From positions 790,132 through 854,131 of the forward strand of contig OY282519.1 in the NCBI GenBank assembly GCA_958296405.1: a stretch of 64,000 bases of DNA, in the 5' to 3' direction. This stretch comes from an uncultured Pseudomonadales bacterium. Lineage in GTDB: Bacteria > Pseudomonadota > Gammaproteobacteria > Pseudomonadales > Azotimanducaceae. Each line of letters begins with the position of its first letter. The stretch's first letter is position 1. The position numbers and the translations under genes are program-made. A model generated the notes under the pieces. That model did not search any database, was not told where the DNA came from, and worked only from the letters and a program-made list of their open reading frames with translations. Below, in pieces: positions 1 through 64,000 of the stretch.

Positions 1-408
1 GGCGATCTCCAGCGTGGAGAAGTGCGCACCGGCCAACAGCACCCCGCGCCCTTCGGCTTGCGCTTCCCGCAATGTGTGCAGGCCGTGGATCTCGGCGCGG
101 CCGGCGAAGCGCGCCACCGGGCGCGACCAAGCGTAGGCGGCTTCCAACAGGCCAATGCCGATGCCTTCGAACGTGCGCCGCGCCATGGCGGCCCGGGCGG
201 CGGCGTCGAGTTCGGAGAAGCAGAGGGCGATGTTGGTTTCGGCGATGGCGCGGCGCCGCCCGCCGATCTGGAAGGCCAAGCGCCCCAAGCGCCGCCCGAG
301 CGTGAACTGCCAGCGCAACGGCAGCCGGCAACCGAGCCAAGCCGCGCCGGCGAGGGCCCAACTTGGCCAGTGCCGGGGCGCAGCGGGACGAATGGCGCGT
401 GGGGACAT
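1..408 (-). CDS. lpxL: Lipid A / LPS late acyltransferase (LpxL/HtrB family), N-terminal part, cut by the window edge
   Basis: Reading leftwards from ATG 408, the frame stays open to the first base and gives 136 residues of an LpxL/LpxM-type acyltransferase. The protein would transfer an acyl chain to the Kdo2-lipid A precursor at the inner membrane. Visible marks are an early hydrophobic segment, the family block G-G-R-R-R-A-I-A-E-T-N-I-A-L-C-F near residues 50-65, and the catalytic region A-G-A-H-F-S-T-L-E near residue 130, which carries the His of the H-x4-D/E motif. The C-terminal half lies outside the window. It is divergent from hldE, with about 100 bp between the starts, and sits among other LPS genes. 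LpxL and LpxM cannot be told apart from this fragment. Confidence 0.85.
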   Translation of the reverse strand, partial: MSPRAIRPAAPRHWPSWALAGAAWLGCRLPLRWQFTLGRRLGRLAFQIGGRRRAIAETNIALCFSELDAAARAAMARRTFEGIGIGLLEAAYAWSRPVARFAGRAEIHGLHTLREAQAEGRGVLLAGAHFSTLEIA

Positions 409-508
409 GGCGCCAATGTACCGAACTTGCGCCCGCTGTTGCTGCCGGCGCGACGGTGCCGGGTGCAGGGAGTGGGCGGGCATCCGCGGCATCCGTTAAC
501 ATTTATGC

Positions 509-1933
509 ATGACTGGCCTGTTGCCGCCCAGCGTGAAGGCGCGCATCCTCGTGGTGGGCGATTTCATGGTGGATCGCTACTGGTTCGGCGATGCCGTGCG
601 CGTGTCACAGGAAGCGCCGGTGCCGGTGGTGGATGTCGCGGACGTGGAAGATCGGCCTGGCGGTGCCGCCAACGTCGCCTTGAACATCGTCACCATGGGC
701 GCACAGTGTGTTTTCGTCGCGGCTGTCGGCCAGGACGCCGCAGCGCGGGGGGTGCGTGAACGGCTCACGGCAGCCGGCGTGGAGTGCGACTTCGTGGAGG
801 TGCCGGAGTGGCAGACCACGTTGAAGATTCGCGTCGTCAGCCAGCGTCAACAACTGTTGCGGGCGGACATTGAGGCGCCGCTGCCGGAGGATGTGAGCGA
901 ACAGGTGTTGGCGCGGGTGCAGGCGCGGCTTGAGAGCGCGGACGCCGTGGTTTTCGAGGATTACGACAAGGGCGTGATCGCGGCGCCCGAAGCGCTCGTC
1001 GATTGCGCCAAGGCGGCCGGCGCCGTGGTGTTGGTGGATCCGAAGCACAAGGCGTTCACGCGCTACGCCGGGGCGGATGTCATCAAGCCCAATCGCCGCG
1101 AATTCGAGCGCGTCGCCGGCGCGTGGCAGAGCGACGCGGAACTCGCCGCCAAGGGCAAGGCCATCTTGACGCAAACCGACGCGGCGGCGCTGGTCATCAC
1201 GCAAGGCAGCGACGGGCTCACGGTGGTGCCCCGCCATGGCGGGGCAAGCCATGTCACTGGCCACGATGTGCAGGTGTACGACCGCACCGGCGCCGGCGAC
1301 ACCGTCGTCGCCGCCTTGGGCGTCGGCCTCGGCTTGGGGTGGGATTTGCTGGAAGCGGCGCGCATGGCCAACGCCGCGGCGGGGCTGGTGTGCGCGAAGA
1401 GCGGCACCGCTTCGGTGAGCGGCGTGGAAGTCAACCGCGCCATCGCCGGGGCCGTGGGGTTGGAAGGTTGCGTGGTGACGCAGGAACAGTTGCTCGGCGC
1501 CGTCGCCGCGGCGCGGGCGCGCGGCGAGCGCATCGTCTTCACGAATGGCTGCTTCGACATCGTGCATGCCGGGCATGTGGGCTACCTTGAGGAGGCGCGG
1601 CGCCTTGGCGATCGGCTGATCGTGGCGGTCAACGACGATGCGTCCACTGCAAGGTTGAAGGGCGCCGGCCGGCCGGTGAATCCGTTGCGCTACCGCATGG
1701 AGGTGTTGGCGCACTTGGGTGCCGTGGATTGGGTGGCGCCGTTTTCGGAGGACACGCCAGAGGGCCTGCTGGGAGCCGTGCGCCCGGACGTCTTGGTGAA
1801 AGGTGGCGACTATGCGGAATCGGAGATCGTCGGCGCGAGCCTCGTGCGCGCCTACGGCGGCGAGGTGCGCGCCCTGAGCCGGTTTGAGGGCTGTTCCACC
1901 TCGTCGATCATCCGCCGCATCAACGGCTCCTAG
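509..1933 (+). CDS. hldE: Bifunctional heptose-7-phosphate kinase / heptose-1-phosphate adenylyltransferase HldE
   Basis: The 474-residue product has the usual length of HldE (RfaE), which makes ADP-heptose for the LPS inner core in the cytoplasm. The N-terminal ribokinase/PfkB-type kinase domain (about 1-320) shows G-G-A-A-N-V-A near residue 50 and the catalytic G-A-G-D-T near 260. The C-terminal cytidylyltransferase-like domain (about 340-474) shows T-N-G-C-F-D-I-V-H-A-G-H-V, with the nucleotidyltransferase H-x-G-H, and S-T-S-S-I-I near the end. ATG 509 is the only start that gives a full kinase domain. It is divergent from lpxL and one gene pair away from waaA, which fits an LPS-core neighbourhood. 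It is convergent with the aldo/keto reductase gene. Confidence 0.97.
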   Translation: MTGLLPPSVKARILVVGDFMVDRYWFGDAVRVSQEAPVPVVDVADVEDRPGGAANVALNIVTMGAQCVFVAAVGQDAAARGVRERLTAAGVECDFVEVPEWQTTLKIRVVSQRQQLLRADIEAPLPEDVSEQVLARVQARLESADAVVFEDYDKGVIAAPEALVDCAKAAGAVVLVDPKHKAFTRYAGADVIKPNRREFERVAGAWQSDAELAAKGKAILTQTDAAALVITQGSDGLTVVPRHGGASHVTGHDVQVYDRTGAGDTVVAALGVGLGLGWDLLEAARMANAAAGLVCAKSGTASVSGVEVNRAIAGAVGLEGCVVTQEQLLGAVAAARARGERIVFTNGCFDIVHAGHVGYLEEARRLGDRLIVAVNDDASTARLKGAGRPVNPLRYRMEVLAHLGAVDWVAPFSEDTPEGLLGAVRPDVLVKGGDYAESEIVGASLVRAYGGEVRALSRFEGCSTSSIIRRINGS

Positions 1934-2007
1934 GAGACGCGGCCCCGTTTGCGCTTGGTTGTGCGGCGCTGCGGCGCTGCGGAGTTGCTTGGAACGTTTG
2001 GCGCAGC

Positions 2008-2808
2008 CTAGCTGAAGCCGGCGGCGGCGATGTCCGCTGCCAAGTGCGCCGCATCCACCGTGCCGAGCAACACGCTCGTCACCCCCGGTTGGCGCGCCAC
2101 CCAAGCGAGGCTCTCCGGTGGGGCGGCACCGCTGTCGAGGGCCTTCTTCACCAGCACGCCGCGGCCGGTCTCGCCGGCTTCGCGCACCACGTCCAATTCG
2201 CCTCGGCGCCGCTCGCTCAACGTGGCCATGATGGCGTCGCAATGGCCGAACGCGAGGCGGCCGCCGGCGGCTGTCTTGTGCGAAAAGCCCGTTGCCAGCA
2301 CCTTGCCGGCGCGCTTCAGCGCATTGAGGGCCGCCACGGCCTCGCCGCGGCGCAGAATGTCGAGGTCAGCGCCGTTGGAGTGGACGAACACGATGTCCAG
2401 ATAGTCCGTGTTGAGCCGTCGCAAGGACGCTTCAACGCTCTCGGTGATGGCGCGGAAGGAGAAATCGAACTGCGAGGCGCGGCCATCGAACTGTTCCCCC
2501 GCTTTAGTTGAAAGCACCCAGTCGCGGCGCCGCCCAACCAGCAACTCGCCAAGGCGCGATTCGCTGGCGCCGTAGGCTGGAGCGGTGTCGATGAGGCAGA
2601 TGCCCAACGCCGCCGCGGCATCGAGCAAGCGCTGCGCCTGGCGCTTGGATGGCAGCGCGAAAGGCGCCACCTTGAGCGCCTCGGCGCGGCCCAGCTTGGC
2701 CGCGCCGAGGCCGATGGCGGACACTTCGATGCCGGTGTCGCCCAACGGCCGGCGTGGCATGGCGCCCGGCGCTGCTGGGTTTGGCGCTCCATCGCCTGTC
2801 CGGCTCAT
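2008..2808 (-). CDS. Aldo/keto reductase
   Basis: The 266-residue protein belongs to the aldo/keto reductase superfamily of NAD(P)H-dependent carbonyl reductases. The N-terminal strand (R-x-L-G-x-T-G-I-E-V-S-A-I-G-L-G), the D-T-A-P-A-Y-G-x-S-E block with its active-site Asp and Tyr, and the later S-T-K-A-G segment are all present. The frame opens at 2808, but Met at about residue 17 (base 2760) begins exactly where family homology begins and is an equally good start. It lies 22 bp downstream of the FAD oxidoreductase gene in the same direction, so the two are probably co-transcribed. Substrate unknown. At about 250 residues it is shorter than typical 300+ residue members. Confidence 0.88.
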   Translation of the reverse strand: MSRTGDGAPNPAAPGAMPRRPLGDTGIEVSAIGLGAAKLGRAEALKVAPFALPSKRQAQRLLDAAAALGICLIDTAPAYGASESRLGELLVGRRRDWVLSTKAGEQFDGRASQFDFSFRAITESVEASLRRLNTDYLDIVFVHSNGADLDILRRGEAVAALNALKRAGKVLATGFSHKTAAGGRLAFGHCDAIMATLSERRRGELDVVREAGETGRGVLVKKALDSGAAPPESLAWVARQPGVTSVLLGTVDAAHLAADIAAAGFS

Positions 2809-2830
2809 CAGGGGCTTGGCCCCGCCGCCA

Positions 2831-3895
2831 TCATGCGCCGAGCGCTTTGAGCGCCATGTCGCCCAATTGCGGCGCCAAGGTGAGTTTCACCGGCCACACC
2901 GTCAAGCAGTTGCCGCCCACCGCGGCGAAGGCTTGCTGGGGGCGGCGCCCGTCCGTTTGGGCGGGTTCCGCGCGGTCGATGCGCAGCGTGTCGAAACGAT
3001 GCCGGCGCCAATCGAGCCCGGGCAGCGCCGCTTGCAGCGTCTGTTGGGCGGCTGCCACTTGCTCGCCCTTGGAGCGGGTGGCGCCGGCCTCCGCGAGCGC
3101 GCCGCCAATGGCGTGGCGGCCGCCGATGGTGGCGATGGTCAGTGTGGGTTGTGGGGCGCCGTCCGTGAGGCAGTGGGCGAAGATGGGCGCCGGGCTGCGG
3201 CCGTGCGCGAACACATGTTGGAGCGGGCGCCGCTGCATGGGCGTGGGATGTCCCGCCGCGGCCGCCAATGCCTCGTTGCCAGCGCCGGCCGCGAACACGA
3301 AGCGCCGCGCTCGCACTTCCACGGCGTCCGTGCGCAACGCGCTCACCTTGGCGTCGGCAACGGCGAGGTGGCGCGGTTCCACGCGCACCTTCAAGAGCCG
3401 CTTGCCGAGTGGCGTTGCGAGCCGCCGGCACAGCGCCGGCACGTCCAGCACAAAATCTTGCAGGCGAAACAATGCGCCGTCGGCACGCTCGAAAGGCGCG
3501 GGATAGTCCGCGTCCGCCACCTGCTCGGCGCCGGCCCATGGCTGCTTGGCGAGTGCGTTCGCGAGTTTGGCGCCAAGCCGCCGCCGGGCCCAAAGGTGGC
3601 AGTGGGGCGCCAACACCGGCACACCACGCAAGTCGATCTCGCCGCAGCCGGCCAAGCATCGGCGCCACCGCGCCGGCATCGGGGCGATGGCTTGGGAGGC
3701 CGGTGTGGCCACGCCATCGAGCGCGTATTTCACCCCGCTGTGGATGATTCCTTGCGCCGCGCTGGTCTGGCTCAAACCTCCTGCGCCGCCCTCGCAGAGG
3801 GCCACCTCGATGCCCCGGCGCAGCAGCAAGTTGGCGATCCAGAGGCCGGCGATGCCGCCGCCAACGATGGCGACCTCGACGTCGATCCTGTTCAT
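2831..3895 (-). CDS. FAD-dependent oxidoreductase (DAO family)
   Basis: The 354-residue product begins with a strand and the Rossmann dinucleotide motif V-G-G-G-I-A-G-L-W and has Q-G-I-I-H-S-G-V-K-Y near residue 47, a block also seen in the glycerol-3-phosphate / L-2-hydroxyglutarate oxidase branch of the D-amino-acid-oxidase fold. A second FAD-contact motif, F-V-F-A-A-G-A-G-N, lies in the middle. ATG 3895 is chosen because the motif starts eight residues later; the open frame continues upstream but without family similarity. It is divergent from waaA (54 bp apart) and followed by the aldo/keto reductase. The substrate cannot be read from the sequence; there is no signal peptide, so it should be cytoplasmic. 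Confidence 0.85.
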   Translation of the reverse strand: MNRIDVEVAIVGGGIAGLWIANLLLRRGIEVALCEGGAGGLSQTSAAQGIIHSGVKYALDGVATPASQAIAPMPARWRRCLAGCGEIDLRGVPVLAPHCHLWARRRLGAKLANALAKQPWAGAEQVADADYPAPFERADGALFRLQDFVLDVPALCRRLATPLGKRLLKVRVEPRHLAVADAKVSALRTDAVEVRARRFVFAAGAGNEALAAAAGHPTPMQRRPLQHVFAHGRSPAPIFAHCLTDGAPQPTLTIATIGGRHAIGGALAEAGATRSKGEQVAAAQQTLQAALPGLDWRRHRFDTLRIDRAEPAQTDGRRPQQAFAAVGGNCLTVWPVKLTLAPQLGDMALKALGA

Positions 3896-3949
3896 GCCGG
3901 ATTGCCCACCCGCGGCAGCGTGGCGCCGCAAGTATATAAAGGCAGCCCC

Positions 3950-5260
3950 ATGTGGACGCGCTTTGCCTACAACCTCGTGCTCGCGCTGGCAGCGCCGTTC
4001 GTATGGCTGCGCCTGTTTGCGAAGGCGCGGCGCGAGCCGGCCTACGCGGCGCGGCGCGGCGAGCGTTTTGGGCGCGTGCCAACCGGCGTCAGCCGGGGCG
4101 TGATTTGGATTCATGCGGTCTCCGCGGGGGAGGTGAATGGCGCGGCGCCGGTGGTGCGCGCGCTGCGCGAACGGCTGCCGGGCGCGCGCTTCCTGGTGAC
4201 GACGATGACGCCTGCCGGCAGCGCCGCGGTGCGCGATGGCTTGGGCGACGTCGTGGAGCACTGCTACGCGCCCTATGACTTTCCGTGGGCGGTGTCGCGT
4301 TTCGTCGCCCGCGTGGAGCCGCGCGTCCTCGTGCTGATGGAAACGGAGCTGTGGCCGAATCTCATCCGTGCCACGCGCCGCGCCGGCGCGCCGGTCGCGT
4401 TGATCAATGCGCGGCTCTCGGCCCGCGCGGCGCGGGGTTATGCCCGCGTTGGCCGCCTGACGCGGCGGATGCTTGAGCAGCTAGACAGCGTGGTGTGCCA
4501 ATACGATGACACGGCGCGGCGCTTCAAGGCGCTCGGCGCCCCGTCGGAGCGCGTCATCGTCGCCGGCAGCGCCAAGTTCGATCTCACGCCGCCGCCGGAC
4601 ATGGCCGAGCAAGTGGCCAAGCTGCGTCGCCGTTGGGCGCAGGGGCGGCTGGTGTGGGTGGCCGGCAGCACGCATCCGGGCGAGGATGAGATCGTGCTGC
4701 GCGCCCATGCAGCGTTGCTCAAACAGTTTCCCAGCCTGCTGCTCGCGCTCGCGCCGCGCCACCCTGCGCGGACGCCGGACATCGCGCGGCGCTGCGCGGA
4801 GCGGGGCTTCAAAGTGGCGCGCTTGTCTGGCGGCGCGGCGAGCGGCGTGCCGCCGCCAGTGTTGTTGGTGGACGTGATGGGGCGTCTGCTGCACTGCTAC
4901 GGCGTCGCGGACGTGGCCCTCCTGTGCGGCAGCTTCGCGCTGATTGGCGGCCACAATCCCATCGAGGCCGCGCTGCACGGCGTGCCCATGCTCATGGGGC
5001 CGCATCGCTTCAACTGGAAGGAGGTGGAGCGGCGCTTCCATGCGCAGGGGTGCCTAGGCTATGTGACTGAAGAGACGCTGGCGCAAGCCGTCGCGGCGCT
5101 GCTCGCGGATCCGGCCGAGCGCGAGCGGCAGGGCCGTTTAGCACGGGGCACCGTGGCGCGCAACCGCGGCGCGACGGCGCGCATCACTGCGTGCCTGTTG
5201 GCGTTGATGGCTGACGGCGATGGGGCCGGCGCGATCGTGAGCCGCCGTGCATCGCTCTAA
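3950..5260 (+). CDS. waaA: 3-deoxy-D-manno-octulosonic acid (Kdo) transferase WaaA
   Basis: The 436-residue protein matches WaaA/KdtA in length and layout. It attaches Kdo to lipid IVA at the cytoplasmic face of the inner membrane. An N-terminal hydrophobic segment (about 5-25) is followed by the GT30 block W-I-H-A-V-S-A-G-E with its catalytic Glu, then L-V-T-T-M-T-P-A-G, then M-E-T-E-L-W-P-N, and in the C-terminal half G-S-F-A-L-I-G-G-H-N-P-I-E-A-A. A much longer open frame continues upstream through the antisense of two other genes; ATG 3950 is chosen because family homology starts there. An AT-rich stretch (TATATAA at about 3933) lies just ahead of it. Convergent with tolC. Confidence 0.96.
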   Translation: MWTRFAYNLVLALAAPFVWLRLFAKARREPAYAARRGERFGRVPTGVSRGVIWIHAVSAGEVNGAAPVVRALRERLPGARFLVTTMTPAGSAAVRDGLGDVVEHCYAPYDFPWAVSRFVARVEPRVLVLMETELWPNLIRATRRAGAPVALINARLSARAARGYARVGRLTRRMLEQLDSVVCQYDDTARRFKALGAPSERVIVAGSAKFDLTPPPDMAEQVAKLRRRWAQGRLVWVAGSTHPGEDEIVLRAHAALLKQFPSLLLALAPRHPARTPDIARRCAERGFKVARLSGGAASGVPPPVLLVDVMGRLLHCYGVADVALLCGSFALIGGHNPIEAALHGVPMLMGPHRFNWKEVERRFHAQGCLGYVTEETLAQAVAALLADPAERERQGRLARGTVARNRGATARITACLLALMADGDGAGAIVSRRASL

Positions 5261-5295
5261 CTGGCCGCCGTGCGGCTGGCCCGGCAGCGTGGCCG

Positions 5296-6717
5296 CTACG
5301 GCCTGGAAATTCGCGCCACGGGATTGGCCGCATCGCTGAACGACGACAGTTGCGCGATGTCATCCGCGGTCAGCCCGCCAACGCTCTGCTTCAGGCGCAG
5401 CAAATCGAGCACGTAGTTGTAACGCGAATCCGCGTAGTCGAACTGCGATGAGAACAAGCGCTGCTGCGCCTGCAGCACGTCAACGATGTTGCGCGTGCCC
5501 ACTTCGTAGCCCGTCTGCGTGGCTTCCAGAGCAGACTCGGCGGACTTGATCGCGCGGATGCGCGCCTGCACGCGCACCACGTCCGTCACCACGGCGTGGA
5601 ACAAATTGTGGGTGTCCCGCGCCACCACCAGTTCGCGCTCGCGCACATTTTGCTTCGCCACTTCAAGCTGGTGCCCCGTCTCCTGGTATGCCGGCAGCAG
5701 GGCAGCGTGGTACAGGGGCATCTGGAACGACACGGTGTAGGTGCGCCCTTCGGTCTCTTGGGAAAACGAGAGGCCGCCGGGATCTGTCTCCGACGCGCCG
5801 TGGGAGATGTTGAGGTTCACCGTTGGCATCAATGCGGCGATGCCGGCGCGGCGCTGCTGCCCGGCTGCGGCGAACGCTTGGCGCGCCGCGAGGACGGTGG
5901 GATTGGTGGCGAGGGCGGCGGCCACCCACTCCTGCTCATCCGTCGGCGCCGGATCCACAATGGGCAGCGCGCGATCCAGCCGGTCGACGTCCTCGTGGGG
6001 AACGCCGGTGATCGTGCGCAGCGTCTCAAAGAAGACGCCTTGGTCGCCACGCGCTTGGATGCGCCGCACCTCCGCGGCGTCGAAGGCCGCGGTGGATTCG
6101 AGCACGTCTGTAATCGCCACGAGCCCCACATCGAAGCGCTGCTGCACCTGTTCGAGTTGCCGCCCGACGGCTTCAGTTTCCGCCTCCGCAGCTTCCACCC
6201 GCGCTTGTGCGCGCAGCACATCCAAGTAGGCCCTGGCCACGCGCACGATGAGGTTCTGCTCCACGGTGGCGAAATCGTGGTCGGCCTGCAGCGACACCGC
6301 CTTCGCGCTGCGGTAGCTGTACCAATCCCGCGCATTGAAGAGGGTTTGGCTCAGTTGCACGCTCCAGCGCTGGTTGCCGGATGTGTCATCCACCACGTTG
6401 TTGGGGCCCAGAACATGTTCCTGATCGTTTTTGCCGCGGTTGCCGGAGAGCGTCAAGCTCGGCATCAGTTGCGCGCGCGCCTGTGGCAGCCGCGTCTTGC
6501 GCGCCAAGTAGTTGGCTTTGGCGGCGCCGAGCACCGGATCGTTGCCACGCGCGGCTTCAAACAGCTCCTGAATGTTCGTGGCATCGGCCGGTGCCGCGAT
6601 GGCGAACGCAGCGGCGAGGCTGGCGCCGCGCAGTGCTGGCATGAGGCCGCGCACGGCTTTCGACCTGCCGTCGGCGCGAGGGCTTGGGCCACGCCGCCGC
6701 GCAATGAGTCCATGCAT
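5296..6717 (-). CDS. tolC: TolC-family outer membrane efflux channel
   Basis: The 473-residue product is an outer-membrane efflux protein that would form the trimeric exit duct for tripartite pumps and type I secretion. After a basic N-terminus, residues about 22-45 form a signal peptide ending A-P-A-D-A. The mature start T-N-I-Q-E-L-F-E-A-A-R-G-N-D-P is characteristic. Two repeated OEP halves follow, each with long helical heptad-rich stretches (A-R-A-Y-L-D-V-L-R near 160 and a second repeat near 380) and the R-Y-N-Y-V-L-D-L-L-R-L-K block near the end. It is convergent with waaA. In related gammaproteobacteria tolC is divergent from a nudF-DUF1249-cpdA-parE run. Here an IS sits in that spacer and I see no nudF. 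Confidence 0.96.
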   Translation of the reverse strand: MHGLIARRRGPSPRADGRSKAVRGLMPALRGASLAAAFAIAAPADATNIQELFEAARGNDPVLGAAKANYLARKTRLPQARAQLMPSLTLSGNRGKNDQEHVLGPNNVVDDTSGNQRWSVQLSQTLFNARDWYSYRSAKAVSLQADHDFATVEQNLIVRVARAYLDVLRAQARVEAAEAETEAVGRQLEQVQQRFDVGLVAITDVLESTAAFDAAEVRRIQARGDQGVFFETLRTITGVPHEDVDRLDRALPIVDPAPTDEQEWVAAALATNPTVLAARQAFAAAGQQRRAGIAALMPTVNLNISHGASETDPGGLSFSQETEGRTYTVSFQMPLYHAALLPAYQETGHQLEVAKQNVRERELVVARDTHNLFHAVVTDVVRVQARIRAIKSAESALEATQTGYEVGTRNIVDVLQAQQRLFSSQFDYADSRYNYVLDLLRLKQSVGGLTADDIAQLSSFSDAANPVARISRP

Positions 6718-6914
6718 CGAGCCTCTCCTGTTTCGATTTCGGGCGTGGCGCGCGGGAACGCCAAGCGGTCTGCCCCTGCCCGACTTGCCGCGAGTTTAAC
6801 AAAGCCGGTTCGCCCCATTTCCTCAGTGGAAGATGCAATTTTGCGTAAGCCAACGCCCTCCCCGCTGCGTTCCTCCTCCACATAGGGCGCCGCTGGGGCG
6901 ATGGCCTCGCGGGC

Positions 6915-6930
6915 CATGTTCGCGCCAGGG
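6915..6930. repeat. Left copy of a 16-bp target-site duplication
   Basis: CATGTTCGCGCCAGGG here is repeated base for base at 8517-8532, immediately outside the two ends of the insertion sequence. This marks the insertion point and shows that the element arrived by transposition and has not been rearranged since. Confidence 0.95.
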
Positions 6931-8516
6931 TGTCAGCGCAAAGCAGTAATGTCCCCTTTCTGCAATTCTAAAGTGTCCCCTTTTGACGACTTCTCCGGGG
7001 TGGGAATTGAAGTTCGAAGGGATGATGACGATGGCGGAGGCGGACAGGGCGTTGGTGGTGCAGGCGGTGTTGGAGAGGCGGCTGAAGCAGCGTGAGGCGG
7101 CGGAGCGCCTGGGCCTGAGCGTGAGGCAGGTGAAGCGCCTGGCGAAGCGGCTCCGGGAACGCGGCGTGGCGGGAGTGGCGTCGGGTCGCCGCGGCAAGCG
7201 CCCGAACAACGCGCTGGCCGCGGAGGTTCGGCAGGCGGCGACGTCGCTGGTTCGCGCGCGCTACGCGGACTTCGGGCCGACGTTCGCGGCGGAGAAGCTG
7301 TCGGAGGAGCACGGCCTGTCGCTGTCGCGCGAGACGCTGAGGAAGTGGATGGCGGAGGACGGCCTGTGGCGCCCGAAGCGGCGGCGGGAGGCGCGCGTCC
7401 ACCAGAGCCGTCCGCGCCGGGCGCGGGTCGGGGAGCTGGTGCAGGTCGACGGTTCGCCGCACGACTGGTTCGAAGGGCGGGGGCCGCGCTGCGCGCTGAT
7501 CGTGTTCATCGACGACGCGACGAGCCGGCTGCTGGCGCTGCGGTTCTTCAGGTCGGAGACGACGCAGGCGTACATGGAGACCTTGCGGAACCATCTGGCG
7601 GAGCACGGCCGGCCGGTGGCGCTCTACTCGGACCGCCACAGCGTGTTCCGCGTGAACCGCAAGGACGGCGAGGACGCGCTGACGCAGTTCACGCGGGCGC
7701 TCAAGACCTTGGACATCGAGCCGATCCACGCCAGCACGCCGCAGGCGAAGGGGCGGGTGGAGCGGGCGAACCTGACGCTGCAGGACCGGCTCGTCAAGGA
7801 GATGCGGCTGCGGGGGATCGACGGCATGGAGGCGGCGAACAGCTATCTGCCGGAGTTCATGGCGGACTTCAACCGGCGCTTCGCGGCGCCGCCGCGGGAC
7901 GCGGTGGACGCGCATCGCCCGGTGCTGCACGACGCCGAGGAGTTGTCGCTGATCCTCTGCGAGCAGGCGACGCGGAAGCTGTCGAAGAACCTGACGTTCA
8001 AGTTCGAGCGGCGCGAGTTCCAGCTGGTCGGGGAAGGCAAGGGCCGCCGGCTCCGCGGCGCGGCGGTGACGGTGTGCAAGGGCTTCGACGGCGCGGCGTC
8101 GGTGCTGCTGAAGGGGCGCAGGCTGGCGTTCCGGGTGCTGGCGGAAGGCGAGGCGGCGGTCGCGGTCGCTGGCGAGAAGGACGTCCGGGACCGGGTGGAC
8201 GAGGCGAAGGCGGCGCAGGCCGCGCGCCCGGACTGGAAGCCGGCGCCGGACCATCCGTGGCGCCGGCCGTTCAAGCCGGCGCGCGCCGCGGCATGAGGGC
8301 CGCGCCGGGCCGGGGACGGCGCGTCCGAAGCGGCGCCGCGTTTGCCACCGTCTTCCCACCGCCGCTCTTTTGGGTGGGGGGACCGCGCCCGTGGAAAGAC
8401 CGTGGAAAACGCTGCTCGGACGGGCTCGGCGGCTCGGCCGTTCAGGGGCTGCGTCGCCGGCAAAAGGGGACATCTCTGCTTTGCACAAAAAGGGACATCT
8501 CTGCTTTGCGTTGACA
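6931..8516 (+). mobile_element. Complete insertion sequence, 1586 bp, IS1202/ISNCY-type
   Basis: The element starts TGTCAGCGCAAAGCAG and ends, read on the other strand, TGTCAACGCAAAGCAG, so the terminal inverted repeats match in 15 of 16 bases and carry TGTCA tips. Inside both ends a GTCCCCTTTT-type motif is repeated twice (about 6950 and 6974 on the left; 8464 and 8491 on the right), like subterminal transposase-binding sites. A 16-bp direct repeat flanks it. The single gene inside is a DDE transposase. Long target duplications and TGTCA tips fit the IS1202 group of the ISNCY class. It lies between tolC and the DUF1249 gene and breaks no open gene. An internally deleted relative lies at 63044-63565. 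Confidence 0.93.
7022..8296 (+). CDS. IS1202/ISNCY-type DDE transposase
   Basis: The 424-residue protein has an N-terminal helix-turn-helix (about 10-60: L-K-Q-R-E-A-A-E-R-L-G-L-S-V-R-Q-V-K) and a second DNA-binding helix set to about 110. An integrase-core domain follows with the catalytic triad visible as V-D-G-S-P-H-D-W-F (Asp), Y-S-D-R-H-S-V-F-R (Asp) and G-R-V-E-R-A-N (Glu). A C-terminal beta-rich tail follows. ATG 7022 follows GAAGGG and corresponds to the start in the deleted copy near 63.1 kb; an upstream ATG at 6983 would add 13 residues with no family likeness. No frameshift or missing residue is seen, so it should be active. Confidence 0.92.
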   Translation: MMTMAEADRALVVQAVLERRLKQREAAERLGLSVRQVKRLAKRLRERGVAGVASGRRGKRPNNALAAEVRQAATSLVRARYADFGPTFAAEKLSEEHGLSLSRETLRKWMAEDGLWRPKRRREARVHQSRPRRARVGELVQVDGSPHDWFEGRGPRCALIVFIDDATSRLLALRFFRSETTQAYMETLRNHLAEHGRPVALYSDRHSVFRVNRKDGEDALTQFTRALKTLDIEPIHASTPQAKGRVERANLTLQDRLVKEMRLRGIDGMEAANSYLPEFMADFNRRFAAPPRDAVDAHRPVLHDAEELSLILCEQATRKLSKNLTFKFERREFQLVGEGKGRRLRGAAVTVCKGFDGAASVLLKGRRLAFRVLAEGEAAVAVAGEKDVRDRVDEAKAAQAARPDWKPAPDHPWRRPFKPARAAA

Positions 8517-8532
8517 CATGTTCGCGCCAGGG
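8517..8532. repeat. Right copy of the 16-bp target-site duplication
   Basis: CATGTTCGCGCCAGGG, identical to 6915-6930, directly follows the TGACA end of the insertion sequence. Confidence 0.95.
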
Positions 8533-8617
8533 TTTAATCATTGCGCCGCTTTGGGTTACATTGAATTGCGAAGGCGCGTTGGGCGGGCCGCTCCGGTTCT
8601 CCCACGCAATCGCAGGC

Positions 8618-9103
8618 ATGGGTGTCGGCAGATCAGTGAAGCGACGGCGTTATGTCATGGACCTCGCGGCGCACCTCGCGGAGTGCGAAGCGAACTATGC
8701 GCGGCTGATGCGGCTCATGCCAGACATCCAAGGCTGTGACGGCCGCTCCTTCCGCTTGTCCTTGGGCGGCGGCGAACCACGCGTGCGGTTCGAGGTGGCC
8801 GATCGCCACCGCTACACCACGGTGATTCGGGTGACGCAAGACGCGCCGCTCGGCGTGCTTGGCTTCGCGCCCGGCTTCAATGGCCTGCGCTTCGCGATCC
8901 GCATCTATCACGACGCGCGCTGCGCCGAGGTGATAGAGTGTCAACACCAGCGCGGTTTTAAGGCCGTGTACGACTACCCGAACCCCCGCATGCGGCATCG
9001 GGACGAGAAAGCGCAGGTGAATCAGTTCTTTGGCGAGTTCTTGGCGGCGTGCTTGGCGCATGGCGTCTCAACGGATCAGCGAGTGCTCGCGCATGAAGCA
9101 TGA
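8618..9103 (+). CDS. DUF1249 family protein (YqiB-like)
   Basis: The 161-residue protein belongs to the YqiB/DUF1249 family of unknown function. Family blocks are visible in order: C-E-A-N-Y-A-R-L-M-R-L-M-P near the start, the R-Y-T-T-V-I-R-V-T core, R-I-Y-H-D-A-R-C-A-E-V in the middle, and Y-D-Y-P-N followed by R-D-E-K-A-Q-V-N-Q-F-F at the end. ATG 8618 retains the basic lead R-R-R-Y-V-M-D-L that homologues have before the C-E-A-N-Y block; ATG 8657 is a shorter alternative. It stands just ahead of cpdA, as in many gammaproteobacteria, and its upstream region now begins with the right end of the IS, which may affect its transcription. Confidence 0.85.
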   Translation: MGVGRSVKRRRYVMDLAAHLAECEANYARLMRLMPDIQGCDGRSFRLSLGGGEPRVRFEVADRHRYTTVIRVTQDAPLGVLGFAPGFNGLRFAIRIYHDARCAEVIECQHQRGFKAVYDYPNPRMRHRDEKAQVNQFFGEFLAACLAHGVSTDQRVLAHEA

Positions 9104-9125
9104 CTGCAGCGTTCGCGGCGCTTAG

Positions 9126-14034
<4,909 letters not shown>

Positions 14035-14047
14035 GCGGGGCTGTGAC

Positions 14048-14069
14048 AGCGGTGGCGCTTGCCGCCGCT
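14048..14069. terminator. Stem-loop between convergent parC and pilT
   Basis: AGCGGTGGC, a four-base loop GCTT and GCCGCCGCT form a nine-pair stem with one G-T pair, filling the 33-bp gap between two converging stop codons. No T-tract follows on either side, so it may be a weak or bidirectional terminator, or only a folding element. Confidence 0.4.
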
Positions 14070-15105
14070 ATGAGCGCCATTTGCCCGGCGCGGCGGCGAG
14101 CCCCGTGCCTTCATCAAAGGCGATGAGCCCGCGCTGCGCAAGGTCTCGCCGGCTCTGCTCCAAGGTTTGCATGCCCCACGCCGCGCCGGTCTGGATGGCC
14201 GAGGCCATCTGCGCTGGCTGATCCTCGCGGATGAGGTTGCGGATTGCGGGGGTGGCGATCATCACCTCATGGGCAGCCACCCGGCCGCCGCCGCGGCGCC
14301 GCAGCAGCACCTGCGCAACCACCGCCTGCAAGGACTCGGCCACCGCCGTGCGCACTGGCTGCCGCTCGTCTGCCGGAAACGCATCCACGATGCGCGCCAC
14401 GGTGTTCGCCGCAGATTGGGTGTGCAGCGTGCCGAACACCAGGTGCCCGGTCTCCGCCGCGGTCAAGGCGAGGCCGATGGTTTCCGCATCGCGCAGTTCG
14501 CCGACGAGGATGACGTCTGGATCTTCCCGCAGGGCCGCCCGCAGCGCGGCATCGAAACTCAAGGTGTGTTGATGCACTTGGCGCTGGCTGACGAGGCACT
14601 GGAGGCTGTCGTGGAGGAACTCAATGGGGTCTTCGATGGTGAGGATGTGCTCGCGGCGGTTGCGATTGATGAAGTCGATGAGCGCGGCGACGGTGGTGCT
14701 TTTGCCGCTGCCGGTGGGCCCGGTCACCAGCACCAACCCGTTGCGGTAGCCGGCGATCTGCTCGAACACCGGCGGGCAGCCGAGCGCGTCCAAGCTCGGC
14801 ACGCGCGCCGGGATGGCGCGGAACGCGGCGGCGGCCCCGCGCTCATGGCGAAAGGCGTTGACGCGAAACCGGCCGCTGCCCGTTTCGCAGGCGAAGTCCG
14901 CCTCGTGGAACTGCTCGAACGTGGCGCGCTGGGCGGCGTCCATCGGCTCGGTGACGAGCTGCGCCGCTTGCGTTGGCGACAGCGGCGCCGCGTCGAGGCG
15001 CTTCAGTTCGCCGTCCACCCTTGCGAGCGGTGGCAACCCGGCGGAGACGTGCAAATCCGATGCGCCGGCGTCCACGCTCGATTGCAGCAGCTCCGCGATG
15101 CGCAT
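14068..15105 (-). CDS. pilT: Type IV pilus retraction ATPase PilT (PilT/PilU family)
   Basis: The 345-residue protein is a secretion-ATPase-family motor that disassembles pilin from the base of type IV pili. It shows the N-terminal A-S-D-L-H-V-S-A-G-L-P-P segment, the Walker A box G-P-T-G-S-G-K-S-T near 130, the Asp box T-I-E-D-P-I-E-F near 160, the A-L-R-E-D-P-D-V-I-L-V-G-E-L-R-D Walker B region near 190 and the His box T-G-H-L-V-F-G-T-L-H-T near 220. The retraction-type motif A-I-R-N-L-I-R-E near the end favours PilT over PilB. In pseudomonads pilT lies next to yggS-proC-yggT, as here. No pilU and no other pilus genes are in the window. Confidence 0.92.
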   Translation of the reverse strand: MRIAELLQSSVDAGASDLHVSAGLPPLARVDGELKRLDAAPLSPTQAAQLVTEPMDAAQRATFEQFHEADFACETGSGRFRVNAFRHERGAAAAFRAIPARVPSLDALGCPPVFEQIAGYRNGLVLVTGPTGSGKSTTVAALIDFINRNRREHILTIEDPIEFLHDSLQCLVSQRQVHQHTLSFDAALRAALREDPDVILVGELRDAETIGLALTAAETGHLVFGTLHTQSAANTVARIVDAFPADERQPVRTAVAESLQAVVAQVLLRRRGGGRVAAHEVMIATPAIRNLIREDQPAQMASAIQTGAAWGMQTLEQSRRDLAQRGLIAFDEGTGLAAAPGKWRS

Positions 15106-15348
15106 GAAGAACCTCTAAGCCCTCAGCAAACTTGCCGCGCATCGTATGTCTTGAGCCGCGCTCGCCCTAGGGCAACAATCCCACATGGGCGTGCGCCAAT
15201 GGCGCCGCGGCGCGTGGGCGAATGTGCCGGCGAGCGGCGCCTTCACGCACACCGGGCGATTGGCCTGCCATCTTCAAGGCGTGCGGGGAGCGCCAAGCGG
15301 ATGCCGGGAAGATGGGTTGTAAACTGTCATTTTTTGGCAGGTTCCAGC

Positions 15349-16032
15349 GTGGGTTCCGTCGCCGCCGTTCAAGCCAACCTGCGTCGGGCCACTGTCGGCC
15401 GGGTCGGTGTGCGGTTGGTGGCTGTGTCGAAGACGCGCTCCGCGGCGGAAGTGGCGGCGGTGGCGGTGGCCGGCGTCACGGACTTCGGCGAGAACTACCT
15501 GCAGGAGGCGCTGCCGAAGATGCAAGCACTCGCCGGACGCGGCCTCGTTTGGCACTTCATCGGCGCCATCCAGTCCAACAAGGCGCGAGACATCGCGCGC
15601 CACTTCCAATGGGTACACAGCGTGGATCGGCTGGGCGTTGCGCAGCGGCTGCATCGCGCCCGCGACGGCCTCGCCCCGCTCAACGTTTGCGTGCAGGTGA
15701 ACATCGACGGCGAGGGGAGCAAGGCCGGCGTTGCGCCGGAAGCGCTCGGGCCCTTGCTCGAAGGCATCCGCGAGTTCGACCAGCTACGCTTGCGCGGCCT
15801 GATGGCGCTGCCAGCCCAGCGTGAGCAGGCCGCTGCAACGCGGCCCAGCTTCAAACGCATGGCGGCGTTGTTCGAGGCGCATCGAGCGGCGGGCGGAGCG
15901 CTTTGGGACACGCTTTCCATGGGCATGAGCGAAGATTACGTTGAGGCGGCGGCGGCTGGGGCCACATGCGTGCGCATCGGCACGGCGATCTTTGGGCCAC
16001 GGCTGCCGCGCCATGCCGCGGCAAGGAGCTGA
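15349..16032 (+). CDS. yggS: Pyridoxal-5'-phosphate homeostasis protein (YggS/PLPBP family)
   Basis: The 227-residue product is a PLP-binding alanine-racemase-fold protein that buffers free PLP and affects amino-acid pools. Family marks are V-A-V-S-K-T, whose Lys binds PLP, F-G-E-N-Y-L-Q-E-A, W-H-F-I-G-A-I-Q-S-N-K near 75, L-R-G-L-M-A-L-P near 150 and the phosphate-contact block S-M-G-M-S-E-D-Y near 195. No ATG is in frame at the right place. GTG 15349 follows GGCAGG by about six bases and starts where homology starts. The GTG of proC is two bases after its stop, so the two are translated from one message. Confidence 0.9.
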   Translation: MGSVAAVQANLRRATVGRVGVRLVAVSKTRSAAEVAAVAVAGVTDFGENYLQEALPKMQALAGRGLVWHFIGAIQSNKARDIARHFQWVHSVDRLGVAQRLHRARDGLAPLNVCVQVNIDGEGSKAGVAPEALGPLLEGIREFDQLRLRGLMALPAQREQAAATRPSFKRMAALFEAHRAAGGALWDTLSMGMSEDYVEAAAAGATCVRIGTAIFGPRLPRHAAARS

Positions 16033-16034
16033 CA

Positions 16035-16844
16035 GTGGCGCGCATTGCCTTCATCGGCGGCGGCAACATGGCGTTCGCGCTGGTGCATGGGCTGCGCAGC
16101 GCGGACGCGGGGTTCGACATCGTGGTGGCGGATCCGCTCCCGGCGCAGTTGGCGCGGTTCCAAGGCGTCGCCACGGAGGCCGACAACGCCGCCGCCGCGG
16201 CGGATGCGGCGGTCATCGTGCTGGCTGTTAAGCCGCAAGCGCTGGCCGCGGCGCTGCGCGAGGCGCAACCGCAGGTTGGCCAGTTGGTGATTTCGATTGC
16301 GGCCGGCGCACGGCTCAGCGCACTCGGCGCGTTGACATCCCTCGGCCAACCCGTGGTGCGCTGCATGCCGAACACGCCCGCCCTCATCGGCGCCGGCATC
16401 ACTGGGGCCGTCGCCAATGCCCATGTGAGCTCAGCGCAACGCGGCTTGGCGCAGCGCATCCTCGCGGCCGGCGGCGAGGTGGTTTGGTTTGACGATGAGC
16501 GCGACCTCGATGCCGTCACGGCGCTTTCGGGCAGCGGCCCCGCCTACTTCTTTTTGTTGCTTGAGAGCATGATCGAAGCCAGCGTGACGCTCGGCTTGGA
16601 GGCGGACGTGGCGCAGCGCTTGGCCGTGGCGACCGCGCACGGCGCGGCGCGCATGGCAGGCGCCGGCGACGCCGACCCGGCAACGCTGCGGGCGCGCGTC
16701 ACCTCCCCAGGTGGCACAACGGAGCGCGCTCTCTCTATACTCGAAGCCCACGGTGCCCAAGCGGCGTTCCGCGCTGCCATGTTCGGCGCTTGGGAACGGT
16801 CGCGGGAGTTGGCTGCCGAGTTCGGGACGCAATCTGATGGGTGA
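16035..16844 (+). CDS. proC: Pyrroline-5-carboxylate reductase
   Basis: The 269-residue enzyme makes proline from pyrroline-5-carboxylate with NAD(P)H. The Rossmann motif F-I-G-G-G-N-M-A begins at residue 6. L-A-V-K-P-Q follows near 70, R-C-M-P-N-T-P-A near 112 and the C-terminal family signature with A-L-S-G-S-G-P-A-Y near 155, then R-x-x-V-T-S-P-G-G-T-T near 220-230. GTG 16035 gives a full Rossmann fold. It overlaps yggT by eight bases. The yggS-proC-yggT order is conserved in gammaproteobacteria. Confidence 0.96.
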   Translation: MARIAFIGGGNMAFALVHGLRSADAGFDIVVADPLPAQLARFQGVATEADNAAAAADAAVIVLAVKPQALAAALREAQPQVGQLVISIAAGARLSALGALTSLGQPVVRCMPNTPALIGAGITGAVANAHVSSAQRGLAQRILAAGGEVVWFDDERDLDAVTALSGSGPAYFFLLLESMIEASVTLGLEADVAQRLAVATAHGAARMAGAGDADPATLRARVTSPGGTTERALSILEAHGAQAAFRAAMFGAWERSRELAAEFGTQSDG

Positions 16845-17406
16845 TCCGATCCTTTTCATTGTGCAGTTCGCCTTGCGGGCGTTGGCTGTGCTGTTCCTTG
16901 CTCGCTTCATCCTGCAGGCGACGCGGGCGGATTTCTACAACCCGATCTCGCAGGGCATCGTGCGCTACACGGACCCGGTGCTGAATCCCCTGCGGCGCAT
17001 CATCCCGAGCTATCAGAACTTGGATTCGGCCGCCTTCGTGGCGACGTGGCTCGTCAACATCGCCATCATCGCGGCCACTGGCGGGGGCGGCGGCGTCGCG
17101 GCCGAGATGGTCGCGATGCATGGCTTGGGGGTGGGCGCCGTCGCCGGCGGCGTTTACAGCACGCTGGATCTCTTCTTGAGCTTCTATTGGGTGGTGCTCT
17201 TTCTCACCATCATCGCCTCGCTGCTCGGCGCTGGGCACAACCCCATCGTGGCGCTGCTGCAGGAAGTGTGCGAGCCGCTCTTGGCCCCGGCGCGACGGGT
17301 GCTGCCGCCGCTCGGCGGGCTGGACCTCTCACCCCTCGTGGTGTTCCTGGCGCTGGGGTTGGTGCAGCGCTTCTTCTTGCCGGGGCTGTTTCGGATGCTG
17401 TTCTAG
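16837..17406 (+). CDS. yggT: YggT family integral membrane protein
   Basis: The 189-residue protein contains two copies of the YggT module, each with two membrane spans and the R-x-x-x-P-x-G-L-D/N-S-type loop: hydrophobic segments lie near residues 5-27, 62-82, 100-125 and 160-185, and L-R-R-I-I-P-S-Y-Q-N-L-D-S and A-R-R-V-L-P-P-L-G-G-L-D-L-S are the two loops. Its exact role is unsettled; the family is linked to osmotic and potassium tolerance and to membrane protein placement. The start overlaps the proC stop. It is the last gene of this operon and is convergent with the glycosyltransferase gene. Confidence 0.9.
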   Translation: MGDPILFIVQFALRALAVLFLARFILQATRADFYNPISQGIVRYTDPVLNPLRRIIPSYQNLDSAAFVATWLVNIAIIAATGGGGGVAAEMVAMHGLGVGAVAGGVYSTLDLFLSFYWVVLFLTIIASLLGAGHNPIVALLQEVCEPLLAPARRVLPPLGGLDLSPLVVFLALGLVQRFFLPGLFRMLF

Positions 17407-17454
17407 CGCCCTTTCCGCCTTTCCCTACGACGCCGGCTAGGAGGCGCTGCCCCG

Positions 17455-19410
17455 CTACCCATCAAAGCGCAACTCGCCGACCCAGAGGGGGCCTTCATCG
17501 TTGTACTGGCCCGTGCGAATTTGGACGAAGTCGTAGTCGGGAAGCTCTCGCAGGGCCGCGCACCGCTCGGCGAACCGAAGCCAACGGACGCCGGGGTCGT
17601 TGAAGCGGAAGTCGAGGTTGTCAAAGCCGTGTCGCCGGCGGTGTTCGGGCAGGTCGCTCCCGTCCGCCGGGTCAACGTGCAGGAAGAACGTGTCCTGCAC
17701 GTCCCCGGCGCCGCACGGCGCCTTGGAGTAGATCAATGCGTCCTCGCTGAGATGGACGTCGAAGGTGGAGCGGATTGACGGCTTGCGGGTCAAGATCGCC
17801 TCGATGTCCTTCACCACAACGGTGGCGTGAAGGCTCATCAAGGCTTCGGCATCTTCAATCAGATAGAGGCTGGATCTGCCACTGGAAACGACCTCCTCGA
17901 TCGCAACATCGGGCAAGGTTTCTTCCAACTTGGCCATCCATAGACGCAGAGCGACAAACCAGATTCTGCCGTCGGACCAGAAGGCCAGATCAGCCATCTC
18001 GCGAAGGCATGCGCTCAGAGAGCGCCAACACCAGCCGGCGGCTCCGTAGTGGTAATTGGCTGGTTTTCCCTCTTCCATTAGATAAAACCGAGCGGTTGGG
18101 GCTGCCCCCCAGCCGAAGTAGACCGTGTCCTCTTCCCGCACCCGTTCCTTCAACACCGCAAGCACGGATTTCACGTCTTCGCTTGGTTGGTAAGGATCGT
18201 CCTCCCGCATGTCGCCCACCCCAGCAAGCGCCGTCGCGCCCGTCATGACGAGCAGGGCGGGCATCGACCATCTCCGCCGCGTGAGCGAGGACAGGACGTC
18301 CGCTGTCCTATGAAACGCGACGCCCACCGCCAGAAAGACGATCGGCCCCAGATAGATGGCGTGGCGCATGAGCCCAATCGGATACAGCCCCAGCAAGACG
18401 GCGGCGACGGCGATGGCGATGCTGAAGGAGAACACAACTAGGACGGCGCGGGCCGGCGGCGTTCCTTGGCCTTTCCCAAGAATGCTTGCGGCCAAGACGA
18501 TCGCGAATGCGACCAGCGCCGCCATCGCAACAACCGGCGGCAGGTGATGCGTCAACAAACTCCAAATCCGGTCGATCGAAAACTCAAAGATCGAGCCGGC
18601 ATCGAACTGTCCCTGAAAGAAGTGTCTTTGGAGAGGACCATCCACGGCGAAGTCCGGGTTATGCCATTGGTGGCGCACAGTGGCTAGGTAGCTCGTGGCG
18701 CACCCCGCCAGAAAGCAGGCTGCGGGCCAGGTTAGCGCCATGCGCAGCTTGGCCCACTGGCGGAGCCCCTTCATTCGGCGTTGCCAACGATCGCAGCGGT
18801 GAACCATGGCTGCGGCCATGACCGCGATGCCGAACAGAACAAGGCCGTACTGCACCAACGGCGCGAGGAACAGAGAAACGCAGAGCAAGGCTCTCCTACC
18901 GTCCCGCAAATGCCGCAGCAGGCCCGCGATCATCAACACGGCAAGGAGCGCGTCGATGGAGTATTCGCGCGCATCCTGCGCGTGCGCGATCGCTCCAACG
19001 GAAAGCGTGGCGAGCAGGGCCGCCAGAAACGCGGCGCCCTTGGCGACCCCTAGGCGCGGCAGCAGGAAGAGCAGCGCGGCGACGGTGAGGACGCTCGCGA
19101 CCGCCGGCACGATGCGGATGCTGAAGGGCGTGCTCTCGACTTTCTGCACCGCGTGCAGAACCAACGGATACAAGATCGGCGAGGAGTGGTAGCGACGGTT
19201 GCCGTGGATGAGTTCCGAGAGCGTTTCCCTCGAGAGATTGGCCGCTGCCGCTTCGTCATGCCGCAGGGACTTCTCCGCAAGGTCATGGAAGCGCAGCGCA
19301 GCCGCGGCGACGAGCAATGCGACGCAAGCCGCATGGTACGCATGGTGAGGACGCATCTTGCAGCCGCGGCAGAAGGCGGCGAAGCGCCGGGCCGCGGCGC
19401 GCATTCTCAT
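17455..19410 (-). CDS. Large membrane protein, GT39/ArnT-like glycosyltransferase fold
   Basis: The product of about 650 residues has an N-terminal membrane span, then L-R-H-D-E-A, the D-E position used as catalytic acid in GT-C enzymes (PMT, ArnT), a row of about ten further hydrophobic spans to residue 400 and a soluble C-terminal domain of some 250 residues. This is the layout of polyprenyl-phosphate-sugar glycosyltransferases in the inner membrane, with the soluble part in the periplasm. The start is uncertain: Met at 19410, 19404 and 19356 are all possible, and the last lies closest to the first membrane span. The gene stands between yggT and metX, which are near neighbours in pseudomonads, so it looks like an insertion. 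Donor and acceptor are unknown. Confidence 0.7.
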   Translation of the reverse strand: MRMRAAARRFAAFCRGCKMRPHHAYHAACVALLVAAAALRFHDLAEKSLRHDEAAAANLSRETLSELIHGNRRYHSSPILYPLVLHAVQKVESTPFSIRIVPAVASVLTVAALLFLLPRLGVAKGAAFLAALLATLSVGAIAHAQDAREYSIDALLAVLMIAGLLRHLRDGRRALLCVSLFLAPLVQYGLVLFGIAVMAAAMVHRCDRWQRRMKGLRQWAKLRMALTWPAACFLAGCATSYLATVRHQWHNPDFAVDGPLQRHFFQGQFDAGSIFEFSIDRIWSLLTHHLPPVVAMAALVAFAIVLAASILGKGQGTPPARAVLVVFSFSIAIAVAAVLLGLYPIGLMRHAIYLGPIVFLAVGVAFHRTADVLSSLTRRRWSMPALLVMTGATALAGVGDMREDDPYQPSEDVKSVLAVLKERVREEDTVYFGWGAAPTARFYLMEEGKPANYHYGAAGWCWRSLSACLREMADLAFWSDGRIWFVALRLWMAKLEETLPDVAIEEVVSSGRSSLYLIEDAEALMSLHATVVVKDIEAILTRKPSIRSTFDVHLSEDALIYSKAPCGAGDVQDTFFLHVDPADGSDLPEHRRRHGFDNLDFRFNDPGVRWLRFAERCAALRELPDYDFVQIRTGQYNDEGPLWVGELRFDG

Positions 19411-19854
19411 TGCGTGCCGGGCGCTGCCCCACATTGCATCAGCGTGCTTTTGCCAACCTGCTCCAAGGTCGCGGCGGCGATTCGGCCTTTGATCGAAATC
19501 GCCACGTCCGCTCCACCCAGCGTCCATGCACGTCGGAACGCAACGAGCGTTGCCGCCCAGATACGACGCAACGGCGCAACGATACGCGCTGGGTGGCGCC
19601 GCGGCAACGTGTTGTTCGGGACCAGCGCGGGATCAGCACCTTCTGGATGGTGCCGCGCCCAAGGTGAGCCCCCTGGGCGCGAAACCACCGGGAAATGGCG
19701 CGACTCCGCCGTTTCGACGCCGTTTCCAGCCTCTGCGCCGCCTTGAGCACAGCCGCGGTCGTCCGTCCGGCGCGTCCGGCCACAAGGCGCTGGCGGCGCC
19801 GGGGCACTAGAATGTCGCACCAAGGCACTTTTGCAGGATGGAGCGGAGGCTCCC
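19411..19854. other. 444-bp stretch without a recognisable gene
   Basis: This gap separates the membrane glycosyltransferase from metX. The minus strand has an open frame at 19439-19828 whose middle is rich in basic helices ([21 protein letters not shown]), faintly like a DNA-binding segment of a transposase. I could not assign it, and composition alone could produce it. The metX promoter should lie here, but no clear -35/-10 pair stands out. Confidence 0.4.
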
Positions 19855-20997
19855 GTGGCGCTGCCGTCGGATTCCGTGGGCTTGGTGACGCCGGAGACGG
19901 TGCGCTTCGACTCCATCGCGCTGCAGTCTGGCGCGCGGCTGGGCGAGTTTGAGCTGGTCTACGAGACCTATGGGGCGTTGAACGGCGCCCGCTCCAACGC
20001 CGTGCTGATCTGCCACGCGCTCTCCGGCAACCATCATGCGGCCGGCTATCACACCGAGCAGGACAAGCGGCCCGGTTGGTGGGATGTCTGCATTGGCCCC
20101 GGCAAGCCCATCGACACCAATCGGTTCTTCGTCGTCAGCTTGAACAACTTGGGCGGTTGCGACGGCAGCACGGGCCCGCGTTCAACGGACGCCGTCACGG
20201 GGGAACCTTATGGCCCCACGTTCCCCACCGTCACTGTGAAGGACTGGGTGCGGGCGCAATCCATGCTTGCAGACGCGCTGGGCATCGATGCCTTCGCCGC
20301 GGTGGTGGGCGGGAGCTTGGGTGGCATGCAAGCCATGCAGTGGGCCATCGACTTCCCGGAGCGCATCCGCCATGCGCTGCTCATCGCCTGCGCCTCGAAG
20401 CTCTCCGCGCAGAACATCGCCTTCAACGAAATCGCGCGCCAAGCGATCCTGACCGACCCAGACTTTCGCGGCGGCCACTATGTGAAGGCTGGCGTGAATC
20501 CGAATCGCGGGCTGATGCTTGCGCGGATGCTCGGCCATGTCACCTACCTCTCCGACGACAGCATGGGCCACAAGTTCGGCCGCGAGCTCAAGTCTGGCGA
20601 CATCGGCTCTGGGCATGGAGTGGAGTTCCAGGTGGAGAGCTACCTGCACCACCAAGGGCAGGTCTTCGCCAAGACATTCGACGCCAACACCTACCTGTTG
20701 ATGACGCGCGCGCTGGACTACTTCGACCCAGCGCGGGACTATGGCGACGATCTCGTGCGCGCCTTGTCCGGCGCGCGCTGCCGTTTCCTCGTCGTCTCCT
20801 TTTCCACGGATTGGCGCTTCGCGCCGGAACGCTCCGAGGAGATCGTCGATGCCTTGGTGGCCGCCGGCAAGGATGTCGTGAGCGCGCGCATCGAAGCCAC
20901 CCAAGGGCACGATTCCTTCCTCTTGAACGTGCCGAGATACTTGAACGTGCTGTCCACCTACCTCCGTGGCGTGGCCGAGGAGTGCGGGCAGGGGTGA
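19855..20997 (+). CDS. metX: Homoserine O-acyltransferase MetX
   Basis: The 380-residue alpha/beta hydrolase-fold enzyme activates homoserine for methionine synthesis. It shows [10 protein letters not shown] near residue 55, the [12 protein letters not shown] loop near 100, the nucleophile elbow V-G-G-S-L-G-G-M-Q near 150 and the C-terminal catalytic residues, with Asp in S-T-D-W-R-F and His in G-H-D-S-F-L. GTG 19855 is preceded by CGGAGGC; a TTG 24 bases earlier is less likely. It overlaps metW by four bases. In this lineage MetX with MetW often uses succinyl-CoA, but acetyl and succinyl donors cannot be separated here. Confidence 0.95.
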
Positions 20998-21593
20998 GAA
21001 CGGAATTGCGCATCATCGCCGAGCTGGTGCCGGAGCGCGCCCGGGTGTTGGACTTGGGCTGCGGCGATGGCGAACTGTTGGCGCACCTCATGCGCGAGAA
21101 GGCCGTCACCGGCTATGGCTTGGACAACGACGCAGAGAAAATCGCGGCCAGCATTCGCGCCGGCGTGAACGTCATCGAGCATGACTTGAACGATGGCTTG
21201 GAACGGTTCCCGGATGGCAGCTTCGACATGGTGTTGATGACGGACACGCTGCAGGCGGTGCGCGCGCCGGCGCGCTTGCTCGTGGAAATGCTGCGCATTG
21301 GCTTGGAATGCATCGTCACGTTCCCGAACTTCGGCCATTGGCGCTGCCGCGCGCAATTGGCGACGCGGGGACGCATGCCGGTGGCGCGGCACCTGCCGCA
21401 TACCTGGTTCGAGACGCCGAACATCCACCTTTGCACGCTCGCGGATTTCGAGGCGCTGTGCCAGAGTTCGGGGGTGGCCATCGCCGATGGCTTCGTGGTG
21501 GATCACGCCTACCGGCGCCGCGTCTTGGTGAATCGCTTTCCGAACGTGCTGGGCCAAACGGCGTTCTATCGCCTCACGCGAGGCTTGGAGTGA
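20994..21593 (+). CDS. metW: Methionine biosynthesis protein MetW
   Basis: The 199-residue protein has a class I methyltransferase-like fold: [12 protein letters not shown] is motif I at about residue 19, followed by G-L-D-N-D and [13 protein letters not shown]. The G-R-M-P-V and [15 protein letters not shown] blocks are typical of MetW. MetW works with MetX in homoserine acylation. GTG 20994 overlaps the metX stop (GTGA), and the stop is likewise overlapped by the next GTG, so three genes are translationally chained. Confidence 0.95.
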
Positions 21594-22030
21594 TCGCTTC
21601 CCGGCGCCGCGCGGCGCGGCTCCTCGGCACCCTTGCCCTGTTGGCGGCAGCGTTGGCGCAGGCGGAGCAGAAGGCCGTCTTCGGCGACGTCGAACTTCAC
21701 TACGTCGTGTTCAACACCACGTTCTTGCAGCCAGAGATCGCGCAGCGCTACGGCATCACGCGAGGCCGGGACAAGGCGCTCGTCAACATTACCGTGTTGG
21801 ATGCCGCCGGGGCGGCGCTGGCGGCACCGGTGGCCGGCAATGTGACCAACCTGCTCGGCCAACAGCGCGCCTTGAGCTTCCGGCGCGTGGCAGAAGGCGA
21901 CGCCATCTACTACTTGGCCGCGCTCACCTATGAGCATCAGGAGACATTGCGCTTCGAGATCGTCGCAGACTTGCCGGGGCACGGGCCGGCCCGCGTCCAC
22001 TTCCAGCAAACGCTGCACTGGGAGGAGTGA
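21590..22030 (+). CDS. DUF4426 family exported protein
   Basis: The 146-residue protein starts with a signal peptide (A-S-R-R-R-A-A-R-L-L-G-T-L, then a hydrophobic run ending A-L-A-Q-A near residue 26). The mature part begins E-Q-K-A-V-F-G-D-V-E-L-H-Y and contains V-F-N-T-T-F-L-Q-P and T-R-G-R-D-K-A-L-V-N-I-T-V, both typical of DUF4426. It is predicted to be periplasmic and of unknown function. This family regularly sits between metW and rdgB in pseudomonads. GTG 21590 overlaps the metW stop. Confidence 0.85.
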   Translation: MIASRRRAARLLGTLALLAAALAQAEQKAVFGDVELHYVVFNTTFLQPEIAQRYGITRGRDKALVNITVLDAAGAALAAPVAGNVTNLLGQQRALSFRRVAEGDAIYYLAALTYEHQETLRFEIVADLPGHGPARVHFQQTLHWEE

Positions 22031-22034
22031 GACG

Positions 22035-22745
22035 GTGGCTCGCGACGCCGCCGCGGTGCTGGCGAGCGCCAACCCCGGCAAGGCGCGGGAGTTTCAGGCA
22101 TTGCTCGCGCCGCTGGGCATCGACCTGCGCGTCATGGGGGAGTTTGGCGTCGCTGCTCCGGAGGAAACGGGGCTCACTTTCGTCGAGAACGCGCTCATCA
22201 AGGCGCGGCACGCGGCTGGCGCCGCCGGCCATCCGGCCATTGGCGATGACTCAGGGTTGGTGGTGGCAGCGTTGGGCGGCGCCCCTGGGCTTCGCTCGGC
22301 GCGCTACGCCGGGCCGGACGCGAGCGCCGCAGACAACAACGCGAAGCTCATCGCGGCGCTCAACGGCGTTGCAGACCGGCGCGCCGCCTTCTACTGCGCC
22401 TTGGTTTGGCTTCAAGGCCCGTTGGACCCAGCGCCGATCATCGCCATCGGCGAATGGCACGGCGTCATCGTCGATGCGCCGCGCGGCGCCAATGGATTCG
22501 GCTACGACCCGCACTTCTTCTTGCCGGCCCTCGGCGCCACCGCGGCGGAACTCGCGCCGGGCGAGAAGAACCGGATCAGCCATCGGGGCCGCGCCTGCCA
22601 GCAGCTTGCGGAGCGGCTCGCCGGCGGACGGGTGGGTGGCGGCGAGCGGGCGTCGCGGAAGCGACGAGAGGCGGGCGGGCCAGCGAGAAGGTGTCGCGGG
22701 AGCGACGAGAGGCGGGTGGGGCAGCGTGAAGGCAGGAGGTCGTGA
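22035..22745 (+). CDS. rdgB: XTP/dITP diphosphatase RdgB (HAM1 family) with a repeat-derived C-terminal tail
   Basis: The enzyme removes non-canonical purine triphosphates such as dITP and XTP. Motifs are in order: L-A-S-A-N-P-G-K at residue 8, E-E-T-G-L-T-F-V-E-N-A-L-I-K-A-R near 42, D-D-S-G-L near 70, G-F-G-Y-D-P near 155 and the C-terminal S-H-R-G-R-A. Homologues end soon after the last block. Here about 40 extra residues rich in Gly, Arg and Glu follow, encoded by a 41-bp imperfect DNA repeat. GTG 22035 gives the expected N-terminus. The tail probably arose by repeat insertion into the stop region and is unlikely to be functional. Confidence 0.92.
   Translation: MARDAAAVLASANPGKAREFQALLAPLGIDLRVMGEFGVAAPEETGLTFVENALIKARHAAGAAGHPAIGDDSGLVVAALGGAPGLRSARYAGPDASAADNNAKLIAALNGVADRRAAFYCALVWLQGPLDPAPIIAIGEWHGVIVDAPRGANGFGYDPHFFLPALGATAAELAPGEKNRISHRGRACQQLAERLAGGRVGGGERASRKRREAGGPARRCRGSDERRVGQREGRRS
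22641..22730. repeat. 41-bp imperfect tandem repeat with two GNRA-loop hairpins, inside the end of rdgB
   Basis: Unit 1 (22641-22681) and unit 2 (22682-22722) are about 85% alike, and a third copy starts at 22723 and fades into the hemW ribosome-binding site. Each full unit carries a perfect palindromic stem, GTCGC-GGAA-GCGAC (22652-22665) and GTCGC-GGGA-GCGAC (22693-22706), both with GNRA-type loops. The period is not a multiple of three, so the repeat was not selected as protein. It resembles a REP-like mobile palindrome. Confidence 0.75.
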
Positions 22746-23884
22746 AGACGCTGGCCATGCCACCTGAAGCCACGCCCATGAGCGGGCTCTACGCGCATAT
22801 TCCGTGGTGCGTCCGCAAATGTCCGTACTGCGACTTCAACTCCCATGTCTCCCAAAGCGCCTTGCCGGTGGCGGACTATGTGCGGGCCCTCAAGGCGGAC
22901 TTTGCGGTGGAGCGGGAGCGCGGTGCCTTGGCGTTGCGTTCGGTGTACTTCGGGGGCGGCACGCCGAGCCTGTTTCCGCCGGCCGCGTTCGCGGAGGTCT
23001 TGAGCGCAGTGGGCGCGACGCCGGACATGGAAGTGACGATGGAGGCGAATCCCGGCACGGTGGAGACCGCGGGAGGCATGCGCGCGTACAAGGACGCCGG
23101 CATCAACCGCGTCTCGTTGGGCGCGCAATCCTTCGATGACGCGCAGTTGCGCCGCTTGGGGCGCATTCACGATGCGCAGGAGGTGGAACGCGCCGCGGCC
23201 GCCATCCATGCCGCCGGCTTCGCCGAGTTCAACATCGACGTGATGTTTGGCCTGCCCGGTCAGACGGTGGCGCAGGCGCTTGAGGACTTGCAGCGCGCCA
23301 TCGCGCTTGGGCCGACGCACATGTCTTGGTATCAACTTGCCATCGAGCCGGGCACGGCTTTCGCGCGGCGGCCGCCCCGTTTGCCGACCGTGGACTTGCA
23401 GGCAGACATGGCCGAGGCCGGGCAAGCGTCGCTCGCCGCGGCGGGCTTTGCCCGCTACGAGGTGTCGGCGTATGCGCGCCCCGGCTCGCAAGCGCGGCAC
23501 AACCTCAACTATTGGACCTTCGGCGACTACATCGGCATTGGCGCCGGCGCGCACGGCAAGCGCTCCGGGCAGCGGGGCATTGTCAGGACGGCGAAGCTGC
23601 CCAAGCCGGCCCGCTATCTGCAGGATCAGTCCGCGACGGACGCGCCGGTGGATGCCGAGAGCCTGCCCGTGGAGTTCATGATGAACGCGCTGCGCTTGGC
23701 GGATGGCGTGCCGGAGAGCCTCTTTGAGGAGCGCACCGGGCTGGCGTTCGGCGTTATCGAAGGCACGGTGCGGCAGTTGCGGGAGGAAGGGCTGCTGCGC
23801 GACGGCAGGTTGGCGCTCACGCCATTCGGCTACCGCCATCTGGATGCGGTGGTGGCGCGGTTCTTGGACTGCGCGGCGGCCTAG
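22742..23884 (+). CDS. hemW: Radical SAM heme chaperone HemW
   Basis: The protein of about 375 residues carries the radical-SAM cluster C-V-R-K-C-P-Y-C-D-F-N-S-H near the N-terminus, G-G-G-T-P-S-L near 75, and the HemN/HemW-type blocks E-A-N-P-G-T-V-E and R-V-S-L-G-A-Q-S-F. It lacks the longer C-terminal domain of the coproporphyrinogen dehydrogenase HemN, so HemW, a heme-trafficking chaperone, fits best. The start is ambiguous: GTG 22742 overlaps the rdgB stop but sits one base after AGGAGGT, ATG 22757 is 16 bases after it, and ATG 22778 matches many homologues. Its TAG stop overlaps the trmB stop on the other strand (CTAG). Confidence 0.93.
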   Translation: MKTLAMPPEATPMSGLYAHIPWCVRKCPYCDFNSHVSQSALPVADYVRALKADFAVERERGALALRSVYFGGGTPSLFPPAAFAEVLSAVGATPDMEVTMEANPGTVETAGGMRAYKDAGINRVSLGAQSFDDAQLRRLGRIHDAQEVERAAAAIHAAGFAEFNIDVMFGLPGQTVAQALEDLQRAIALGPTHMSWYQLAIEPGTAFARRPPRLPTVDLQADMAEAGQASLAAAGFARYEVSAYARPGSQARHNLNYWTFGDYIGIGAGAHGKRSGQRGIVRTAKLPKPARYLQDQSATDAPVDAESLPVEFMMNALRLADGVPESLFEERTGLAFGVIEGTVRQLREEGLLRDGRLALTPFGYRHLDAVVARFLDCAAA

Positions 23885-24579
23885 CTCGGCGGAATGTGGC
23901 CGGCGTGGGCGTTGTCGGCGCGCTTGCGGTAGAGGAGGTCTCGAATGTCGTGCCCCAGCGCGACCCCGCGTTTCTCGAAGCGGGTCGCCGGGCGTGACCC
24001 CGCCGCCGGTGGCGAGAAACAACCGGCGCCAGCTTCGTTGACGAGCGCCGGCTCCGCATCGCACACGGCCAGCATCTGCTCACCGTAGTGTTCCCAATCC
24101 GTGGCCAGCGCCAAGCGGCCGCCCGGTTCCAACACACGCACCACCTCGCGCACGAAGCTAGGCTGCACTAGGCGGCGCTTGTGATGGCGCGCCTTGGGCC
24201 ACGGGTCCGGAAAGTAGATGGTGACGAACGCCACGCTCGCCGCCGGCCAGCTCGGCAGCACTAGCCGGACGTTGTCTTCAACGAACCACACATTATCCAA
24301 ACCGTGTGCTTCGCATTGCAGCGTCAGCGCGCCGATGCCCGGCTGATACAGCTCGATGCCGACGCATTGCCAGCTTGGATGGGTGGCCGCGAACTCGGCC
24401 AGCGCTTGGCCGCCGCCGAAGCCGACCTCCACCATGATGGGGGGCGTCAGGGCGCGGAAGTCCCGCAGGCGATAGCGATGGGCAGATTCGGCCAGCGCGC
24501 GCCGCTGCGCCTTCGTCAGCTGCCCGCGGCGGCGGATGTAGGTGCGGCGGTCGATGGCGTGGATGGCGGCGGCGGGCAG
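23881..24579 (-). CDS. trmB: tRNA (guanine-N7-)-methyltransferase TrmB, no standard start codon
   Basis: The protein methylates G46 of tRNA. It shows the N-terminal R-R-T-Y-I-R-R-R-G-Q-L-T-K-A-Q block, motif I V-E-V-G-F-G-G-G-Q-A-L, G-I-E-L-Y-Q-P-G-I and the signature F-P-D-P-W-P-K-A-R-H-H-K-R-R. Family homology extends about 45 residues before the first in-frame ATG (24435), but that stretch has no ATG, GTG or TTG. CTG 24579 gives 232 residues, close to the usual 239, and lies just after the rpoH stop. Either CTG or another rare start is used, or a short form starts at 24435. It is downstream of rpoH in the same direction. Confidence 0.85.
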   Translation of the reverse strand: MPAAAIHAIDRRTYIRRRGQLTKAQRRALAESAHRYRLRDFRALTPPIMVEVGFGGGQALAEFAATHPSWQCVGIELYQPGIGALTLQCEAHGLDNVWFVEDNVRLVLPSWPAASVAFVTIYFPDPWPKARHHKRRLVQPSFVREVVRVLEPGGRLALATDWEHYGEQMLAVCDAEPALVNEAGAGCFSPPAAGSRPATRFEKRGVALGHDIRDLLYRKRADNAHAGHIPPS

Positions 24580-24599
24580 CCCAGCGCCGCCGCGGGCGT

Positions 24600-25469
24600 C
24601 TAGGCCGCTGCCAAGTTCATGGCGGCGCGGAGCTTCTTCATGGCGCCGGCCTCCAATTGCCGGACGCGCTCCGCCGACACCCCGTACTTGTCGGCCAACT
24701 CGCGCAACGTCGTCTTGTTTTCATCCAGCCAGCGCGAACGCAGGATGTCCTTGCTGCGTTCATCCAAGCCGTCCAAGGCTGCGTAGAGCTGCTTGGTGGA
24801 TTCATCCGCCCAATCCTCCGCGGCAACCACTTCCGCGGGGTTCGCCGCCTCGTCGCCAAGAAACTGCGCCGGCGCGGCGATGTAATCGTCCTCATCGTCG
24901 TCCATGGCACCGTCGAACGCCATGTCTTGGGCGGCCATGCGGCCTTCCATCTGCGTGACGACTTCCGGCGCCACGCCGAGGTCTCTCGCGACATCCTCCA
25001 CTTCCGCTTGGCTCAGCCAACCCAGCCGCTTCTTGTTGCTGCGCAGGTTGAAGAAGAGCTTGCGCTGCGCCTTGGTGGTGGCGACCTTCACGATGCGCCA
25101 GTTGCGCAGGATGTACTCGTGGATTTCCGCTTTGATCCAATGCACCGCGAACGACACGAGCCGCACGCCAACCTCTGGGTTGAAGCGCTTGACGGCCTTC
25201 ATGAGGCCCACGTTGCCTTCTTGGATGAGGTCTCCCTGGGGCAGGCCGTAGCCGGCGTAGCTGCGCGCCATGTGGATGACGAAGCGTAGATGGCTCAGCA
25301 CCAGTTCCCTGGCGGCCTCCAAATCATCTTCGTAGTAGAAGCGCTCCGCCAGTTCGCGCTCCTTTTGCGCGTCCAGCACGGGGAAGGCGTTCACCGTTTG
25401 GATGTACGCCTCCAAATCGCGGCCCGGCGACAGACTGTGCAGAGAAAGGACGTTCGAGGTCATCGCCAT
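24600..25469 (-). CDS. rpoH: RNA polymerase heat-shock sigma factor RpoH (sigma-32)
   Basis: The 289-residue sigma-70-family protein has region 2 with [31 protein letters not shown] and the basic [12 protein letters not shown]. The RpoH box (about 130-140, [21 protein letters not shown]) identifies sigma-32. Region 4 ends with [19 protein letters not shown]. In most gammaproteobacteria rpoH directly follows ftsX; here 2.4 kb of foreign DNA separates them. A CIRCE-like operator overlaps its likely promoter. Confidence 0.97.
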
Positions 25470-25496
25470 GTCCTCCGAAAGGGCTTGAGCCGGATT

Positions 25497-25523
25497 CTAG
25501 CACTCTGCGCGCGAGAGTGCCAA
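25497..25523 (-). promoter_or_regulatory. CIRCE operator (HrcA-binding site) overlapping the rpoH promoter
   Basis: On the minus strand the sequence reads TTGGCACTC, nine bases, GAGTGCTAG. The HrcA consensus is TTAGCACTC-N9-GAGTGCTAA, so 16 of 18 half-site bases match and the inner eight of each arm are essentially intact. TTGGCA and TAGAAT, separated by 18 bases, form a good sigma-70 -35/-10 pair within the same block, about 30 bp ahead of the rpoH ATG. HrcA bound here would block rpoH transcription until heat shock. Confidence 0.88.
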
Positions 25524-25784
25524 ACCGCGTGCGGCCCTGCGGTTGCCGCCGGCGCTCGGGACGGGCCGGAGCACATGTTGGAAGCGTAGCAGGCGGCTGC
25601 GCGAATGTGGCGGATGCAGATCGCCCAAGATGTGGCCAAGAGGCCTCAGATGGACGCTACCGTTTGCAATTGTGCGCTACAATGTTCGACCATATCTATT
25701 CAGCGGCGCCACTGTTCGCCACAAGGCCACTCTACTCTACCAGCGCGAAGCGATCTGGACATAGACTCACGGGTACAGAAGAAG

Positions 25785-25993
25785 GTGTGGAATTGGGAAC
25801 AAGGGCGGCTTGATTACTTCCAGTTCGACGAGCTGCGTAAGATTGCCAAGTTCGGATCTGCCTCTTTGCGCTAAAGTTCGTTCTAGCTCGTGCTACGCAA
25901 GATCTGCATACCACCAACATCGACCACATCATCGAGAGTTATGCTTCAAGTGGATTTATTGGCAACGAGAAGCAGGAAAATTTTCTAGCTATC
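25785..25993 (+). pseudogene. Frameshifted 5' part of the HNH endonuclease gene
   Basis: From about 25785 one frame reads V-W-N-W-E-Q-G-R-L-D-Y-F-Q-F-D-E-L-R-K-I-A-K-F and hits TAA at 25872. The next frame is open from just after 25840 and reads protein-like through L-A-R-A-T-Q-D-L-H-T-T-N-I-D-H-I-I-E-S-Y into ATG 25994 of the endonuclease. The two halves look like one coding sequence broken by a one-base change between about 25850 and 25870. GTG 25785 is the earliest plausible start I see. A sequencing error is possible. Confidence 0.6.
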
Positions 25994-26689
25994 ATGAACG
26001 CCGACGTTGGTGTTCCGACGTATCGGCACAAGCCTCGCCAAGCAAACGAGAGTATCAAGGTGCTGGCCCAAATTTCCTATCTCACCGCAACGACCAAAGA
26101 CATCATCGTTTCACTTACGTCCTCGGATGCCATCGCTCTGTTCGACGACCTCGCGCCTGTGCTCGGCTCCCCTCTTGCTGACGGAGCGGACGAGATAAGT
26201 CGTCGGGCGGGCTTGTTCTTGAGTGCGAAGTCGGACATGGCAACAGATTATCCCAGCACTGTGCTTAGTTCCATCGGAGAAGCAGGATTTGATGACACCT
26301 TCAAGGAAGGTCGTCGAGTAAGACGTACTCACGTTTCCGTTGAGCGGAATAGCATCATCCGGAATATGTTCTTTGAGCGTAATCCTGTACACTCTTGTGA
26401 CTTTTGCGGCATGGACACCCAGAAAACCTATCCGTGGACCGACAGGTTGCTAGAAGTTCACCACTTGTTGCCACTCTGTTCAGGAACGCGCACATCCAAG
26501 GAAGGTACACTATTGAATGATCTTGTGGCGAACTGCCCAAGTTGCCATCGTGCGGTACATCGCTACTATGACATGTGGATGGATCGAAAGAAACGCATCG
26601 ACTTTGCTGATGTCGTAGAGGCGAAGGGCATCTATGAAGAAGCGAAACGCAAATATAGAGACACGGCTCGTCACATGTCGAGGATGTAA
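25994..26689 (+). CDS. HNH endonuclease, restriction partner of the cytosine methyltransferase
   Basis: From ATG 25994 the frame gives 231 residues. The C-terminal half is an HNH nuclease with zinc ligands: C-D-F-C-G near residue 135, L-E-V-H-H-L-L-P-L (the catalytic His pair) near 155, and the second zinc pair C-P-S-C-H-R-A-V-H near 180. Coding sequence clearly continues upstream of this ATG in the same frame, so the natural protein is longer and its N-terminus is broken (see the adjoining entry). GC content is well below the surrounding genes. It overlaps the methyltransferase start by one base, which makes a restriction-modification pair the likely role. Whether it still cuts DNA is uncertain. 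Confidence 0.8.
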   Translation: MNADVGVPTYRHKPRQANESIKVLAQISYLTATTKDIIVSLTSSDAIALFDDLAPVLGSPLADGADEISRRAGLFLSAKSDMATDYPSTVLSSIGEAGFDDTFKEGRRVRRTHVSVERNSIIRNMFFERNPVHSCDFCGMDTQKTYPWTDRLLEVHHLLPLCSGTRTSKEGTLLNDLVANCPSCHRAVHRYYDMWMDRKKRIDFADVVEAKGIYEEAKRKYRDTARHMSRM

Positions 26690-27870
26690 TGCGAGGGAGA
26701 CATAGACTAGCGAGTCAGACTCGCGCACTCGATGCCGCTGAACCAGACGCACGCATCAGCGACGCTCTTGTGAGTGCCGGGATATCAATAGATGACCTTG
26801 TGTACGAGAGTAGCAGGACCCTGCAATGGGATGGTGGCCATGTCGCTCCGATCTCATCGTTCGAGAGAATAGCAGACGGCATCCCAGTCGTTAGCTTCTT
26901 TACAGGTTGTGCGGGCATGGACATTGGATTTGAAGCCGTTGGCTTCGAGAACCGGGCGTCATTTGAGATATCGGAGACGTTTTGCAATACTTTACGTTTG
27001 AACCGCCCCGGTTGGCGAGTTTTCGGACCGCCAATGCACAGCGGAGACGTCTCGGATTTCGAGAGTGTCTCGACCACGCTGGCCTCGCTTGTAGATATGC
27101 CCTTTGAGGGCGTGTTCATTGGCGGCCCGCCATGCCAACCGTTCTCTATCGCTGCGAATCAGCGATTCTCTAAAACAAGCCCAAACTTCAAGAGAGTCGG
27201 ATTCAACCATGAAAGGAATGGGTCGTTGCTTTTTGACTTTGTTGATCTCATTGCAGAGTTTAGGCCTGCTGTGTTTGTAATAGAAAACGTACCAGGGCTT
27301 CGGGATATCGACGGAGGCCGTCAACTAGCGACGGTGGTCGACAAGCTACGGAAGTGCAGTTACTCAATTACCACTCCGACCATCTACAACGCCTCCGAGT
27401 ACGGAGTTCCTCAACATCGACGCCGTATGATAGTCATTGGGTCGCGCGTTCCGGGCATGTTCGCATTTCCCCAACGCAGGGAGCCCGTTGGAGCAGGGAG
27501 TGTGCTGGTTGACCGATTACCGGAGGATGCTACTAACCACGAGACCCGCAATCATATGGTGCGGTCAGTCAGACGATACATGAAACTGAGTTATGGCGAA
27601 CGGGATCACCTTGGCCGGGTTGATCGCCTAAACCCGATGCGGCCATCCAAGACTGTTATTGCAGGAGGCACGAAGGGTGGAGGACGCTCGCATCTTCATC
27701 CGGAGATACCCCGAACATTGAGTGTGAGGGAATGCGCTAGGCTACAGACGTTTCCTGATGACTATAGATTTACCGGCTCGACGGCGCGGCAATTCACACA
27801 GGTTGGTAACGCGGTTCCTCCAGTATTGGCTGCGGTTCTAGCAGAGCGTATCACGCAGGCCCACTTCTAG
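26689..27870 (+). CDS. DNA (cytosine-5-)-methyltransferase
   Basis: The 393-residue enzyme methylates cytosine in a specific DNA site. Motif I is V-V-S-F-F-T-G-C-A-G-M-D-I-G-F near residue 70, motif IV is G-G-P-P-C-Q-P-F-S with the catalytic Cys near 150, motif VI is F-V-I-E-N-V-P-G near 196, motif VIII is Q-H-R-R-R-M near 243, and motifs IX-X are present near the end (R-E-C-A-R-L-Q-T-F-P, then V-G-N-A-V-P-P). An N-terminal extension of some 60 residues precedes motif I. The start overlaps the HNH stop (TAATG). The AT-richer composition and position between rpoH and ftsX indicate horizontal arrival. The recognition site cannot be read. Confidence 0.95.
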   Translation: MRGRHRLASQTRALDAAEPDARISDALVSAGISIDDLVYESSRTLQWDGGHVAPISSFERIADGIPVVSFFTGCAGMDIGFEAVGFENRASFEISETFCNTLRLNRPGWRVFGPPMHSGDVSDFESVSTTLASLVDMPFEGVFIGGPPCQPFSIAANQRFSKTSPNFKRVGFNHERNGSLLFDFVDLIAEFRPAVFVIENVPGLRDIDGGRQLATVVDKLRKCSYSITTPTIYNASEYGVPQHRRRMIVIGSRVPGMFAFPQRREPVGAGSVLVDRLPEDATNHETRNHMVRSVRRYMKLSYGERDHLGRVDRLNPMRPSKTVIAGGTKGGGRSHLHPEIPRTLSVRECARLQTFPDDYRFTGSTARQFTQVGNAVPPVLAAVLAERITQAHF

Positions 27871-27946
27871 GCTTGTGCTTACGACGGCCGCGCATGGGCT
27901 CCGGGCGTATACTTAAGCAGCAGAAAGGCGCGGCGGTACCGCCCGG

Positions 27947-28897
27947 TCACGCCACCGCCAAGCTCTTCAGCCGTGTGCGCGCGGCGAGCAAGGCGCCGGC
28001 GAGCCCTAAGATGACGCTGGCGCCGAGCAGCCCCGCCATGAACGGGGGCGCCATCCAATCCAATTTCAGCTTGCTCCCGTAGCTGTCGAACAGCGTCCCA
28101 AGCGGACCTTCCAAGGCGCTTAGCGCTGCGGCGATGAGCATGGCGGCGATGATGCCGCCGCCGAGGCCGTAGATGGCGCCTAGGTAGAGCAGTGGCCGGC
28201 GGATGAACGCGGTGGCGGCGCCGACCAAGCGCTGCACGCGCAGCTCTTCGAGCCGCCCTTCGATGGCGAGGCGCACTGAAGCGGAGGTGATGAGCGCCGC
28301 GCCCACGCCGAACAGCGCCGCGAGCATCCACGCCAAGCGATCCACCACTGCCGACAACGCGGCCAAGCGTTGCAGCCAGAGCTTCTCCACCACCACTTCA
28401 TCCACGGCGTCGGCGGCCGCGGCGCGTTCCGCCAGACCGTTCAAGCGGGCCGTCGGCACGCCGTCGGCCAGTGTCGCGCGCAAAGAGGCTGGCAGCGGGT
28501 TTTCGCCCAGCAGTTCCAGCGCATCCGCCACCGCGACGCTGCCGCGAAACTCATCCAGCGCCTGCTCGGGCGTCACCACCGTCGCTTGGTCGATGTCGGG
28601 CAGCGCCAGCAAGTCGCGCTGGAGCGCGTGCGCTTGGTCGATGTCGGCGCCAACCTCGAAATACACCGAGAAGCCGGGCCGGCCACGCCATTCGTCCGCG
28701 ATGGCGCCGAGATTGGCTTGCAGCAGATAGAGCGTCGCCGGCAGGGCGAGCGCGATGCCGACCAAGAGCCACACCAAGAGCGTGGCGCCGAGGTGCTCGC
28801 TGACGAAGACGAGGCTGTCGCCGCCTACGCGGCGGTGTTCGCGCAGGGTGGCGAAGGGCGGCCTCGGCAGCGGCGGCCAAGGTTCGGCAACCGCCAT
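27947..28897 (-). CDS. ftsX: Cell division protein FtsX
   Basis: The 316-residue membrane partner of FtsE regulates septal peptidoglycan hydrolysis. A cytoplasmic N-terminus is followed by a span near residues 35-58, a periplasmic domain (about 60-185) with P-G-F-S-V-Y-F and A-T-V-V-T-P-E-Q-A-L-D-E-F, and three further spans (about 190-215, 240-265, 285-308) in FtsX-like permease arrangement. L-R-V-Q-R-L-V-G-A between spans two and three is typical. Its ATG overlaps the ftsE stop by one base. It should be followed by rpoH, but the restriction-modification pair now lies between them. Confidence 0.95.
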   Translation of the reverse strand: MAVAEPWPPLPRPPFATLREHRRVGGDSLVFVSEHLGATLLVWLLVGIALALPATLYLLQANLGAIADEWRGRPGFSVYFEVGADIDQAHALQRDLLALPDIDQATVVTPEQALDEFRGSVAVADALELLGENPLPASLRATLADGVPTARLNGLAERAAAADAVDEVVVEKLWLQRLAALSAVVDRLAWMLAALFGVGAALITSASVRLAIEGRLEELRVQRLVGAATAFIRRPLLYLGAIYGLGGGIIAAMLIAAALSALEGPLGTLFDSYGSKLKLDWMAPPFMAGLLGASVILGLAGALLAARTRLKSLAVA

Positions 28898-29625
28898 CAG
28901 AAGGCCGCCTCGGTGCGCGTTGATGCAGTGCGCTCCGCGCCGGGTGGCCGCAGCGGCGGGTCGCTGTCGCGAATCAAACGGCCTTGCCGCAGCTCGATCA
29001 CCCGCTTGGCCATGGCATCGATGAGGGCATGGTCGTGGCTGGCGACGATCACCGTGGTGCCGATGCTGTTGAAATCGAGGAACAAGCGCATCACGTTGGC
29101 GGCCAGCGCCGGATCCAAGTTGCCGGTCGGCTCGTCCGCCAGCAGCAGCTTGGGGCGGGTCACCACGGCGCGGGCGATGCCGACGCGCTGCTGTTCGCCG
29201 GTGGAAAGTTGCGCCGGCAGGAACCGCTCCTTGTCCAGCAAGCCCACCTTTTCGAGCACTGGCCGCACGCGCCGGCCGATGTCCCGCTCCCGCATGCCCG
29301 CCACCCGGAGCGGCAGCGCGACGTTCTCGAACGCGGTGCGATGGCCAAGCAGATGATGCTCTTGGAACACCACGCCGATGTGCTGGCGATAGCGTGGCAG
29401 CCGCCGCGCCCGCAGCCCGGCGATGTTCACTCCGTTGACGAGGATGTTGCCCCGCGTTGGCGCGTCCGCGCCCAGCAGGAGCCGGAGGAACGTGCTCTTG
29501 CCGGCGCCCGAGTGCCCCTCGATGAAGGCAAAGGAGCCTTCGGCGAATGCCGCCGACACTTCGTGCAGCGCCTCGTGGCCGTTCTCGAACCGCTTGGTGA
29601 CGCGCTGGAACTCGACGCTACCCAT
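28897..29625 (-). CDS. ftsE: Cell division ATP-binding protein FtsE
   Basis: The 242-residue ABC ATPase has Walker A G-H-S-G-A-G-K-S-T near residue 38, the Q-loop V-V-F-Q-E-H-H-L-L, the signature L-S-T-G-E-Q-Q-R-V-G-I-A-R-A-V, Walker B L-L-L-A-D-E-P-T-G-N-L-D and the His loop A-S-H-D. The signature has Thr-Gly-Glu where Gly-Gly-Glu is usual, as in many FtsE proteins. The start is ATG 29625 (M-G-S-V-E-F), overlapping the ftsY stop by eight bases; a longer frame upstream lies inside ftsY. It drives FtsX at the divisome. Confidence 0.95.
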   Translation of the reverse strand: MGSVEFQRVTKRFENGHEALHEVSAAFAEGSFAFIEGHSGAGKSTFLRLLLGADAPTRGNILVNGVNIAGLRARRLPRYRQHIGVVFQEHHLLGHRTAFENVALPLRVAGMRERDIGRRVRPVLEKVGLLDKERFLPAQLSTGEQQRVGIARAVVTRPKLLLADEPTGNLDPALAANVMRLFLDFNSIGTTVIVASHDHALIDAMAKRVIELRQGRLIRDSDPPLRPPGAERTASTRTEAAF

Positions 29626-30598
29626 CGCCTTGCTCGGCCAAGAGCGCGGCCACGAACTCGCTTGGATCAAACGGCCGCAGGTCGTCCGCGCGTTCGCCAA
29701 CGCCTACGAAGTAGACGGGCAGCGGCGCGCGCCGAGTGGCCGTCTGGGCGGCGATGGCGAACAGCGCGCCAGCCTTGGCGGAGCCATCGAGCTTGGCGAC
29801 AATGAGGCCGGTCAGGCCCACGGCGGCGTCGAACTCGGCCACCTGGCCAAGGGCGTTCTGGCCGATCACGGCGTCGAGCACGAGGACTGCCTCATGGGGG
29901 GCGCTTGGGTCGAAGCGGCTCGCCACGCGCTTGATCTTGGCCAGTTCCGCCATCAAATGCGTCTTTGCCTGCAGCCGCCCGGCGGTGTCGGCGAGCACGA
30001 CATCCACGCCGCGCGCCCGCGCCGCCACCAAGGCGTCATGGATCACCGCCGCGCTGTCCGCGCCTTGGCCCTGCGCGATCACCGGCACGCCGTTGCGCTG
30101 CCCCCAAACCTGCAACTGTTCCACCGCGGCGGCGCGGAAGGTGTCTCCGGCGGCGAGCAGCACGGAATGGCCGTCCGCGCGCAGGCGCTGCGCCAGTTTG
30201 CCGAGGCTCGTGGTCTTGCCGGCGCCGTTCACGCCCACTGCCAGCAAAACGAACGGTTTTTTCGACGTGTCCACGGCGAAAGGCTGCGCCATCGGCGCCA
30301 ACTGCCGTTCCAGTTCTTCGCCCAAGCGCCGCCGCAGCGCCGCCACATCGGCAACTTCCTTGCGCGCGACGCCGCGTTTGAGCGCCGCGATGGCCTGCGT
30401 CGTCGCCGCCACGCCCATGTCGGCGCCAAGGAGCGCCGCCTCAAGGTCATCCAGTGCTGCCGCGTCGATGACGCGCTGGCCCGCCAACAGATCGCCCAAG
30501 CCATCGGCGAAGCGCGCCCGCGTCTTGTCGAGGCCGGCCTTGAAGCGCCGCCACATGCCGCCTTCGGCCTTTTTTTCGCTGGCTGCTTCGGCCACCAT
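29618..30598 (-). CDS. ftsY: Signal recognition particle receptor FtsY
   Basis: The 326-residue SRP receptor GTPase delivers ribosomes to the membrane translocon. After a short charged N-terminus comes the N domain helical bundle, then the G domain with P-loop G-V-N-G-A-G-K-T-T near 120, A-G-D-T-F-R-A-A-A near 150, D-T-A-G-R-L near 200, and the K-L-D-G-S-A-K-A-G closing motif near 275. The acidic A domain of E. coli FtsY is nearly absent, as in many shorter homologues. It is the first gene of ftsYEX and is divergent from rsmD, with 36 bp between the starts. Confidence 0.96.
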   Translation of the reverse strand: MVAEAASEKKAEGGMWRRFKAGLDKTRARFADGLGDLLAGQRVIDAAALDDLEAALLGADMGVAATTQAIAALKRGVARKEVADVAALRRRLGEELERQLAPMAQPFAVDTSKKPFVLLAVGVNGAGKTTSLGKLAQRLRADGHSVLLAAGDTFRAAAVEQLQVWGQRNGVPVIAQGQGADSAAVIHDALVAARARGVDVVLADTAGRLQAKTHLMAELAKIKRVASRFDPSAPHEAVLVLDAVIGQNALGQVAEFDAAVGLTGLIVAKLDGSAKAGALFAIAAQTATRRAPLPVYFVGVGERADDLRPFDPSEFVAALLAEQGDG

Positions 30599-30634
30599 TC
30601 CTGCCTTAAGAAGTTGTCATCCCGCCCGCTGCCC

Positions 30635-31192
30635 GTGCCTGAGCGAACGCGAACAGTCCGCATTATCGGCGGTAAGTGGAAGGGACGGAAGCTACGCTGC
30701 CCGGCCGCGCCAGGGCTGCGCCCGAGCATGGATCGGGTGCGTGAGACGTTGTTCGCATGGCTTGCCCCCAGCATTGATGGCGCCAACGTGCTCGACCTCT
30801 TCGCTGGCACGGGGGCGCTGGGCATCGAAGCGCTCTCCCGCGGGGCGCGCCACGCCACGCTGGTGGAGCGCGACCGCGCCGTCGCCGCGGCGTTGCGCGC
30901 CACCGTGCGCGGGCTCGGCGCCGAAGCGGAATGTGCCGTGGTGGCCGGCGCTGCCGAGCCGTGGCTGCGCCGCCAGCGCGATTGGCGGTGGGATGTGGCG
31001 TTTGTGGATCCGCCCTTTGGCAGCGGCGCCGCGCCGGCGGTGTTGGCGCTGTTGCGCGACCGCGCCGTGACGGTGTACTTGGAGGAAGCGGCGGCGCGCC
31101 CCACGCCAACGGTAGGCTGGCAGGCACTGAAGGAGCGCCGCGCCGGTGCCTGCCGGTTTCGTTTGCTGCGCCCTTGCGAGGCATTACACTAG
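30635..31192 (+). CDS. rsmD: 16S rRNA (guanine966-N2)-methyltransferase RsmD
   Basis: The 185-residue enzyme methylates G966 of 16S rRNA. It opens with the family block V-R-I-I-G-G-K-W-K-G-R-K-L, then R-P-S-M-D-R-V-R-E-T-L-F-A-W, motif I V-L-D-L-F-A-G-T-G-A-L-G-I-E-A-L-S-R-G-A, and the catalytic D-P-P-F-G near 125. No suitable ATG exists. GTG 30635 or TTG 30614 are the candidates; both are in frame and within the short spacer to ftsY. It is followed by coaD after 35 bp, a conserved arrangement. Confidence 0.92.
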   Translation: MPERTRTVRIIGGKWKGRKLRCPAAPGLRPSMDRVRETLFAWLAPSIDGANVLDLFAGTGALGIEALSRGARHATLVERDRAVAAALRATVRGLGAEAECAVVAGAAEPWLRRQRDWRWDVAFVDPPFGSGAAPAVLALLRDRAVTVYLEEAAARPTPTVGWQALKERRAGACRFRLLRPCEALH

Positions 31193-31227
31193 CGCCCTCA
31201 AAACAGCGGGCTAACCGGAGAACCCAG

Positions 31228-31707
31228 ATGCGCGCCGTGGTCTATCCGGGCAGCTTCAACCCCATCACCAACGGCCATGTGGACCTCGTCGAACGAGCGT
31301 TTGGGCTCTTCGACCGAGTGACCGTCGCCATCGGCACGTCCGCGCAGAAAGACCCTGCCACCTATCTGGCAGACCGCATCGATCTCTGCCGGGTGGTGCT
31401 CGCGGAGTTTGGAGACCGGGTGGAGGTGGAGGGGTTCAACACGCTGTTGGTGGCGTATGTGCGCGAGAAGGGGGCCAAGTTCATCTTGCGCGGCCTGCGC
31501 ACGTTGGCGGATTTCGAGTACGAGTTCCAAATGGCGGAAATGAACCGCGCCATGGATCCCGACATCGAGTATGTGTTCCTGCCCACATCCTTGGAGTGTT
31601 CATTCATCTCGTCTTCGCTGGTGCGCGAAATCGCTCAACTCGGTGGCGACATCTCCAAGTTCGTGCATCCGAAAGTGGTTGAGCACTACCGGCCAGAGCG
31701 CAGTTAG
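31228..31707 (+). CDS. coaD: Phosphopantetheine adenylyltransferase
   Basis: The 159-residue enzyme performs the penultimate step of coenzyme A synthesis. It has Y-P-G-S-F-N-P-I-T-N-G-H at residues 6-17 (the T/H-x-G-H nucleotidyltransferase motif), R-G-L-R near 88, E-Y-E-F-Q-M-A near 98, and the C-terminal I-S-S-S-L-V-R-E block near 127. ATG 31228 has GGAG about ten bases upstream. The length is exactly that of the family. It is convergent with mutM. Confidence 0.97.
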   Translation: MRAVVYPGSFNPITNGHVDLVERAFGLFDRVTVAIGTSAQKDPATYLADRIDLCRVVLAEFGDRVEVEGFNTLLVAYVREKGAKFILRGLRTLADFEYEFQMAEMNRAMDPDIEYVFLPTSLECSFISSSLVREIAQLGGDISKFVHPKVVEHYRPERS

Positions 31708-31726
31708 CGGCGTCGCAGCCTCCGCG

Positions 31727-32536
31727 TCAGCGCTGGCAGCGCGGGCAGTAGACGGTGCTGCGTTGGCCGAGCCGAATGCCTTTGAGCGTTGTCCCGCAGA
31801 CGCGACACGGCTCGCCGCCGCGCCCGTAGACCAATAGCTGGGCAACGAAGTAGCCGGGTGCCCCATCGCTGCCCACATAGTCCCGCAATGTCGTGCCGCC
31901 GAGCGCGATGGCGGCGCTCAACGTTTCTTTCACCGCGGCGGCGATGGCGTCACATTCGGCGCGCGTCACCCGCCCGGCGGCGCGGCGCGGGCGCACGCCG
32001 GCCTTGAACAGCGCCTCGTTGGCGTAGATGTTGCCAACGCCCACCACGATGCCCGCGTTCATCAGCAGCGCCTTGATGGCCACGCGCCGCCGGCGGCTGC
32101 GCGAGAAGAGATAGGCGCCGTCGAACTCCGCCAGCAGCGGTTCCACGCCGAGGCCGCGCAACAGCCAATGCGATGCGCTCGGATGCGGTTGCCAGTGCAG
32201 GCTGCCGAACCGGCGCGGGTCTGTGAGGCGCAAGAGCCGGCCGCGGCCGAAGGCGATGTCGACGTGGTCATGCTTGCCGGGGGGCACATTGTTGGAAACG
32301 ATCCGCAGGCGCCCAGACATGCCCAGATGCAAGATCAACGCGCCCGTCTCCAAATGCAGCAAGAGGTATTTGGCGCGGCGGCTGATGCGCACGATGCGCT
32401 GGCCGGCGATGTCGTCGGGCAGCGCCACCGGCCAACGCAAACGCGCATCGCGCACGATCACTTGGGCGATGCGTTCGCCATCAAGGGCCGGGGCGATGCC
32501 CCGCAGCGTGGTTTCAACCTCCGGCAGTTCCGGCAC
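31727..32536 (-). CDS. mutM: Formamidopyrimidine-DNA glycosylase
   Basis: The 269-residue repair enzyme removes 8-oxoguanine and formamidopyrimidines. The N-terminal catalytic P-E-L-P-E-V-E-T begins right after Met, as required since the processed Pro is the nucleophile. The central K-Y-L-L-L-H-L and L-I-L-H-L-G-M-S-G-R are present, G-V-G-N-I-Y-A-N-E lies near 170, and the C-terminal zinc finger C-x2-C ... C-x2-C closes the protein. The length is normal. The gene heads towards coaD and follows the rpmBG pair. Confidence 0.97.
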   Translation of the reverse strand: MPELPEVETTLRGIAPALDGERIAQVIVRDARLRWPVALPDDIAGQRIVRISRRAKYLLLHLETGALILHLGMSGRLRIVSNNVPPGKHDHVDIAFGRGRLLRLTDPRRFGSLHWQPHPSASHWLLRGLGVEPLLAEFDGAYLFSRSRRRRVAIKALLMNAGIVVGVGNIYANEALFKAGVRPRRAAGRVTRAECDAIAAAVKETLSAAIALGGTTLRDYVGSDGAPGYFVAQLLVYGRGGEPCRVCGTTLKGIRLGQRSTVYCPRCQR

Positions 32537-32569
32537 GGAGGCGGTGGCCGATGACCCCGCGAGGGCGGG

Positions 32570-32725
32570 CTACTTGATCTTCGATTCCTTGTAGATCACA
32601 TGCTTGCGAACCACTGGGTCGTACTTCAAGAACTCCAGCTTGTCTGGCGTGTTGCGTTTGTTCTTGTCCGTCGTGTAGTAGTGGCCAGTGCCGGCGGACG
32701 ACACCAGCTTGATCTTGTCGCGCAT
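32570..32725 (-). CDS. rpmG: 50S ribosomal protein L33
   Basis: The 51-residue basic protein starts [14 protein letters not shown] and contains Y-Y-T-T-D-K-N-K-R and [13 protein letters not shown], all diagnostic of L33. It lacks the CxxC zinc pairs of some L33 paralogues. It lies three bases downstream of rpmB, the usual rpmBG operon. Confidence 0.97.
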
Positions 32726-32728
32726 GGC

Positions 32729-32965
32729 TTACACCTTCTGGCCGCGCTTGCGCATGTCTGCGAGCACGGCGTCTATGCCTTTCTTGTCGATCAGCCGCAT
32801 ACCTTGCGCCGACACCTTGAGCCGCACGAAGCGCCGCTCCACGTCGCTCCAGAAACGGTGGTGGTGGAGGTTGGGCCGAAAGCGGCGCCGCGTCTTGTTC
32901 TGGGCGTGGGACACGTTGTTCCCAGACATTGGCCGCTTGCCGGTGACCTGGCAGACCTGAGACAT
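32729..32965 (-). CDS. rpmB: 50S ribosomal protein L28
   Basis: The 78-residue protein starts [12 protein letters not shown] and has [34 protein letters not shown] and [10 protein letters not shown], the standard L28 sequence. It is the first gene of rpmBG. In pseudomonads the neighbour on its upstream side is radC, which here is 26 kb away. Confidence 0.97.
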
Positions 32966-33105
32966 GATCGCGTTCGCTCCCTAGGGGAGGCGCGTTTATA
33001 GCAGATTGGGGGACGGAGCGGCAAATGGGCGTGTGGGCTCCGCAGCGGCTCAGCACCGGTCGCTGGGACGAAAACGCCGGCGAGGCGGCCAAGGGTTGGG
33101 CGTCC

Positions 33106-34521
33106 TTAGGCGTGAGCACGTTCAGCAGCGCCGCCGAGGATCATGGAACGCGCAAACCACTCGGTGGTGTCGGGATAGTTCGGCAAGTTCGCGCCGAGGT
33201 CCGCATCCAGCGCTTCCAGCGCATCGCGCAGCGTTGTTGCGTCGGCGCCGTAGCGCGCTTGCCAATCGCGTTCCACGGCCATCGCCAAATGCGGGAACGA
33301 ATCCCGCGCGCGTTTGCCCTTCGGCGTCAGATAGACCGTGCGGCTGCCGTCCTTAGCATGGCCGGGCGCCACCACCGTCACCACATGTCGTTCCGTGCCG
33401 GACTTGCCGTTGCCGCTGATGTTGCTCAGGCCGCCTTTGGCGATTGCGTCTTGCAAGGGCATGCCGTCGTCGCCGATGAATCGCAACAGGCTCGTCGTCG
33501 CGTACAGCCCCGCGCCGTAGCCCTCGATGTTCCATTCGTAATCGATGGTGAACATCGCCAGGGCTTGCGAAAGCAGCGCGGGGAGGGGTCGTTCGCCGGC
33601 GCTGCCGGGGCTTCGCGGCACCAAGGGCCAATCCTGTCCGTGGTGCGGCACGCGCGGTGGGCCGAGTTGGGCTGGAACGAAATTGCCGCCGGTGACGCTC
33701 GCGTCGGCCGCGCCGTAGCCGGTCATGCACCACGGCAGTTCGAACTCGAATTGGCCCGTCACCGCGGCCAAGGGCTCGCGCAATGCCTCTACCCGCGCTG
33801 CCCCGAAGCGGCGGCGCCATGCCTCTGCGACGTCTTCGACCAGAAGGTTGCCCATGTCTTTGGCGCGACGGCCAGCTGCCGTGAGGCGCAGATGGGGCAC
33901 TCTGCCCCGCTTCTCCGTGGACAGCCAACGCAAACGGTGCAAGTCGCGCAGAACGCCTTTCGCCCCGCGAAGCGAAAGCACAGTGCGCTTTGGCAGTTCG
34001 CTGGTGCGCAGGCCGTCGTCCGTCACGGCGCGCAGGACATTGCTCCAAACGCCCAGCGATGGTTGCGAGAAGCCGTCGTCGAGAGCCTTGGAGTAGTCGC
34101 GCTCGAAGGCGCTGAACGCATGGCTGAGCAAGAAGGAAAGCGGCGTCGTCGCGAGCGCTTCCTTCGGCAGCGCCGGCCCCATTGGCTGCGCGGAAGCATA
34201 GGCCATCATTCGCAGGAAAAGCGCCAATTGCCGTTCGGCGCAGGCGAAGTAGGCCGCGTCTGGCGTGGCGCAGGAACAGGCGTTCGAGGCATCTGCCCGC
34301 ACCGGTGCGCGGCCATCCAGGCGTCGCCCATTGCCCATGTGGGAGAAAATGAAATCGACGGTCAAGCGGGCCGTTTCGCCATGAACGTCGTCGGCGAACA
34401 CCAAAACCGCTAGCGCGTGGTCGCCATCGACGTGTACATGGCTTGCGGCACTGGCGGCCGCGGCCGTCGTGATGCCCGGAAAGCGCCCGAAAACCGTGGG
34501 CTGCGTCGCCTTCCCGGTCAT
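33106..34521 (-). CDS. Protein with two tandem MarR-like winged-helix domains
   Basis: The 471-residue product has two similar halves. Each starts with a helix around a buried Phe/Tyr (L-S-F-L-L-S-H-A-F-S-A-F-E-R-D-Y near 130 and L-P-A-L-L-S-Q-A-L-A-M-F-T-I-D-Y near 315), continues with a helix-turn-helix, and ends L-R-L-T-A-A-G-R-R-A-K-D or V-Y-L-T-P-K-G-K-R-A-R-D followed by R-R-F-G / R-Y-G and an L-R-E-A-L-type helix. That is the wing and dimer helix of MarR-type regulators, here duplicated in one chain. The first 120 residues show no clear family, and the exact start is uncertain. Ligand and targets are unknown. It lies at the edge of the accessory island. Confidence 0.6.
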   Translation of the reverse strand: MTGKATQPTVFGRFPGITTAAAASAASHVHVDGDHALAVLVFADDVHGETARLTVDFIFSHMGNGRRLDGRAPVRADASNACSCATPDAAYFACAERQLALFLRMMAYASAQPMGPALPKEALATTPLSFLLSHAFSAFERDYSKALDDGFSQPSLGVWSNVLRAVTDDGLRTSELPKRTVLSLRGAKGVLRDLHRLRWLSTEKRGRVPHLRLTAAGRRAKDMGNLLVEDVAEAWRRRFGAARVEALREPLAAVTGQFEFELPWCMTGYGAADASVTGGNFVPAQLGPPRVPHHGQDWPLVPRSPGSAGERPLPALLSQALAMFTIDYEWNIEGYGAGLYATTSLLRFIGDDGMPLQDAIAKGGLSNISGNGKSGTERHVVTVVAPGHAKDGSRTVYLTPKGKRARDSFPHLAMAVERDWQARYGADATTLRDALEALDADLGANLPNYPDTTEWFARSMILGGAAERAHA

Positions 34522-34717
34522 GGCTCGCGTTGCCGGACGTTGCCGAAGTTCATCGCGGGCGCCTCGTCGGTCGTCATGCGCTTTCCACTTGCCACTGCAC
34601 CAGCGTACCGGATGCCAACCACCCCGCGCATTTCTCCATCAACGGCTGGGTTTCATTCGCGACATGCCGCGTCGCCTACAATTGCGGCTCCGTGATGCCG
34701 CAGCCGAGGGCTTGAAA

Positions 34718-36493
34718 ATGCCGCCCGTCACCGCGCCCTTGGAGGGCCTGCTTGCGGGGTTGCGCCTCGGGGTGGGAACGGGCGACCCGGAAGCCGATTT
34801 GGAGGCGCTCTCCCAAGTCGAAGATTGGAACGCCGTCGTCGCGCTCTCGCGGCGCCATCGGGTGGCGTCTCTGCTCTTGCAGGGGATGCAGACCCGAACC
34901 GCCGAGCTGGCCTCTAACGCCGGCATCGATCTGCTCAAGCGGATCCGCGAACCCGCCGTGCGGCAGGGCATGGCACAAATCGCAGCGCTGAGACGGGCGA
35001 CCGAGCTGCTCGCCGCCGCGGGCATCCCCTGTCTGGTCATCAAGGGCCTGCCGCTCGCCCAGCGCCTGTACGGGCACCCGCTGGTTAGAAGCGCGCGGGA
35101 CATCGATCTGCTCGTTTCGCCGCCGGCGTTTCAGGCCGCCGAGCGCGTGCTGCTGCGAGACGGCTGGCGGCGCGTCGAGCCGAGTTTCCGGGAGACACCG
35201 GCCCGCAACCGCTGGTACGGCCGGTTCCGGCACGAGCATCTGCTTGCCGGCAAGGGCGGGTTGCTGGAGCTGCACCGGCGCCTGTCGAACAACCCCTCCC
35301 ACTTCGACGTGCCCTTCGAGAGCCTCCTCGCCGCCAGCCGCGAAGTGGAGATCGGCGGGTTTTCGTTCAGAACCTTGGGGCAGGAGGACGACCTCGTGTA
35401 TCTGATGTGCCATGGCGCCAGCCATTACTGGCACAGACTCATGTGGCTGTGCGATGTGGCGGTCATCCTCGCAGCCATGCCGCCCGAGCGCCTCGAACGG
35501 GTGTCGGCGCGGTGCCGGCAAGCGGGGCTTTCGAGCATCCTCGCGTCGACGCTGCTGTTGTGCGAGACGGCGCTCCATGTTCGCCTAGCGGGGCGTGCGC
35601 CGCCGTTGCCTGCCGGCGGCAAGCGAGCGGTTTGGATCGCGCGGCTTTCGGAACGAAACTGGGGCAAAGAAGAAGACGCCCTCCGTTCCAGCAGGGGCTT
35701 GGACTGGGCCGGGCAGAAGGTGCTCAAGCTGGTCGCCAAATCCGATTCCAGGGCCGTCCTGCACGAGTTCGCGAGCTTGTTCGTCGTCCCGCGAGACTGG
35801 ATGAAGCTTGATCTCCCCGACCAGCTGTTCTACCTGTATTTTCCGCTGCGTCCGCTGCTTTGGGCGAATAGGAGGATAAGCGGCCGGAGGTTGTCCGACA
35901 CCTCGGCCGTCGCCGCGAATGGCGCAACTGCAGCAAGCGCCGGTCTCCGCTTCGGAAAATCCGCGCAAGCCGTCCGCACCTTCGTCCGCGCTCCCGTTGC
36001 AGCCAAGGCGATGGCGCTGGAAGCGGCGCTGTTCCTGCTTTTGGCGCGGCTGCTCATCGCGCATGTGCCAATGCGCCGCTGGCGGCGTTGGCTGGCCACG
36101 GCGGAAGAACCGGCCCCGGCCGGCTCGCGCATTGCTTGCTCGGCCGGCGATGCCGAGGGGCCGGTGCCGGCCGGTGAACCCTTGGTGCGCCCACAGCGCC
36201 TTCCCCGAAAGGTGGCGCGCATCGTGCGCAGGGTCGCCGGCCATGTGCCGTTTCCCGCTGTCTGCCTGCCGCAGGCGATGGCGCTGCAGTGGATGCTGCG
36301 CCGGCGGGGGGTGTCGAGCCGCCTCGTCTTCGGCGCCCGGCGCAAGACCGAAGATCGGGGGCTGGACTTCCATGCCTGGCTCACCGTCGGTGGGGAATGT
36401 GTGATTGGGGGTGGCGAGGTCGAGACATATGCCGCGCTGCCGCCGTTCGACGGCAATGGACGGCGTTTGGATCTGAATGAACCAGCGAGGTGA
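34718..36493 (+). CDS. Fusion of nucleotidyltransferase (NTP_transf_5) and lasso-peptide B2 leader peptidase
   Basis: The 591-residue protein has two domains. Residues 1 to about 370 are a Pol-beta-like nucleotidyltransferase of the NTP_transf_5 type, with V-I-K-G-L-P-L at 107-113 and the metal-binding R-D-I-D-L-L at 127-132. Residues about 440-591 are a transglutaminase-like lasso B2 domain, with catalytic Cys516 (P-A-V-C-L-P-Q-A-M-A-L) and His552 (D-F-H-A-W-L). B2 removes the leader of a lasso precursor. Nucleotidyltransferases of this kind occur as separate genes in some lasso clusters; fusion to B2 is unusual. ATG 34718 has GAGGG seven bases upstream; ATG 34664 is an alternative. It overlaps the exporter gene by 17 bases. 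Confidence 0.82.
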   Translation: MPPVTAPLEGLLAGLRLGVGTGDPEADLEALSQVEDWNAVVALSRRHRVASLLLQGMQTRTAELASNAGIDLLKRIREPAVRQGMAQIAALRRATELLAAAGIPCLVIKGLPLAQRLYGHPLVRSARDIDLLVSPPAFQAAERVLLRDGWRRVEPSFRETPARNRWYGRFRHEHLLAGKGGLLELHRRLSNNPSHFDVPFESLLAASREVEIGGFSFRTLGQEDDLVYLMCHGASHYWHRLMWLCDVAVILAAMPPERLERVSARCRQAGLSSILASTLLLCETALHVRLAGRAPPLPAGGKRAVWIARLSERNWGKEEDALRSSRGLDWAGQKVLKLVAKSDSRAVLHEFASLFVVPRDWMKLDLPDQLFYLYFPLRPLLWANRRISGRRLSDTSAVAANGATAASAGLRFGKSAQAVRTFVRAPVAAKAMALEAALFLLLARLLIAHVPMRRWRRWLATAEEPAPAGSRIACSAGDAEGPVPAGEPLVRPQRLPRKVARIVRRVAGHVPFPAVCLPQAMALQWMLRRRGVSSRLVFGARRKTEDRGLDFHAWLTVGGECVIGGGEVETYAALPPFDGNGRRLDLNEPAR

Positions 36494-38468
36494 GGCGGGT
36501 GAGGCCAGTGCCTCGCCGGCCGGCGCGTCGGCCGCCCGCCCTGAACCATCGGGTTCGCGCTCCGGCCAGTCTGGCCATGCCGCCATCTTCGCTGAGGCAG
36601 GGAGGCTCGCGGGCGCTCTGATCGCCTTTGCGCCGCGCAAGAGCGTTCTGGCGCTGCTGGTGTTGTTGGCCACCGGGGTGACCGAGGCGTTCGGCCTGCT
36701 CATGATCCTTCCCCTCTTGCATGTCGTCGGTTTCACCGCGCGGCCTGGTGAGGAAAGCCCGGTCGCAGAGGCGGTGGCCCGCGCTGCGGACGTCGCCGGC
36801 CTGGAGTTGACGCTGCCGGCGGTGCTCACGGTCTTCCTGATCCTTGCCGCCGTGCGCTCGGCCGGGGCTTGGCAACGGACGGTGCTCTTGGACCGGATGC
36901 GTCTGGGATTCACCGACCGGCTGCGGGAGAGGCTCTACGCGGCCGTCGCGGCAGCGAAATGGGAGTTTCTCCTCACACGCCGCCAGTCGGACATCGAACA
37001 CCTGCTGACCGGCAATGTGAACCGCATCGGCCAGGGAGCGTTTCTCGTGCTGCAACTGGCGGCGACGACGCTGCTGGCGCTGGCGCAGATCGTGCTTGCG
37101 GCGTTGATTTCCCCCTCTCTGACCGCCGCGACCCTCGCCACGGGGGCAGCGCTGCTGTTCCTTACCCGCTCGCTGGTGCGGCGTTCGCACACCCTCGGCG
37201 AGAGGCTGACCGGCGCCAACCGAGCGATCTACGGCGCCATGACGGATTTCTTGGGTGGACTGAAGCTCGCCAAGGGCTACAACGTCGAAGGGCGGCACGT
37301 GCGGCACTTCACGGAGAAGGTCGCGGTGATGCGGGAACGCCAGTTGGCGTATACGCGGATCAGCGCGGCGACGCGCGCGGGCCTCGACATGGGCGCCGCG
37401 TTCGCGCTCGCCGCGCTGGCCTGGTTTGCCTTGTCCACGGCCGCGCTGCCGCTGCCGGAGCTGTTGCTCATCGCGCTGATCTTCGCGCGTCTGCTGCCGG
37501 CGCTGTTCGGTTTGCAGCAGCGTGTGCAAGCGCTCGCGCACGTGCTGCCCGCGCACGCCCATGTGCGGGCGATGCAGCGGGCGTTGGAAGACGTCGCGGA
37601 GACGCCCGCGGGGCGTGGCGGCGCGCGAATGGACCTGTGCGAGGCACTGACAGTGCGCGACGCCTCATTCACCTACGGTGCCGGCGCCGAATCCATCGCC
37701 GGCATTGGGGCCGAAGCTCAGCTTGGCAGCCGTGCCGCGGAGGAACCGGAATCCAAGCCCCACATCGTCCGTCCGGCGCTGAAGAACGTCAGCCTGGATG
37801 TCCCCGCCGGGAAGATGACGGTGCTCACCGGGCACTCTGGGGCCGGCAAGAGCACGCTGGCGGACGTCCTGCTCGGCCTGCTCGCGCCCGGCGAGGGCGA
37901 GGTGCGCGTGGACGGCGAGCGCTTAGCCGGGCCGAACCTGCACCGTTGGCGGCGCTCCGTCGCCTACGTTCCCCAAGACCCGTACCTGTTTCACGACACC
38001 ATCCGGGCGAACCTGCGGTGGGCACAGCCCGCGGCCACAGAAGCCCAGATGTGGCAGGCGTTGCGCCTAGCCGCCGCCGACGAGTTCGTCGCCGCGCTGC
38101 CCGACGGGCTGGACACCGTCACTGGCGACCGAGGCGGGCGGCTTTCCGGCGGCGAGCGCCAGCGGATCGCCCTCGCGCGGGCGCTGATGAGAAGCCCGGC
38201 GCTGCTCGTGCTCGACGAAGCGACCGGGCAGCTGGACGCGGAGAACGAGCGGCGGATACTCACAGCGCTGAAATCATTGCGGAGGCGCACGACCATCGTT
38301 GCCATCGCCCACCGCTCCGCCCTGTTGGAAGCTGCGGACGGGATCGTGTGGTTGGAATCCGGCCAAGTCGCCGCCACGGGCTCTTGGGAGGAGCTTGCCG
38401 CAGAGATCAGCGCAACCGGAGAAGGCAACGGGTGGATGGGAGCGCAAAGGAAGGAACGCTGGGGGTGA
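36477..38468 (+). CDS. ABC exporter, TMD-NBD fusion, probable lasso-peptide transporter (D protein)
   Basis: The 663-residue half-transporter has an N-terminal low-complexity lead, six membrane spans between about residues 45 and 345, and an ATPase domain from about 385. Walker A is L-T-G-H-S-G-A-G-K-S-T near 450, the signature is L-S-G-G-E-R-Q-R-I-A-L-A-R-A-L near 555, and Walker B is L-L-V-L-D-E-A-T-G near 577. It has no C39 peptidase domain, as in McjD-type exporters. Translation is coupled to the B2 gene upstream. The likely job is export of, and immunity to, the lasso peptide. Confidence 0.85.
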   Translation: MNQRGEAGEASASPAGASAARPEPSGSRSGQSGHAAIFAEAGRLAGALIAFAPRKSVLALLVLLATGVTEAFGLLMILPLLHVVGFTARPGEESPVAEAVARAADVAGLELTLPAVLTVFLILAAVRSAGAWQRTVLLDRMRLGFTDRLRERLYAAVAAAKWEFLLTRRQSDIEHLLTGNVNRIGQGAFLVLQLAATTLLALAQIVLAALISPSLTAATLATGAALLFLTRSLVRRSHTLGERLTGANRAIYGAMTDFLGGLKLAKGYNVEGRHVRHFTEKVAVMRERQLAYTRISAATRAGLDMGAAFALAALAWFALSTAALPLPELLLIALIFARLLPALFGLQQRVQALAHVLPAHAHVRAMQRALEDVAETPAGRGGARMDLCEALTVRDASFTYGAGAESIAGIGAEAQLGSRAAEEPESKPHIVRPALKNVSLDVPAGKMTVLTGHSGAGKSTLADVLLGLLAPGEGEVRVDGERLAGPNLHRWRRSVAYVPQDPYLFHDTIRANLRWAQPAATEAQMWQALRLAAADEFVAALPDGLDTVTGDRGGRLSGGERQRIALARALMRSPALLVLDEATGQLDAENERRILTALKSLRRRTTIVAIAHRSALLEAADGIVWLESGQVAATGSWEELAAEISATGEGNGWMGAQRKERWG

Positions 38469-38882
38469 CTAGGCAGCGGCGCTGGCTCACTCGGCCATCG
38501 GCTGGCGCAGTTGAGCAGGCGGTGTGTGCGCCAGCTTGGGGTGCGCTGTTGGTGGGCACATCAAGGAGAATGTTGTCGGCTACGACTCCATCGCAGGGCG
38601 GACACAACGGGGTACAGCGGGAGAACGGAAAGGCGACGAAACGCTTGACATCTCTCTGACTCGGCCCCAACGTTCCGCTTACGCGGTTGGGAGGGCTGTG
38701 GACGCACGGTTCGCTGGGGCCGGTGCCCCACCTAGCTGCGTTTTCCGCTCTAGCCACGCTTTGACCTCACTAGGCTGTGGGATGTTGGTGGCGACATGAT
38801 CTCGTCTCTAGACGCCCGCGAGGACTTCAACCGCAAGCTGCTGTGGCGTATCGTTGCGTAGCGCCGGCGATCTGAACGAACA
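38469..38882. other. 414-bp spacer, left border of the ATPase/TOPRIM block
   Basis: No gene is recognisable. A short frame at 38796-38861 reads M-I-S-S-L-D-A-R-E-D-F-N-R-K-L-L-W-R-I-V-A before a stop and could be the end of a lost gene. A TTGACA at 38645 lacks a matching -10. GC content begins to fall within this stretch. The promoter for the block downstream should lie here. Confidence 0.4.
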
Positions 38883-41069
38883 ATGAGCGAAGAACCCGTT
38901 GAGCAACTGCGAGGTAGGCGGAGAACAGTATCGCTTGCCCGCCTCTACTTGGACCCGAATAACTTTCGGTTTGCGGACAATCCGGAATACCGCCTCGTCG
39001 CCCGGGAGGATGTCTTCAAGCCAGAAGTGCAGCGCTTAACGTCAACGTTCGTTTCGGGCAAGTCTCAGGAGTACATTCAAGACCTCATCGCCAGCATCAA
39101 GAAAAACGGATGGCTGGAAATCGACCCCATCCTTGTGGAACAGCGGGATGGTGGCCGGTTCCTAGTAGTCGAAGGCAACCGGCGCGTTGCCACCCTAAAG
39201 CACCTCCAGCGCGAGTACGACGGTGGTGCCGCTCACTTGGGCAAGCTCGATGTGGCGCTCTTCTCGAGAGTTCCGGTTGTCCTGCATGACACCGCCGACG
39301 AACGTCAGCACATGGTGATGATGGGGCTTCATCACATCAGCGGGAAGCGTCGCTGGCCAGCCATCAACCGAGCCTTGGCCATGCAGCGCCTGCAAGAACA
39401 ATTCGATGGCGACGCGAACGCCGTGTGTCGCGCCCTTGGTGTCACCAAACAGGACTTCAACCGATCCGTGCGTACTCTCGCCCTCGTGGACGCATACAAG
39501 GAGAGCGACTACGGCGATCAGTTCAAGTCTGATCAGTACACGCTGTTCCGCGACGTGCTGGGTAAGCCGGCTATTCGCAGTTGGCTTAGATGGAACGACT
39601 CGGCTTCAGTTGCCGAGGAGCAACTGAATCTCGATCGCCTGTTTAGCTGGATGTCGGAAGTCGATACCGAAGACGGAGATGACCGTAGTGACATTGACTA
39701 TCGTCCAGAGTCTGGCCCAGTCATTACAACCGCTGGGCATGTTCGCGAGCTCGCTAATTTGATCGAGGATCCAAGTGCAGTCAAACAGCTTGAAGAGACG
39801 CGCAGCCTACAGGAGGCCACTCTGTCGAGCGATCTGCTAGTAAAGACGGAGATCGAGCGTGCTTTCGGGGTCTGCGACGATGGCATACTGAAACTGAACC
39901 AGCGGGTCGGCGAGCTTGACTCAGAAGACTTGGACCGTGTGGAGCATCTAATCGGCAAGCTGCACGGTATCTCGTACGCGCGCAAGCGGCGTCCGGCGGC
40001 GTCCGGCGGTCGGATGCCGTGGCAGCCGTTCAACGACCGGACGCACACACAGTTCTCTAATGTACAGGTGGGCGCCTACCGAGGAATCAACGGTCTCGTG
40101 CTAGAGGATTTAGAGCGCGTCAACCTCATCGCCGGCATTAACAACGCAGGCAAGACGTCTCTCTTGGAAGCAATCTACTTGCTTGCCCACCAGAACGACG
40201 AGACAGCGTTGCTGGACGTTACTCGCTGGCGCGGGCGGATGGCCGGTGAGCCAGACCCAGTTTGGCTTACGCAGCAACTTCAGCAAGTCATACACATCGA
40301 TGGGCACTTCGACGCATTCGAGGAGAACGGGGCGAGCTTGGACATCCAGCGTATCGATGAGCCGGACGAGGACATCAAGGACCAGACGTCCTTTCTCACT
40401 AAGCTCCGCATCAAGTCCTGCTATGGCGGCAGAGACCAAAGCGCCAACGTGGCGCTGTTTTCGGACCGCCCACATCGCGCCAGCTTCCAAGGCCAGCATT
40501 GGTTATGCAGGTCTGCGCTCACCAGTCCATTCGGGGCGAATGGCGCAGATTTGCTCACCGAGGCCAATGAGGCCGCAGTGGAGGCCGGAGTGAAGGCCAA
40601 GGTGATTGGCTTCATCGTCGAACACGTCGACAAAGCCATAACGAGTATTGAACTGGTAAGGGAACCCAATCGTTTTCTCGTCAGCCAAGAAGGTTTCGAT
40701 CAAGCGTCCGATCTGTCGTCATTCGGCGATGGTATGCGCCGCATATTCGAGATTGGCCTACTGTTCGCGAGCGTCCGTGACGGCGTGCTGTTGATAGACG
40801 AGTTTGAAAACGCGATTCACACGGCATTGCTTGGTCCCTTCACTCGCATCGTCCAAGAGCTCGCTGTGGAACACAACGTGCAGGTGTTTCTTACTACGCA
40901 CAGCAAAGAGACACTCGACGCATTCATCAAGAACGACTACCGGACAGGGGACATCGCTGGCTATGGCATCTGTCGTGATCCGGACGGCGCACACGCACGT
41001 CGTTTCGGTGGCGACCGACTCTTGAGGCTCAACACGGCTGTAGACTTCGACTTGAGGGGCATTCGATGA
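38883..41069 (+). CDS. ParB-like domain fused to an OLD-type AAA ATPase, candidate defence protein
   Basis: The 728-residue protein joins two modules. Residues about 20-150 resemble the ParB/Srx fold, with G-W-L-E-I-D-P-I-L-V-E and the R-F-L-V-V-E-G-N-R-R-V-A-T-L-K block that binds nucleotide in ParB. A helical linker follows. Residues about 385-725 are an SMC/OLD-like ATPase, with Walker A I-A-G-I-N-N-A-G-K-T-S near 417, F-G-D-G-M-R-R-I-F as signature near 615, Walker B G-V-L-L-I-D-E-F-E-N-A near 633, and the switch F-L-T-T-H-S-K-E near 672. It overlaps the next gene (TOPRIM) by four bases. ATPase/TOPRIM pairs are the core of OLD, Gabija and PARIS anti-phage systems. A ParB front end is not one I know from those. 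Confidence 0.75.
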   Translation: MSEEPVEQLRGRRRTVSLARLYLDPNNFRFADNPEYRLVAREDVFKPEVQRLTSTFVSGKSQEYIQDLIASIKKNGWLEIDPILVEQRDGGRFLVVEGNRRVATLKHLQREYDGGAAHLGKLDVALFSRVPVVLHDTADERQHMVMMGLHHISGKRRWPAINRALAMQRLQEQFDGDANAVCRALGVTKQDFNRSVRTLALVDAYKESDYGDQFKSDQYTLFRDVLGKPAIRSWLRWNDSASVAEEQLNLDRLFSWMSEVDTEDGDDRSDIDYRPESGPVITTAGHVRELANLIEDPSAVKQLEETRSLQEATLSSDLLVKTEIERAFGVCDDGILKLNQRVGELDSEDLDRVEHLIGKLHGISYARKRRPAASGGRMPWQPFNDRTHTQFSNVQVGAYRGINGLVLEDLERVNLIAGINNAGKTSLLEAIYLLAHQNDETALLDVTRWRGRMAGEPDPVWLTQQLQQVIHIDGHFDAFEENGASLDIQRIDEPDEDIKDQTSFLTKLRIKSCYGGRDQSANVALFSDRPHRASFQGQHWLCRSALTSPFGANGADLLTEANEAAVEAGVKAKVIGFIVEHVDKAITSIELVREPNRFLVSQEGFDQASDLSSFGDGMRRIFEIGLLFASVRDGVLLIDEFENAIHTALLGPFTRIVQELAVEHNVQVFLTTHSKETLDAFIKNDYRTGDIAGYGICRDPDGAHARRFGGDRLLRLNTAVDFDLRGIR

Positions 41070-41941
41070 GGGCTGTCCTCGTGTTTTGCGAAGGCACGCA
41101 CGACGTGGTGTTTGTCGAGCGGAGCTTGGGCGCATGCGCAGGTTGCGAGAGGCTTAAGGGGACGATCCGAGACTTGCCTTCGCCGTTCGGTGCCAGCAAG
41201 AACAGCTCAGTTCCTACGGATTTGATTGCCACACAGCTCAGGAAATTGAACATTCAGGACATCGCGCTGCGAGACGACTATCCGCCTGCGCCACAGTTCG
41301 AGACTGCCGTTCGGAGTCGGGCGACGGACGTCGTCTATGTCCTGATTCGAGCAGGCGGCAAGAACCGATCCAAGGCTGTTATCGAGCTCATGCGGTATGT
41401 GGACGACACGATGAGCGCGGACGACTTCGACGTAGTGGAGCATGCAGCCGCGTTCTTGTTCGATGCAGACGACGAGGGCTTGGCATCTACCGTAGAGCAG
41501 TTCCAAAGAGAATACGGCACCTACTTTGGTGACCTGTCGCAGGCGACGTATGCCAGATGGACGACGGCGAGCTCGATTCCCGTTGGCGTATACGTCTTCC
41601 ACAGAGGGGATTCCAAGACAGGCACGCTGGACGATCACATCGCACCAATGGTGGAGTCGGCTTGGCCTCATTGGTACCACAGTGCACGGGACTACATAGA
41701 CGGCAACAGAAGATGCGAAGACGCTGCTTCGAGCAGCGATGCGAAGCGCCTCAAGGCCATCGTTACGGCCGCCGCCCAGTTCGAGCATCCCGGACGGCCC
41801 TTGTCCACTGTGGTTGCCCGGAAGGGCTTGCCCCGGCAGCAGTTCGAATCGTCCTCGGAGAGCGCGGCGCTTGCCGCATTTCTAGAAGGTGCCCCTTGGT
41901 CGCCGACGAGCGAACTTAGCGCTATAGCAGCGGTCGTTTGA
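41066..41941 (+). CDS. TOPRIM-domain protein paired with the ParB-AAA ATPase
   Basis: The 291-residue protein has an N-terminal TOPRIM nuclease-like fold: V-L-V-F-C-E-G-T-H-D-V-V-F-V-E-R carries the catalytic Glu and G at residues 9-10, and A-A-F-L-F-D-A-D-D-E-G near 130 carries the D-x-D metal site, as in DUF3226/DUF4435-type proteins. The C-terminal part is unassigned. ATG 41066 overlaps the upstream stop (ATGA), so ATPase and TOPRIM are made together. By analogy with PARIS and split OLD systems it would be the effector nuclease released or activated by the ATPase. Confidence 0.72.
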   Translation: MRAVLVFCEGTHDVVFVERSLGACAGCERLKGTIRDLPSPFGASKNSSVPTDLIATQLRKLNIQDIALRDDYPPAPQFETAVRSRATDVVYVLIRAGGKNRSKAVIELMRYVDDTMSADDFDVVEHAAAFLFDADDEGLASTVEQFQREYGTYFGDLSQATYARWTTASSIPVGVYVFHRGDSKTGTLDDHIAPMVESAWPHWYHSARDYIDGNRRCEDAASSSDAKRLKAIVTAAAQFEHPGRPLSTVVARKGLPRQQFESSSESAALAAFLEGAPWSPTSELSAIAAVV

Positions 41942-41951
41942 AGGAAAACTT

Positions 41952-43073
41952 ATGCTGCAAAGACTATATGTCGACAACTACAAGTGCTTGGTCAATTTTG
42001 ATCTACACCTTCAGGAGCTCTCGCTGCTGCTCGGGCCGAACGGCGTGGGGAAGACCTCCGTGCTCGATGTCGTATTCGCACTACGCCGGCTTCTCGACGG
42101 AAGCGCCAGGATCACCGACGCCGATGCGTTTTCCGCCCGCACGTTGACCCGCTGGCAGAAAGGGCGGCTTCAAGTCTTCGAGATCGAGGTTTTGCTGGAC
42201 CCCGATCGTTTTACCTATCGACTTGAGGTAGACCATGATCCGTCGTTTCGGCGCCCTCGTATCCGCCTCGAGGAATTGGTTCATCAGGATGAACGAGATA
42301 AAGGGCCCCTGTTCAAGTTCGAGAATGGCGATGTGCAGCTCTATCGTGACGACTACTCGCCCGGCCCCCTGTACTCTTACGATTGGTCCGAGTCCGCGCT
42401 CGCCCGGGTCGCACCTAGAAAGGACAACGAACGCCTAACGCGCTTTCTGGACTTCATCAGAAAGATCATGGTGTGCAGCCTCTACCCGCCGATCTTCAGC
42501 GCAGAATCGAAGGACGAGGATCCACTCCTTCAGCGAGACACCCGGAACTTCGCGGACTGGTACCGACACATGGTCCAAGAACGTCCGGATTTGCTCCCGG
42601 AGTTTACGAGTACGTTACAAGAAATCATTCACGGCTATCGCGGAATCCGGCTGGAAAAGGTCGGCCAGGAAACACGTGCCCTCATGGTCGTATTCGACGA
42701 GGGCGGTGAACGGTACGAGTTGCGATTCGACGAGCTCTCCGATGGGCAGCGGGCGCTCATCGCATTGTATGCCTTGATTCATCTGACCGCGGATCAGGGC
42801 TACACGCTCTTCCTCGACGAGCCTGACAACTATGTAGCGCTTCCGGAGATCCAGCCTTGGCTCCGAGAACTTGAAGATACTTGTGGAGAGACGGTGCCCC
42901 AGGCCGTGATCAGCTCTCATCACCCGGAATTGATCGACTATCTGGGTTGTGAGAACAGCTACATGCTTCAGCGGGAGAAGTCAGGGGTCGTGACGGTACG
43001 CAAACCAGAGGCCAGTCCGGCCGAGCCCGGGCTCAAGCGTTCCGAGTTGATCGCTAGGGGATGGGATACGTGA
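41952..43073 (+). CDS. AAA ATPase (AAA_21/RecF-like), second ATPase of the block
   Basis: The 373-residue protein begins L-Q-R-L-Y-V-D-N-Y-K-C-L-V-N-F-D, the usual first strand of OLD/RecF-type ATPases. Walker A is L-L-G-P-N-G-V-G-K-T-S near residue 32, the signature L-S-D-G-Q-R-A-L-I-A-L-Y near 260, Walker B Y-T-L-F-L-D-E-P-D-N-Y near 285, and the His switch I-S-S-H-H-P-E near 320. The coiled-coil insert is short. It lies ten bases after the first TOPRIM gene and overlaps the next gene by 13 bases. It is not a close copy of the ParB-AAA protein. Confidence 0.8.
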   Translation: MLQRLYVDNYKCLVNFDLHLQELSLLLGPNGVGKTSVLDVVFALRRLLDGSARITDADAFSARTLTRWQKGRLQVFEIEVLLDPDRFTYRLEVDHDPSFRRPRIRLEELVHQDERDKGPLFKFENGDVQLYRDDYSPGPLYSYDWSESALARVAPRKDNERLTRFLDFIRKIMVCSLYPPIFSAESKDEDPLLQRDTRNFADWYRHMVQERPDLLPEFTSTLQEIIHGYRGIRLEKVGQETRALMVVFDEGGERYELRFDELSDGQRALIALYALIHLTADQGYTLFLDEPDNYVALPEIQPWLRELEDTCGETVPQAVISSHHPELIDYLGCENSYMLQREKSGVVTVRKPEASPAEPGLKRSELIARGWDT

Positions 43074-43630
43074 ACAGGGAAGTGCAGATTGTCCTGTTGT
43101 GCGAAGACAAGCAGCATCAGGCCTTCGTGGAACGATTCCTCGAGTTGACGGGACGGCTGACGCGCAAGGGGAAGCGCCGACTCAGGGTCGAGAGGGCTTC
43201 GCAAGGGCGGGGCTCTGCCGAGCAGTTCGTTTGTGAGCGGTTTCCCAAGGAACTCGCGGCATACCGCAGCCAGAGAAACCGCGTATCCGTGGCGCTCGTC
43301 GTCATGCTAGACGGCGATGCCGCGGGGGTCGCCGGACGCCTCGCCGAACTCAATGCTGCGTGTGAGAGGCAGGGAATCCCCATCAGACGATCCGATGAAG
43401 ACGTCTTCGTGTTCGTACCCACGTGGCAGATCGAGTCATGGTTGGCTTGGCTCGGTAGCGAAACCGAGACCATCGACGAGGGAAGACGCGACTACCCTTA
43501 CCTGAAAGAAGAGCGAAAATGCCAGCCGCACGCAAGGGCGCTCGCTGCCATGTGCCAAAACCGGCAGCTCCGGGCTCCCGTCCCTCCCTCGCTGGACGCG
43601 GCCTGCACGGAGTACGGTCGCTGGAGTTGA
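43061..43630 (+). CDS. Small TOPRIM-like protein paired with the second ATPase
   Basis: The 189-residue protein has V-Q-I-V-L-L-C-E-D-K-Q-H-Q-A-F-V-E-R-F at residues 8-26, with the TOPRIM Glu, and V-A-L-V-V-M-L-D-G-D-A-A-G near 82, the D-x-D motif. V-F-V-P-T-W-Q-I-E-S-W-L near 120 resembles the end of DUF4276/RloB-like TOPRIM proteins. The start lies 13 bases inside the upstream ATPase gene, so the pair is coupled. It is the last gene of the block and is convergent with the lasso operon across 42 bp. Confidence 0.65.
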   Translation: MGYVNREVQIVLLCEDKQHQAFVERFLELTGRLTRKGKRRLRVERASQGRGSAEQFVCERFPKELAAYRSQRNRVSVALVVMLDGDAAGVAGRLAELNAACERQGIPIRRSDEDVFVFVPTWQIESWLAWLGSETETIDEGRRDYPYLKEERKCQPHARALAAMCQNRQLRAPVPPSLDAACTEYGRWS

Positions 43631-43672
43631 ACTAAACCCATGAGATCGTAGCCGAGTGCCCGCGGGCGCTGG

Positions 43673-44572
43673 TCAATCGCTGCCGCTGGGGAAGCAAACG
43701 TGGCCGCTCAAGACGAAGCGCCCCGCGCCGAAATCGTCGGCATCGCACTCCACGGGCGTCACTTGGTGCCAGTCTTTGCTCATGAAGAAGACGATGCCCC
43801 CGTGCAACGGCTTGATGCGCGAGAAGGCAGGAACCGGATGCCCTCCTCTTTGGTTGGAGTCGTAGAGAAGAAGGTCCCCGCCAGAGAAACGCCTAGGTTC
43901 AGGATGGAAAAAACAGATGAAGCTCAGCACTCGGTCACGATGGCTATCAACGCTGCTGTCGCAGTGGATGGTATAGAAACCGCCCGCTGGATACACCCGC
44001 ACATTCATTTCAATGCGATATCGCCCCGGATCCTCCAGGCGCAGGCGCGCCAGGATCTCCGGAATCGCACGTTCAAGCCTCGGCAAAAACCAGAGCCTGA
44101 AGTCCCGCCGTGCGCCTGGTTTCACCTCCAAGGTGATTCGTGACTCCGGTTTCACGCGGGGGCATTCCTCTGCATTGCTCCACACTCTTGCGGCGCCGAA
44201 GTGCTCGCGCCGAGCCAGCGCCAGTGCGAACATGTAGTCGCATTCCTGCGCGGTCAGGAAATCCTTCATCCGCACGAACGGGGCGGGACGGGTGCCGTGG
44301 GGCGGCGCCTCCGGCAACCTGCGGCTGTCCAGCAGGGCACTCAACCAAGACGCTTTCTGCCGATCGGGGCCGGACTCGCTCAGGCGCCGGTACAGATCTC
44401 CCGCGGCGTCGAGGTTTCCCTGCATTCGATGGATGTCGCCAAGCCTCCACAGCGCCTGGCCGTTGCGCACACCCGCCGCCAGCGCCCTTTGCGCGGCGCA
44501 CTCGGCCTTGTCGAGCACCCCGCCCGGGGCCAGCAGCCCGGGCGCCAATCGGATGAATTCGGACATCGGCAT
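43673..44572 (-). CDS. 2-oxoglutarate/Fe(II) oxygenase with N-terminal TPR-like helices, probable peptide hydroxylase
   Basis: The 299-residue protein has TPR-like helices in the first 70 residues (A-L-W-R-L-G-D-I-H-R-M-Q-G-N-L-D-A-A), then a prolyl-4-hydroxylase-type oxygenase domain. The iron ligands are His203 and Asp205 (Y-T-I-H-C-D-S) and His269 (D-W-H-Q-V), and Arg285 (A-G-R-F-V-L-S-G) would bind 2-oxoglutarate. It lies directly downstream of the lasso precursor in the same direction, and the predicted core peptide has four Pro residues, so proline or Asp hydroxylation of that peptide is a reasonable guess. A paralogue lies at 61365-62318. Confidence 0.8.
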   Translation of the reverse strand: MPMSEFIRLAPGLLAPGGVLDKAECAAQRALAAGVRNGQALWRLGDIHRMQGNLDAAGDLYRRLSESGPDRQKASWLSALLDSRRLPEAPPHGTRPAPFVRMKDFLTAQECDYMFALALARREHFGAARVWSNAEECPRVKPESRITLEVKPGARRDFRLWFLPRLERAIPEILARLRLEDPGRYRIEMNVRVYPAGGFYTIHCDSSVDSHRDRVLSFICFFHPEPRRFSGGDLLLYDSNQRGGHPVPAFSRIKPLHGGIVFFMSKDWHQVTPVECDADDFGAGRFVLSGHVCFPSGSD

Positions 44573-44621
44573 TACCGCCCTCGATCCGACCCGGTCACGA
44601 CCTTCCGCCGATCGCTACAGC

Positions 44622-44777
44622 TTACGACTGCGGTGGCACATGATCGTCGGCCTCTTGGGGTGCATGGGGAATCTTGGTAGAGTTGACATACCGCAGGTCA
44701 GGGCCCAACCGAATCAAGCGGGGCTCCGTCCAAGCCTTGCGCTCGTCGTGGGGATCTATTTGGTTCTCGTTGCTCAT
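44622..44777 (-). CDS. Lasso-peptide-type RiPP precursor (A peptide)
   Basis: The 51-residue peptide has the hallmark leader motif Y/W-x-x-P-x-L-x-x-x-G as Trp16, Pro19, Leu21 and Gly25, which PqqD-like B1 proteins bind. Thr34 fits the conserved Thr at the penultimate leader position, giving a 16-residue core I-P-H-A-P-Q-E-A-D-D-H-V-P-P-Q-S with acidic residues at core positions 7, 9 and 10 for ring closure. Core position 1 would be Ile, which is atypical (Gly, Ala, Ser and Cys are usual), so the cleavage site is uncertain. The C-terminal Ser is the kind of residue phosphorylated by HPr-kinase-like enzymes in paeninodin-type clusters. GGGGGG lies about 8-13 bases before ATG 44777. It sits between cyclase and oxygenase genes. 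Confidence 0.82.
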   Translation of the reverse strand: MSNENQIDPHDERKAWTEPRLIRLGPDLRYVNSTKIPHAPQEADDHVPPQS

Positions 44778-44814
44778 CGGCTTTTCCCCCCTGTTGCTTC
44801 CTGAACCCAAGCAA

Positions 44815-44837
44815 GCTGTCCACTGAAACGGGACAAC
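44815..44837 (-). promoter_or_regulatory. Hairpin between the cyclase gene and the precursor gene
   Basis: Read on the minus strand, GTTGTCC, nine bases and GGACAGC form a seven-pair stem (one G-T pair) in the 80-bp gap. No T-tract follows. It could be an RNA processing or stability element that lets the precursor be made in excess over the enzymes, but this is a guess from position. Confidence 0.35.
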
Positions 44838-44857
44838 TCCACCGGAAAAAAATGCTA

Positions 44858-46828
44858 TCACATCGCCGCCCAATTGCCGCCGCCCTCGACCCACTTGATG
44901 AAACGCCCGGCATTGAGCGCACGGGGCAGGAACTGCAGCAGCCGCCAGTCGGGATGGTCGCGCGCCGACAACGGGGTGCGCTCCGGCCAGGTGTCCACGG
45001 CGCGCAGCAGGCGATCGAGGTCGAGCCGTCCGGCGACGGCGGGGTCGCCGCGCCAGCGCTCCAGGGTCATGCGGATTTCCGGCAGCCGGCGGGCGGTCCG
45101 CAAGTGCCAGTCCGCCGCCTGCAGGCCCTTGGGCCCATCCAGAATCTCGGCCGGCAGCCGATCCTGCATGAGCCTTCGCACCAGCATGTGGCTCCGGCCC
45201 TCGCGCAGGAACTGATCGTACGGCAGCCCGCAGCCCCACTCCATCAGCCGGCGTTCGAAGAGCGGATCCCGGATCGCGACGCCGTGGAGGACCTCCTGGG
45301 CCCGCTTCGTCGCTCTGCCGTTGCGCAAGAGAGGCCCCGACAGCATGCGCAACACCGCCTCCCGGCCGGACGGATGCCTCTTGAAATAGGAATCGAAGCC
45401 CTGTTCCCGGGCGCGCTCGTCCACTCCCGCGGAGCGGGCGTAATCGGGGTTGATCGGGCTGTACCCGCGCCAACCGCGGCTGCCGAACGCAACCTTGCGC
45501 AAGACGCGGTGCATCCCCTCGGGGAGGTTGGGAAGGATTGCGTGGCGCAGCAGGGGCGCGAACCGGCCGAACCGGCCGTGCGGCAGACCGGCGGCCATCC
45601 GCCACAGGGCCCGCCAGCGCCCCGTGCGAAACGCCTCGCTCAAGCGCCCGTAGCCGCTGCGGCTGAGCATGAAGTCGCCGCCGTTCCCGCGCAGGACGAC
45701 GCGCCGCCCCGCGGCCGCGGCCTGGCGCAGACATTCATTGGTCCAGTACCCGTTGCCGGGGTTGCGCACGGGGAACTCCGCCAGCTCGAACATCGGCATC
45801 CGCGAGTCGGCGCCGCTGAGGCCTGCGGCCTCGACGAACCGGGCGTCGAGGCGCGGATGCATCCGCGCCAGAGCCCGCACCGCATCGCCCTCGTCTCCCG
45901 TCTGGCCCGCCGGGACGCGTCCGTCCCACCCCGGCTCGGGAACCGCCGTGAAGGAGACGAGCGGCGCCGCGCCGGGGCGCCCTTCCAGAACCTCCAAGGC
46001 CGTCACCGCAACCGACGTCGAGTCGAATCCGCCGCTCATCATGACGGCCGGCGTCTCCGGCGCCCGCAACGCGCTGCGCACCGCGCCGCGCAGCAAGTCG
46101 CCGGCCGCCTCCATGTAGTCCGCATCCTTGGGCAGCCGAACCGGGCGGGCCCGCTCGGCCAGATCGTAGTAGCGCCTCACTGCGTCCGTGCGCGGCCCGA
46201 CCGTCAGCATCTCGCCCGGAGAAAGCGAGGACACGCCCTGATAGAACGTGGCGCGGGGGTCGCCGTAGTCGAGGATGAGGCTGCTGGCGAAATACGCGTC
46301 GTCGAGGCGGCGCGGCACATCGCCCCACGCGAAGATGCCGCGGGGAACGGTGGCGATGATCACCCGGTGGGAATCGACGGAGAAGTGCAGCGGCGGCGCC
46401 ATGATCGGTGAGCAGACGGCTTGCAGGACGCGACTATGCGGGCTCCAGAGCACGGCGGTGAACCAGCCTTCCGCCCGCTCGGCGGCCGCGTCCCCCCAAC
46501 GCGCCGCGGCGCGGGCGAACAGGGCGCCGTCCGCAATCCGCCGCGCTTCGCCCTGGCTCAGGCCGAGCGCGGAGGCCAGCTCCTCGCGGTGGTTGAGGAA
46601 GCCGTCGAACAACAGGACGCGGCCGCCGTTCAATGCGATCGGCTGGCTGTCGAACTCGTCCTGCGGCGTGGCAACGACGGAGACCGCCTTCGCCAACCCC
46701 GCGGGGCCGCCGCGCCACACCGTCGGAGCTGCGGCGCCGAAGGGCCGCAGGGAATCGGCCACGGCGGTGAGGCGCTTGCGGTCCACCGGCCGCCCGTCGC
46801 GGAGGAAGACTGCGGCCAAGGCCGTCAT
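44858..46828 (-). CDS. Asparagine-synthase-like lasso cyclase (C protein)
   Basis: The 656-residue protein has the class II glutamine-amidotransferase fold (about 1-200) followed by an ATP-pyrophosphatase domain with the PP-loop M-S-G-G-F-D-S-T-S at 264-272. The N-terminus is M-T-A-L, so the nucleophile Cys2 of true asparagine synthases is missing and it cannot use glutamine. This is the state found in lasso macrolactam synthetases, which adenylate an Asp/Glu side chain of the precursor and join it to the new N-terminus. ATG 46828 overlaps the upstream kinase stop (ATGA). The precursor gene follows 80 bp downstream. Confidence 0.87.
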   Translation of the reverse strand: MTALAAVFLRDGRPVDRKRLTAVADSLRPFGAAAPTVWRGGPAGLAKAVSVVATPQDEFDSQPIALNGGRVLLFDGFLNHREELASALGLSQGEARRIADGALFARAAARWGDAAAERAEGWFTAVLWSPHSRVLQAVCSPIMAPPLHFSVDSHRVIIATVPRGIFAWGDVPRRLDDAYFASSLILDYGDPRATFYQGVSSLSPGEMLTVGPRTDAVRRYYDLAERARPVRLPKDADYMEAAGDLLRGAVRSALRAPETPAVMMSGGFDSTSVAVTALEVLEGRPGAAPLVSFTAVPEPGWDGRVPAGQTGDEGDAVRALARMHPRLDARFVEAAGLSGADSRMPMFELAEFPVRNPGNGYWTNECLRQAAAAGRRVVLRGNGGDFMLSRSGYGRLSEAFRTGRWRALWRMAAGLPHGRFGRFAPLLRHAILPNLPEGMHRVLRKVAFGSRGWRGYSPINPDYARSAGVDERAREQGFDSYFKRHPSGREAVLRMLSGPLLRNGRATKRAQEVLHGVAIRDPLFERRLMEWGCGLPYDQFLREGRSHMLVRRLMQDRLPAEILDGPKGLQAADWHLRTARRLPEIRMTLERWRGDPAVAGRLDLDRLLRAVDTWPERTPLSARDHPDWRLLQFLPRALNAGRFIKWVEGGGNWAAM

Positions 46829-47763
46829 GCGCAATCCAGCGCAGGAAGTGGACCGGCCGGCAGCGCTTCAGCCATGTGGGCCACCCCTCGGTCGAACCAC
46901 TCGTGGGCGAAGGGACGGTTGAACCGGAACACCCCGATTTGGGGCTGCAGCGCGGCGATCTGTTGGAAGAGCCGGCCGCGGCCCAGGATCGCCGCGGCGA
47001 ACTTGGGGCGAAAGACGGTGCGAAGCAATGCGTTCAGCGCCGGAACCCCTGAAAGGCGCTCCACCGTGGAAATGCCCTGCTCAAGGGCTCGGCGCTGTCC
47101 CCGTTTCAGAACGTAGAGCGCCTTGAGGCTGGCGCAGGCATGCGGCCAGCGCTGGCGCGGGAGGGCATATGCCTTGCCGTCCCCCGCCTCCCTGCCCACG
47201 GGCCGCTGGATGCGGGCCCCGAGCAACGCGATGGCGTCCGGGTGCAGCTTCATGTCCTGGTGCGAACAGCACCGCACCTCATCGCCGAAGCGGAGCGGCG
47301 CGAGCGTCAGGACGTCGTCCGAGAAGAACGGATGGCCGCGCATGGAGAGCGCGCCGGCCAAGGTCGACTTCCCCGCGCCGGACTCGCCGGTGAACGCGTG
47401 GACGCCGTCGGCGCAGACCACCGCGCTGGCGTGCAGGCACAGCAGGCCGCGCTGGCAGGCAAGCGCCGCCCAGGCGGAACCCTGCAGGAACGGCCGGACC
47501 TCGTCCGCCGCCAGGCCGGGCGCCTCGTAGCGGACGCGCTCCCCGCCTTCGACCAGGATGCGCAAGCCGTGGGGCCCCTTCACAAGGAAACGGCCTCGGG
47601 CGGCGCTCCAGAACCGCCCCCCGTGCTCCACCTCCGGCAACGACTCCGGCACCGCGCCGCGCCTGATGACGACGTCCGCGCGCCCTGGCCGCAGCCAAGG
47701 CGCCGCCGCTTCGTCCAGGTCGAGGTCGGCATCGACGGTGAAGGGAACTTCCGGCGCAGTCAT
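46825..47763 (-). CDS. HPr-kinase-like protein, intact motifs, probable precursor Ser kinase
   Basis: The 312-residue protein has a variable N-terminal half beginning V-P-F-T-V-D-A-D-L-D-L and a HprK-like ATPase core: L-H-A-S-A-V-V (catalytic-type His) near 130, P-loop T-G-E-S-G-A-G-K-S-T near 147, and F-F-S-D-D-V near 168. HprK homologues in paeninodin-type lasso clusters phosphorylate the C-terminal Ser of the precursor, and the precursor here ends in Ser. ATG 47763 overlaps the oxygenase stop, and its own stop overlaps the cyclase start, both as ATGA. A diverged second copy lies at 49639-50610. Confidence 0.82.
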   Translation of the reverse strand: MTAPEVPFTVDADLDLDEAAAPWLRPGRADVVIRRGAVPESLPEVEHGGRFWSAARGRFLVKGPHGLRILVEGGERVRYEAPGLAADEVRPFLQGSAWAALACQRGLLCLHASAVVCADGVHAFTGESGAGKSTLAGALSMRGHPFFSDDVLTLAPLRFGDEVRCCSHQDMKLHPDAIALLGARIQRPVGREAGDGKAYALPRQRWPHACASLKALYVLKRGQRRALEQGISTVERLSGVPALNALLRTVFRPKFAAAILGRGRLFQQIAALQPQIGVFRFNRPFAHEWFDRGVAHMAEALPAGPLPALDCA

Positions 47764-48425
47764 GCCGGGTCCTTTCTTGGAACCACTTGGTCCCGCCCAG
47801 GTGGAAACAATGCGCTTCGGAACCACCCGGCGTAGCGACACCTGGGCGCGGTTCCCCGTAGCGGAAGAATCCTGTGCTCCAGGGAGTCGTCAATGCGGAA
47901 CAGGCAGGAGTCCCCAAACCGATTCGACCCGACCGTTTGGAAAACCTCCTTGGTTCTCCTGCTTCGAATCTGCAAGCTGCCGCCCTCGAAGGGCTCCCTG
48001 GACAAGTTGATGCTCAGGGCATACAGCCGTTCATCCGTGACGTCCCCGTGCCAAGAATTGAAAAGACCGACGCCCGGAAGGTGCTTGAAGCAGCGGCCGA
48101 CGAAGGTTCGAATGGTCTGTTCACAACCCGTGAACTCGGCAATCGCCTCGCGCAGCCGGGGTTGATTGAGCAAATAGAAGAACATGTGCGGCAGCGTTTC
48201 AGACTTCCGCATCGTCAGCTCCCTGGCGAATTCCCGGCCTGCGCGATTGAAGTCGCCGCGCAGGTCGAACTCGCCGTGCTCCAGCATCCGGGGGATATGG
48301 CACAAAATGGACTCGCCGAGAAAGCCTTCGAGCACAACGCAGTGGCGTTGCGCAAACTCCTGCTGCAGCGCCGCCCACGCGTCGTCCCTGGCGATGCGCA
48401 CACCGCTGGCCGTGAGCTGAATCAT
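47760..48425 (-). CDS. 2-oxoglutarate/Fe(II) oxygenase of the lasso operon
   Basis: The 221-residue protein has the double-stranded beta-helix ligand set His126 and Asp128 (S-W-H-G-D-V), His184 (L-E-H-R-I) and Arg197 (R-C-R-Y-A-G-W-F), with G-G-S-L-Q-I-R between. This resembles the short 2OG oxygenases that modify peptides or free amino acids rather than the larger TPR-bearing type at 43673. Its place between the leader-binding protein and the kinase, with coupled translation on the downstream side, argues that it acts on the precursor, perhaps as an Asp or Pro hydroxylase. Confidence 0.78.
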   Translation of the reverse strand: MIQLTASGVRIARDDAWAALQQEFAQRHCVVLEGFLGESILCHIPRMLEHGEFDLRGDFNRAGREFARELTMRKSETLPHMFFYLLNQPRLREAIAEFTGCEQTIRTFVGRCFKHLPGVGLFNSWHGDVTDERLYALSINLSREPFEGGSLQIRSRRTKEVFQTVGSNRFGDSCLFRIDDSLEHRILPLRGTAPRCRYAGWFRSALFPPGRDQVVPRKDPA

Positions 48426-48446
48426 GCCTTCCTGCGACCGGTCGAC

Positions 48447-48749
48447 CTACGACAGCTCGACCAGGCCGACCGCCTGCAATTCATCCAGAAGCACCGCGAT
48501 GTCGCGCCGGCACTTCTCCTCGTCGACCCTGAACTCTGCGCACAGAGCCGTCGTCAACTCCTGAACCTGCGTCCAGGCCCCGCTGTCCTCCTCGATGAGT
48601 TGCCAGACGCGCAGGCCCGCTTCCCGGAGACCGTAGAACTGGCCTTCGGCAACGTCCATGAACACCAGATCGTCGTCCAGCATGGCGTTGACGAAGTTGT
48701 CGGGAGTGCGCCTTACGCGGCTCTTTGGCGTGATCTTCATGTTCCTCAT
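48447..48749 (-). CDS. PqqD-like leader-peptide-binding protein (lasso B1)
   Basis: The 100-residue protein has the PqqD/RRE fold pattern: S-R-V-R-R-T-P-D-N-F, M-L-D-D-D-L-V-F-M-D-V-A-E-G-Q-F-Y-G-L, then a helix with G-L-R-V-W-Q-L-I-E-E and a last helix V-D-E-E-K-C-R-R-D-I-A-V-L-L-D-E-L-Q-A-V-G-L-V-E. In lasso pathways such B1 proteins bind the Y-x-x-P-x-L leader motif and present it to the peptidase and cyclase. ATG 48749 overlaps the sulfotransferase stop (ATGA); ATG 48740 is an alternative. A second PqqD-like gene is at 63670-63993. Confidence 0.85.
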   Translation of the reverse strand: MRNMKITPKSRVRRTPDNFVNAMLDDDLVFMDVAEGQFYGLREAGLRVWQLIEEDSGAWTQVQELTTALCAEFRVDEEKCRRDIAVLLDELQAVGLVELS

Positions 48750-49642
48750 CCAGTGGCTCGACAAGAATAGCCGAAGCGGGCCATCGTCGCCCCATGGGCG
48801 GCCAGGATGTCCCCCACCTGTGCCGCTGAGAGATGCCGGCTCCCGTCTCCGGCCACGCCCGAGCGGAAGAAGGGGGTCCGACTGTGCGGGCTGCGCGTGT
48901 GGAAGCCTTCGCGGCCTTCGTTCTCCTGCAGCCGCGCAAAGGCCGAGTGGGCAACGGCCCCCTCCAGTCGCTGGCGGTCGGAAGCGCCTTCGAGGCGCAG
49001 GAACGAAGCGATCCTGCCCAGCCAGCCGGCGGTGTCCGCAAGCAGGTCTTCGTAACGCACCGTCAGCACCGGAAACGGCGCGCCTGTCCAGCTCTCGACG
49101 TGGCCCGACCAATCGAACAACCGCTGGCGAAGCTCATGGCTTCCGGCGCCTCCTATGCAACTTGTCCGCGCGTTCAGATAGGCGACGCTGTCCGCGAAGC
49201 CCTCCTCGCCCAAGTAAAACGCCCAGGACACGGCGACATCGAGCGGGTTGCGGATCAGGTACACCGCGCCGACCGTCACGTCGTCCGGAAACAAGGGTTC
49301 GCCGGCCGGCGTGTCGCGGCAGGCTTCATGCGCCTTGCAGAACAGCGGCGTTGCCTTGCGCTGCGTCTCCTGGGCCCAGAATCGGACAATGGCCGGACGC
49401 AGGGATTCGGCCTCGTCCTCCGTGCAGTCCGACGATGAGATGCCCGCCAGGCTGTCGAACCACGGCCGGCCGTGAAAAAGGACGTTGGGCATCGCACTCC
49501 CGATGTCGTTGATGCCGACCGGTTCGGCCGCCGCCGACAGGAAGTTCGCCAGCAGCAGGCGCGTCCAAGTGTTGCCGGACCTCGGGTAGCTCGCCAACCA
49601 GGCGATGCGCCGTTGGCCGGACACCGGGTGCGCCCTCGTCAC
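48746..49642 (-). CDS. PAPS-dependent sulfotransferase
   Basis: The 298-residue enzyme has the 5'-phosphosulfate loop W-L-A-S-Y-P-R-S-G-N-T-W near residue 15, the 3'-phosphate region with V-Y-L-I-R-N-P-L-D-V-A-V-S near 130 and V-R-Y-E-D-L-L near 200, and the C-terminal A-A-Q-V-G-D-I-L-A-A-H-G-A-T-M-A-R-F-G-Y. GTG 49642 overlaps the upstream kinase stop (GTGA), and homology begins there. It would sulfate a hydroxyl in the peptide or an accessory molecule. The core peptide has no Tyr but has a Ser and possible hydroxy-Pro or hydroxy-Asp sites. Relics of similar genes lie at about 50.7 and 62.7 kb. Confidence 0.85.
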   Translation of the reverse strand: MTRAHPVSGQRRIAWLASYPRSGNTWTRLLLANFLSAAAEPVGINDIGSAMPNVLFHGRPWFDSLAGISSSDCTEDEAESLRPAIVRFWAQETQRKATPLFCKAHEACRDTPAGEPLFPDDVTVGAVYLIRNPLDVAVSWAFYLGEEGFADSVAYLNARTSCIGGAGSHELRQRLFDWSGHVESWTGAPFPVLTVRYEDLLADTAGWLGRIASFLRLEGASDRQRLEGAVAHSAFARLQENEGREGFHTRSPHSRTPFFRSGVAGDGSRHLSAAQVGDILAAHGATMARFGYSCRATG

Positions 49643-50610
49643 GGCGACGCCCACCCTTGCACGGTGCCGGAATCGGCTGCCGACAGCAGCGCGGCGATGC
49701 GGTTGACGCCGGCTCCGAACATGGCTGGGATTTCGGGGCGGGTGAGCCTCAGCATCTCCACGCGGCGGCTCAAAGCCATGACCCATTGAAAGAGCGGCAG
49801 GCGCCCAACGACGGCAATCGTGATCGGCCGGGAGTGTATGGCGGCTTCGATCACTGTTTCCACTTTGTTGCTCCCCGACAGCCGCTCCAAGTGCATGGAG
49901 TGGCGATCACCGGAAGCATCGCCCTTCTTGAAGCTGGCCAAGTACACAACGGTTCGCAGGCGCCCCGACACTCGGGCCGCCCTCTGGCGCGGCACGGCGT
50001 ACAGCTTGCGGTACTTCGAGGTTGGGCGCACGGGCCCAACTTTCTCGCAGTCCGCGAGCTCCAGCGCCTTTGGCCACACCTTCAAGTCGTCGCAGCGATA
50101 GCAGCGCGCCTCCGCGTCCAAGCCCTCGGGATCGAGAATCAACAGGTCGTCGGCGAAGAATGGATAGCCGCGCGCGGCCAACGCCGCCGCCGAGGCCGAC
50201 TTGCCCCTCTTCGGCAGGCCGACGAAGGCATGCACGTCCTCGGCGTCGGCAACGGCGCTCGCCTTCAGGGGCAGCAAGCCGCGCTGCGCGGCCAGCACAC
50301 TGAGCGCCGTGCCGAGGAAGAACAACCGCAGGTCCGCCAGCGAGGCGCCGCCATCGAGCGCGTAGCGCATGGCCGAGCCGCCCTCGACGAGGAAGCGCGC
50401 GCCGCATGGCGTCAGGATCAACGTGCGGCCGGCGGCGTGTTGCCAGGCAACCCCCCGCGATTCCGGACGCGGCAGCGACAACGGCACCGCGCCGCGGCGA
50501 ACGACCACATCGGCGCCGTGCGCCCGGCACCAAGGGGCGGCGGCTTCGCCCAAGTCGAAGTCCGCGTCGATGGTGAAGGGGACTCGCTGCGCGGCCACGG
50601 CGGGGACCAT
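49639..50610 (-). CDS. HPr-kinase-like protein with altered active-site motifs
   Basis: The 323-residue protein is a paralogue of the kinase at 46825: it begins V-P-F-T-I-D-A-D-F-D-L-G-E-A-A-A-P-W and keeps the F-F-A-D-D-L block. The catalytic-type His is replaced (L-K-A-S-A-V instead of L-H-A-S-A-V), and the P-loop reads V-G-L-P-K-R-G-K-S-A, with Ala after GKS. It may be an inactive or regulatory subunit, or bind nucleotide differently. ATG 50610 has AGGGGC about eight bases before it and starts where the two copies become alike. It is the first intact gene of the minus-strand lasso operon. Confidence 0.75.
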   Translation of the reverse strand: MVPAVAAQRVPFTIDADFDLGEAAAPWCRAHGADVVVRRGAVPLSLPRPESRGVAWQHAAGRTLILTPCGARFLVEGGSAMRYALDGGASLADLRLFFLGTALSVLAAQRGLLPLKASAVADAEDVHAFVGLPKRGKSASAAALAARGYPFFADDLLILDPEGLDAEARCYRCDDLKVWPKALELADCEKVGPVRPTSKYRKLYAVPRQRAARVSGRLRTVVYLASFKKGDASGDRHSMHLERLSGSNKVETVIEAAIHSRPITIAVVGRLPLFQWVMALSRRVEMLRLTRPEIPAMFGAGVNRIAALLSAADSGTVQGWASP

Positions 50611-50659
50611 CAGTCTTTGCCCCTGGGCCAAAGGGAATTGGCGGCTTGCCCCCGAGCCG

Positions 50660-50830
50660 GGGATTTCAGCACCAGATCGTCGTCCATCCAGTAGCTCAAC
50701 ATGGATAGCCAAAGTGCGTCACCATCGCCCATGGGCGGCCAAGACGTTGCGCATCTTTGCCGCCAAGGGGCGACGGTATTCGCAGCCATTCCGTAGCAGT
50801 TCGGTTTCAATTCCGGAATGGCAACGCCGG
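50660..50830 (-). pseudogene. Relic of a sulfotransferase/PqqD gene junction
   Basis: Read on the minus strand, one frame gives M-R-N-V-L-A-A-H-G, the next A-M-V-T-H-F-G-Y and the third S-Y-W-M-D-D-D-L-V-L-K. These match, in order, the sulfotransferase end (I-L-A-A-H-G-A-T-M-A-R-F-G-Y) and the PqqD segment A-M-L-D-D-D-L-V-F of the intact genes at 48.65-48.85 kb. The DNA around the junction is nearly the same in both places (GGCTAT..TGT.GAGC.ACTGGATG), but the relic has lost the first part of PqqD. It is a decayed duplicate lying just ahead of the kinase gene. Confidence 0.7.
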
Positions 50831-50872
50831 CAACGTCCAGCTTCCAACTCGCCCGCAAGTCGGCGTTATTCC

Positions 50873-50891
50873 GGGGGGGGGGGGGGGGGGG
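50873..50891. repeat. Homopolymer of 19 G
   Basis: Nineteen consecutive G residues lie in the 100 bp between the relic and the IS. No other mononucleotide run of this length is seen in the window. It could be a slippage-prone tract or an assembly artefact; no intact gene spans it. Confidence 0.9.
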
Positions 50892-50925
50892 CATCAACGC
50901 AGCATATCGCTTCGCTGGCATGGCG

Positions 50926-51697
50926 GTCAAATTGTGAACCGGTTCATGACATCTGGCACTGAGGCTGGGCGGCCTCGTAGTCGACAAGGCAGTCGTTGGG
51001 GGAGCGGTAGTCGATGGCGGAGTGCGGGCGCTGATAGTTGTGGAAGAACTCGTGCCTGAGGAGCTTCTTGGAGACGGCCTCGACGGTGAGGTCGCAGTCG
51101 AGGAGGTTCCAGAACTCGACGCGGGCGGTGCGGTTGGCGCGCTCGACGCAGCCGTTCCACTGCGGGCGGCGCGGCGGCAGGACGCGCAGGGCGACGCCGA
51201 GGTTCCTGCAGGCGTCCTCGAAGCCGGCCATGAAGTCGCTGCCGCCGTCGACCTGGACGGACTCCAGCGGCACGTGGAGGGCTTCGGCGACGTCGGCGAG
51301 GAAGCGGGCGGCGTTGAAGGCGGCAGCGCGGGAGAAGGCGCGGGCGACCATGAACCGGCTGACGGGGCAGATGGCGCGGAACTCCTTGATGGAGCTGCCG
51401 TCGCGGGAGACGGTCATGTGGTCGATCTGGACGAGCTGGCCGGGGCGCTCGGCCTTGTCGCCGTACTTCCACCGCCGCGCCCAGCCGTTGAACTTGCGGG
51501 GGCGCTTGGGCTTGGCCCGGCCTTCGCAGAGGCTGGCGGGGGGCACGGCGCCGTCCGCGATGGCGCGCGAGAGGATGCGCCCGACGGTTGACGCGCTCAG
51601 GCGCAGGCCCTGGTGTTCGAGCATGCGCTGGACGCGCGCCTTGTCCATGAACGGGTGCCTGCGGCGCAGGGCCATGAACCGGTTCATCTGCTTGACA
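50926..51697 (-). mobile_element. Short IS481/IS3-like element, about 770 bp
   Basis: The left end reads GTCAAATTGTGAACCGGTTCATG and the right end, on the other strand, GTCAAGCAGATGAACCGGTTCATG; the two align as imperfect inverted repeats around an AACCGGTT palindrome. They enclose one transposase gene. No target duplication is obvious. The element is shorter than usual IS481 members (about 1 kb), and the transposase lacks its N-terminal helix-turn-helix, so it is probably a truncated or decayed copy whose exact ends are uncertain. Confidence 0.5.
50944..51687 (-). CDS. Integrase-core transposase, IS481/IS3-like, N-terminally short
   Basis: From ATG 51687, which lies inside the end palindrome, the product is 247 residues. 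R-R-R-H-P-F-M-D-K-A-R-V-Q-R-M-L and L-S-A-S-T-V-G-R-I-L form the HTH_21-like part. The rve core has Q-I-D-H-M-T-V (Asp), V-Q-V-D-G-G-S-D-F (Asp) and W-N-G-C-V-E-R-A-N-R-T (Glu), then Y-Q-R-P-H-S-A-I-D-Y. Related enzymes have about 100 more residues with a first helix-turn-helix. The catalytic residues are intact, but the missing N-terminus makes activity doubtful. Confidence 0.8.
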   Translation of the reverse strand: MNRFMALRRRHPFMDKARVQRMLEHQGLRLSASTVGRILSRAIADGAVPPASLCEGRAKPKRPRKFNGWARRWKYGDKAERPGQLVQIDHMTVSRDGSSIKEFRAICPVSRFMVARAFSRAAAFNAARFLADVAEALHVPLESVQVDGGSDFMAGFEDACRNLGVALRVLPPRRPQWNGCVERANRTARVEFWNLLDCDLTVEAVSKKLLRHEFFHNYQRPHSAIDYRSPNDCLVDYEAAQPQCQMS

Positions 51698-52165
51698 AAA
51701 GGCCCCTGTGTAGCAACTATCACGACAGTACGGGAACGACAAGGCAGGGGTGGCAGGTCGGTGCAAGCCGCCACTCAGAGCATGATGCGACTCAATCGAC
51801 ATCGCAGAGGGCTGGGAGCACTCCCAGCGGCACGAATTGTCGTGCGTACGTCAACGCTTAGGGGAGAGCGACGAGCATGGCCAATAACAACTGCCACTTG
51901 CGGATGGTACACAAGAACAGAGGGGCTGTCGGTCTTAGGTCGCGGGTGTAGGCCGGTCCATGTCTCGGAAGAACCAAGGTGCGGTAGCAGGCTGCCGCTG
52001 GACTGTGCCGTCAGTTGGGCGGCATCTGGTTCGTGCCTTTCGCCCATCGATGCGTTTGCGCTGCACCAGATGCAGGCACGCGCTGAGGCCGTCAGCGCCG
52101 AGCGCCAGAGTGAGATCGCCGAACATGGAGCCAAAGCCCGTTGGGGCTGAAGAAGTCCTCCGACG
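51698..52165. other. 468-bp stretch with a possible gene remnant
   Basis: No full gene is recognised. The plus strand ends, at TGA 52148-52150, in a protein-like run (H-Q-M-Q-A-R-A-E-A-V-S-A-E-R-Q-S-E-I-A-E-H-G-A-K-A-R-W-G) of a kind common at the C-terminus of small mobile-element proteins. No convincing start lies upstream, so it may be the 3' end of a gene cut by the IS. The rest shows nothing. Confidence 0.35.
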
Positions 52166-52444
52166 ATGGCCGTCTATCTAGTCGCACTCGTAGCGCAAGA
52201 CGAAGAAGCTTGGAAAAGGATCCAAGCCGAGTGGCCTGAGAATCACTACTCGTTGTCGAAAACGCTTGCGATGGTGTCGCCTCCCTCGAATGGGGTTTCG
52301 ACACCAAGTTCCGTGGCTCAACGAATAGGGCTCGATGACAACGAAGGTCGTTTGGGAGTCGTTCTCAGGATGGATTCCACCAACTCCTACGGCTGGCTAC
52401 CTACCACGGCTGTGGACTGGTTCAAGATCGCGGCAGCGCAGTAA
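52166..52444 (+). CDS. Small protein of unknown function
   Basis: The 92-residue product begins M-A-V-Y-L-V-A-L-V-A-Q-D-E-E-A-W-K-R-I and ends in a Trp-containing helix (T-A-V-D-W-F-K-I-A-A-A). It has no membrane span or known motif. The composition looks like a real protein: mixed residues, AT-richer codons than the core genes, and a one-base overlap (TAATG) with the next gene, which implies a two-gene operon. I do not recognise the family. Confidence 0.55.
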   Translation: MAVYLVALVAQDEEAWKRIQAEWPENHYSLSKTLAMVSPPSNGVSTPSSVAQRIGLDDNEGRLGVVLRMDSTNSYGWLPTTAVDWFKIAAAQ

Positions 52445-52872
52445 TGGAGACTGCCTCTAATCTTCACGAGCACCCGGCGAAAAAGTTGGGCCAAGATACG
52501 GCTGAAGTAGTTTCATCAGATGAAACTAAAACCAATACCACCTCGCTCGGTACATGGTTCACGGAGCATCCAGTTTGGACCATGCTTGGGGCTATGGTAG
52601 TCCTTCTCACCTTGGTCACCACGATCATCCTCAACAGCATCGAAGTCGTTGGTGACCGCGTAACTGACGCCAATGGCCGAATCAACAGCACTAACAGCCG
52701 GATTGATGGCGTCAATGTGGGAATTGGCGAAATGCGCCGGGAATTGGGCGAAGTACGCAAGGAAGTGGGAGGCTTACACGGCGAGATCGGCTACCTCAAG
52801 GGCGTCTTGGACAGGCCCAAATCACCCGCCAGCCAGAAGCCTGAAGGTGCCCAATCTGACGAAAGTCCTTGA
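52444..52872 (+). CDS. Single-span membrane protein with a coiled-coil tail
   Basis: The 142-residue protein has a polar N-terminus of about 45 residues, one membrane span (about 47-68, W-T-M-L-G-A-M-V-V-L-L-T-L-V-T-T-I-I-L) and a helical heptad-like tail to about 125 with repeated I-N-S-T-N-S-R-I-D-G and E-M-R-R-E-L-G-E-V-R-K-E-V-G. No signal peptide cleavage site is seen. It is translated together with the 92-residue protein. Such a pair could be a membrane sensor or an accessory defence unit, but nothing in the sequence fixes the role. Confidence 0.55.
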   Translation: METASNLHEHPAKKLGQDTAEVVSSDETKTNTTSLGTWFTEHPVWTMLGAMVVLLTLVTTIILNSIEVVGDRVTDANGRINSTNSRIDGVNVGIGEMRRELGEVRKEVGGLHGEIGYLKGVLDRPKSPASQKPEGAQSDESP

Positions 52873-53007
52873 CATAAGGGTACTAGCTCAGTTTGAAATT
52901 GGGTGTTAGCAGAATCAACCGCTTGTAAGCGGGAAAAGGCCAAAGAGTGAGTGTGCGACGCACTTGGCGCGGTGGCCGGCGTCGCGCAGTTCCGCGTTCG
53001 GCTAGGG

Positions 53008-53655
53008 CTATGCCTCCCCCCGCGGCGCGGGCCGGGAGTCGGCGCAGCCGAGCAGCTCGCGCAGCAGGGGGCTCGGGTCGAACGACGGGGCTGCGGCGCC
53101 GTGGCGGGCCGCGGCCACCACCTGCGCGAGGTCTTTCAACGCCTGCTCGAAGTCGTCGTTGACGATTAAGTGGTCGAACTCGGCGTAGTGGGCGATTTCG
53201 TCCGTCGCTTGGCGCATGCGGGCGGCGATGATGTCGGGACGGTCCTGCCCGCGGGCGGTGAGCCGGGCGCGCAAGGCCGCCTTGGATGGCGGCAGGATGA
53301 AGATGCTGACAGGCGCCGCGCAGCCTTGGCGCACCTGCGCCGCGCCCTGCCAGTCGATCTCCAGCACCACATCACGGCCGCGGCCCAGCGCGGCGTCCAC
53401 CGTCGTCCGCGCCGTGGCGTAGGCGTGGCCGAACTTCCGCGCATGTTCCAAGAATGCGCCGGCGTCGCGCATGGCGGTGAACGTGGCCGCGTCGACGAAG
53501 TGGTAATCCCGGCCATCCACTTCGCCGGGGCGGCGTTTGCGTGTGGTGTAGGAGGTGGACACCTCGATGCGCGGGTCTGCGGCGGCGAGCGCCTTCACGA
53601 GGCTTGTCTTGCCAGCGCCGGAAGGCGCCGCGACGAGGAACAGCAAACCGCTCAC
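53008..53655 (-). CDS. gmk: Guanylate kinase
   Basis: The 215-residue enzyme phosphorylates GMP. The P-loop A-P-S-G-A-G-K-T-S lies at residues 10-18, T-S-Y-T-T-R-K-R-R-P-G-E-V-D-G-R-D-Y-H-F (the GMP-binding block) near 35, and E-I-D-W-Q-G-A-A-Q-V near 98. The length is normal. Its ATG overlaps the yicC stop by four bases. The usual downstream genes rpoZ and spoT are absent here; accessory DNA follows instead. Confidence 0.96.
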   Translation of the reverse strand: MSGLLFLVAAPSGAGKTSLVKALAAADPRIEVSTSYTTRKRRPGEVDGRDYHFVDAATFTAMRDAGAFLEHARKFGHAYATARTTVDAALGRGRDVVLEIDWQGAAQVRQGCAAPVSIFILPPSKAALRARLTARGQDRPDIIAARMRQATDEIAHYAEFDHLIVNDDFEQALKDLAQVVAAARHGAAAPSFDPSPLLRELLGCADSRPAPRGEA

Positions 53656-54503
53656 TCGACGTTCTGCACCTGTTCGCGCATTTGCTCGATGACGACTTTC
53701 AGGTCGACGGCGCGGCGGGCGCTGTCATCCGAGGCAGATTTGGCGGCCAGCGTGTTCGCTTCGCGCTGCAGCTCCTGCATCAGGAAGTCCAACCGCCGGC
53801 CCTGCGGGCCGGGCGCTGCGAAGCAGTCGCGGCAGGATTCGCAGTGGATGGCCACGCGGTCCAACTCTTCCTTGGCATCTGCCCGCTGCACGAGGAGCGC
53901 CACCTCCAAGGCCAGCCGTTCGGGGTTGATCCGTTCTGTGAGCTCGGCGATGCGGGATTGCAGCCGCTCGCGCAGCGTTGGCGCCAAGGCTGCGTTCAGC
54001 GTGCCCAACTGCGCGGCAAGGGCCTGCGCTTGATCGAGCTTGTCGCGCAGGATGGCCTCGATCTTCCTGCCTTCTTCGCCGCGGGATTCGGCGAGCCGCA
54101 TGAGCGCGGCCTCAAAGCCGGCTTGGGCGGCTTCCGCAGGCGGCGCCGCGACCTTCCCGCGATGGTTGGCGACGCCGGGCCAACGGAGGAGATCAAGGGG
54201 GTCTGGATGGCCGAGTTCCGGAGCGTCCCGGCGTAGCTGTTCGATCGCGGCCAGCAACTGCAATAGCTGGTCGCGGTCGATGTCCAGGCTCGGCGCCGCA
54301 TCCGTCTGCGCCCAGCGCAGGGTTGCGTCCACCTTGCCGCGGCCCAAAGCTTGGCGGGCCAAATCGCGCAGGGTCGGCTCGATGGGGCGCAGCGTGTCGG
54401 GAAGGTGGAAGCTCACTTCCAGGAAGCGATGGTTGACGGAACGCACCTGCCAGACGAGGGCGTCGGATTCGAAGGTGGCGAAGGCGGTCATGCTGGATAG
54501 CAT
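53652..54503 (-). CDS. yicC: YicC family endoribonuclease-like protein
   Basis: The 283-residue protein has the N-terminal [17 protein letters not shown] near residue 22, G-R-G-K-V-D-A-T-L near 55, and the DUF1732 C-terminal block E-E-L-D-R-V-A-I-H ending [17 protein letters not shown]. YicC proteins are metal-dependent endoribonucleases. The yicC-gmk order with overlapping ends is conserved. It is divergent from rph. Confidence 0.93.
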
Positions 54504-54596
54504 GGCGCGATTTTAGCAAGGCGCATCCACGCCCCGGCGGGTGCGCGTGGCCGGGCTTGGCGAGGCATAATTCCCTTTGGCAGTGAGGAACCCAGC

Positions 54597-55316
54597 ATGG
54601 ACGTGTCGCGACCGAGTGGCCGGAGGCCCGATGAACTGCGGTGCGTGTCCATCACGCGTGGCTTCACGCGCCATGCGGCGGGTTCCGTCCTGGTGGAAAT
54701 GGGCGACACGCAGGTGATCTGCACGGCCAGCGTGGAGGAGCGGGTGCCGCCGTTCCTGCGCGGCGCCCGGCGTGGCTGGATCACCGCCGAATACGGCATG
54801 TTGCCGGGCGCCACCCACACCCGCTTCGACCGCGAGGCGGCGCGTGGCAAGCAAGGCGGGCGCACGGTGGAAATCCAGCGGCTCATCGGCCGCTCGCTGC
54901 GCGCCGTGGTGAACCTCAAGCAGCTCGGCGAACGCACCATCCGGGTGGATTGTGACGTGATTCAGGCTGATGGCGGCACCCGCGCGGCGTCCATCACCGG
55001 CGGTTGCGTGGCCCTTGTGGACGCGGTCAACGCGGTGGCGCCGGACGCCTTCGAGAACCTCGTGGCGGCGGTGTCGGTGGGCGTCCACCAAGGCGCGCCA
55101 GTGCTCGATCTGGAGTACGCCGAGGATTCCAAGGCCGATGCCGACGTCAACGTCGCCATGGTCGAGGGCGGCGGCTTCATCGAAGTGCAGGGCACGGCGG
55201 AGGGCGCCCCGTTCGGGCGCGAGGCGTTGGCAGACATGCTGGCGTTGGCGGAAGGCGGCATCGGCGAGTTGTTCGTGGCGCAACGGCAGGCCTTGGGGTT
55301 GGCGGATGCGCCCTGA
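54597..55316 (+). CDS. rph: Ribonuclease PH
   Basis: The 239-residue phosphorolytic 3' exoribonuclease trims tRNA ends. It begins with [11 protein letters not shown], has [11 protein letters not shown] near 60, [19 protein letters not shown] near 85, and [15 protein letters not shown] near 118, which holds the phosphate and metal sites. The length is full, so this is not the truncated rph seen in some laboratory strains. It overlaps pyrE by 11 bases. Confidence 0.97.
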
Positions 55317-55950
55317 GCGCTTCGCGGCGCGGCTGATCGCCGAGGATGTGCTGCTGTTTGGGAACTTCGTGCTGAAGTCTGGCCGGGAGAGCCCCTACTT
55401 CTTCAATCTCGGCGCCATCGACAACGGCCCGGCCTTGGAGTGGCTCGGAGACGCCTACGCGGCCTTGGCCATGACGTTGCCGACGCGGCCCGATGTGGTG
55501 TTCGGCCCGGCGTACAAGGGCATTCCCATTGCTGTTGCCACGGCGATCGCCCTCAACCGCTCGCATGGCCAGCAGGTTGGCGTGGCGTTCGACCGCAAGG
55601 AGGCGAAGGCGCATGGCGAGGGCGGCCGCTTGGTTGGTTGCCCGCTGGCAGGGCGGAACGTGGCCATCGTGGACGACATCGTGACCGACGGTGGCGCGAA
55701 GCGAGCGGCATTCGATGCCATCGTGGCGGCTGGCGGCGCAGTGGCTGGCATCCTCATCGCCCTGGACCGGCAAGAGCGCTTGGCGGATGGCGCCACGGCG
55801 GCGCAGGTCTTGGAACGGCAACTCGGCACGCCGGTGCGCAGCGTGGTGGGGTTGGAACACGTCGTGCGCTGCTTGGAGCAAGCGGGCGGCAACGAACAAG
55901 CTCTTGCCGCCATGCGGGAGTACCGCGCGCGCTATTGCGCCGGCGCATGA
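55306..55950 (+). CDS. pyrE: Orotate phosphoribosyltransferase
   Basis: The 214-residue enzyme converts orotate and PRPP to [19 protein letters not shown] lies near residue 22, F-G-P-A-Y-K-G-I-P near 67, and the PRPP-binding [12 protein letters not shown] near 120. ATG 55306 lies inside the end of rph, the classic rph-pyrE arrangement. It is convergent with argB across six bases. Confidence 0.96.
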
Positions 55951-55956
55951 GCCCGC

Positions 55957-58201
<2,245 letters not shown>

Positions 58202-58205
<4 letters not shown>

Positions 58206-59440
58206 GCCAGCCTCGACAGAGATGCTTGGCTGCGCGTGCGCTGCTGGTGGTGGATGGCTGCGATGGCGTTGACCAGCTGCGCCGCCAGCGCTGTCTTCGA
58301 GGTGCGCGGGAACGCCACTTCGCCGCCCTCGGTCACCAGCGTGGCGGCATTCTCGTCGCTGTCGAAGCCGATGCCGGGCTGGGAGACGTCGTTCACGATG
58401 ATGGCGTGGCAGCCCTTGCGCGCGAGCTTCGCCCGCGCATTGCTGAGGGCGTCGTGGGTTTCCGCGGCGAAGCCGACCACACAGGGCGTGTCGCCGGCGG
58501 CGACGGTGGCGAGGATGTCTGGATTCTCCGTCAACGGCAGGGAGACCTCAGAGGTGGTCGCCTCGGTGCGCTTCATTTTGCGCGTGCGTGGCGCTCTGGG
58601 CCGATAGTCCCCCACCGCGGCGACGCCGACGAAGATGTCGGTGCCCGGCAGCGCGTCTTCAACGGCGGCGAGCATCTCCCGTGCGGTGGTCACGTTGACG
58701 CGGTTGACGTTGGGCGGCGCGTCCAAGGCCACCGGCCCGCTCACCAGGGTGACTTGCCCGCCCGCCTGCGCCGCCGCCGCGGCCAAGGCGTAGCCCTGCT
58801 TGCCGGAACTGTTGTTGGAGATGAAGCGCACTGGGTCGATGTGCTCTCGCGTGGGGCCAGCCGTCACCAGCACCGAGAGGCCCGCCAGCAGCCCTTGCCC
58901 AGATGCGAAGTGGGCGGCCAGCGCGGCGGCGAGCTCGGCCGGCTCCAACATGCGTCCCGGGCCAACTTCGCCGCACGCCTGTTCGCCGTCGGCTGGCCCA
59001 AGCACCGTCGCGCCATCGGCGCGGAGCTGGGCGACGTTGCGCTGCACGGCGGGGTGTTCCCACATCTGCCGGTTCATCGCTGGCGCGACGAACAGGGGCG
59101 CGCTCGTGGCGAGGCAGAGGGTGGTGAGCAAATCGTCCGCGGCGCCGCTGGCCAAGCGCGCGATGACATGCGCGGTGGCCGGTGCGACCAACACCGCGTC
59201 CGCCCAGCGGGCCAGCTCGATGTGCCCCATGGCGGCTTCGGCGTCCGCATCCCACAGGTCGTCGCGCACGCGCCGCCCGGAAACGGCTTGCAGGCTGGCC
59301 GTGCCGACGAAACGGGCTGCGCCGCGCGTCATGACCGGGGCAACTTCCGCCCCTTTTGCGAGCAAATCTCGCACAAGCTGCGGTGCTTTATACGCACCGA
59401 TTCCGCCAGTGACGCCCAATATGATGCGCTTTGCATGCAT
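58202..59440 (-). CDS. coaBC: Bifunctional phosphopantothenoylcysteine decarboxylase / phosphopantothenate-cysteine ligase
   Basis: The 412-residue flavoprotein makes 4'-phosphopantetheine in coenzyme A synthesis. The CoaC half (about 1-185) has L-G-V-T-G-G-I-G-A-Y-K near residue 10, the catalytic H in M-G-H-I-E-L near 72, P-A-M-N near 120 and C-G-E-V-G-P-G-R-M near 155. The CoaB half has T-A-G-P-T-R-E-H-I-D-P-V-R-F-I-S-N-N-S-S-G-K and the K-M-K-R near 290. ATG 59440 is chosen by homology; the open frame starts 20 codons earlier. It is divergent from radC. No dut gene lies between coaBC and algC. Confidence 0.96.
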
Positions 59441-59466
59441 GGCGAAACGATAACAGAGAGCTAGGG

Positions 59467-60219
59467 GTGGCGCATCCGGCCAGCGCCGATGGCGAGGCAT
59501 CGGAGCGTCCTCGGGAGCGGCTCTTGCGCCGCGGCCCGGCGTCCCTCACCACCGCCGAACTGCTGGCCGCGCTGCTGCGCACGGGAGCGCAGACCGTCGG
59601 GGTGGTCCACCTTGCCCATCAGCTGCTCACGCGGTTTGGTGGCTTGGGCGGCCTGTTCGAGGCCCCGGCGGAAGCGCTGGCGTCCCTGCCCGGAATGGGC
59701 CCTGCGAAGACGGCATCCATCCTCGCGCTCAAGGGGCTTTTCGCGCGCTACGACGCAGAGGCGGTGCAGGCCGGCGCCGGCATTGGCTCGTCGGAGGCGG
59801 CGAAGAGTTATTTGCGCCACCGCGTCGGCCACCGGCGCCGGGAAGTGTTTGGCTGCCTGTTCCTCGACGCGCGGCATCGCCTCATCAAAGACGAAGAGAT
59901 GTTCCAAGGTTCGGTGAATCGGGCCGCGGTCTATCCGCGTGAGATCATCCGCGCCTCAATGCGCCACAATGCGAGCGCCGTCGTGCTCTATCACAACCAT
60001 CCGACGGGCGTGGTGCGGCCGTCCGCCAGCGACATCGAGATCACGCGGCGCATCAAGCTGCTGTTGGACGAACTCGACGTCGATTTGGTGGACCATGTCG
60101 TGGTCGGCAGCACGGCGCTGCACTCGTTCGCCGAATCTGGGCTGATGGCGCTGGTGGACCGGGACAACGACAGCGCTTGGGGCGCCGCCGCCCCAGTCAT
60201 CGAACACCGGGAGGGCTGA
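59467..60219 (+). CDS. radC: RadC family JAB-domain protein
   Basis: The 250-residue protein has an N-terminal helix-hairpin-helix part (E-R-P-R-E-R-L-L, then L-P-G-M-G-P-A-K-T-A near 75) and the MPN/JAB metal site H-N-H-P-T-G near 177 with S-A-S-D-I-E eight residues on. RadC was once thought a repair protein; its biochemical role is still unclear. GTG 59467 is used. In pseudomonads it lies between coaBC and rpmB; here coaBC is next to it but rpmB is 26 kb away, past the island and the gmk-coaBC block. Confidence 0.93.
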   Translation: MAHPASADGEASERPRERLLRRGPASLTTAELLAALLRTGAQTVGVVHLAHQLLTRFGGLGGLFEAPAEALASLPGMGPAKTASILALKGLFARYDAEAVQAGAGIGSSEAAKSYLRHRVGHRRREVFGCLFLDARHRLIKDEEMFQGSVNRAAVYPREIIRASMRHNASAVVLYHNHPTGVVRPSASDIEITRRIKLLLDELDVDLVDHVVVGSTALHSFAESGLMALVDRDNDSAWGAAAPVIEHREG

Positions 60220-60225
60220 GCGCCC

Positions 60226-61113
60226 TTAGGCGAATGGGTCTGTGCCGGTGCGCATGAACGGCGCGACGCGGCTGTAGTCTGCATTGCGGCTGTCCTCGTA
60301 GGGGTAGAGCGATTTGCCGATTACCGTTTCGAGCTCGGGGTACTTCTCCAAGAGCTGGGGCGATGTCGTCTCGTAGTTGCGCTGGGTGCGCATGTAGGTG
60401 CGCATGTAGTTCTGCACCAGCGTGATTCTGATGCCGGGCTTGGTGCGCTTCTCCGAGGCGTGCCACGTGGCGCCGTTCCAGATGGCCAGCGAACCGGCCT
60501 TGGCGATCAGGGGCACGAACTTGTAGGGTGTGTTCTCCATGTTGGCTTCGTGGGGCAGCGTCGCCCGGCCATAGTGGTGGCTGCCCGGCACGAACACGGT
60601 GGGGCCATCCTCGGCACTGGCGTAATCGGTGCATACCCAAGATGCGTTGCACATGTGGGCGATCTGCCCGGCGCCGGGCGGGATGCCGTGGGAATCGCTG
60701 TGCAGCGCAATGCCCTCGGCGCCGCTGCCCTTGATGATCCATGTTTGCCCGGAGAACACGGCGCTCTGGCCAAGCAGCCAGCGCACCAAGGCCAAGTTGA
60801 CGGGGTTGATCGCCGCTTCGACGAACACCTCGTCCTCCTCCAACAGGTCCCAACTGTTCTTGAAGGTGTCGGCGGATGCCAGCTGGCTGGTTCGGTAGTC
60901 GCCGATTTCGATGCCGTTGCGCTGCTCGCAGGCGCGGATGATGGCGTTGCGCAGGCGCTCCACGAAGTCGTCGCTGATTTGCATCTTCTCAGGCGGGACG
61001 ACAGTGATGCCGTACGCTTCGAGTTCGACGATGTGCTCGGCGAGATCGTACTGTTTGATCTCGGCCATCAAGTTGTCCACATCTGGGTACGCTTGGCAAT
61101 CCGCGAGGCTCAT
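60226..61113 (-). CDS. Phytanoyl-CoA dioxygenase family protein
   Basis: The 295-residue 2OG/Fe(II) oxygenase has the facial triad His138 and Asp140 (I-A-L-H-S-D-S-H-G) and His218 (A-T-W-H-A-S), with Arg near 227-229 as 2OG ligand. The G-P-T-V-F-V-P-G-S-H-H segment is typical of the PhyH family, whose members hydroxylate lipids, amino acids and natural products. ATG 61113 follows GGAAGGAAG by about five bases. It starts the second accessory region and is convergent with radC across six bases. The substrate is unknown. Confidence 0.82.
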   Translation of the reverse strand: MSLADCQAYPDVDNLMAEIKQYDLAEHIVELEAYGITVVPPEKMQISDDFVERLRNAIIRACEQRNGIEIGDYRTSQLASADTFKNSWDLLEEDEVFVEAAINPVNLALVRWLLGQSAVFSGQTWIIKGSGAEGIALHSDSHGIPPGAGQIAHMCNASWVCTDYASAEDGPTVFVPGSHHYGRATLPHEANMENTPYKFVPLIAKAGSLAIWNGATWHASEKRTKPGIRITLVQNYMRTYMRTQRNYETTSPQLLEKYPELETVIGKSLYPYEDSRNADYSRVAPFMRTGTDPFA

Positions 61114-61364
61114 GTTTGCTTCCTTCCCCTTGACTTGACTGTTTTGCGCCGTGCCGCCCCAAGCGCGCTCCCCAAGCGCCGCCCGGCGCCGCCGCAACGC
61201 CAAACCCGATGCAAACTAGCGGTTTCACCGGCGGCGCGCAACAACATGCCGGGGGGATAACAAGCGCGGCTTCTTCTGCCACAGTGTCTACCGAGTCGCA
61301 ACCGAGACTTTAACTGGATGAATGCGATATGCCCGTCACGGCGCCAGCTACCCGCATCGTCAGG

Positions 61365-62318
61365 CTATTCCACTTGTCTGCTGGCGCCTTGCGTTTCTGC
61401 GTGCGGGTCCGCGCCGTACGGCGCAACGCCTGCCTTGTGAATCCAGCCGTTCACGGTGAACCGCCCATCCTGGAACGCATCGGAACGTCCGGTTACAGGA
61501 AGCACCTCATGGCAGCAACGACTGGGGAAGAAGACGATGGTGTTGCGGACAGGCTCTATGCGCGAATAGGCGACGTAGCGAAAGCCCTCTGATTCCGGAC
61601 AGGTGTCGTGCAGCAGCAGGTCGCCCCCACCGAATCGCTTAGGCTCTTGATGGAAATAGTAAGCGTAGCTGATCTCTCGAGTGCTGTTCGGCGAATCGGA
61701 TGAATAGCCTGAATCGGTGTGCGGCCCGAAGAATCCGCCAGTGGGATGCGCCGTCACCTCCATACCGATGAAACGCTTGCCCGGTTCTCCGCTATGGAAG
61801 TGCGAGGCGAGGCGCGGCACTAGGCACCGCAGCTTCGGAACGAACCAACGACGAATCTCCCGGATGACCGACTTGTCCGCCTGCAGCGAACTGCGAAGCT
61901 CACGGTTCAACTGCCGTTTTCCATCACGGCGGATAATGGATGGAGTAAAGGTCTTGGGGTCGGCGTGCGTCATCGCGAGGAGGCGCTCCTGCTGCGCCGC
62001 GTTAAGGAAGTTCCTTATGCGGATGAACGGCGAGGGCCGAACGCCCTCGGGCTCAGGCCATGGCAACCGCTCGCCGCTCGCCACAGCGACCAGCCAGTTC
62101 GTCATCGCATCGCATCGCAGGTGCTGTAGTACACGATAGGTTTTCAGCGCCGCGCCGAATTCGCCCCGCCGGCGCTGCAAGTCGCCAAGCCCGCGCAGGG
62201 CCCGTGCTTCGTGCGGATTCTCGGCCAGTTTGCGCTGGAGTGCTGCTTCGGCCTGGTTCAGCAGGTCCGGGCTGATGTGCGCGCGCGTTATGGCGGTTGA
62301 CCTTGCAAGCTCAGACAT
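61365..62318 (-). CDS. TPR/2-oxoglutarate-Fe(II) oxygenase, paralogue of the lasso-operon enzyme
   Basis: The 317-residue protein has TPR-like helices (residues about 20-70, A-L-R-G-L-G-D-L-Q-R-R-R-G-E-F-G-A-A-L) and a prolyl-hydroxylase-type domain with His200, Asp202 (G-P-H-T-D-S-G), His270 (C-C-H-E-V) and Arg286 (D-G-R-F-T-V-N-G-W). The domain order and the F-G-G-G-D-L-L-L-H-D block match the enzyme at 43673-44572, so the two are paralogues. It overlaps the cupin-like gene by eight bases. It probably hydroxylates a peptide from the RiPP cluster that continues past the right edge. Confidence 0.8.
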   Translation of the reverse strand: MSELARSTAITRAHISPDLLNQAEAALQRKLAENPHEARALRGLGDLQRRRGEFGAALKTYRVLQHLRCDAMTNWLVAVASGERLPWPEPEGVRPSPFIRIRNFLNAAQQERLLAMTHADPKTFTPSIIRRDGKRQLNRELRSSLQADKSVIREIRRWFVPKLRCLVPRLASHFHSGEPGKRFIGMEVTAHPTGGFFGPHTDSGYSSDSPNSTREISYAYYFHQEPKRFGGGDLLLHDTCPESEGFRYVAYSRIEPVRNTIVFFPSRCCHEVLPVTGRSDAFQDGRFTVNGWIHKAGVAPYGADPHAETQGASRQVE

Positions 62319-62601
62319 TTTGCATCCCCTCGACGAGGCGGGCGCTCCGAGGCGTTTGCGCGTGGCCCAACAGCACCCTGCCGCGGCCGTAAGGCGCTGC
62401 CCATGCGAGCTGGCATCGCTCTCGCGCCGGGAACGCGATGCCGTCGCCCGGCGCTAGGGCCACCGGATCCTGTGCCTCGAAGGTGAGTGTGAGCTTGCCA
62501 TCGAGCGGCACCAGCAACAGGGCATCGTCGTCCTCCGCCTCGGTTTGCATCGTTTGCGCAAGACGGTCGCAGAGGGCCCGAGTTCGGACGTTCAAAGTCA
62601 T
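62311..62601 (-). CDS. Small cupin-like protein
   Basis: The 96-residue product from ATG 62601 has alternating beta pattern with L-L-V-P-L-D-G-K-L-T-L-T-F and L-A-P-G-D-G-I-A-F-P-A-R-E-R-C, resembling one half of a cupin or a HutD/Ves-like fold. It lacks the His-x-His metal motif. The frame continues upstream to 62739, but that part reads as the remains of a sulfotransferase gene. It is coupled to the oxygenase downstream. It could itself be a fragment. Confidence 0.5.
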   Translation of the reverse strand: MTLNVRTRALCDRLAQTMQTEAEDDDALLLVPLDGKLTLTFEAQDPVALAPGDGIAFPARERCQLAWAAPYGRGRVLLGHAQTPRSARLVEGMQNV

Positions 62602-62689
62602 GCCTCGGATACCCCGTAGCTGCGCGAAGCCGGCGCCGACGTCTGATCGCGACATGCGCCGGACCCGCGAGCCCGGCGCAAGAACGCCG

Positions 62690-62770
62690 GCGCGGCTTCC
62701 AGATGGCCGAATCGTTGCATCGCCGCCTATGCGCGGCAATCAGCGCGGCCACTTGCGCTGGGGAGAGCGT
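62690..62770 (-). pseudogene. Frameshifted 3' end of a sulfotransferase gene
   Basis: The minus strand reads S-P-A-Q-V-A-A-L-I-A-A-H and then, after a one-base loss, A-M-Q-R-F-G-H-L. The intact sulfotransferase at 48746 has S-A-A-Q-V-G-D-I-L-A-A-H-G-A-T-M-A-R-F-G-Y at its C-terminus. Nothing of the rest of the gene remains. Confidence 0.6.
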
Positions 62771-62774
62771 TGCT

Positions 62775-62957
62775 CATGTGCAGCGCATCCCACACATGGG
62801 TGTTCACCGAGAAGTGTCCGGTGCCGAAGTCGGTGGGGTCGCACTCCAGCAGCGTAACCTCGTGGACGCAGCGGCTGGGGAACAGGACGATGCTGTTGTC
62901 CTGCGGCTCGACGCGGCACTCCCCAACACCGGTCATCCGTTTCTTGGGGGGGTCTCA
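62775..62957 (-). pseudogene. 3' fragment of a 2OG-Fe(II) oxygenase gene
   Basis: The minus strand gives C-R-V-E-P-Q-D-N-S-I-V-L-F-P-S-R-C-V-H-E-V, then F-G-T-G-H-F-S-V-N-T-H-V. This is the last 60 residues of the oxygenase type found at 61365 and 43673, including the distal iron His; the 2OG Arg position is now His. The first 200 residues are missing, and the fragment runs straight into the sulfotransferase relic. Confidence 0.65.
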
Positions 62958-63043
62958 TGCTGCATCTCCTGACTCCAGTTGCCGCAAACGGTTCGGGAAG
63001 TCCAACGTTGTTTCATTGGCGGCTCGCCATGCAACTAGGGTTG

Positions 63044-63565
63044 TGTTAGCGCAAAGTCGCAGTGTCCCCTTTCTGCAACTTTAAGGTGTCCCCTTTTCGC
63101 TGGGCGCGGGAGGGTGCTGGTTTGGTTGCGGAGGGGGCGTTGATGACGGTGAAGGAAGCGGACCGGGCGGCTGTGATGCTGGCGGTGTTGGAGAGGCGGC
63201 TGAAGCAGCGTGAGGCGGCGGAGCGCCTGGGCCTGAGCGTGGACGTCCGGGACCGGGTGGACGCGGCGAAGGCGGCGCAGGCGGCGAGGCCGGACTGGAA
63301 GCCGGCGCCGGACCATCCGTGGCGCCGGTCGTTCAAGCCGGCGCGCGCCGCGGCATGAGGGCCGCGCCGGGCCGTGGACGGCGCGTCCGAAGCGGTGCCG
63401 CGTTTCCCACCGTCTTCCCACCGCCGCTCTCTTGGGTGGGGGGACCGCGCCCGTGGAAAGACCGCGGAAAACGCTGCTTGGACGGGCTCGGCGGCTCGGC
63501 CCGCGCAGGCGCTTCATCGGCTGCGCCCGCCGGCAAAAGGGGGACATTTCTACTTTGCGTTGACA
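63044..63565 (+). mobile_element. Internally deleted, non-autonomous copy of the 7-kb insertion sequence
   Basis: The left end TGTTAGCGCAAAG and the right end (other strand) TGTCAACGCAAAG match the ends of the IS at 6931-8516, and the GTCCCCTTTT motifs are kept. Inside, the first 33 codons of the transposase (M-T-V-K-E-A-D-R) join in frame to the last 38 (D-V-R-D-R-V-D), matching a deletion of 1056 bp relative to 7124-8179. No direct repeat flanks it, unlike the intact copy. It cannot make transposase but could be moved by the intact one. Confidence 0.88.
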
Positions 63566-63669
63566 GTTGACATCACCTTCTGTGGGGGATCAGCGACCTT
63601 CTGGACACGGGACACACCTTTCCTGTAATTTTGCCGTGGACGCTCAACCTCCCGAAAGGCGGAAACCCC

Positions 63670-63993
63670 ATGGCAGAGAACGATACCGTGAAGCCGGGCC
63701 AACCGGACGTGACCGTCGCCCTCACCTCGCAAGTGTCGCGCAACGAGGCCATCGTCTTCACCGACCTCGACGACACCATCGTGATGATGGACGTCGACGA
63801 AGGGCAGTACTACGAGCTCGACCCGGTCGGCGCCCGAATCTGGGGCCTGCTCGAAACCGGCCGGTCCGCCGCGGCTCTCTGCGACGCCTTGGCCGCGGAC
63901 TTCGACGTCGACCTCGACACCTGCCAACGCGACACCTTGGAGTTCCTGCAAGCAGCCGGCGCCATGCGGATCGTCCACGTGCAGGCCGCGTAG
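63670..63993 (+). CDS. PqqD-like leader-binding protein at the right window edge
   Basis: The 107-residue protein shows the RRE pattern V-S-R-N-E-A-I-V-F-T-D-L-D-D-T-I-V-M-M-D-V-D-E-G-Q-Y-Y-E-L, P-V-G-A-R-I-W-G-L-L-E, then A-L-A-A-D-F-D-V-D-L-D-T-C-Q-R-D-T-L-E-F-L. ATG 63670 has AAAGGCGG about nine bases ahead. It is not a close copy of the PqqD-like protein at 48447. Nothing else of its operon is in the window; peptidase, cyclase and precursor genes would be expected to the right. Confidence 0.85.
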   Translation: MAENDTVKPGQPDVTVALTSQVSRNEAIVFTDLDDTIVMMDVDEGQYYELDPVGARIWGLLETGRSAAALCDALAADFDVDLDTCQRDTLEFLQAAGAMRIVHVQAA

Positions 63994-64000
63994 CTACGCG

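Follow-up and report, generated by a model that had tools for sequence, protein, structure and literature searches.

A lasso-peptide-type gene cluster with a recognisable precursor and a large tailoring set in an uncultured Pseudomonadales bacterium

Analysis of the window, the whole 64,000-nucleotide stretch of DNA considered here, confirmed a gene cluster of lasso-peptide type in which a precursor is accompanied by a large tailoring set, and the system is of the phosphorylated-lasso type with additional tailoring. The favoured product, to which a probability of roughly 0.6 is assigned, would be a lasso peptide bearing phosphate, broadly of the paeninodin/Bsf kind, made by a full pathway running from B1 to export, a shared B2 included. 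The kind of system is itself known; its mix of enzymes, its likely ring size and an apparent single processing protease in common look new.

From gene identities, conservation and co-occurrence we infer the reactions of this pathway, their order and their sites. B1 would bind the W-x-x-P-x-L leader motif and present the precursor, the C-terminal Ser of which would be phosphorylated by K1; one or two core residues would be hydroxylated by the 2OG oxygenases, and a hydroxyl sulfated by the sulfotransferase. The B2 half of the fusion would remove the leader, most likely after Asn32, leaving Ser33 as core residue 1, and cyclase C would adenylate the conserved acid side chain (Glu42, core position 10) and close a macrolactam around the tail. 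A sugar would be added to the C-terminal phosphate by the nucleotidyltransferase half, and the product exported by the ABC protein. The degenerate paralogue K2 probably assists K1 or the sulfotransferase, and the B2 of the window probably also acts for the six further cyclase loci of the genome.

Table 1. Features of the cluster, with positions in the window
Feature	Coordinates	Strand	Description
K2	50610-49639	minus	HprK-fold protein, catalytic His replaced by Lys
ST	49642-48746	minus	sulfotransferase, GTG start; PF00685 E 1.6e-16
B1	48749-48447	minus	PqqD-like leader-binding protein; PF05402 E 3.7e-14, above cut-off
2OG-1	48425-47760	minus	2OG-Fe(II) oxygenase; PF13640 E 2.6e-6, 28.7 bits, cut-off 27
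K1	47763-46825	minus	HprK-like kinase; TIGR04352 E 1.5e-6, below cut-off
Cyclase C	46828-44858	minus	lasso-type, without N-terminal Cys; PF00733 above cut-off
Precursor A	44777-44622	minus	51 aa; translation and orthologous precursors
2OG-2	44572-43673	minus	TPR and 2OG-Fe(II) oxygenase; PF13640 E 3.3e-14, above cut-off; TPR_16 below cut-off
NT-B2	34718-36493	plus	lasso B2 leader peptidase with a fused nucleotidyltransferase (NTP_transf_5); start codon chosen by eye
ABC exporter D	36477-38468	plus	PF00005/PF00664; overlaps B2 stop
Second PqqD-like B1	63670-63993	plus	NF033536 E 5e-17, below cut-off; profile match

Re-checking of frames and start codons confirmed that every gene named in a prior reading made from the letters alone (the sequence-only reading) is present where that reading had placed it; its interpretation as a whole is supported in part, namely as regards the lasso-type cluster, the precursor, the Cys-less cyclase, B1, B2, the exporter and the large tailoring set. 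GTGA or ATGA overlaps join K2 to ST, ST to B1, 2OG-1 to K1 and K1 to cyclase C; 2OG-2 is not overlapped, its start lying 49 nt past the precursor. B2 and the exporter had likewise been recognised, but the gap of 4.7 kb ascribed to them was wrong, the exporter ending 5.2 kb from 2OG-2, and the nucleotidyltransferase fused to B2 had been overlooked. A defence-like stretch lies between the B2/D pair and the remaining cluster genes; given this insertion and the transposase-like frame upstream of K2, expression of the cluster is not assured.

The 51-residue precursor proved genuine, its small frame being conserved in the orthologous clusters found in four public genome records, and a chance ORF is thereby ruled out. 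Seven intact precursors (the cluster's own plus six) align, and have the leader, the frame and the C-terminal Ser in common while the core is hypervariable; a frame at 16208 in L021 that diverges past the leader was excluded from the seven. The leader motif WTEPRL fits [YW]xxPxL, a pattern not decisive by itself, since it turns up in 3253 of 200000 shuffled versions of the peptide. All seven have an acidic residue 42 as well as Asp45-His46, and the C-terminal Ser to which the sequence-only reading had drawn attention is equally invariant, recurring in 28 of 33 hand-picked precursors with the seven included. Candidates at related loci were chosen by eye from motif listings, and these yielded no convincing candidate for L037, L038, L040, L063, L103, L104, L105 and L108. 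Neither NCBIfam (E<=1) nor Pfam (E<=0.1) gave a family match for the precursor, and no paper was found under the accessions of the four MAG records. Positive selection on the core was not supported as such by a hand-made alignment, in which pN/pS was 0.83 from residue 36 to the end and 1.19 over residues 1-32; what sets the core apart is mainly its overall divergence (pS 0.455 as against 0.100 in residues 1-32), a pattern that reads as old core alleles within recombined flanks.

The comparative data suggest that the core starts at residue 33, with Val31 at position -2, in preference to the Thr(-2)/Ile1 register of the sequence-only reading, which has become doubtful. Val or Ile occupies residue 31 in all seven intact precursors, whereas Thr34 is found in four (Val in two, Ala in one). 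The same start is favoured by the nearest sister precursors in which the -2 residue is clear: in L059, L100, L101 and L102, the first two of which are near-copies, Val/Ile(-2) stands at PxL+10, the place that Val or Ile occupies in the window family, and Asp at core position 8. Ile/Val(-2) also occurs in phosphorylated lasso precursors as described in the available text of PMC10368454. With this start an acid is found at core position 8 or 9 in two of the seven and at position 10 in all of them, so the conserved acid implies, from alignment, a putative 10-residue ring in the five precursors that have no acid at positions 7-9. Rings of that size have been reported, in the available part of a review, as engineered fusilassin variants; a natural one, if true, would widen the range found in nature for a scaffold on which peptide engineering draws.

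Under the earlier register the leader would end at T34-K35, and the core IPHAPQEADDHVPPQS would form a 7-residue ring (Ile1-Glu7), an arrangement that is unlikely though far from negligible. Besides Thr34, it draws on an invariant Lys35, after which hypervariability starts, as would fit cleavage at Lys35, on an acid at core position 7 in seven of seven, and on precedents for 7-residue rings, going by titles on xanthomonin and huascopeptin (PMC13352647). However, it would put the -2 residue at PxL+13, while the T/V/I(-2) options for a 7-10 ring found in 20 of 26 other precursors all fall at +6 to +11 (offsets +6 to +13 tried) and the four sister precursors use +10; core residue 1 would, moreover, be Ile, Arg, Asn, Ser or Val. 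The register does vary among relatives, with Ile(-2) at +8 in L025/L026, the cyclases of which are nearest (51%), Val at +9 in L107, and no T/V/I option at all in L106. Calculated linear masses are 2052.99 Da (19 residues) for a core start at 33 and 1736.81 Da (16 residues) for one at 36.

Motif alignment showed the catalytic His, Walker A Lys and Asp-Asp of K1 all to be present, its HprK matches lying below cut-off. In K2 and its six orthologues LKASAV replaces LHASAV, Pfam gave no match and TIGR04352 a weak one (E 2.4e-4), and the predicted model has an HprK/PEPCK fold (pLDDT 86.6) matching PEPCK and HprK/P structures. Both of the HprK-like proteins previously reported are thus present, but two active kinases are doubtful: because K2 is without the catalytic His, K1 is probably the sole active kinase and K2 a degenerate paralogue. 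The sulfotransferase motifs SYPRSGNTW and RNPLDVAVS, which we take to be PAPS-binding, align with those of relatives. HGD, H and R motifs were found in 2OG-1, and HxD, H and R motifs, kept in orthologues, in 2OG-2, the TPR matches of which are weak. PqqD-like B1, as previously called, was confirmed by its Pfam match, NF033536 (E 1.1e-13) remaining below cut-off. In the NT-B2 fusion, the frame of which was checked, PF14907 (E 1.3e-52) and PF13471 (E 1.4e-20) matches were recorded together with a lasso B2 match to NF033537 (67.7 bits, cut-off 33), and the active-site Cys and His are kept; this fusion of a nucleotidyltransferase to B2, also seen in known phosphoglycosylated lasso clusters, suggests phosphate glycosylation.

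The large tailoring set stands, but the occurrence of a kinase with a sulfotransferase in lasso clusters is not new in silico (PMC8498205, available text): the two are found together at 13 of 22 related loci. Judged by this comparison, the kinase and sulfotransferase pair is widespread and the unusual element is the two 2OG oxygenases. The same source notes lasso clusters in which B2 is fused to a nucleotidyltransferase, as well as sulfotransferase genes in such clusters, the latter without a product, and a sulfated lasso peptide does not figure in the available parts of the lasso-tailoring literature cited here. PadeK, PsmK/PsmN and CanE are described lasso tailoring enzymes (PMC9266682); phosphorylation and glycosylation occur on one peptide in pseudomycoidin, and hydroxylation in other lasso peptides (PMC9266682, PMC8498205), while one review, as far as its available text goes, mentions lasso examples with multiple unique PTMs. 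An 'aspartyl/asparaginyl beta-hydroxylase' annotated beside a related Azospirillum cyclase was discarded as a precedent for hydroxylation, appearing by eye more like a sulfotransferase. The cluster and its orthologues constitute a compact, testable set.

Among known systems, the paeninodin and pseudomycoidin clusters of Bacillota resemble the present one in a W-x-x-P leader (a motif also found in paeninodin-like leaders, PMC13381572), split B1/B2, an HprK-like kinase, a nucleotidyltransferase that is fused to B2 in some, a C-terminal Ser and an ABC exporter (PMC9266682, PMC8498205, PMC13381572, available text); an annotated Priestia cluster does likewise. The His-Lys-Asp-Asp set of K1 together with Ser at all seven C-termini places the cluster with the phosphorylated lasso systems of the paeninodin kind. 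It is not a member of the paeninodin family proper, there being no match to a curated precursor model and the records being proteobacterial, whereas paeninodins are called restricted to Bacillota in the available text of PMC13381572. It differs further in its two additional 2OG oxygenases and second HprK-fold protein, in the separate location of B2 and D, in a cyclase that does not share a clade with that of Priestia, and, if the core starts at 33, in a precursor without an acid at core positions 7-9. Two systems were compared by description rather than by protein sequence. Bsf from Bradymonas sediminis is a phosphorylated lasso precursor that has Ile or Val at -2 and YxxPxL spanning -17 to -12 but is phosphorylated at Ser3 and described with Gly1-Asp8 (PMC10368454, available text), as against a conserved C-terminal Ser and Trp in place of Tyr here; in canucin A the 2OG oxygenase CanE hydroxylates the lasso precursor with help from B1 (PMC9266682, likewise), whereas the window has two 2OG proteins, one with weak TPR matches. 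A sister cluster in genome G881 (L059, family f251) has a cyclase, a kinase with the catalytic His, a sulfotransferase, B1, B2, a nucleotidyltransferase and an exporter, and a precursor ending ...SDVE/SAAGPSAD...TTS (slash, core start); in the 18.5 kb taken no 2OG oxygenase or second kinase was found, the nucleotidyltransferase and B2 are separate frames, and Asp stands at core position 8.

The genome itself (G000) holds seven lasso-type cyclase genes, two PqqD proteins and one B2 domain above cut-off. Equivalent counts of PF13471 matches above cut-off were one each in G008, G1169 and G044 and two in G083, against four, 12, five and two cyclase rows respectively. The module as present in another genus is 82-99% identical gene by gene, as against 48% for the housekeeping protein YicC; this contrast and the ratio of seven cyclases to one B2 suggest that cyclase-precursor modules are mobile and have a peptidase in common. 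The second B1, with a PF05402 match above cut-off at G000:C1:853909-854088, is proposed to serve other cyclase loci of the genome. Precursors of the distal loci carry a [PA]WxKP motif. That the other loci have unrecognised proteases of their own, or that the single B2 serves the cluster of the window alone, we consider the less probable arrangement, at about the standing of the earlier register: a TPR-transglutaminase-like protein lies near L036 (PF01841), a PF13471 match below cut-off occurs at G000:C1:2586981, and the Pfam scan covered 20 of 45 candidate frames at five other own-genome loci, but the L036 protein was the sole protease-like match among the 20 scanned and the B2 counts above run against it. 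If one leader peptidase does serve seven or more cyclases, tools expecting A, B, C and D together would miss most loci in genomes of this sort. Still more tentative is the picture of natural 10-residue rings, of hydroxyl, sulfate and glycosylated C-terminal phosphate on one peptide, of one NT-B2 hub for numerous cyclase-precursor modules that are scattered and move horizontally, and of hypervariable cores swapped between near-identical precursor genes.

As for the cyclase, its N-terminus (MTAL) has no Cys after the start Met, as the sequence-only reading had observed, whereas asnB references begin MCG. The lasso-cyclase model NF033535 fitted best (E 6.8e-55, 186.8 bits, cut-off 525; AsnB, E 1.5e-24), both scores lying below NCBIfam cut-offs, and the SGGFDS motif is kept. 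In a midpoint-rooted tree of 39 rows the window family was recovered at 100/100, and three asnB references grouped separately, also at 100/100, in the opposite half, so a true asparagine synthetase or amidotransferase is not supported. The Priestia (annotated) and Halopiger cyclases, annotated or placed as lasso, fell in the same half as asnB, and the tree, in which the lasso cyclases are annotated or placed and none experimentally characterised, thus gives no tie of the window clade to a characterised one; this placement, along with the variable register, lowers the weight given to the pathway model. The six PDB chains matched by the cyclase profile comprised one hydroxyamidotransferase, four asparagine synthetases and one beta-lactam synthetase, none being named lasso cyclase. 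It is improbable that the system is lasso-derived but its product an unthreaded or different macrolactam or a linear phosphopeptide: the ring acceptor spacing is atypical, the precursor candidate of related cluster L067 lacks Asp/Glu throughout its final 17 residues, there is a linear polyphosphorylated RiPP family that combines RRE, kinase and nucleotidyltransferase without a cyclase (PMC13381572, available text), and annotated lasso cyclases lie outside the window clade, but the retained motif, the best-fitting model and an intact cyclase copy in each of four orthologous loci argue for a lasso product. Least probable of all is a decaying remnant, for which the transposase-like frame (50944-51774), the defence-like insertion, the degenerate K2 and broken units in related clusters L021, L024, L025 and L026 would signify loss of function, since the window genes are all open with four overlapping junctions, active-site motifs are intact except for the K2 His, and in G008 (L022) the block from K2 to 2OG-2 and the B2/D pair are both retained on either side of defence genes, the order of these genes being different.

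The genes of this region predict a genuine, unusually decorated kind of phosphorylated lasso-peptide system, in which the combination of tailoring enzymes, a possible 10-residue ring and an apparently shared peptidase are worth testing. Eight genes follow one another in the order K2 (HprK-like), ST (sulfotransferase), B1 (PqqD-like leader-binding protein), 2OG-1 (2OG-Fe(II) oxygenase), K1 (HprK-like), C (cyclase), A (51-residue precursor) and 2OG-2, with GTGA/ATGA overlaps at the K2-ST, ST-B1, 2OG-1-K1 and K1-C junctions, and a transposase-like frame beyond K2. The other half of the cluster is separated from them by four genes, the first three of whose products gave clear defence-type matches.

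Positions of features in the window
Feature	Position	Strand	Match or location
Nucleotidyltransferase-lasso B2 (leader peptidase) fusion, plus ABC exporter	34.7-38.5 kb	+	
Four-gene defence-like stretch	38883-43630	+	
Defence-like gene 1	38883-41069	+	PADLOC candidate PDC-M38A, E 3.6e-224
Defence-like gene 2	41066-41941	+	PDC-M38B, E 2.3e-21
Defence-like gene 3	41952-43073	+	AAA ATPase, HEC-01A-like
Fourth gene of stretch	43061-43630	+	marginal match only, E 0.0077
Eight-gene cluster, K2 to 2OG-2	43673-50610	-	
Second 2OG-2 paralogue	61437-62285	-	right edge
Fragment of another 2OG-2 paralogue	62790-62921	-	right edge
Second lasso-type PqqD protein	63670-63993	+	right edge

The best model for the cyclase was the lasso cyclase NF033535 (E 6.8e-55, under the curated cut-off), with AsnB next (E 1.5e-24); its SGGFDS motif is intact, and no Cys stands behind the initiator Met. 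In a midpoint-rooted tree of 39 rows, the window family (support 100/100) lay inside a 21-row half (root branch 96/88) in which ten of the other 15 rows have kinase and sulfotransferase by profile, while three asnB references formed their own 100/100 clade in the opposite half. Since that opposite half also contains two cyclases with a lasso annotation or placement (Priestia, Halopiger), the tree parts the window cyclase from asnB without joining it to any known lasso cyclase. The sequence-only reading of a cyclase lacking Cys was borne out, as was the precursor; grouping with true amidotransferases, which would have refuted that reading, was not seen against the three asnB references. A scan of genome contigs with the cyclase as query yielded four loci (L021-L024, whose record titles name an uncultured Gammaproteobacteria or Pseudomonadales bacterium), which together with the window hold eight precursor-like frames; the seven intact ones share a mostly conserved leader, invariant Lys35, a hypervariable core, an acidic residue 42 (7/7), and invariant Asp45-His46 and final Ser. 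A frame at 16208 in L021 was rejected as an intact precursor, as it diverges past the leader.

From residue 36 to the end, synonymous sites have diverged strongly as well (pS 0.455, versus 0.100 in residues 1-32); recombining copies that swap core cassettes would fit the precursors better than plain positive selection. The 20 nt past the stop show 95% mean identity and the 20 nt ahead of the start 71% without gaps; L021 and L024 contain tandem, partly broken units. A precursor-like peptide with W-x-x-P-x-L also adjoins the lasso-type cyclase of L067 (10101-10238, minus strand), and has no Asp or Glu among its last 17 residues.

Phosphorylated lasso leaders carry YxxPxL at -17 to -12, with Ile or Val possible at -2, according to passages of PMC10368454; this spacing would make Val31 position -2 and Ser33 core residue 1. 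Four sister precursors are consistent in sequence with that register (slash, core start): L059 (SDVE/SAAGPSAD), its near-copy L100 (SDVK/SAVGPSAD) and L101 (GNVE/FDYEPGSD) have Val at +10, counted from the PxL of the leader motif, L102 (SDIH/NGFALGSD) has Ile there, and all have Asp at core 8. Against it, L107 has Val at +9 and Asp at 9, L106 offers no T/V/I option, and L025/L026 have Ile at +8. Residue 33 in window-family precursors is Ser, Gly, Ala or Asn, and passages of PMC12670498 give metanodin as the one reported precedent for Asn at core 1. With the core starting at 33, an acid occupies core 8 only in L023 and L024a (a precursor of L024), and the first acid falls at core 10 in the other five of seven, so that a 10-residue ring is predicted for these five; parsed alike, L026 has its sole acid at 10 and L025 at 9. 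This ring size, though unproven, stands somewhat ahead of the seven-residue ring that would follow from the core start first proposed, T34-K35/I36.

Two HprK-like proteins had been proposed as part of a new tailoring set with the sulfotransferase and both oxygenases; the fold assignment held for K2, but only K1 has the complete His-Lys-Asp-Asp that passages of PMC9266682 describe as conserved in lasso kinases. The window K2 and its six aligned orthologues (L021-L026) all have Lys where the His would stand; the remaining homologues in the alignment keep the His, except L034 (Gln) and the second kinase of L070 (Asn). The predicted structure of K2 (pLDDT 86.6) matches PEPCK (E 6.4e-7) and HprK/P (1ko7, E 4.2e-5). 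K2 is an HprK-fold protein conserved without the catalytic His, and may act as a helper.

Among 398 genomes sampled across the phylum, 19 matched at E ≤ 1e-60, including the window's own, and flanks were taken for 13 of the 18 others; eight of these loci (L059, L060, L061, L064, L065, L068, L069, L070) have an adjoining kinase and sulfotransferase. The same pair adjoins in five (L100-L104) of nine loci from f251, the family of the genome carrying L059, in which 15 of 298 genomes matched at E ≤ 1e-100, that genome among them, and flanks were taken for nine of the 14 further ones. Sulfotransferase genes and B2-nucleotidyltransferase fusions had already been noted in Firmicute clusters in passages of a review (PMC8498205). 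2OG proteins were absent by profile from all 22 sampled loci; they were found by profile at L021-L026, L028, L029, L038 and L039, all of the window's own family f1 apart from L021 and L023 (family not assigned), and the cyclase profile matches 5 of 206 f1 genomes at E ≤ 1e-90. Near L035 there is one more protein of the 2OG type, a PhyH. No sulfated lasso peptide, and none combining phosphate with hydroxylation, was recognised in the titles, abstracts and passages searched. At L077 (4059-5096, Azospirillum sp. TSH100 plasmid p1), a protein annotated as aspartyl/asparaginyl beta-hydroxylase adjoins a related cyclase; by eye its sequence is closer to a sulfotransferase, and the annotation may be wrong.

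Identity to the window in genomes G008, G1169, G044 and G083 was 94, 91, 89 and 88% for the sulfotransferase, versus 97, 48, 48 and 51% for YicC, encoded ~3 kb from K2. Module genes in the second unit of L024 (G1169) are 82-99% identical one by one; K2 and ST are 86-88% identical in G083 and G044, where the intact cyclase is ~51%, and G044 also retains a broken B1 piece (80%). Identity of the B2 fusion is 94% in G008, 75-78% in G083 and G044, and 51-57% in G1169. Taken together, these identities suggest transfer of the module from one genus to another, B2 not included.

Cyclase rows (cyclase profile, E ≤ 1e-40), above-cut-off B2 domains and PqqD proteins numbered 7, 1 and 2 in the window's own genome, 4, 1 and 2 in G008, 12 (two being pieces of one region), 1 and 5 in G1169, 2, 2 and 2 in G083, and 5, 1 and 5 in G044, with additional B2-domain matches under the cut-off in the first three. 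The absence of further above-cut-off B2 domains suggests that one B2 could be common to many cyclase loci. The six other cyclases of the window's own genome also have the lasso model as best, all under cut-off, and nearby precursor candidates share the motif [PA]W-x-KP, versus AWTEPRL in the window. Pfam scans of 20 of the 45 candidate frames at these loci gave sulfotransferases, family-8 glycosyltransferases, 2OG/PhyH proteins and metabolic genes including an amidase, a TPR-transglutaminase protein near L036 being the only protease-like candidate among the 20.

L022 has homologues of all four genes of the defence-like stretch, arranged in a different order but likewise flanked by 2OG-2 and the exporter; two of the four adjoin 2OG-2 in L021. 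A C-terminal piece of 2OG-2 (17006-17152) lies between two pairs of defence genes in L022, suggesting a scar of a maturation module once duplicated there and then partly lost. At the right edge of the window, the 2OG-2 paralogue, the fragment and the PqqD protein lead toward two further cyclases at G000:C1:871-878 kb, in the same genome.
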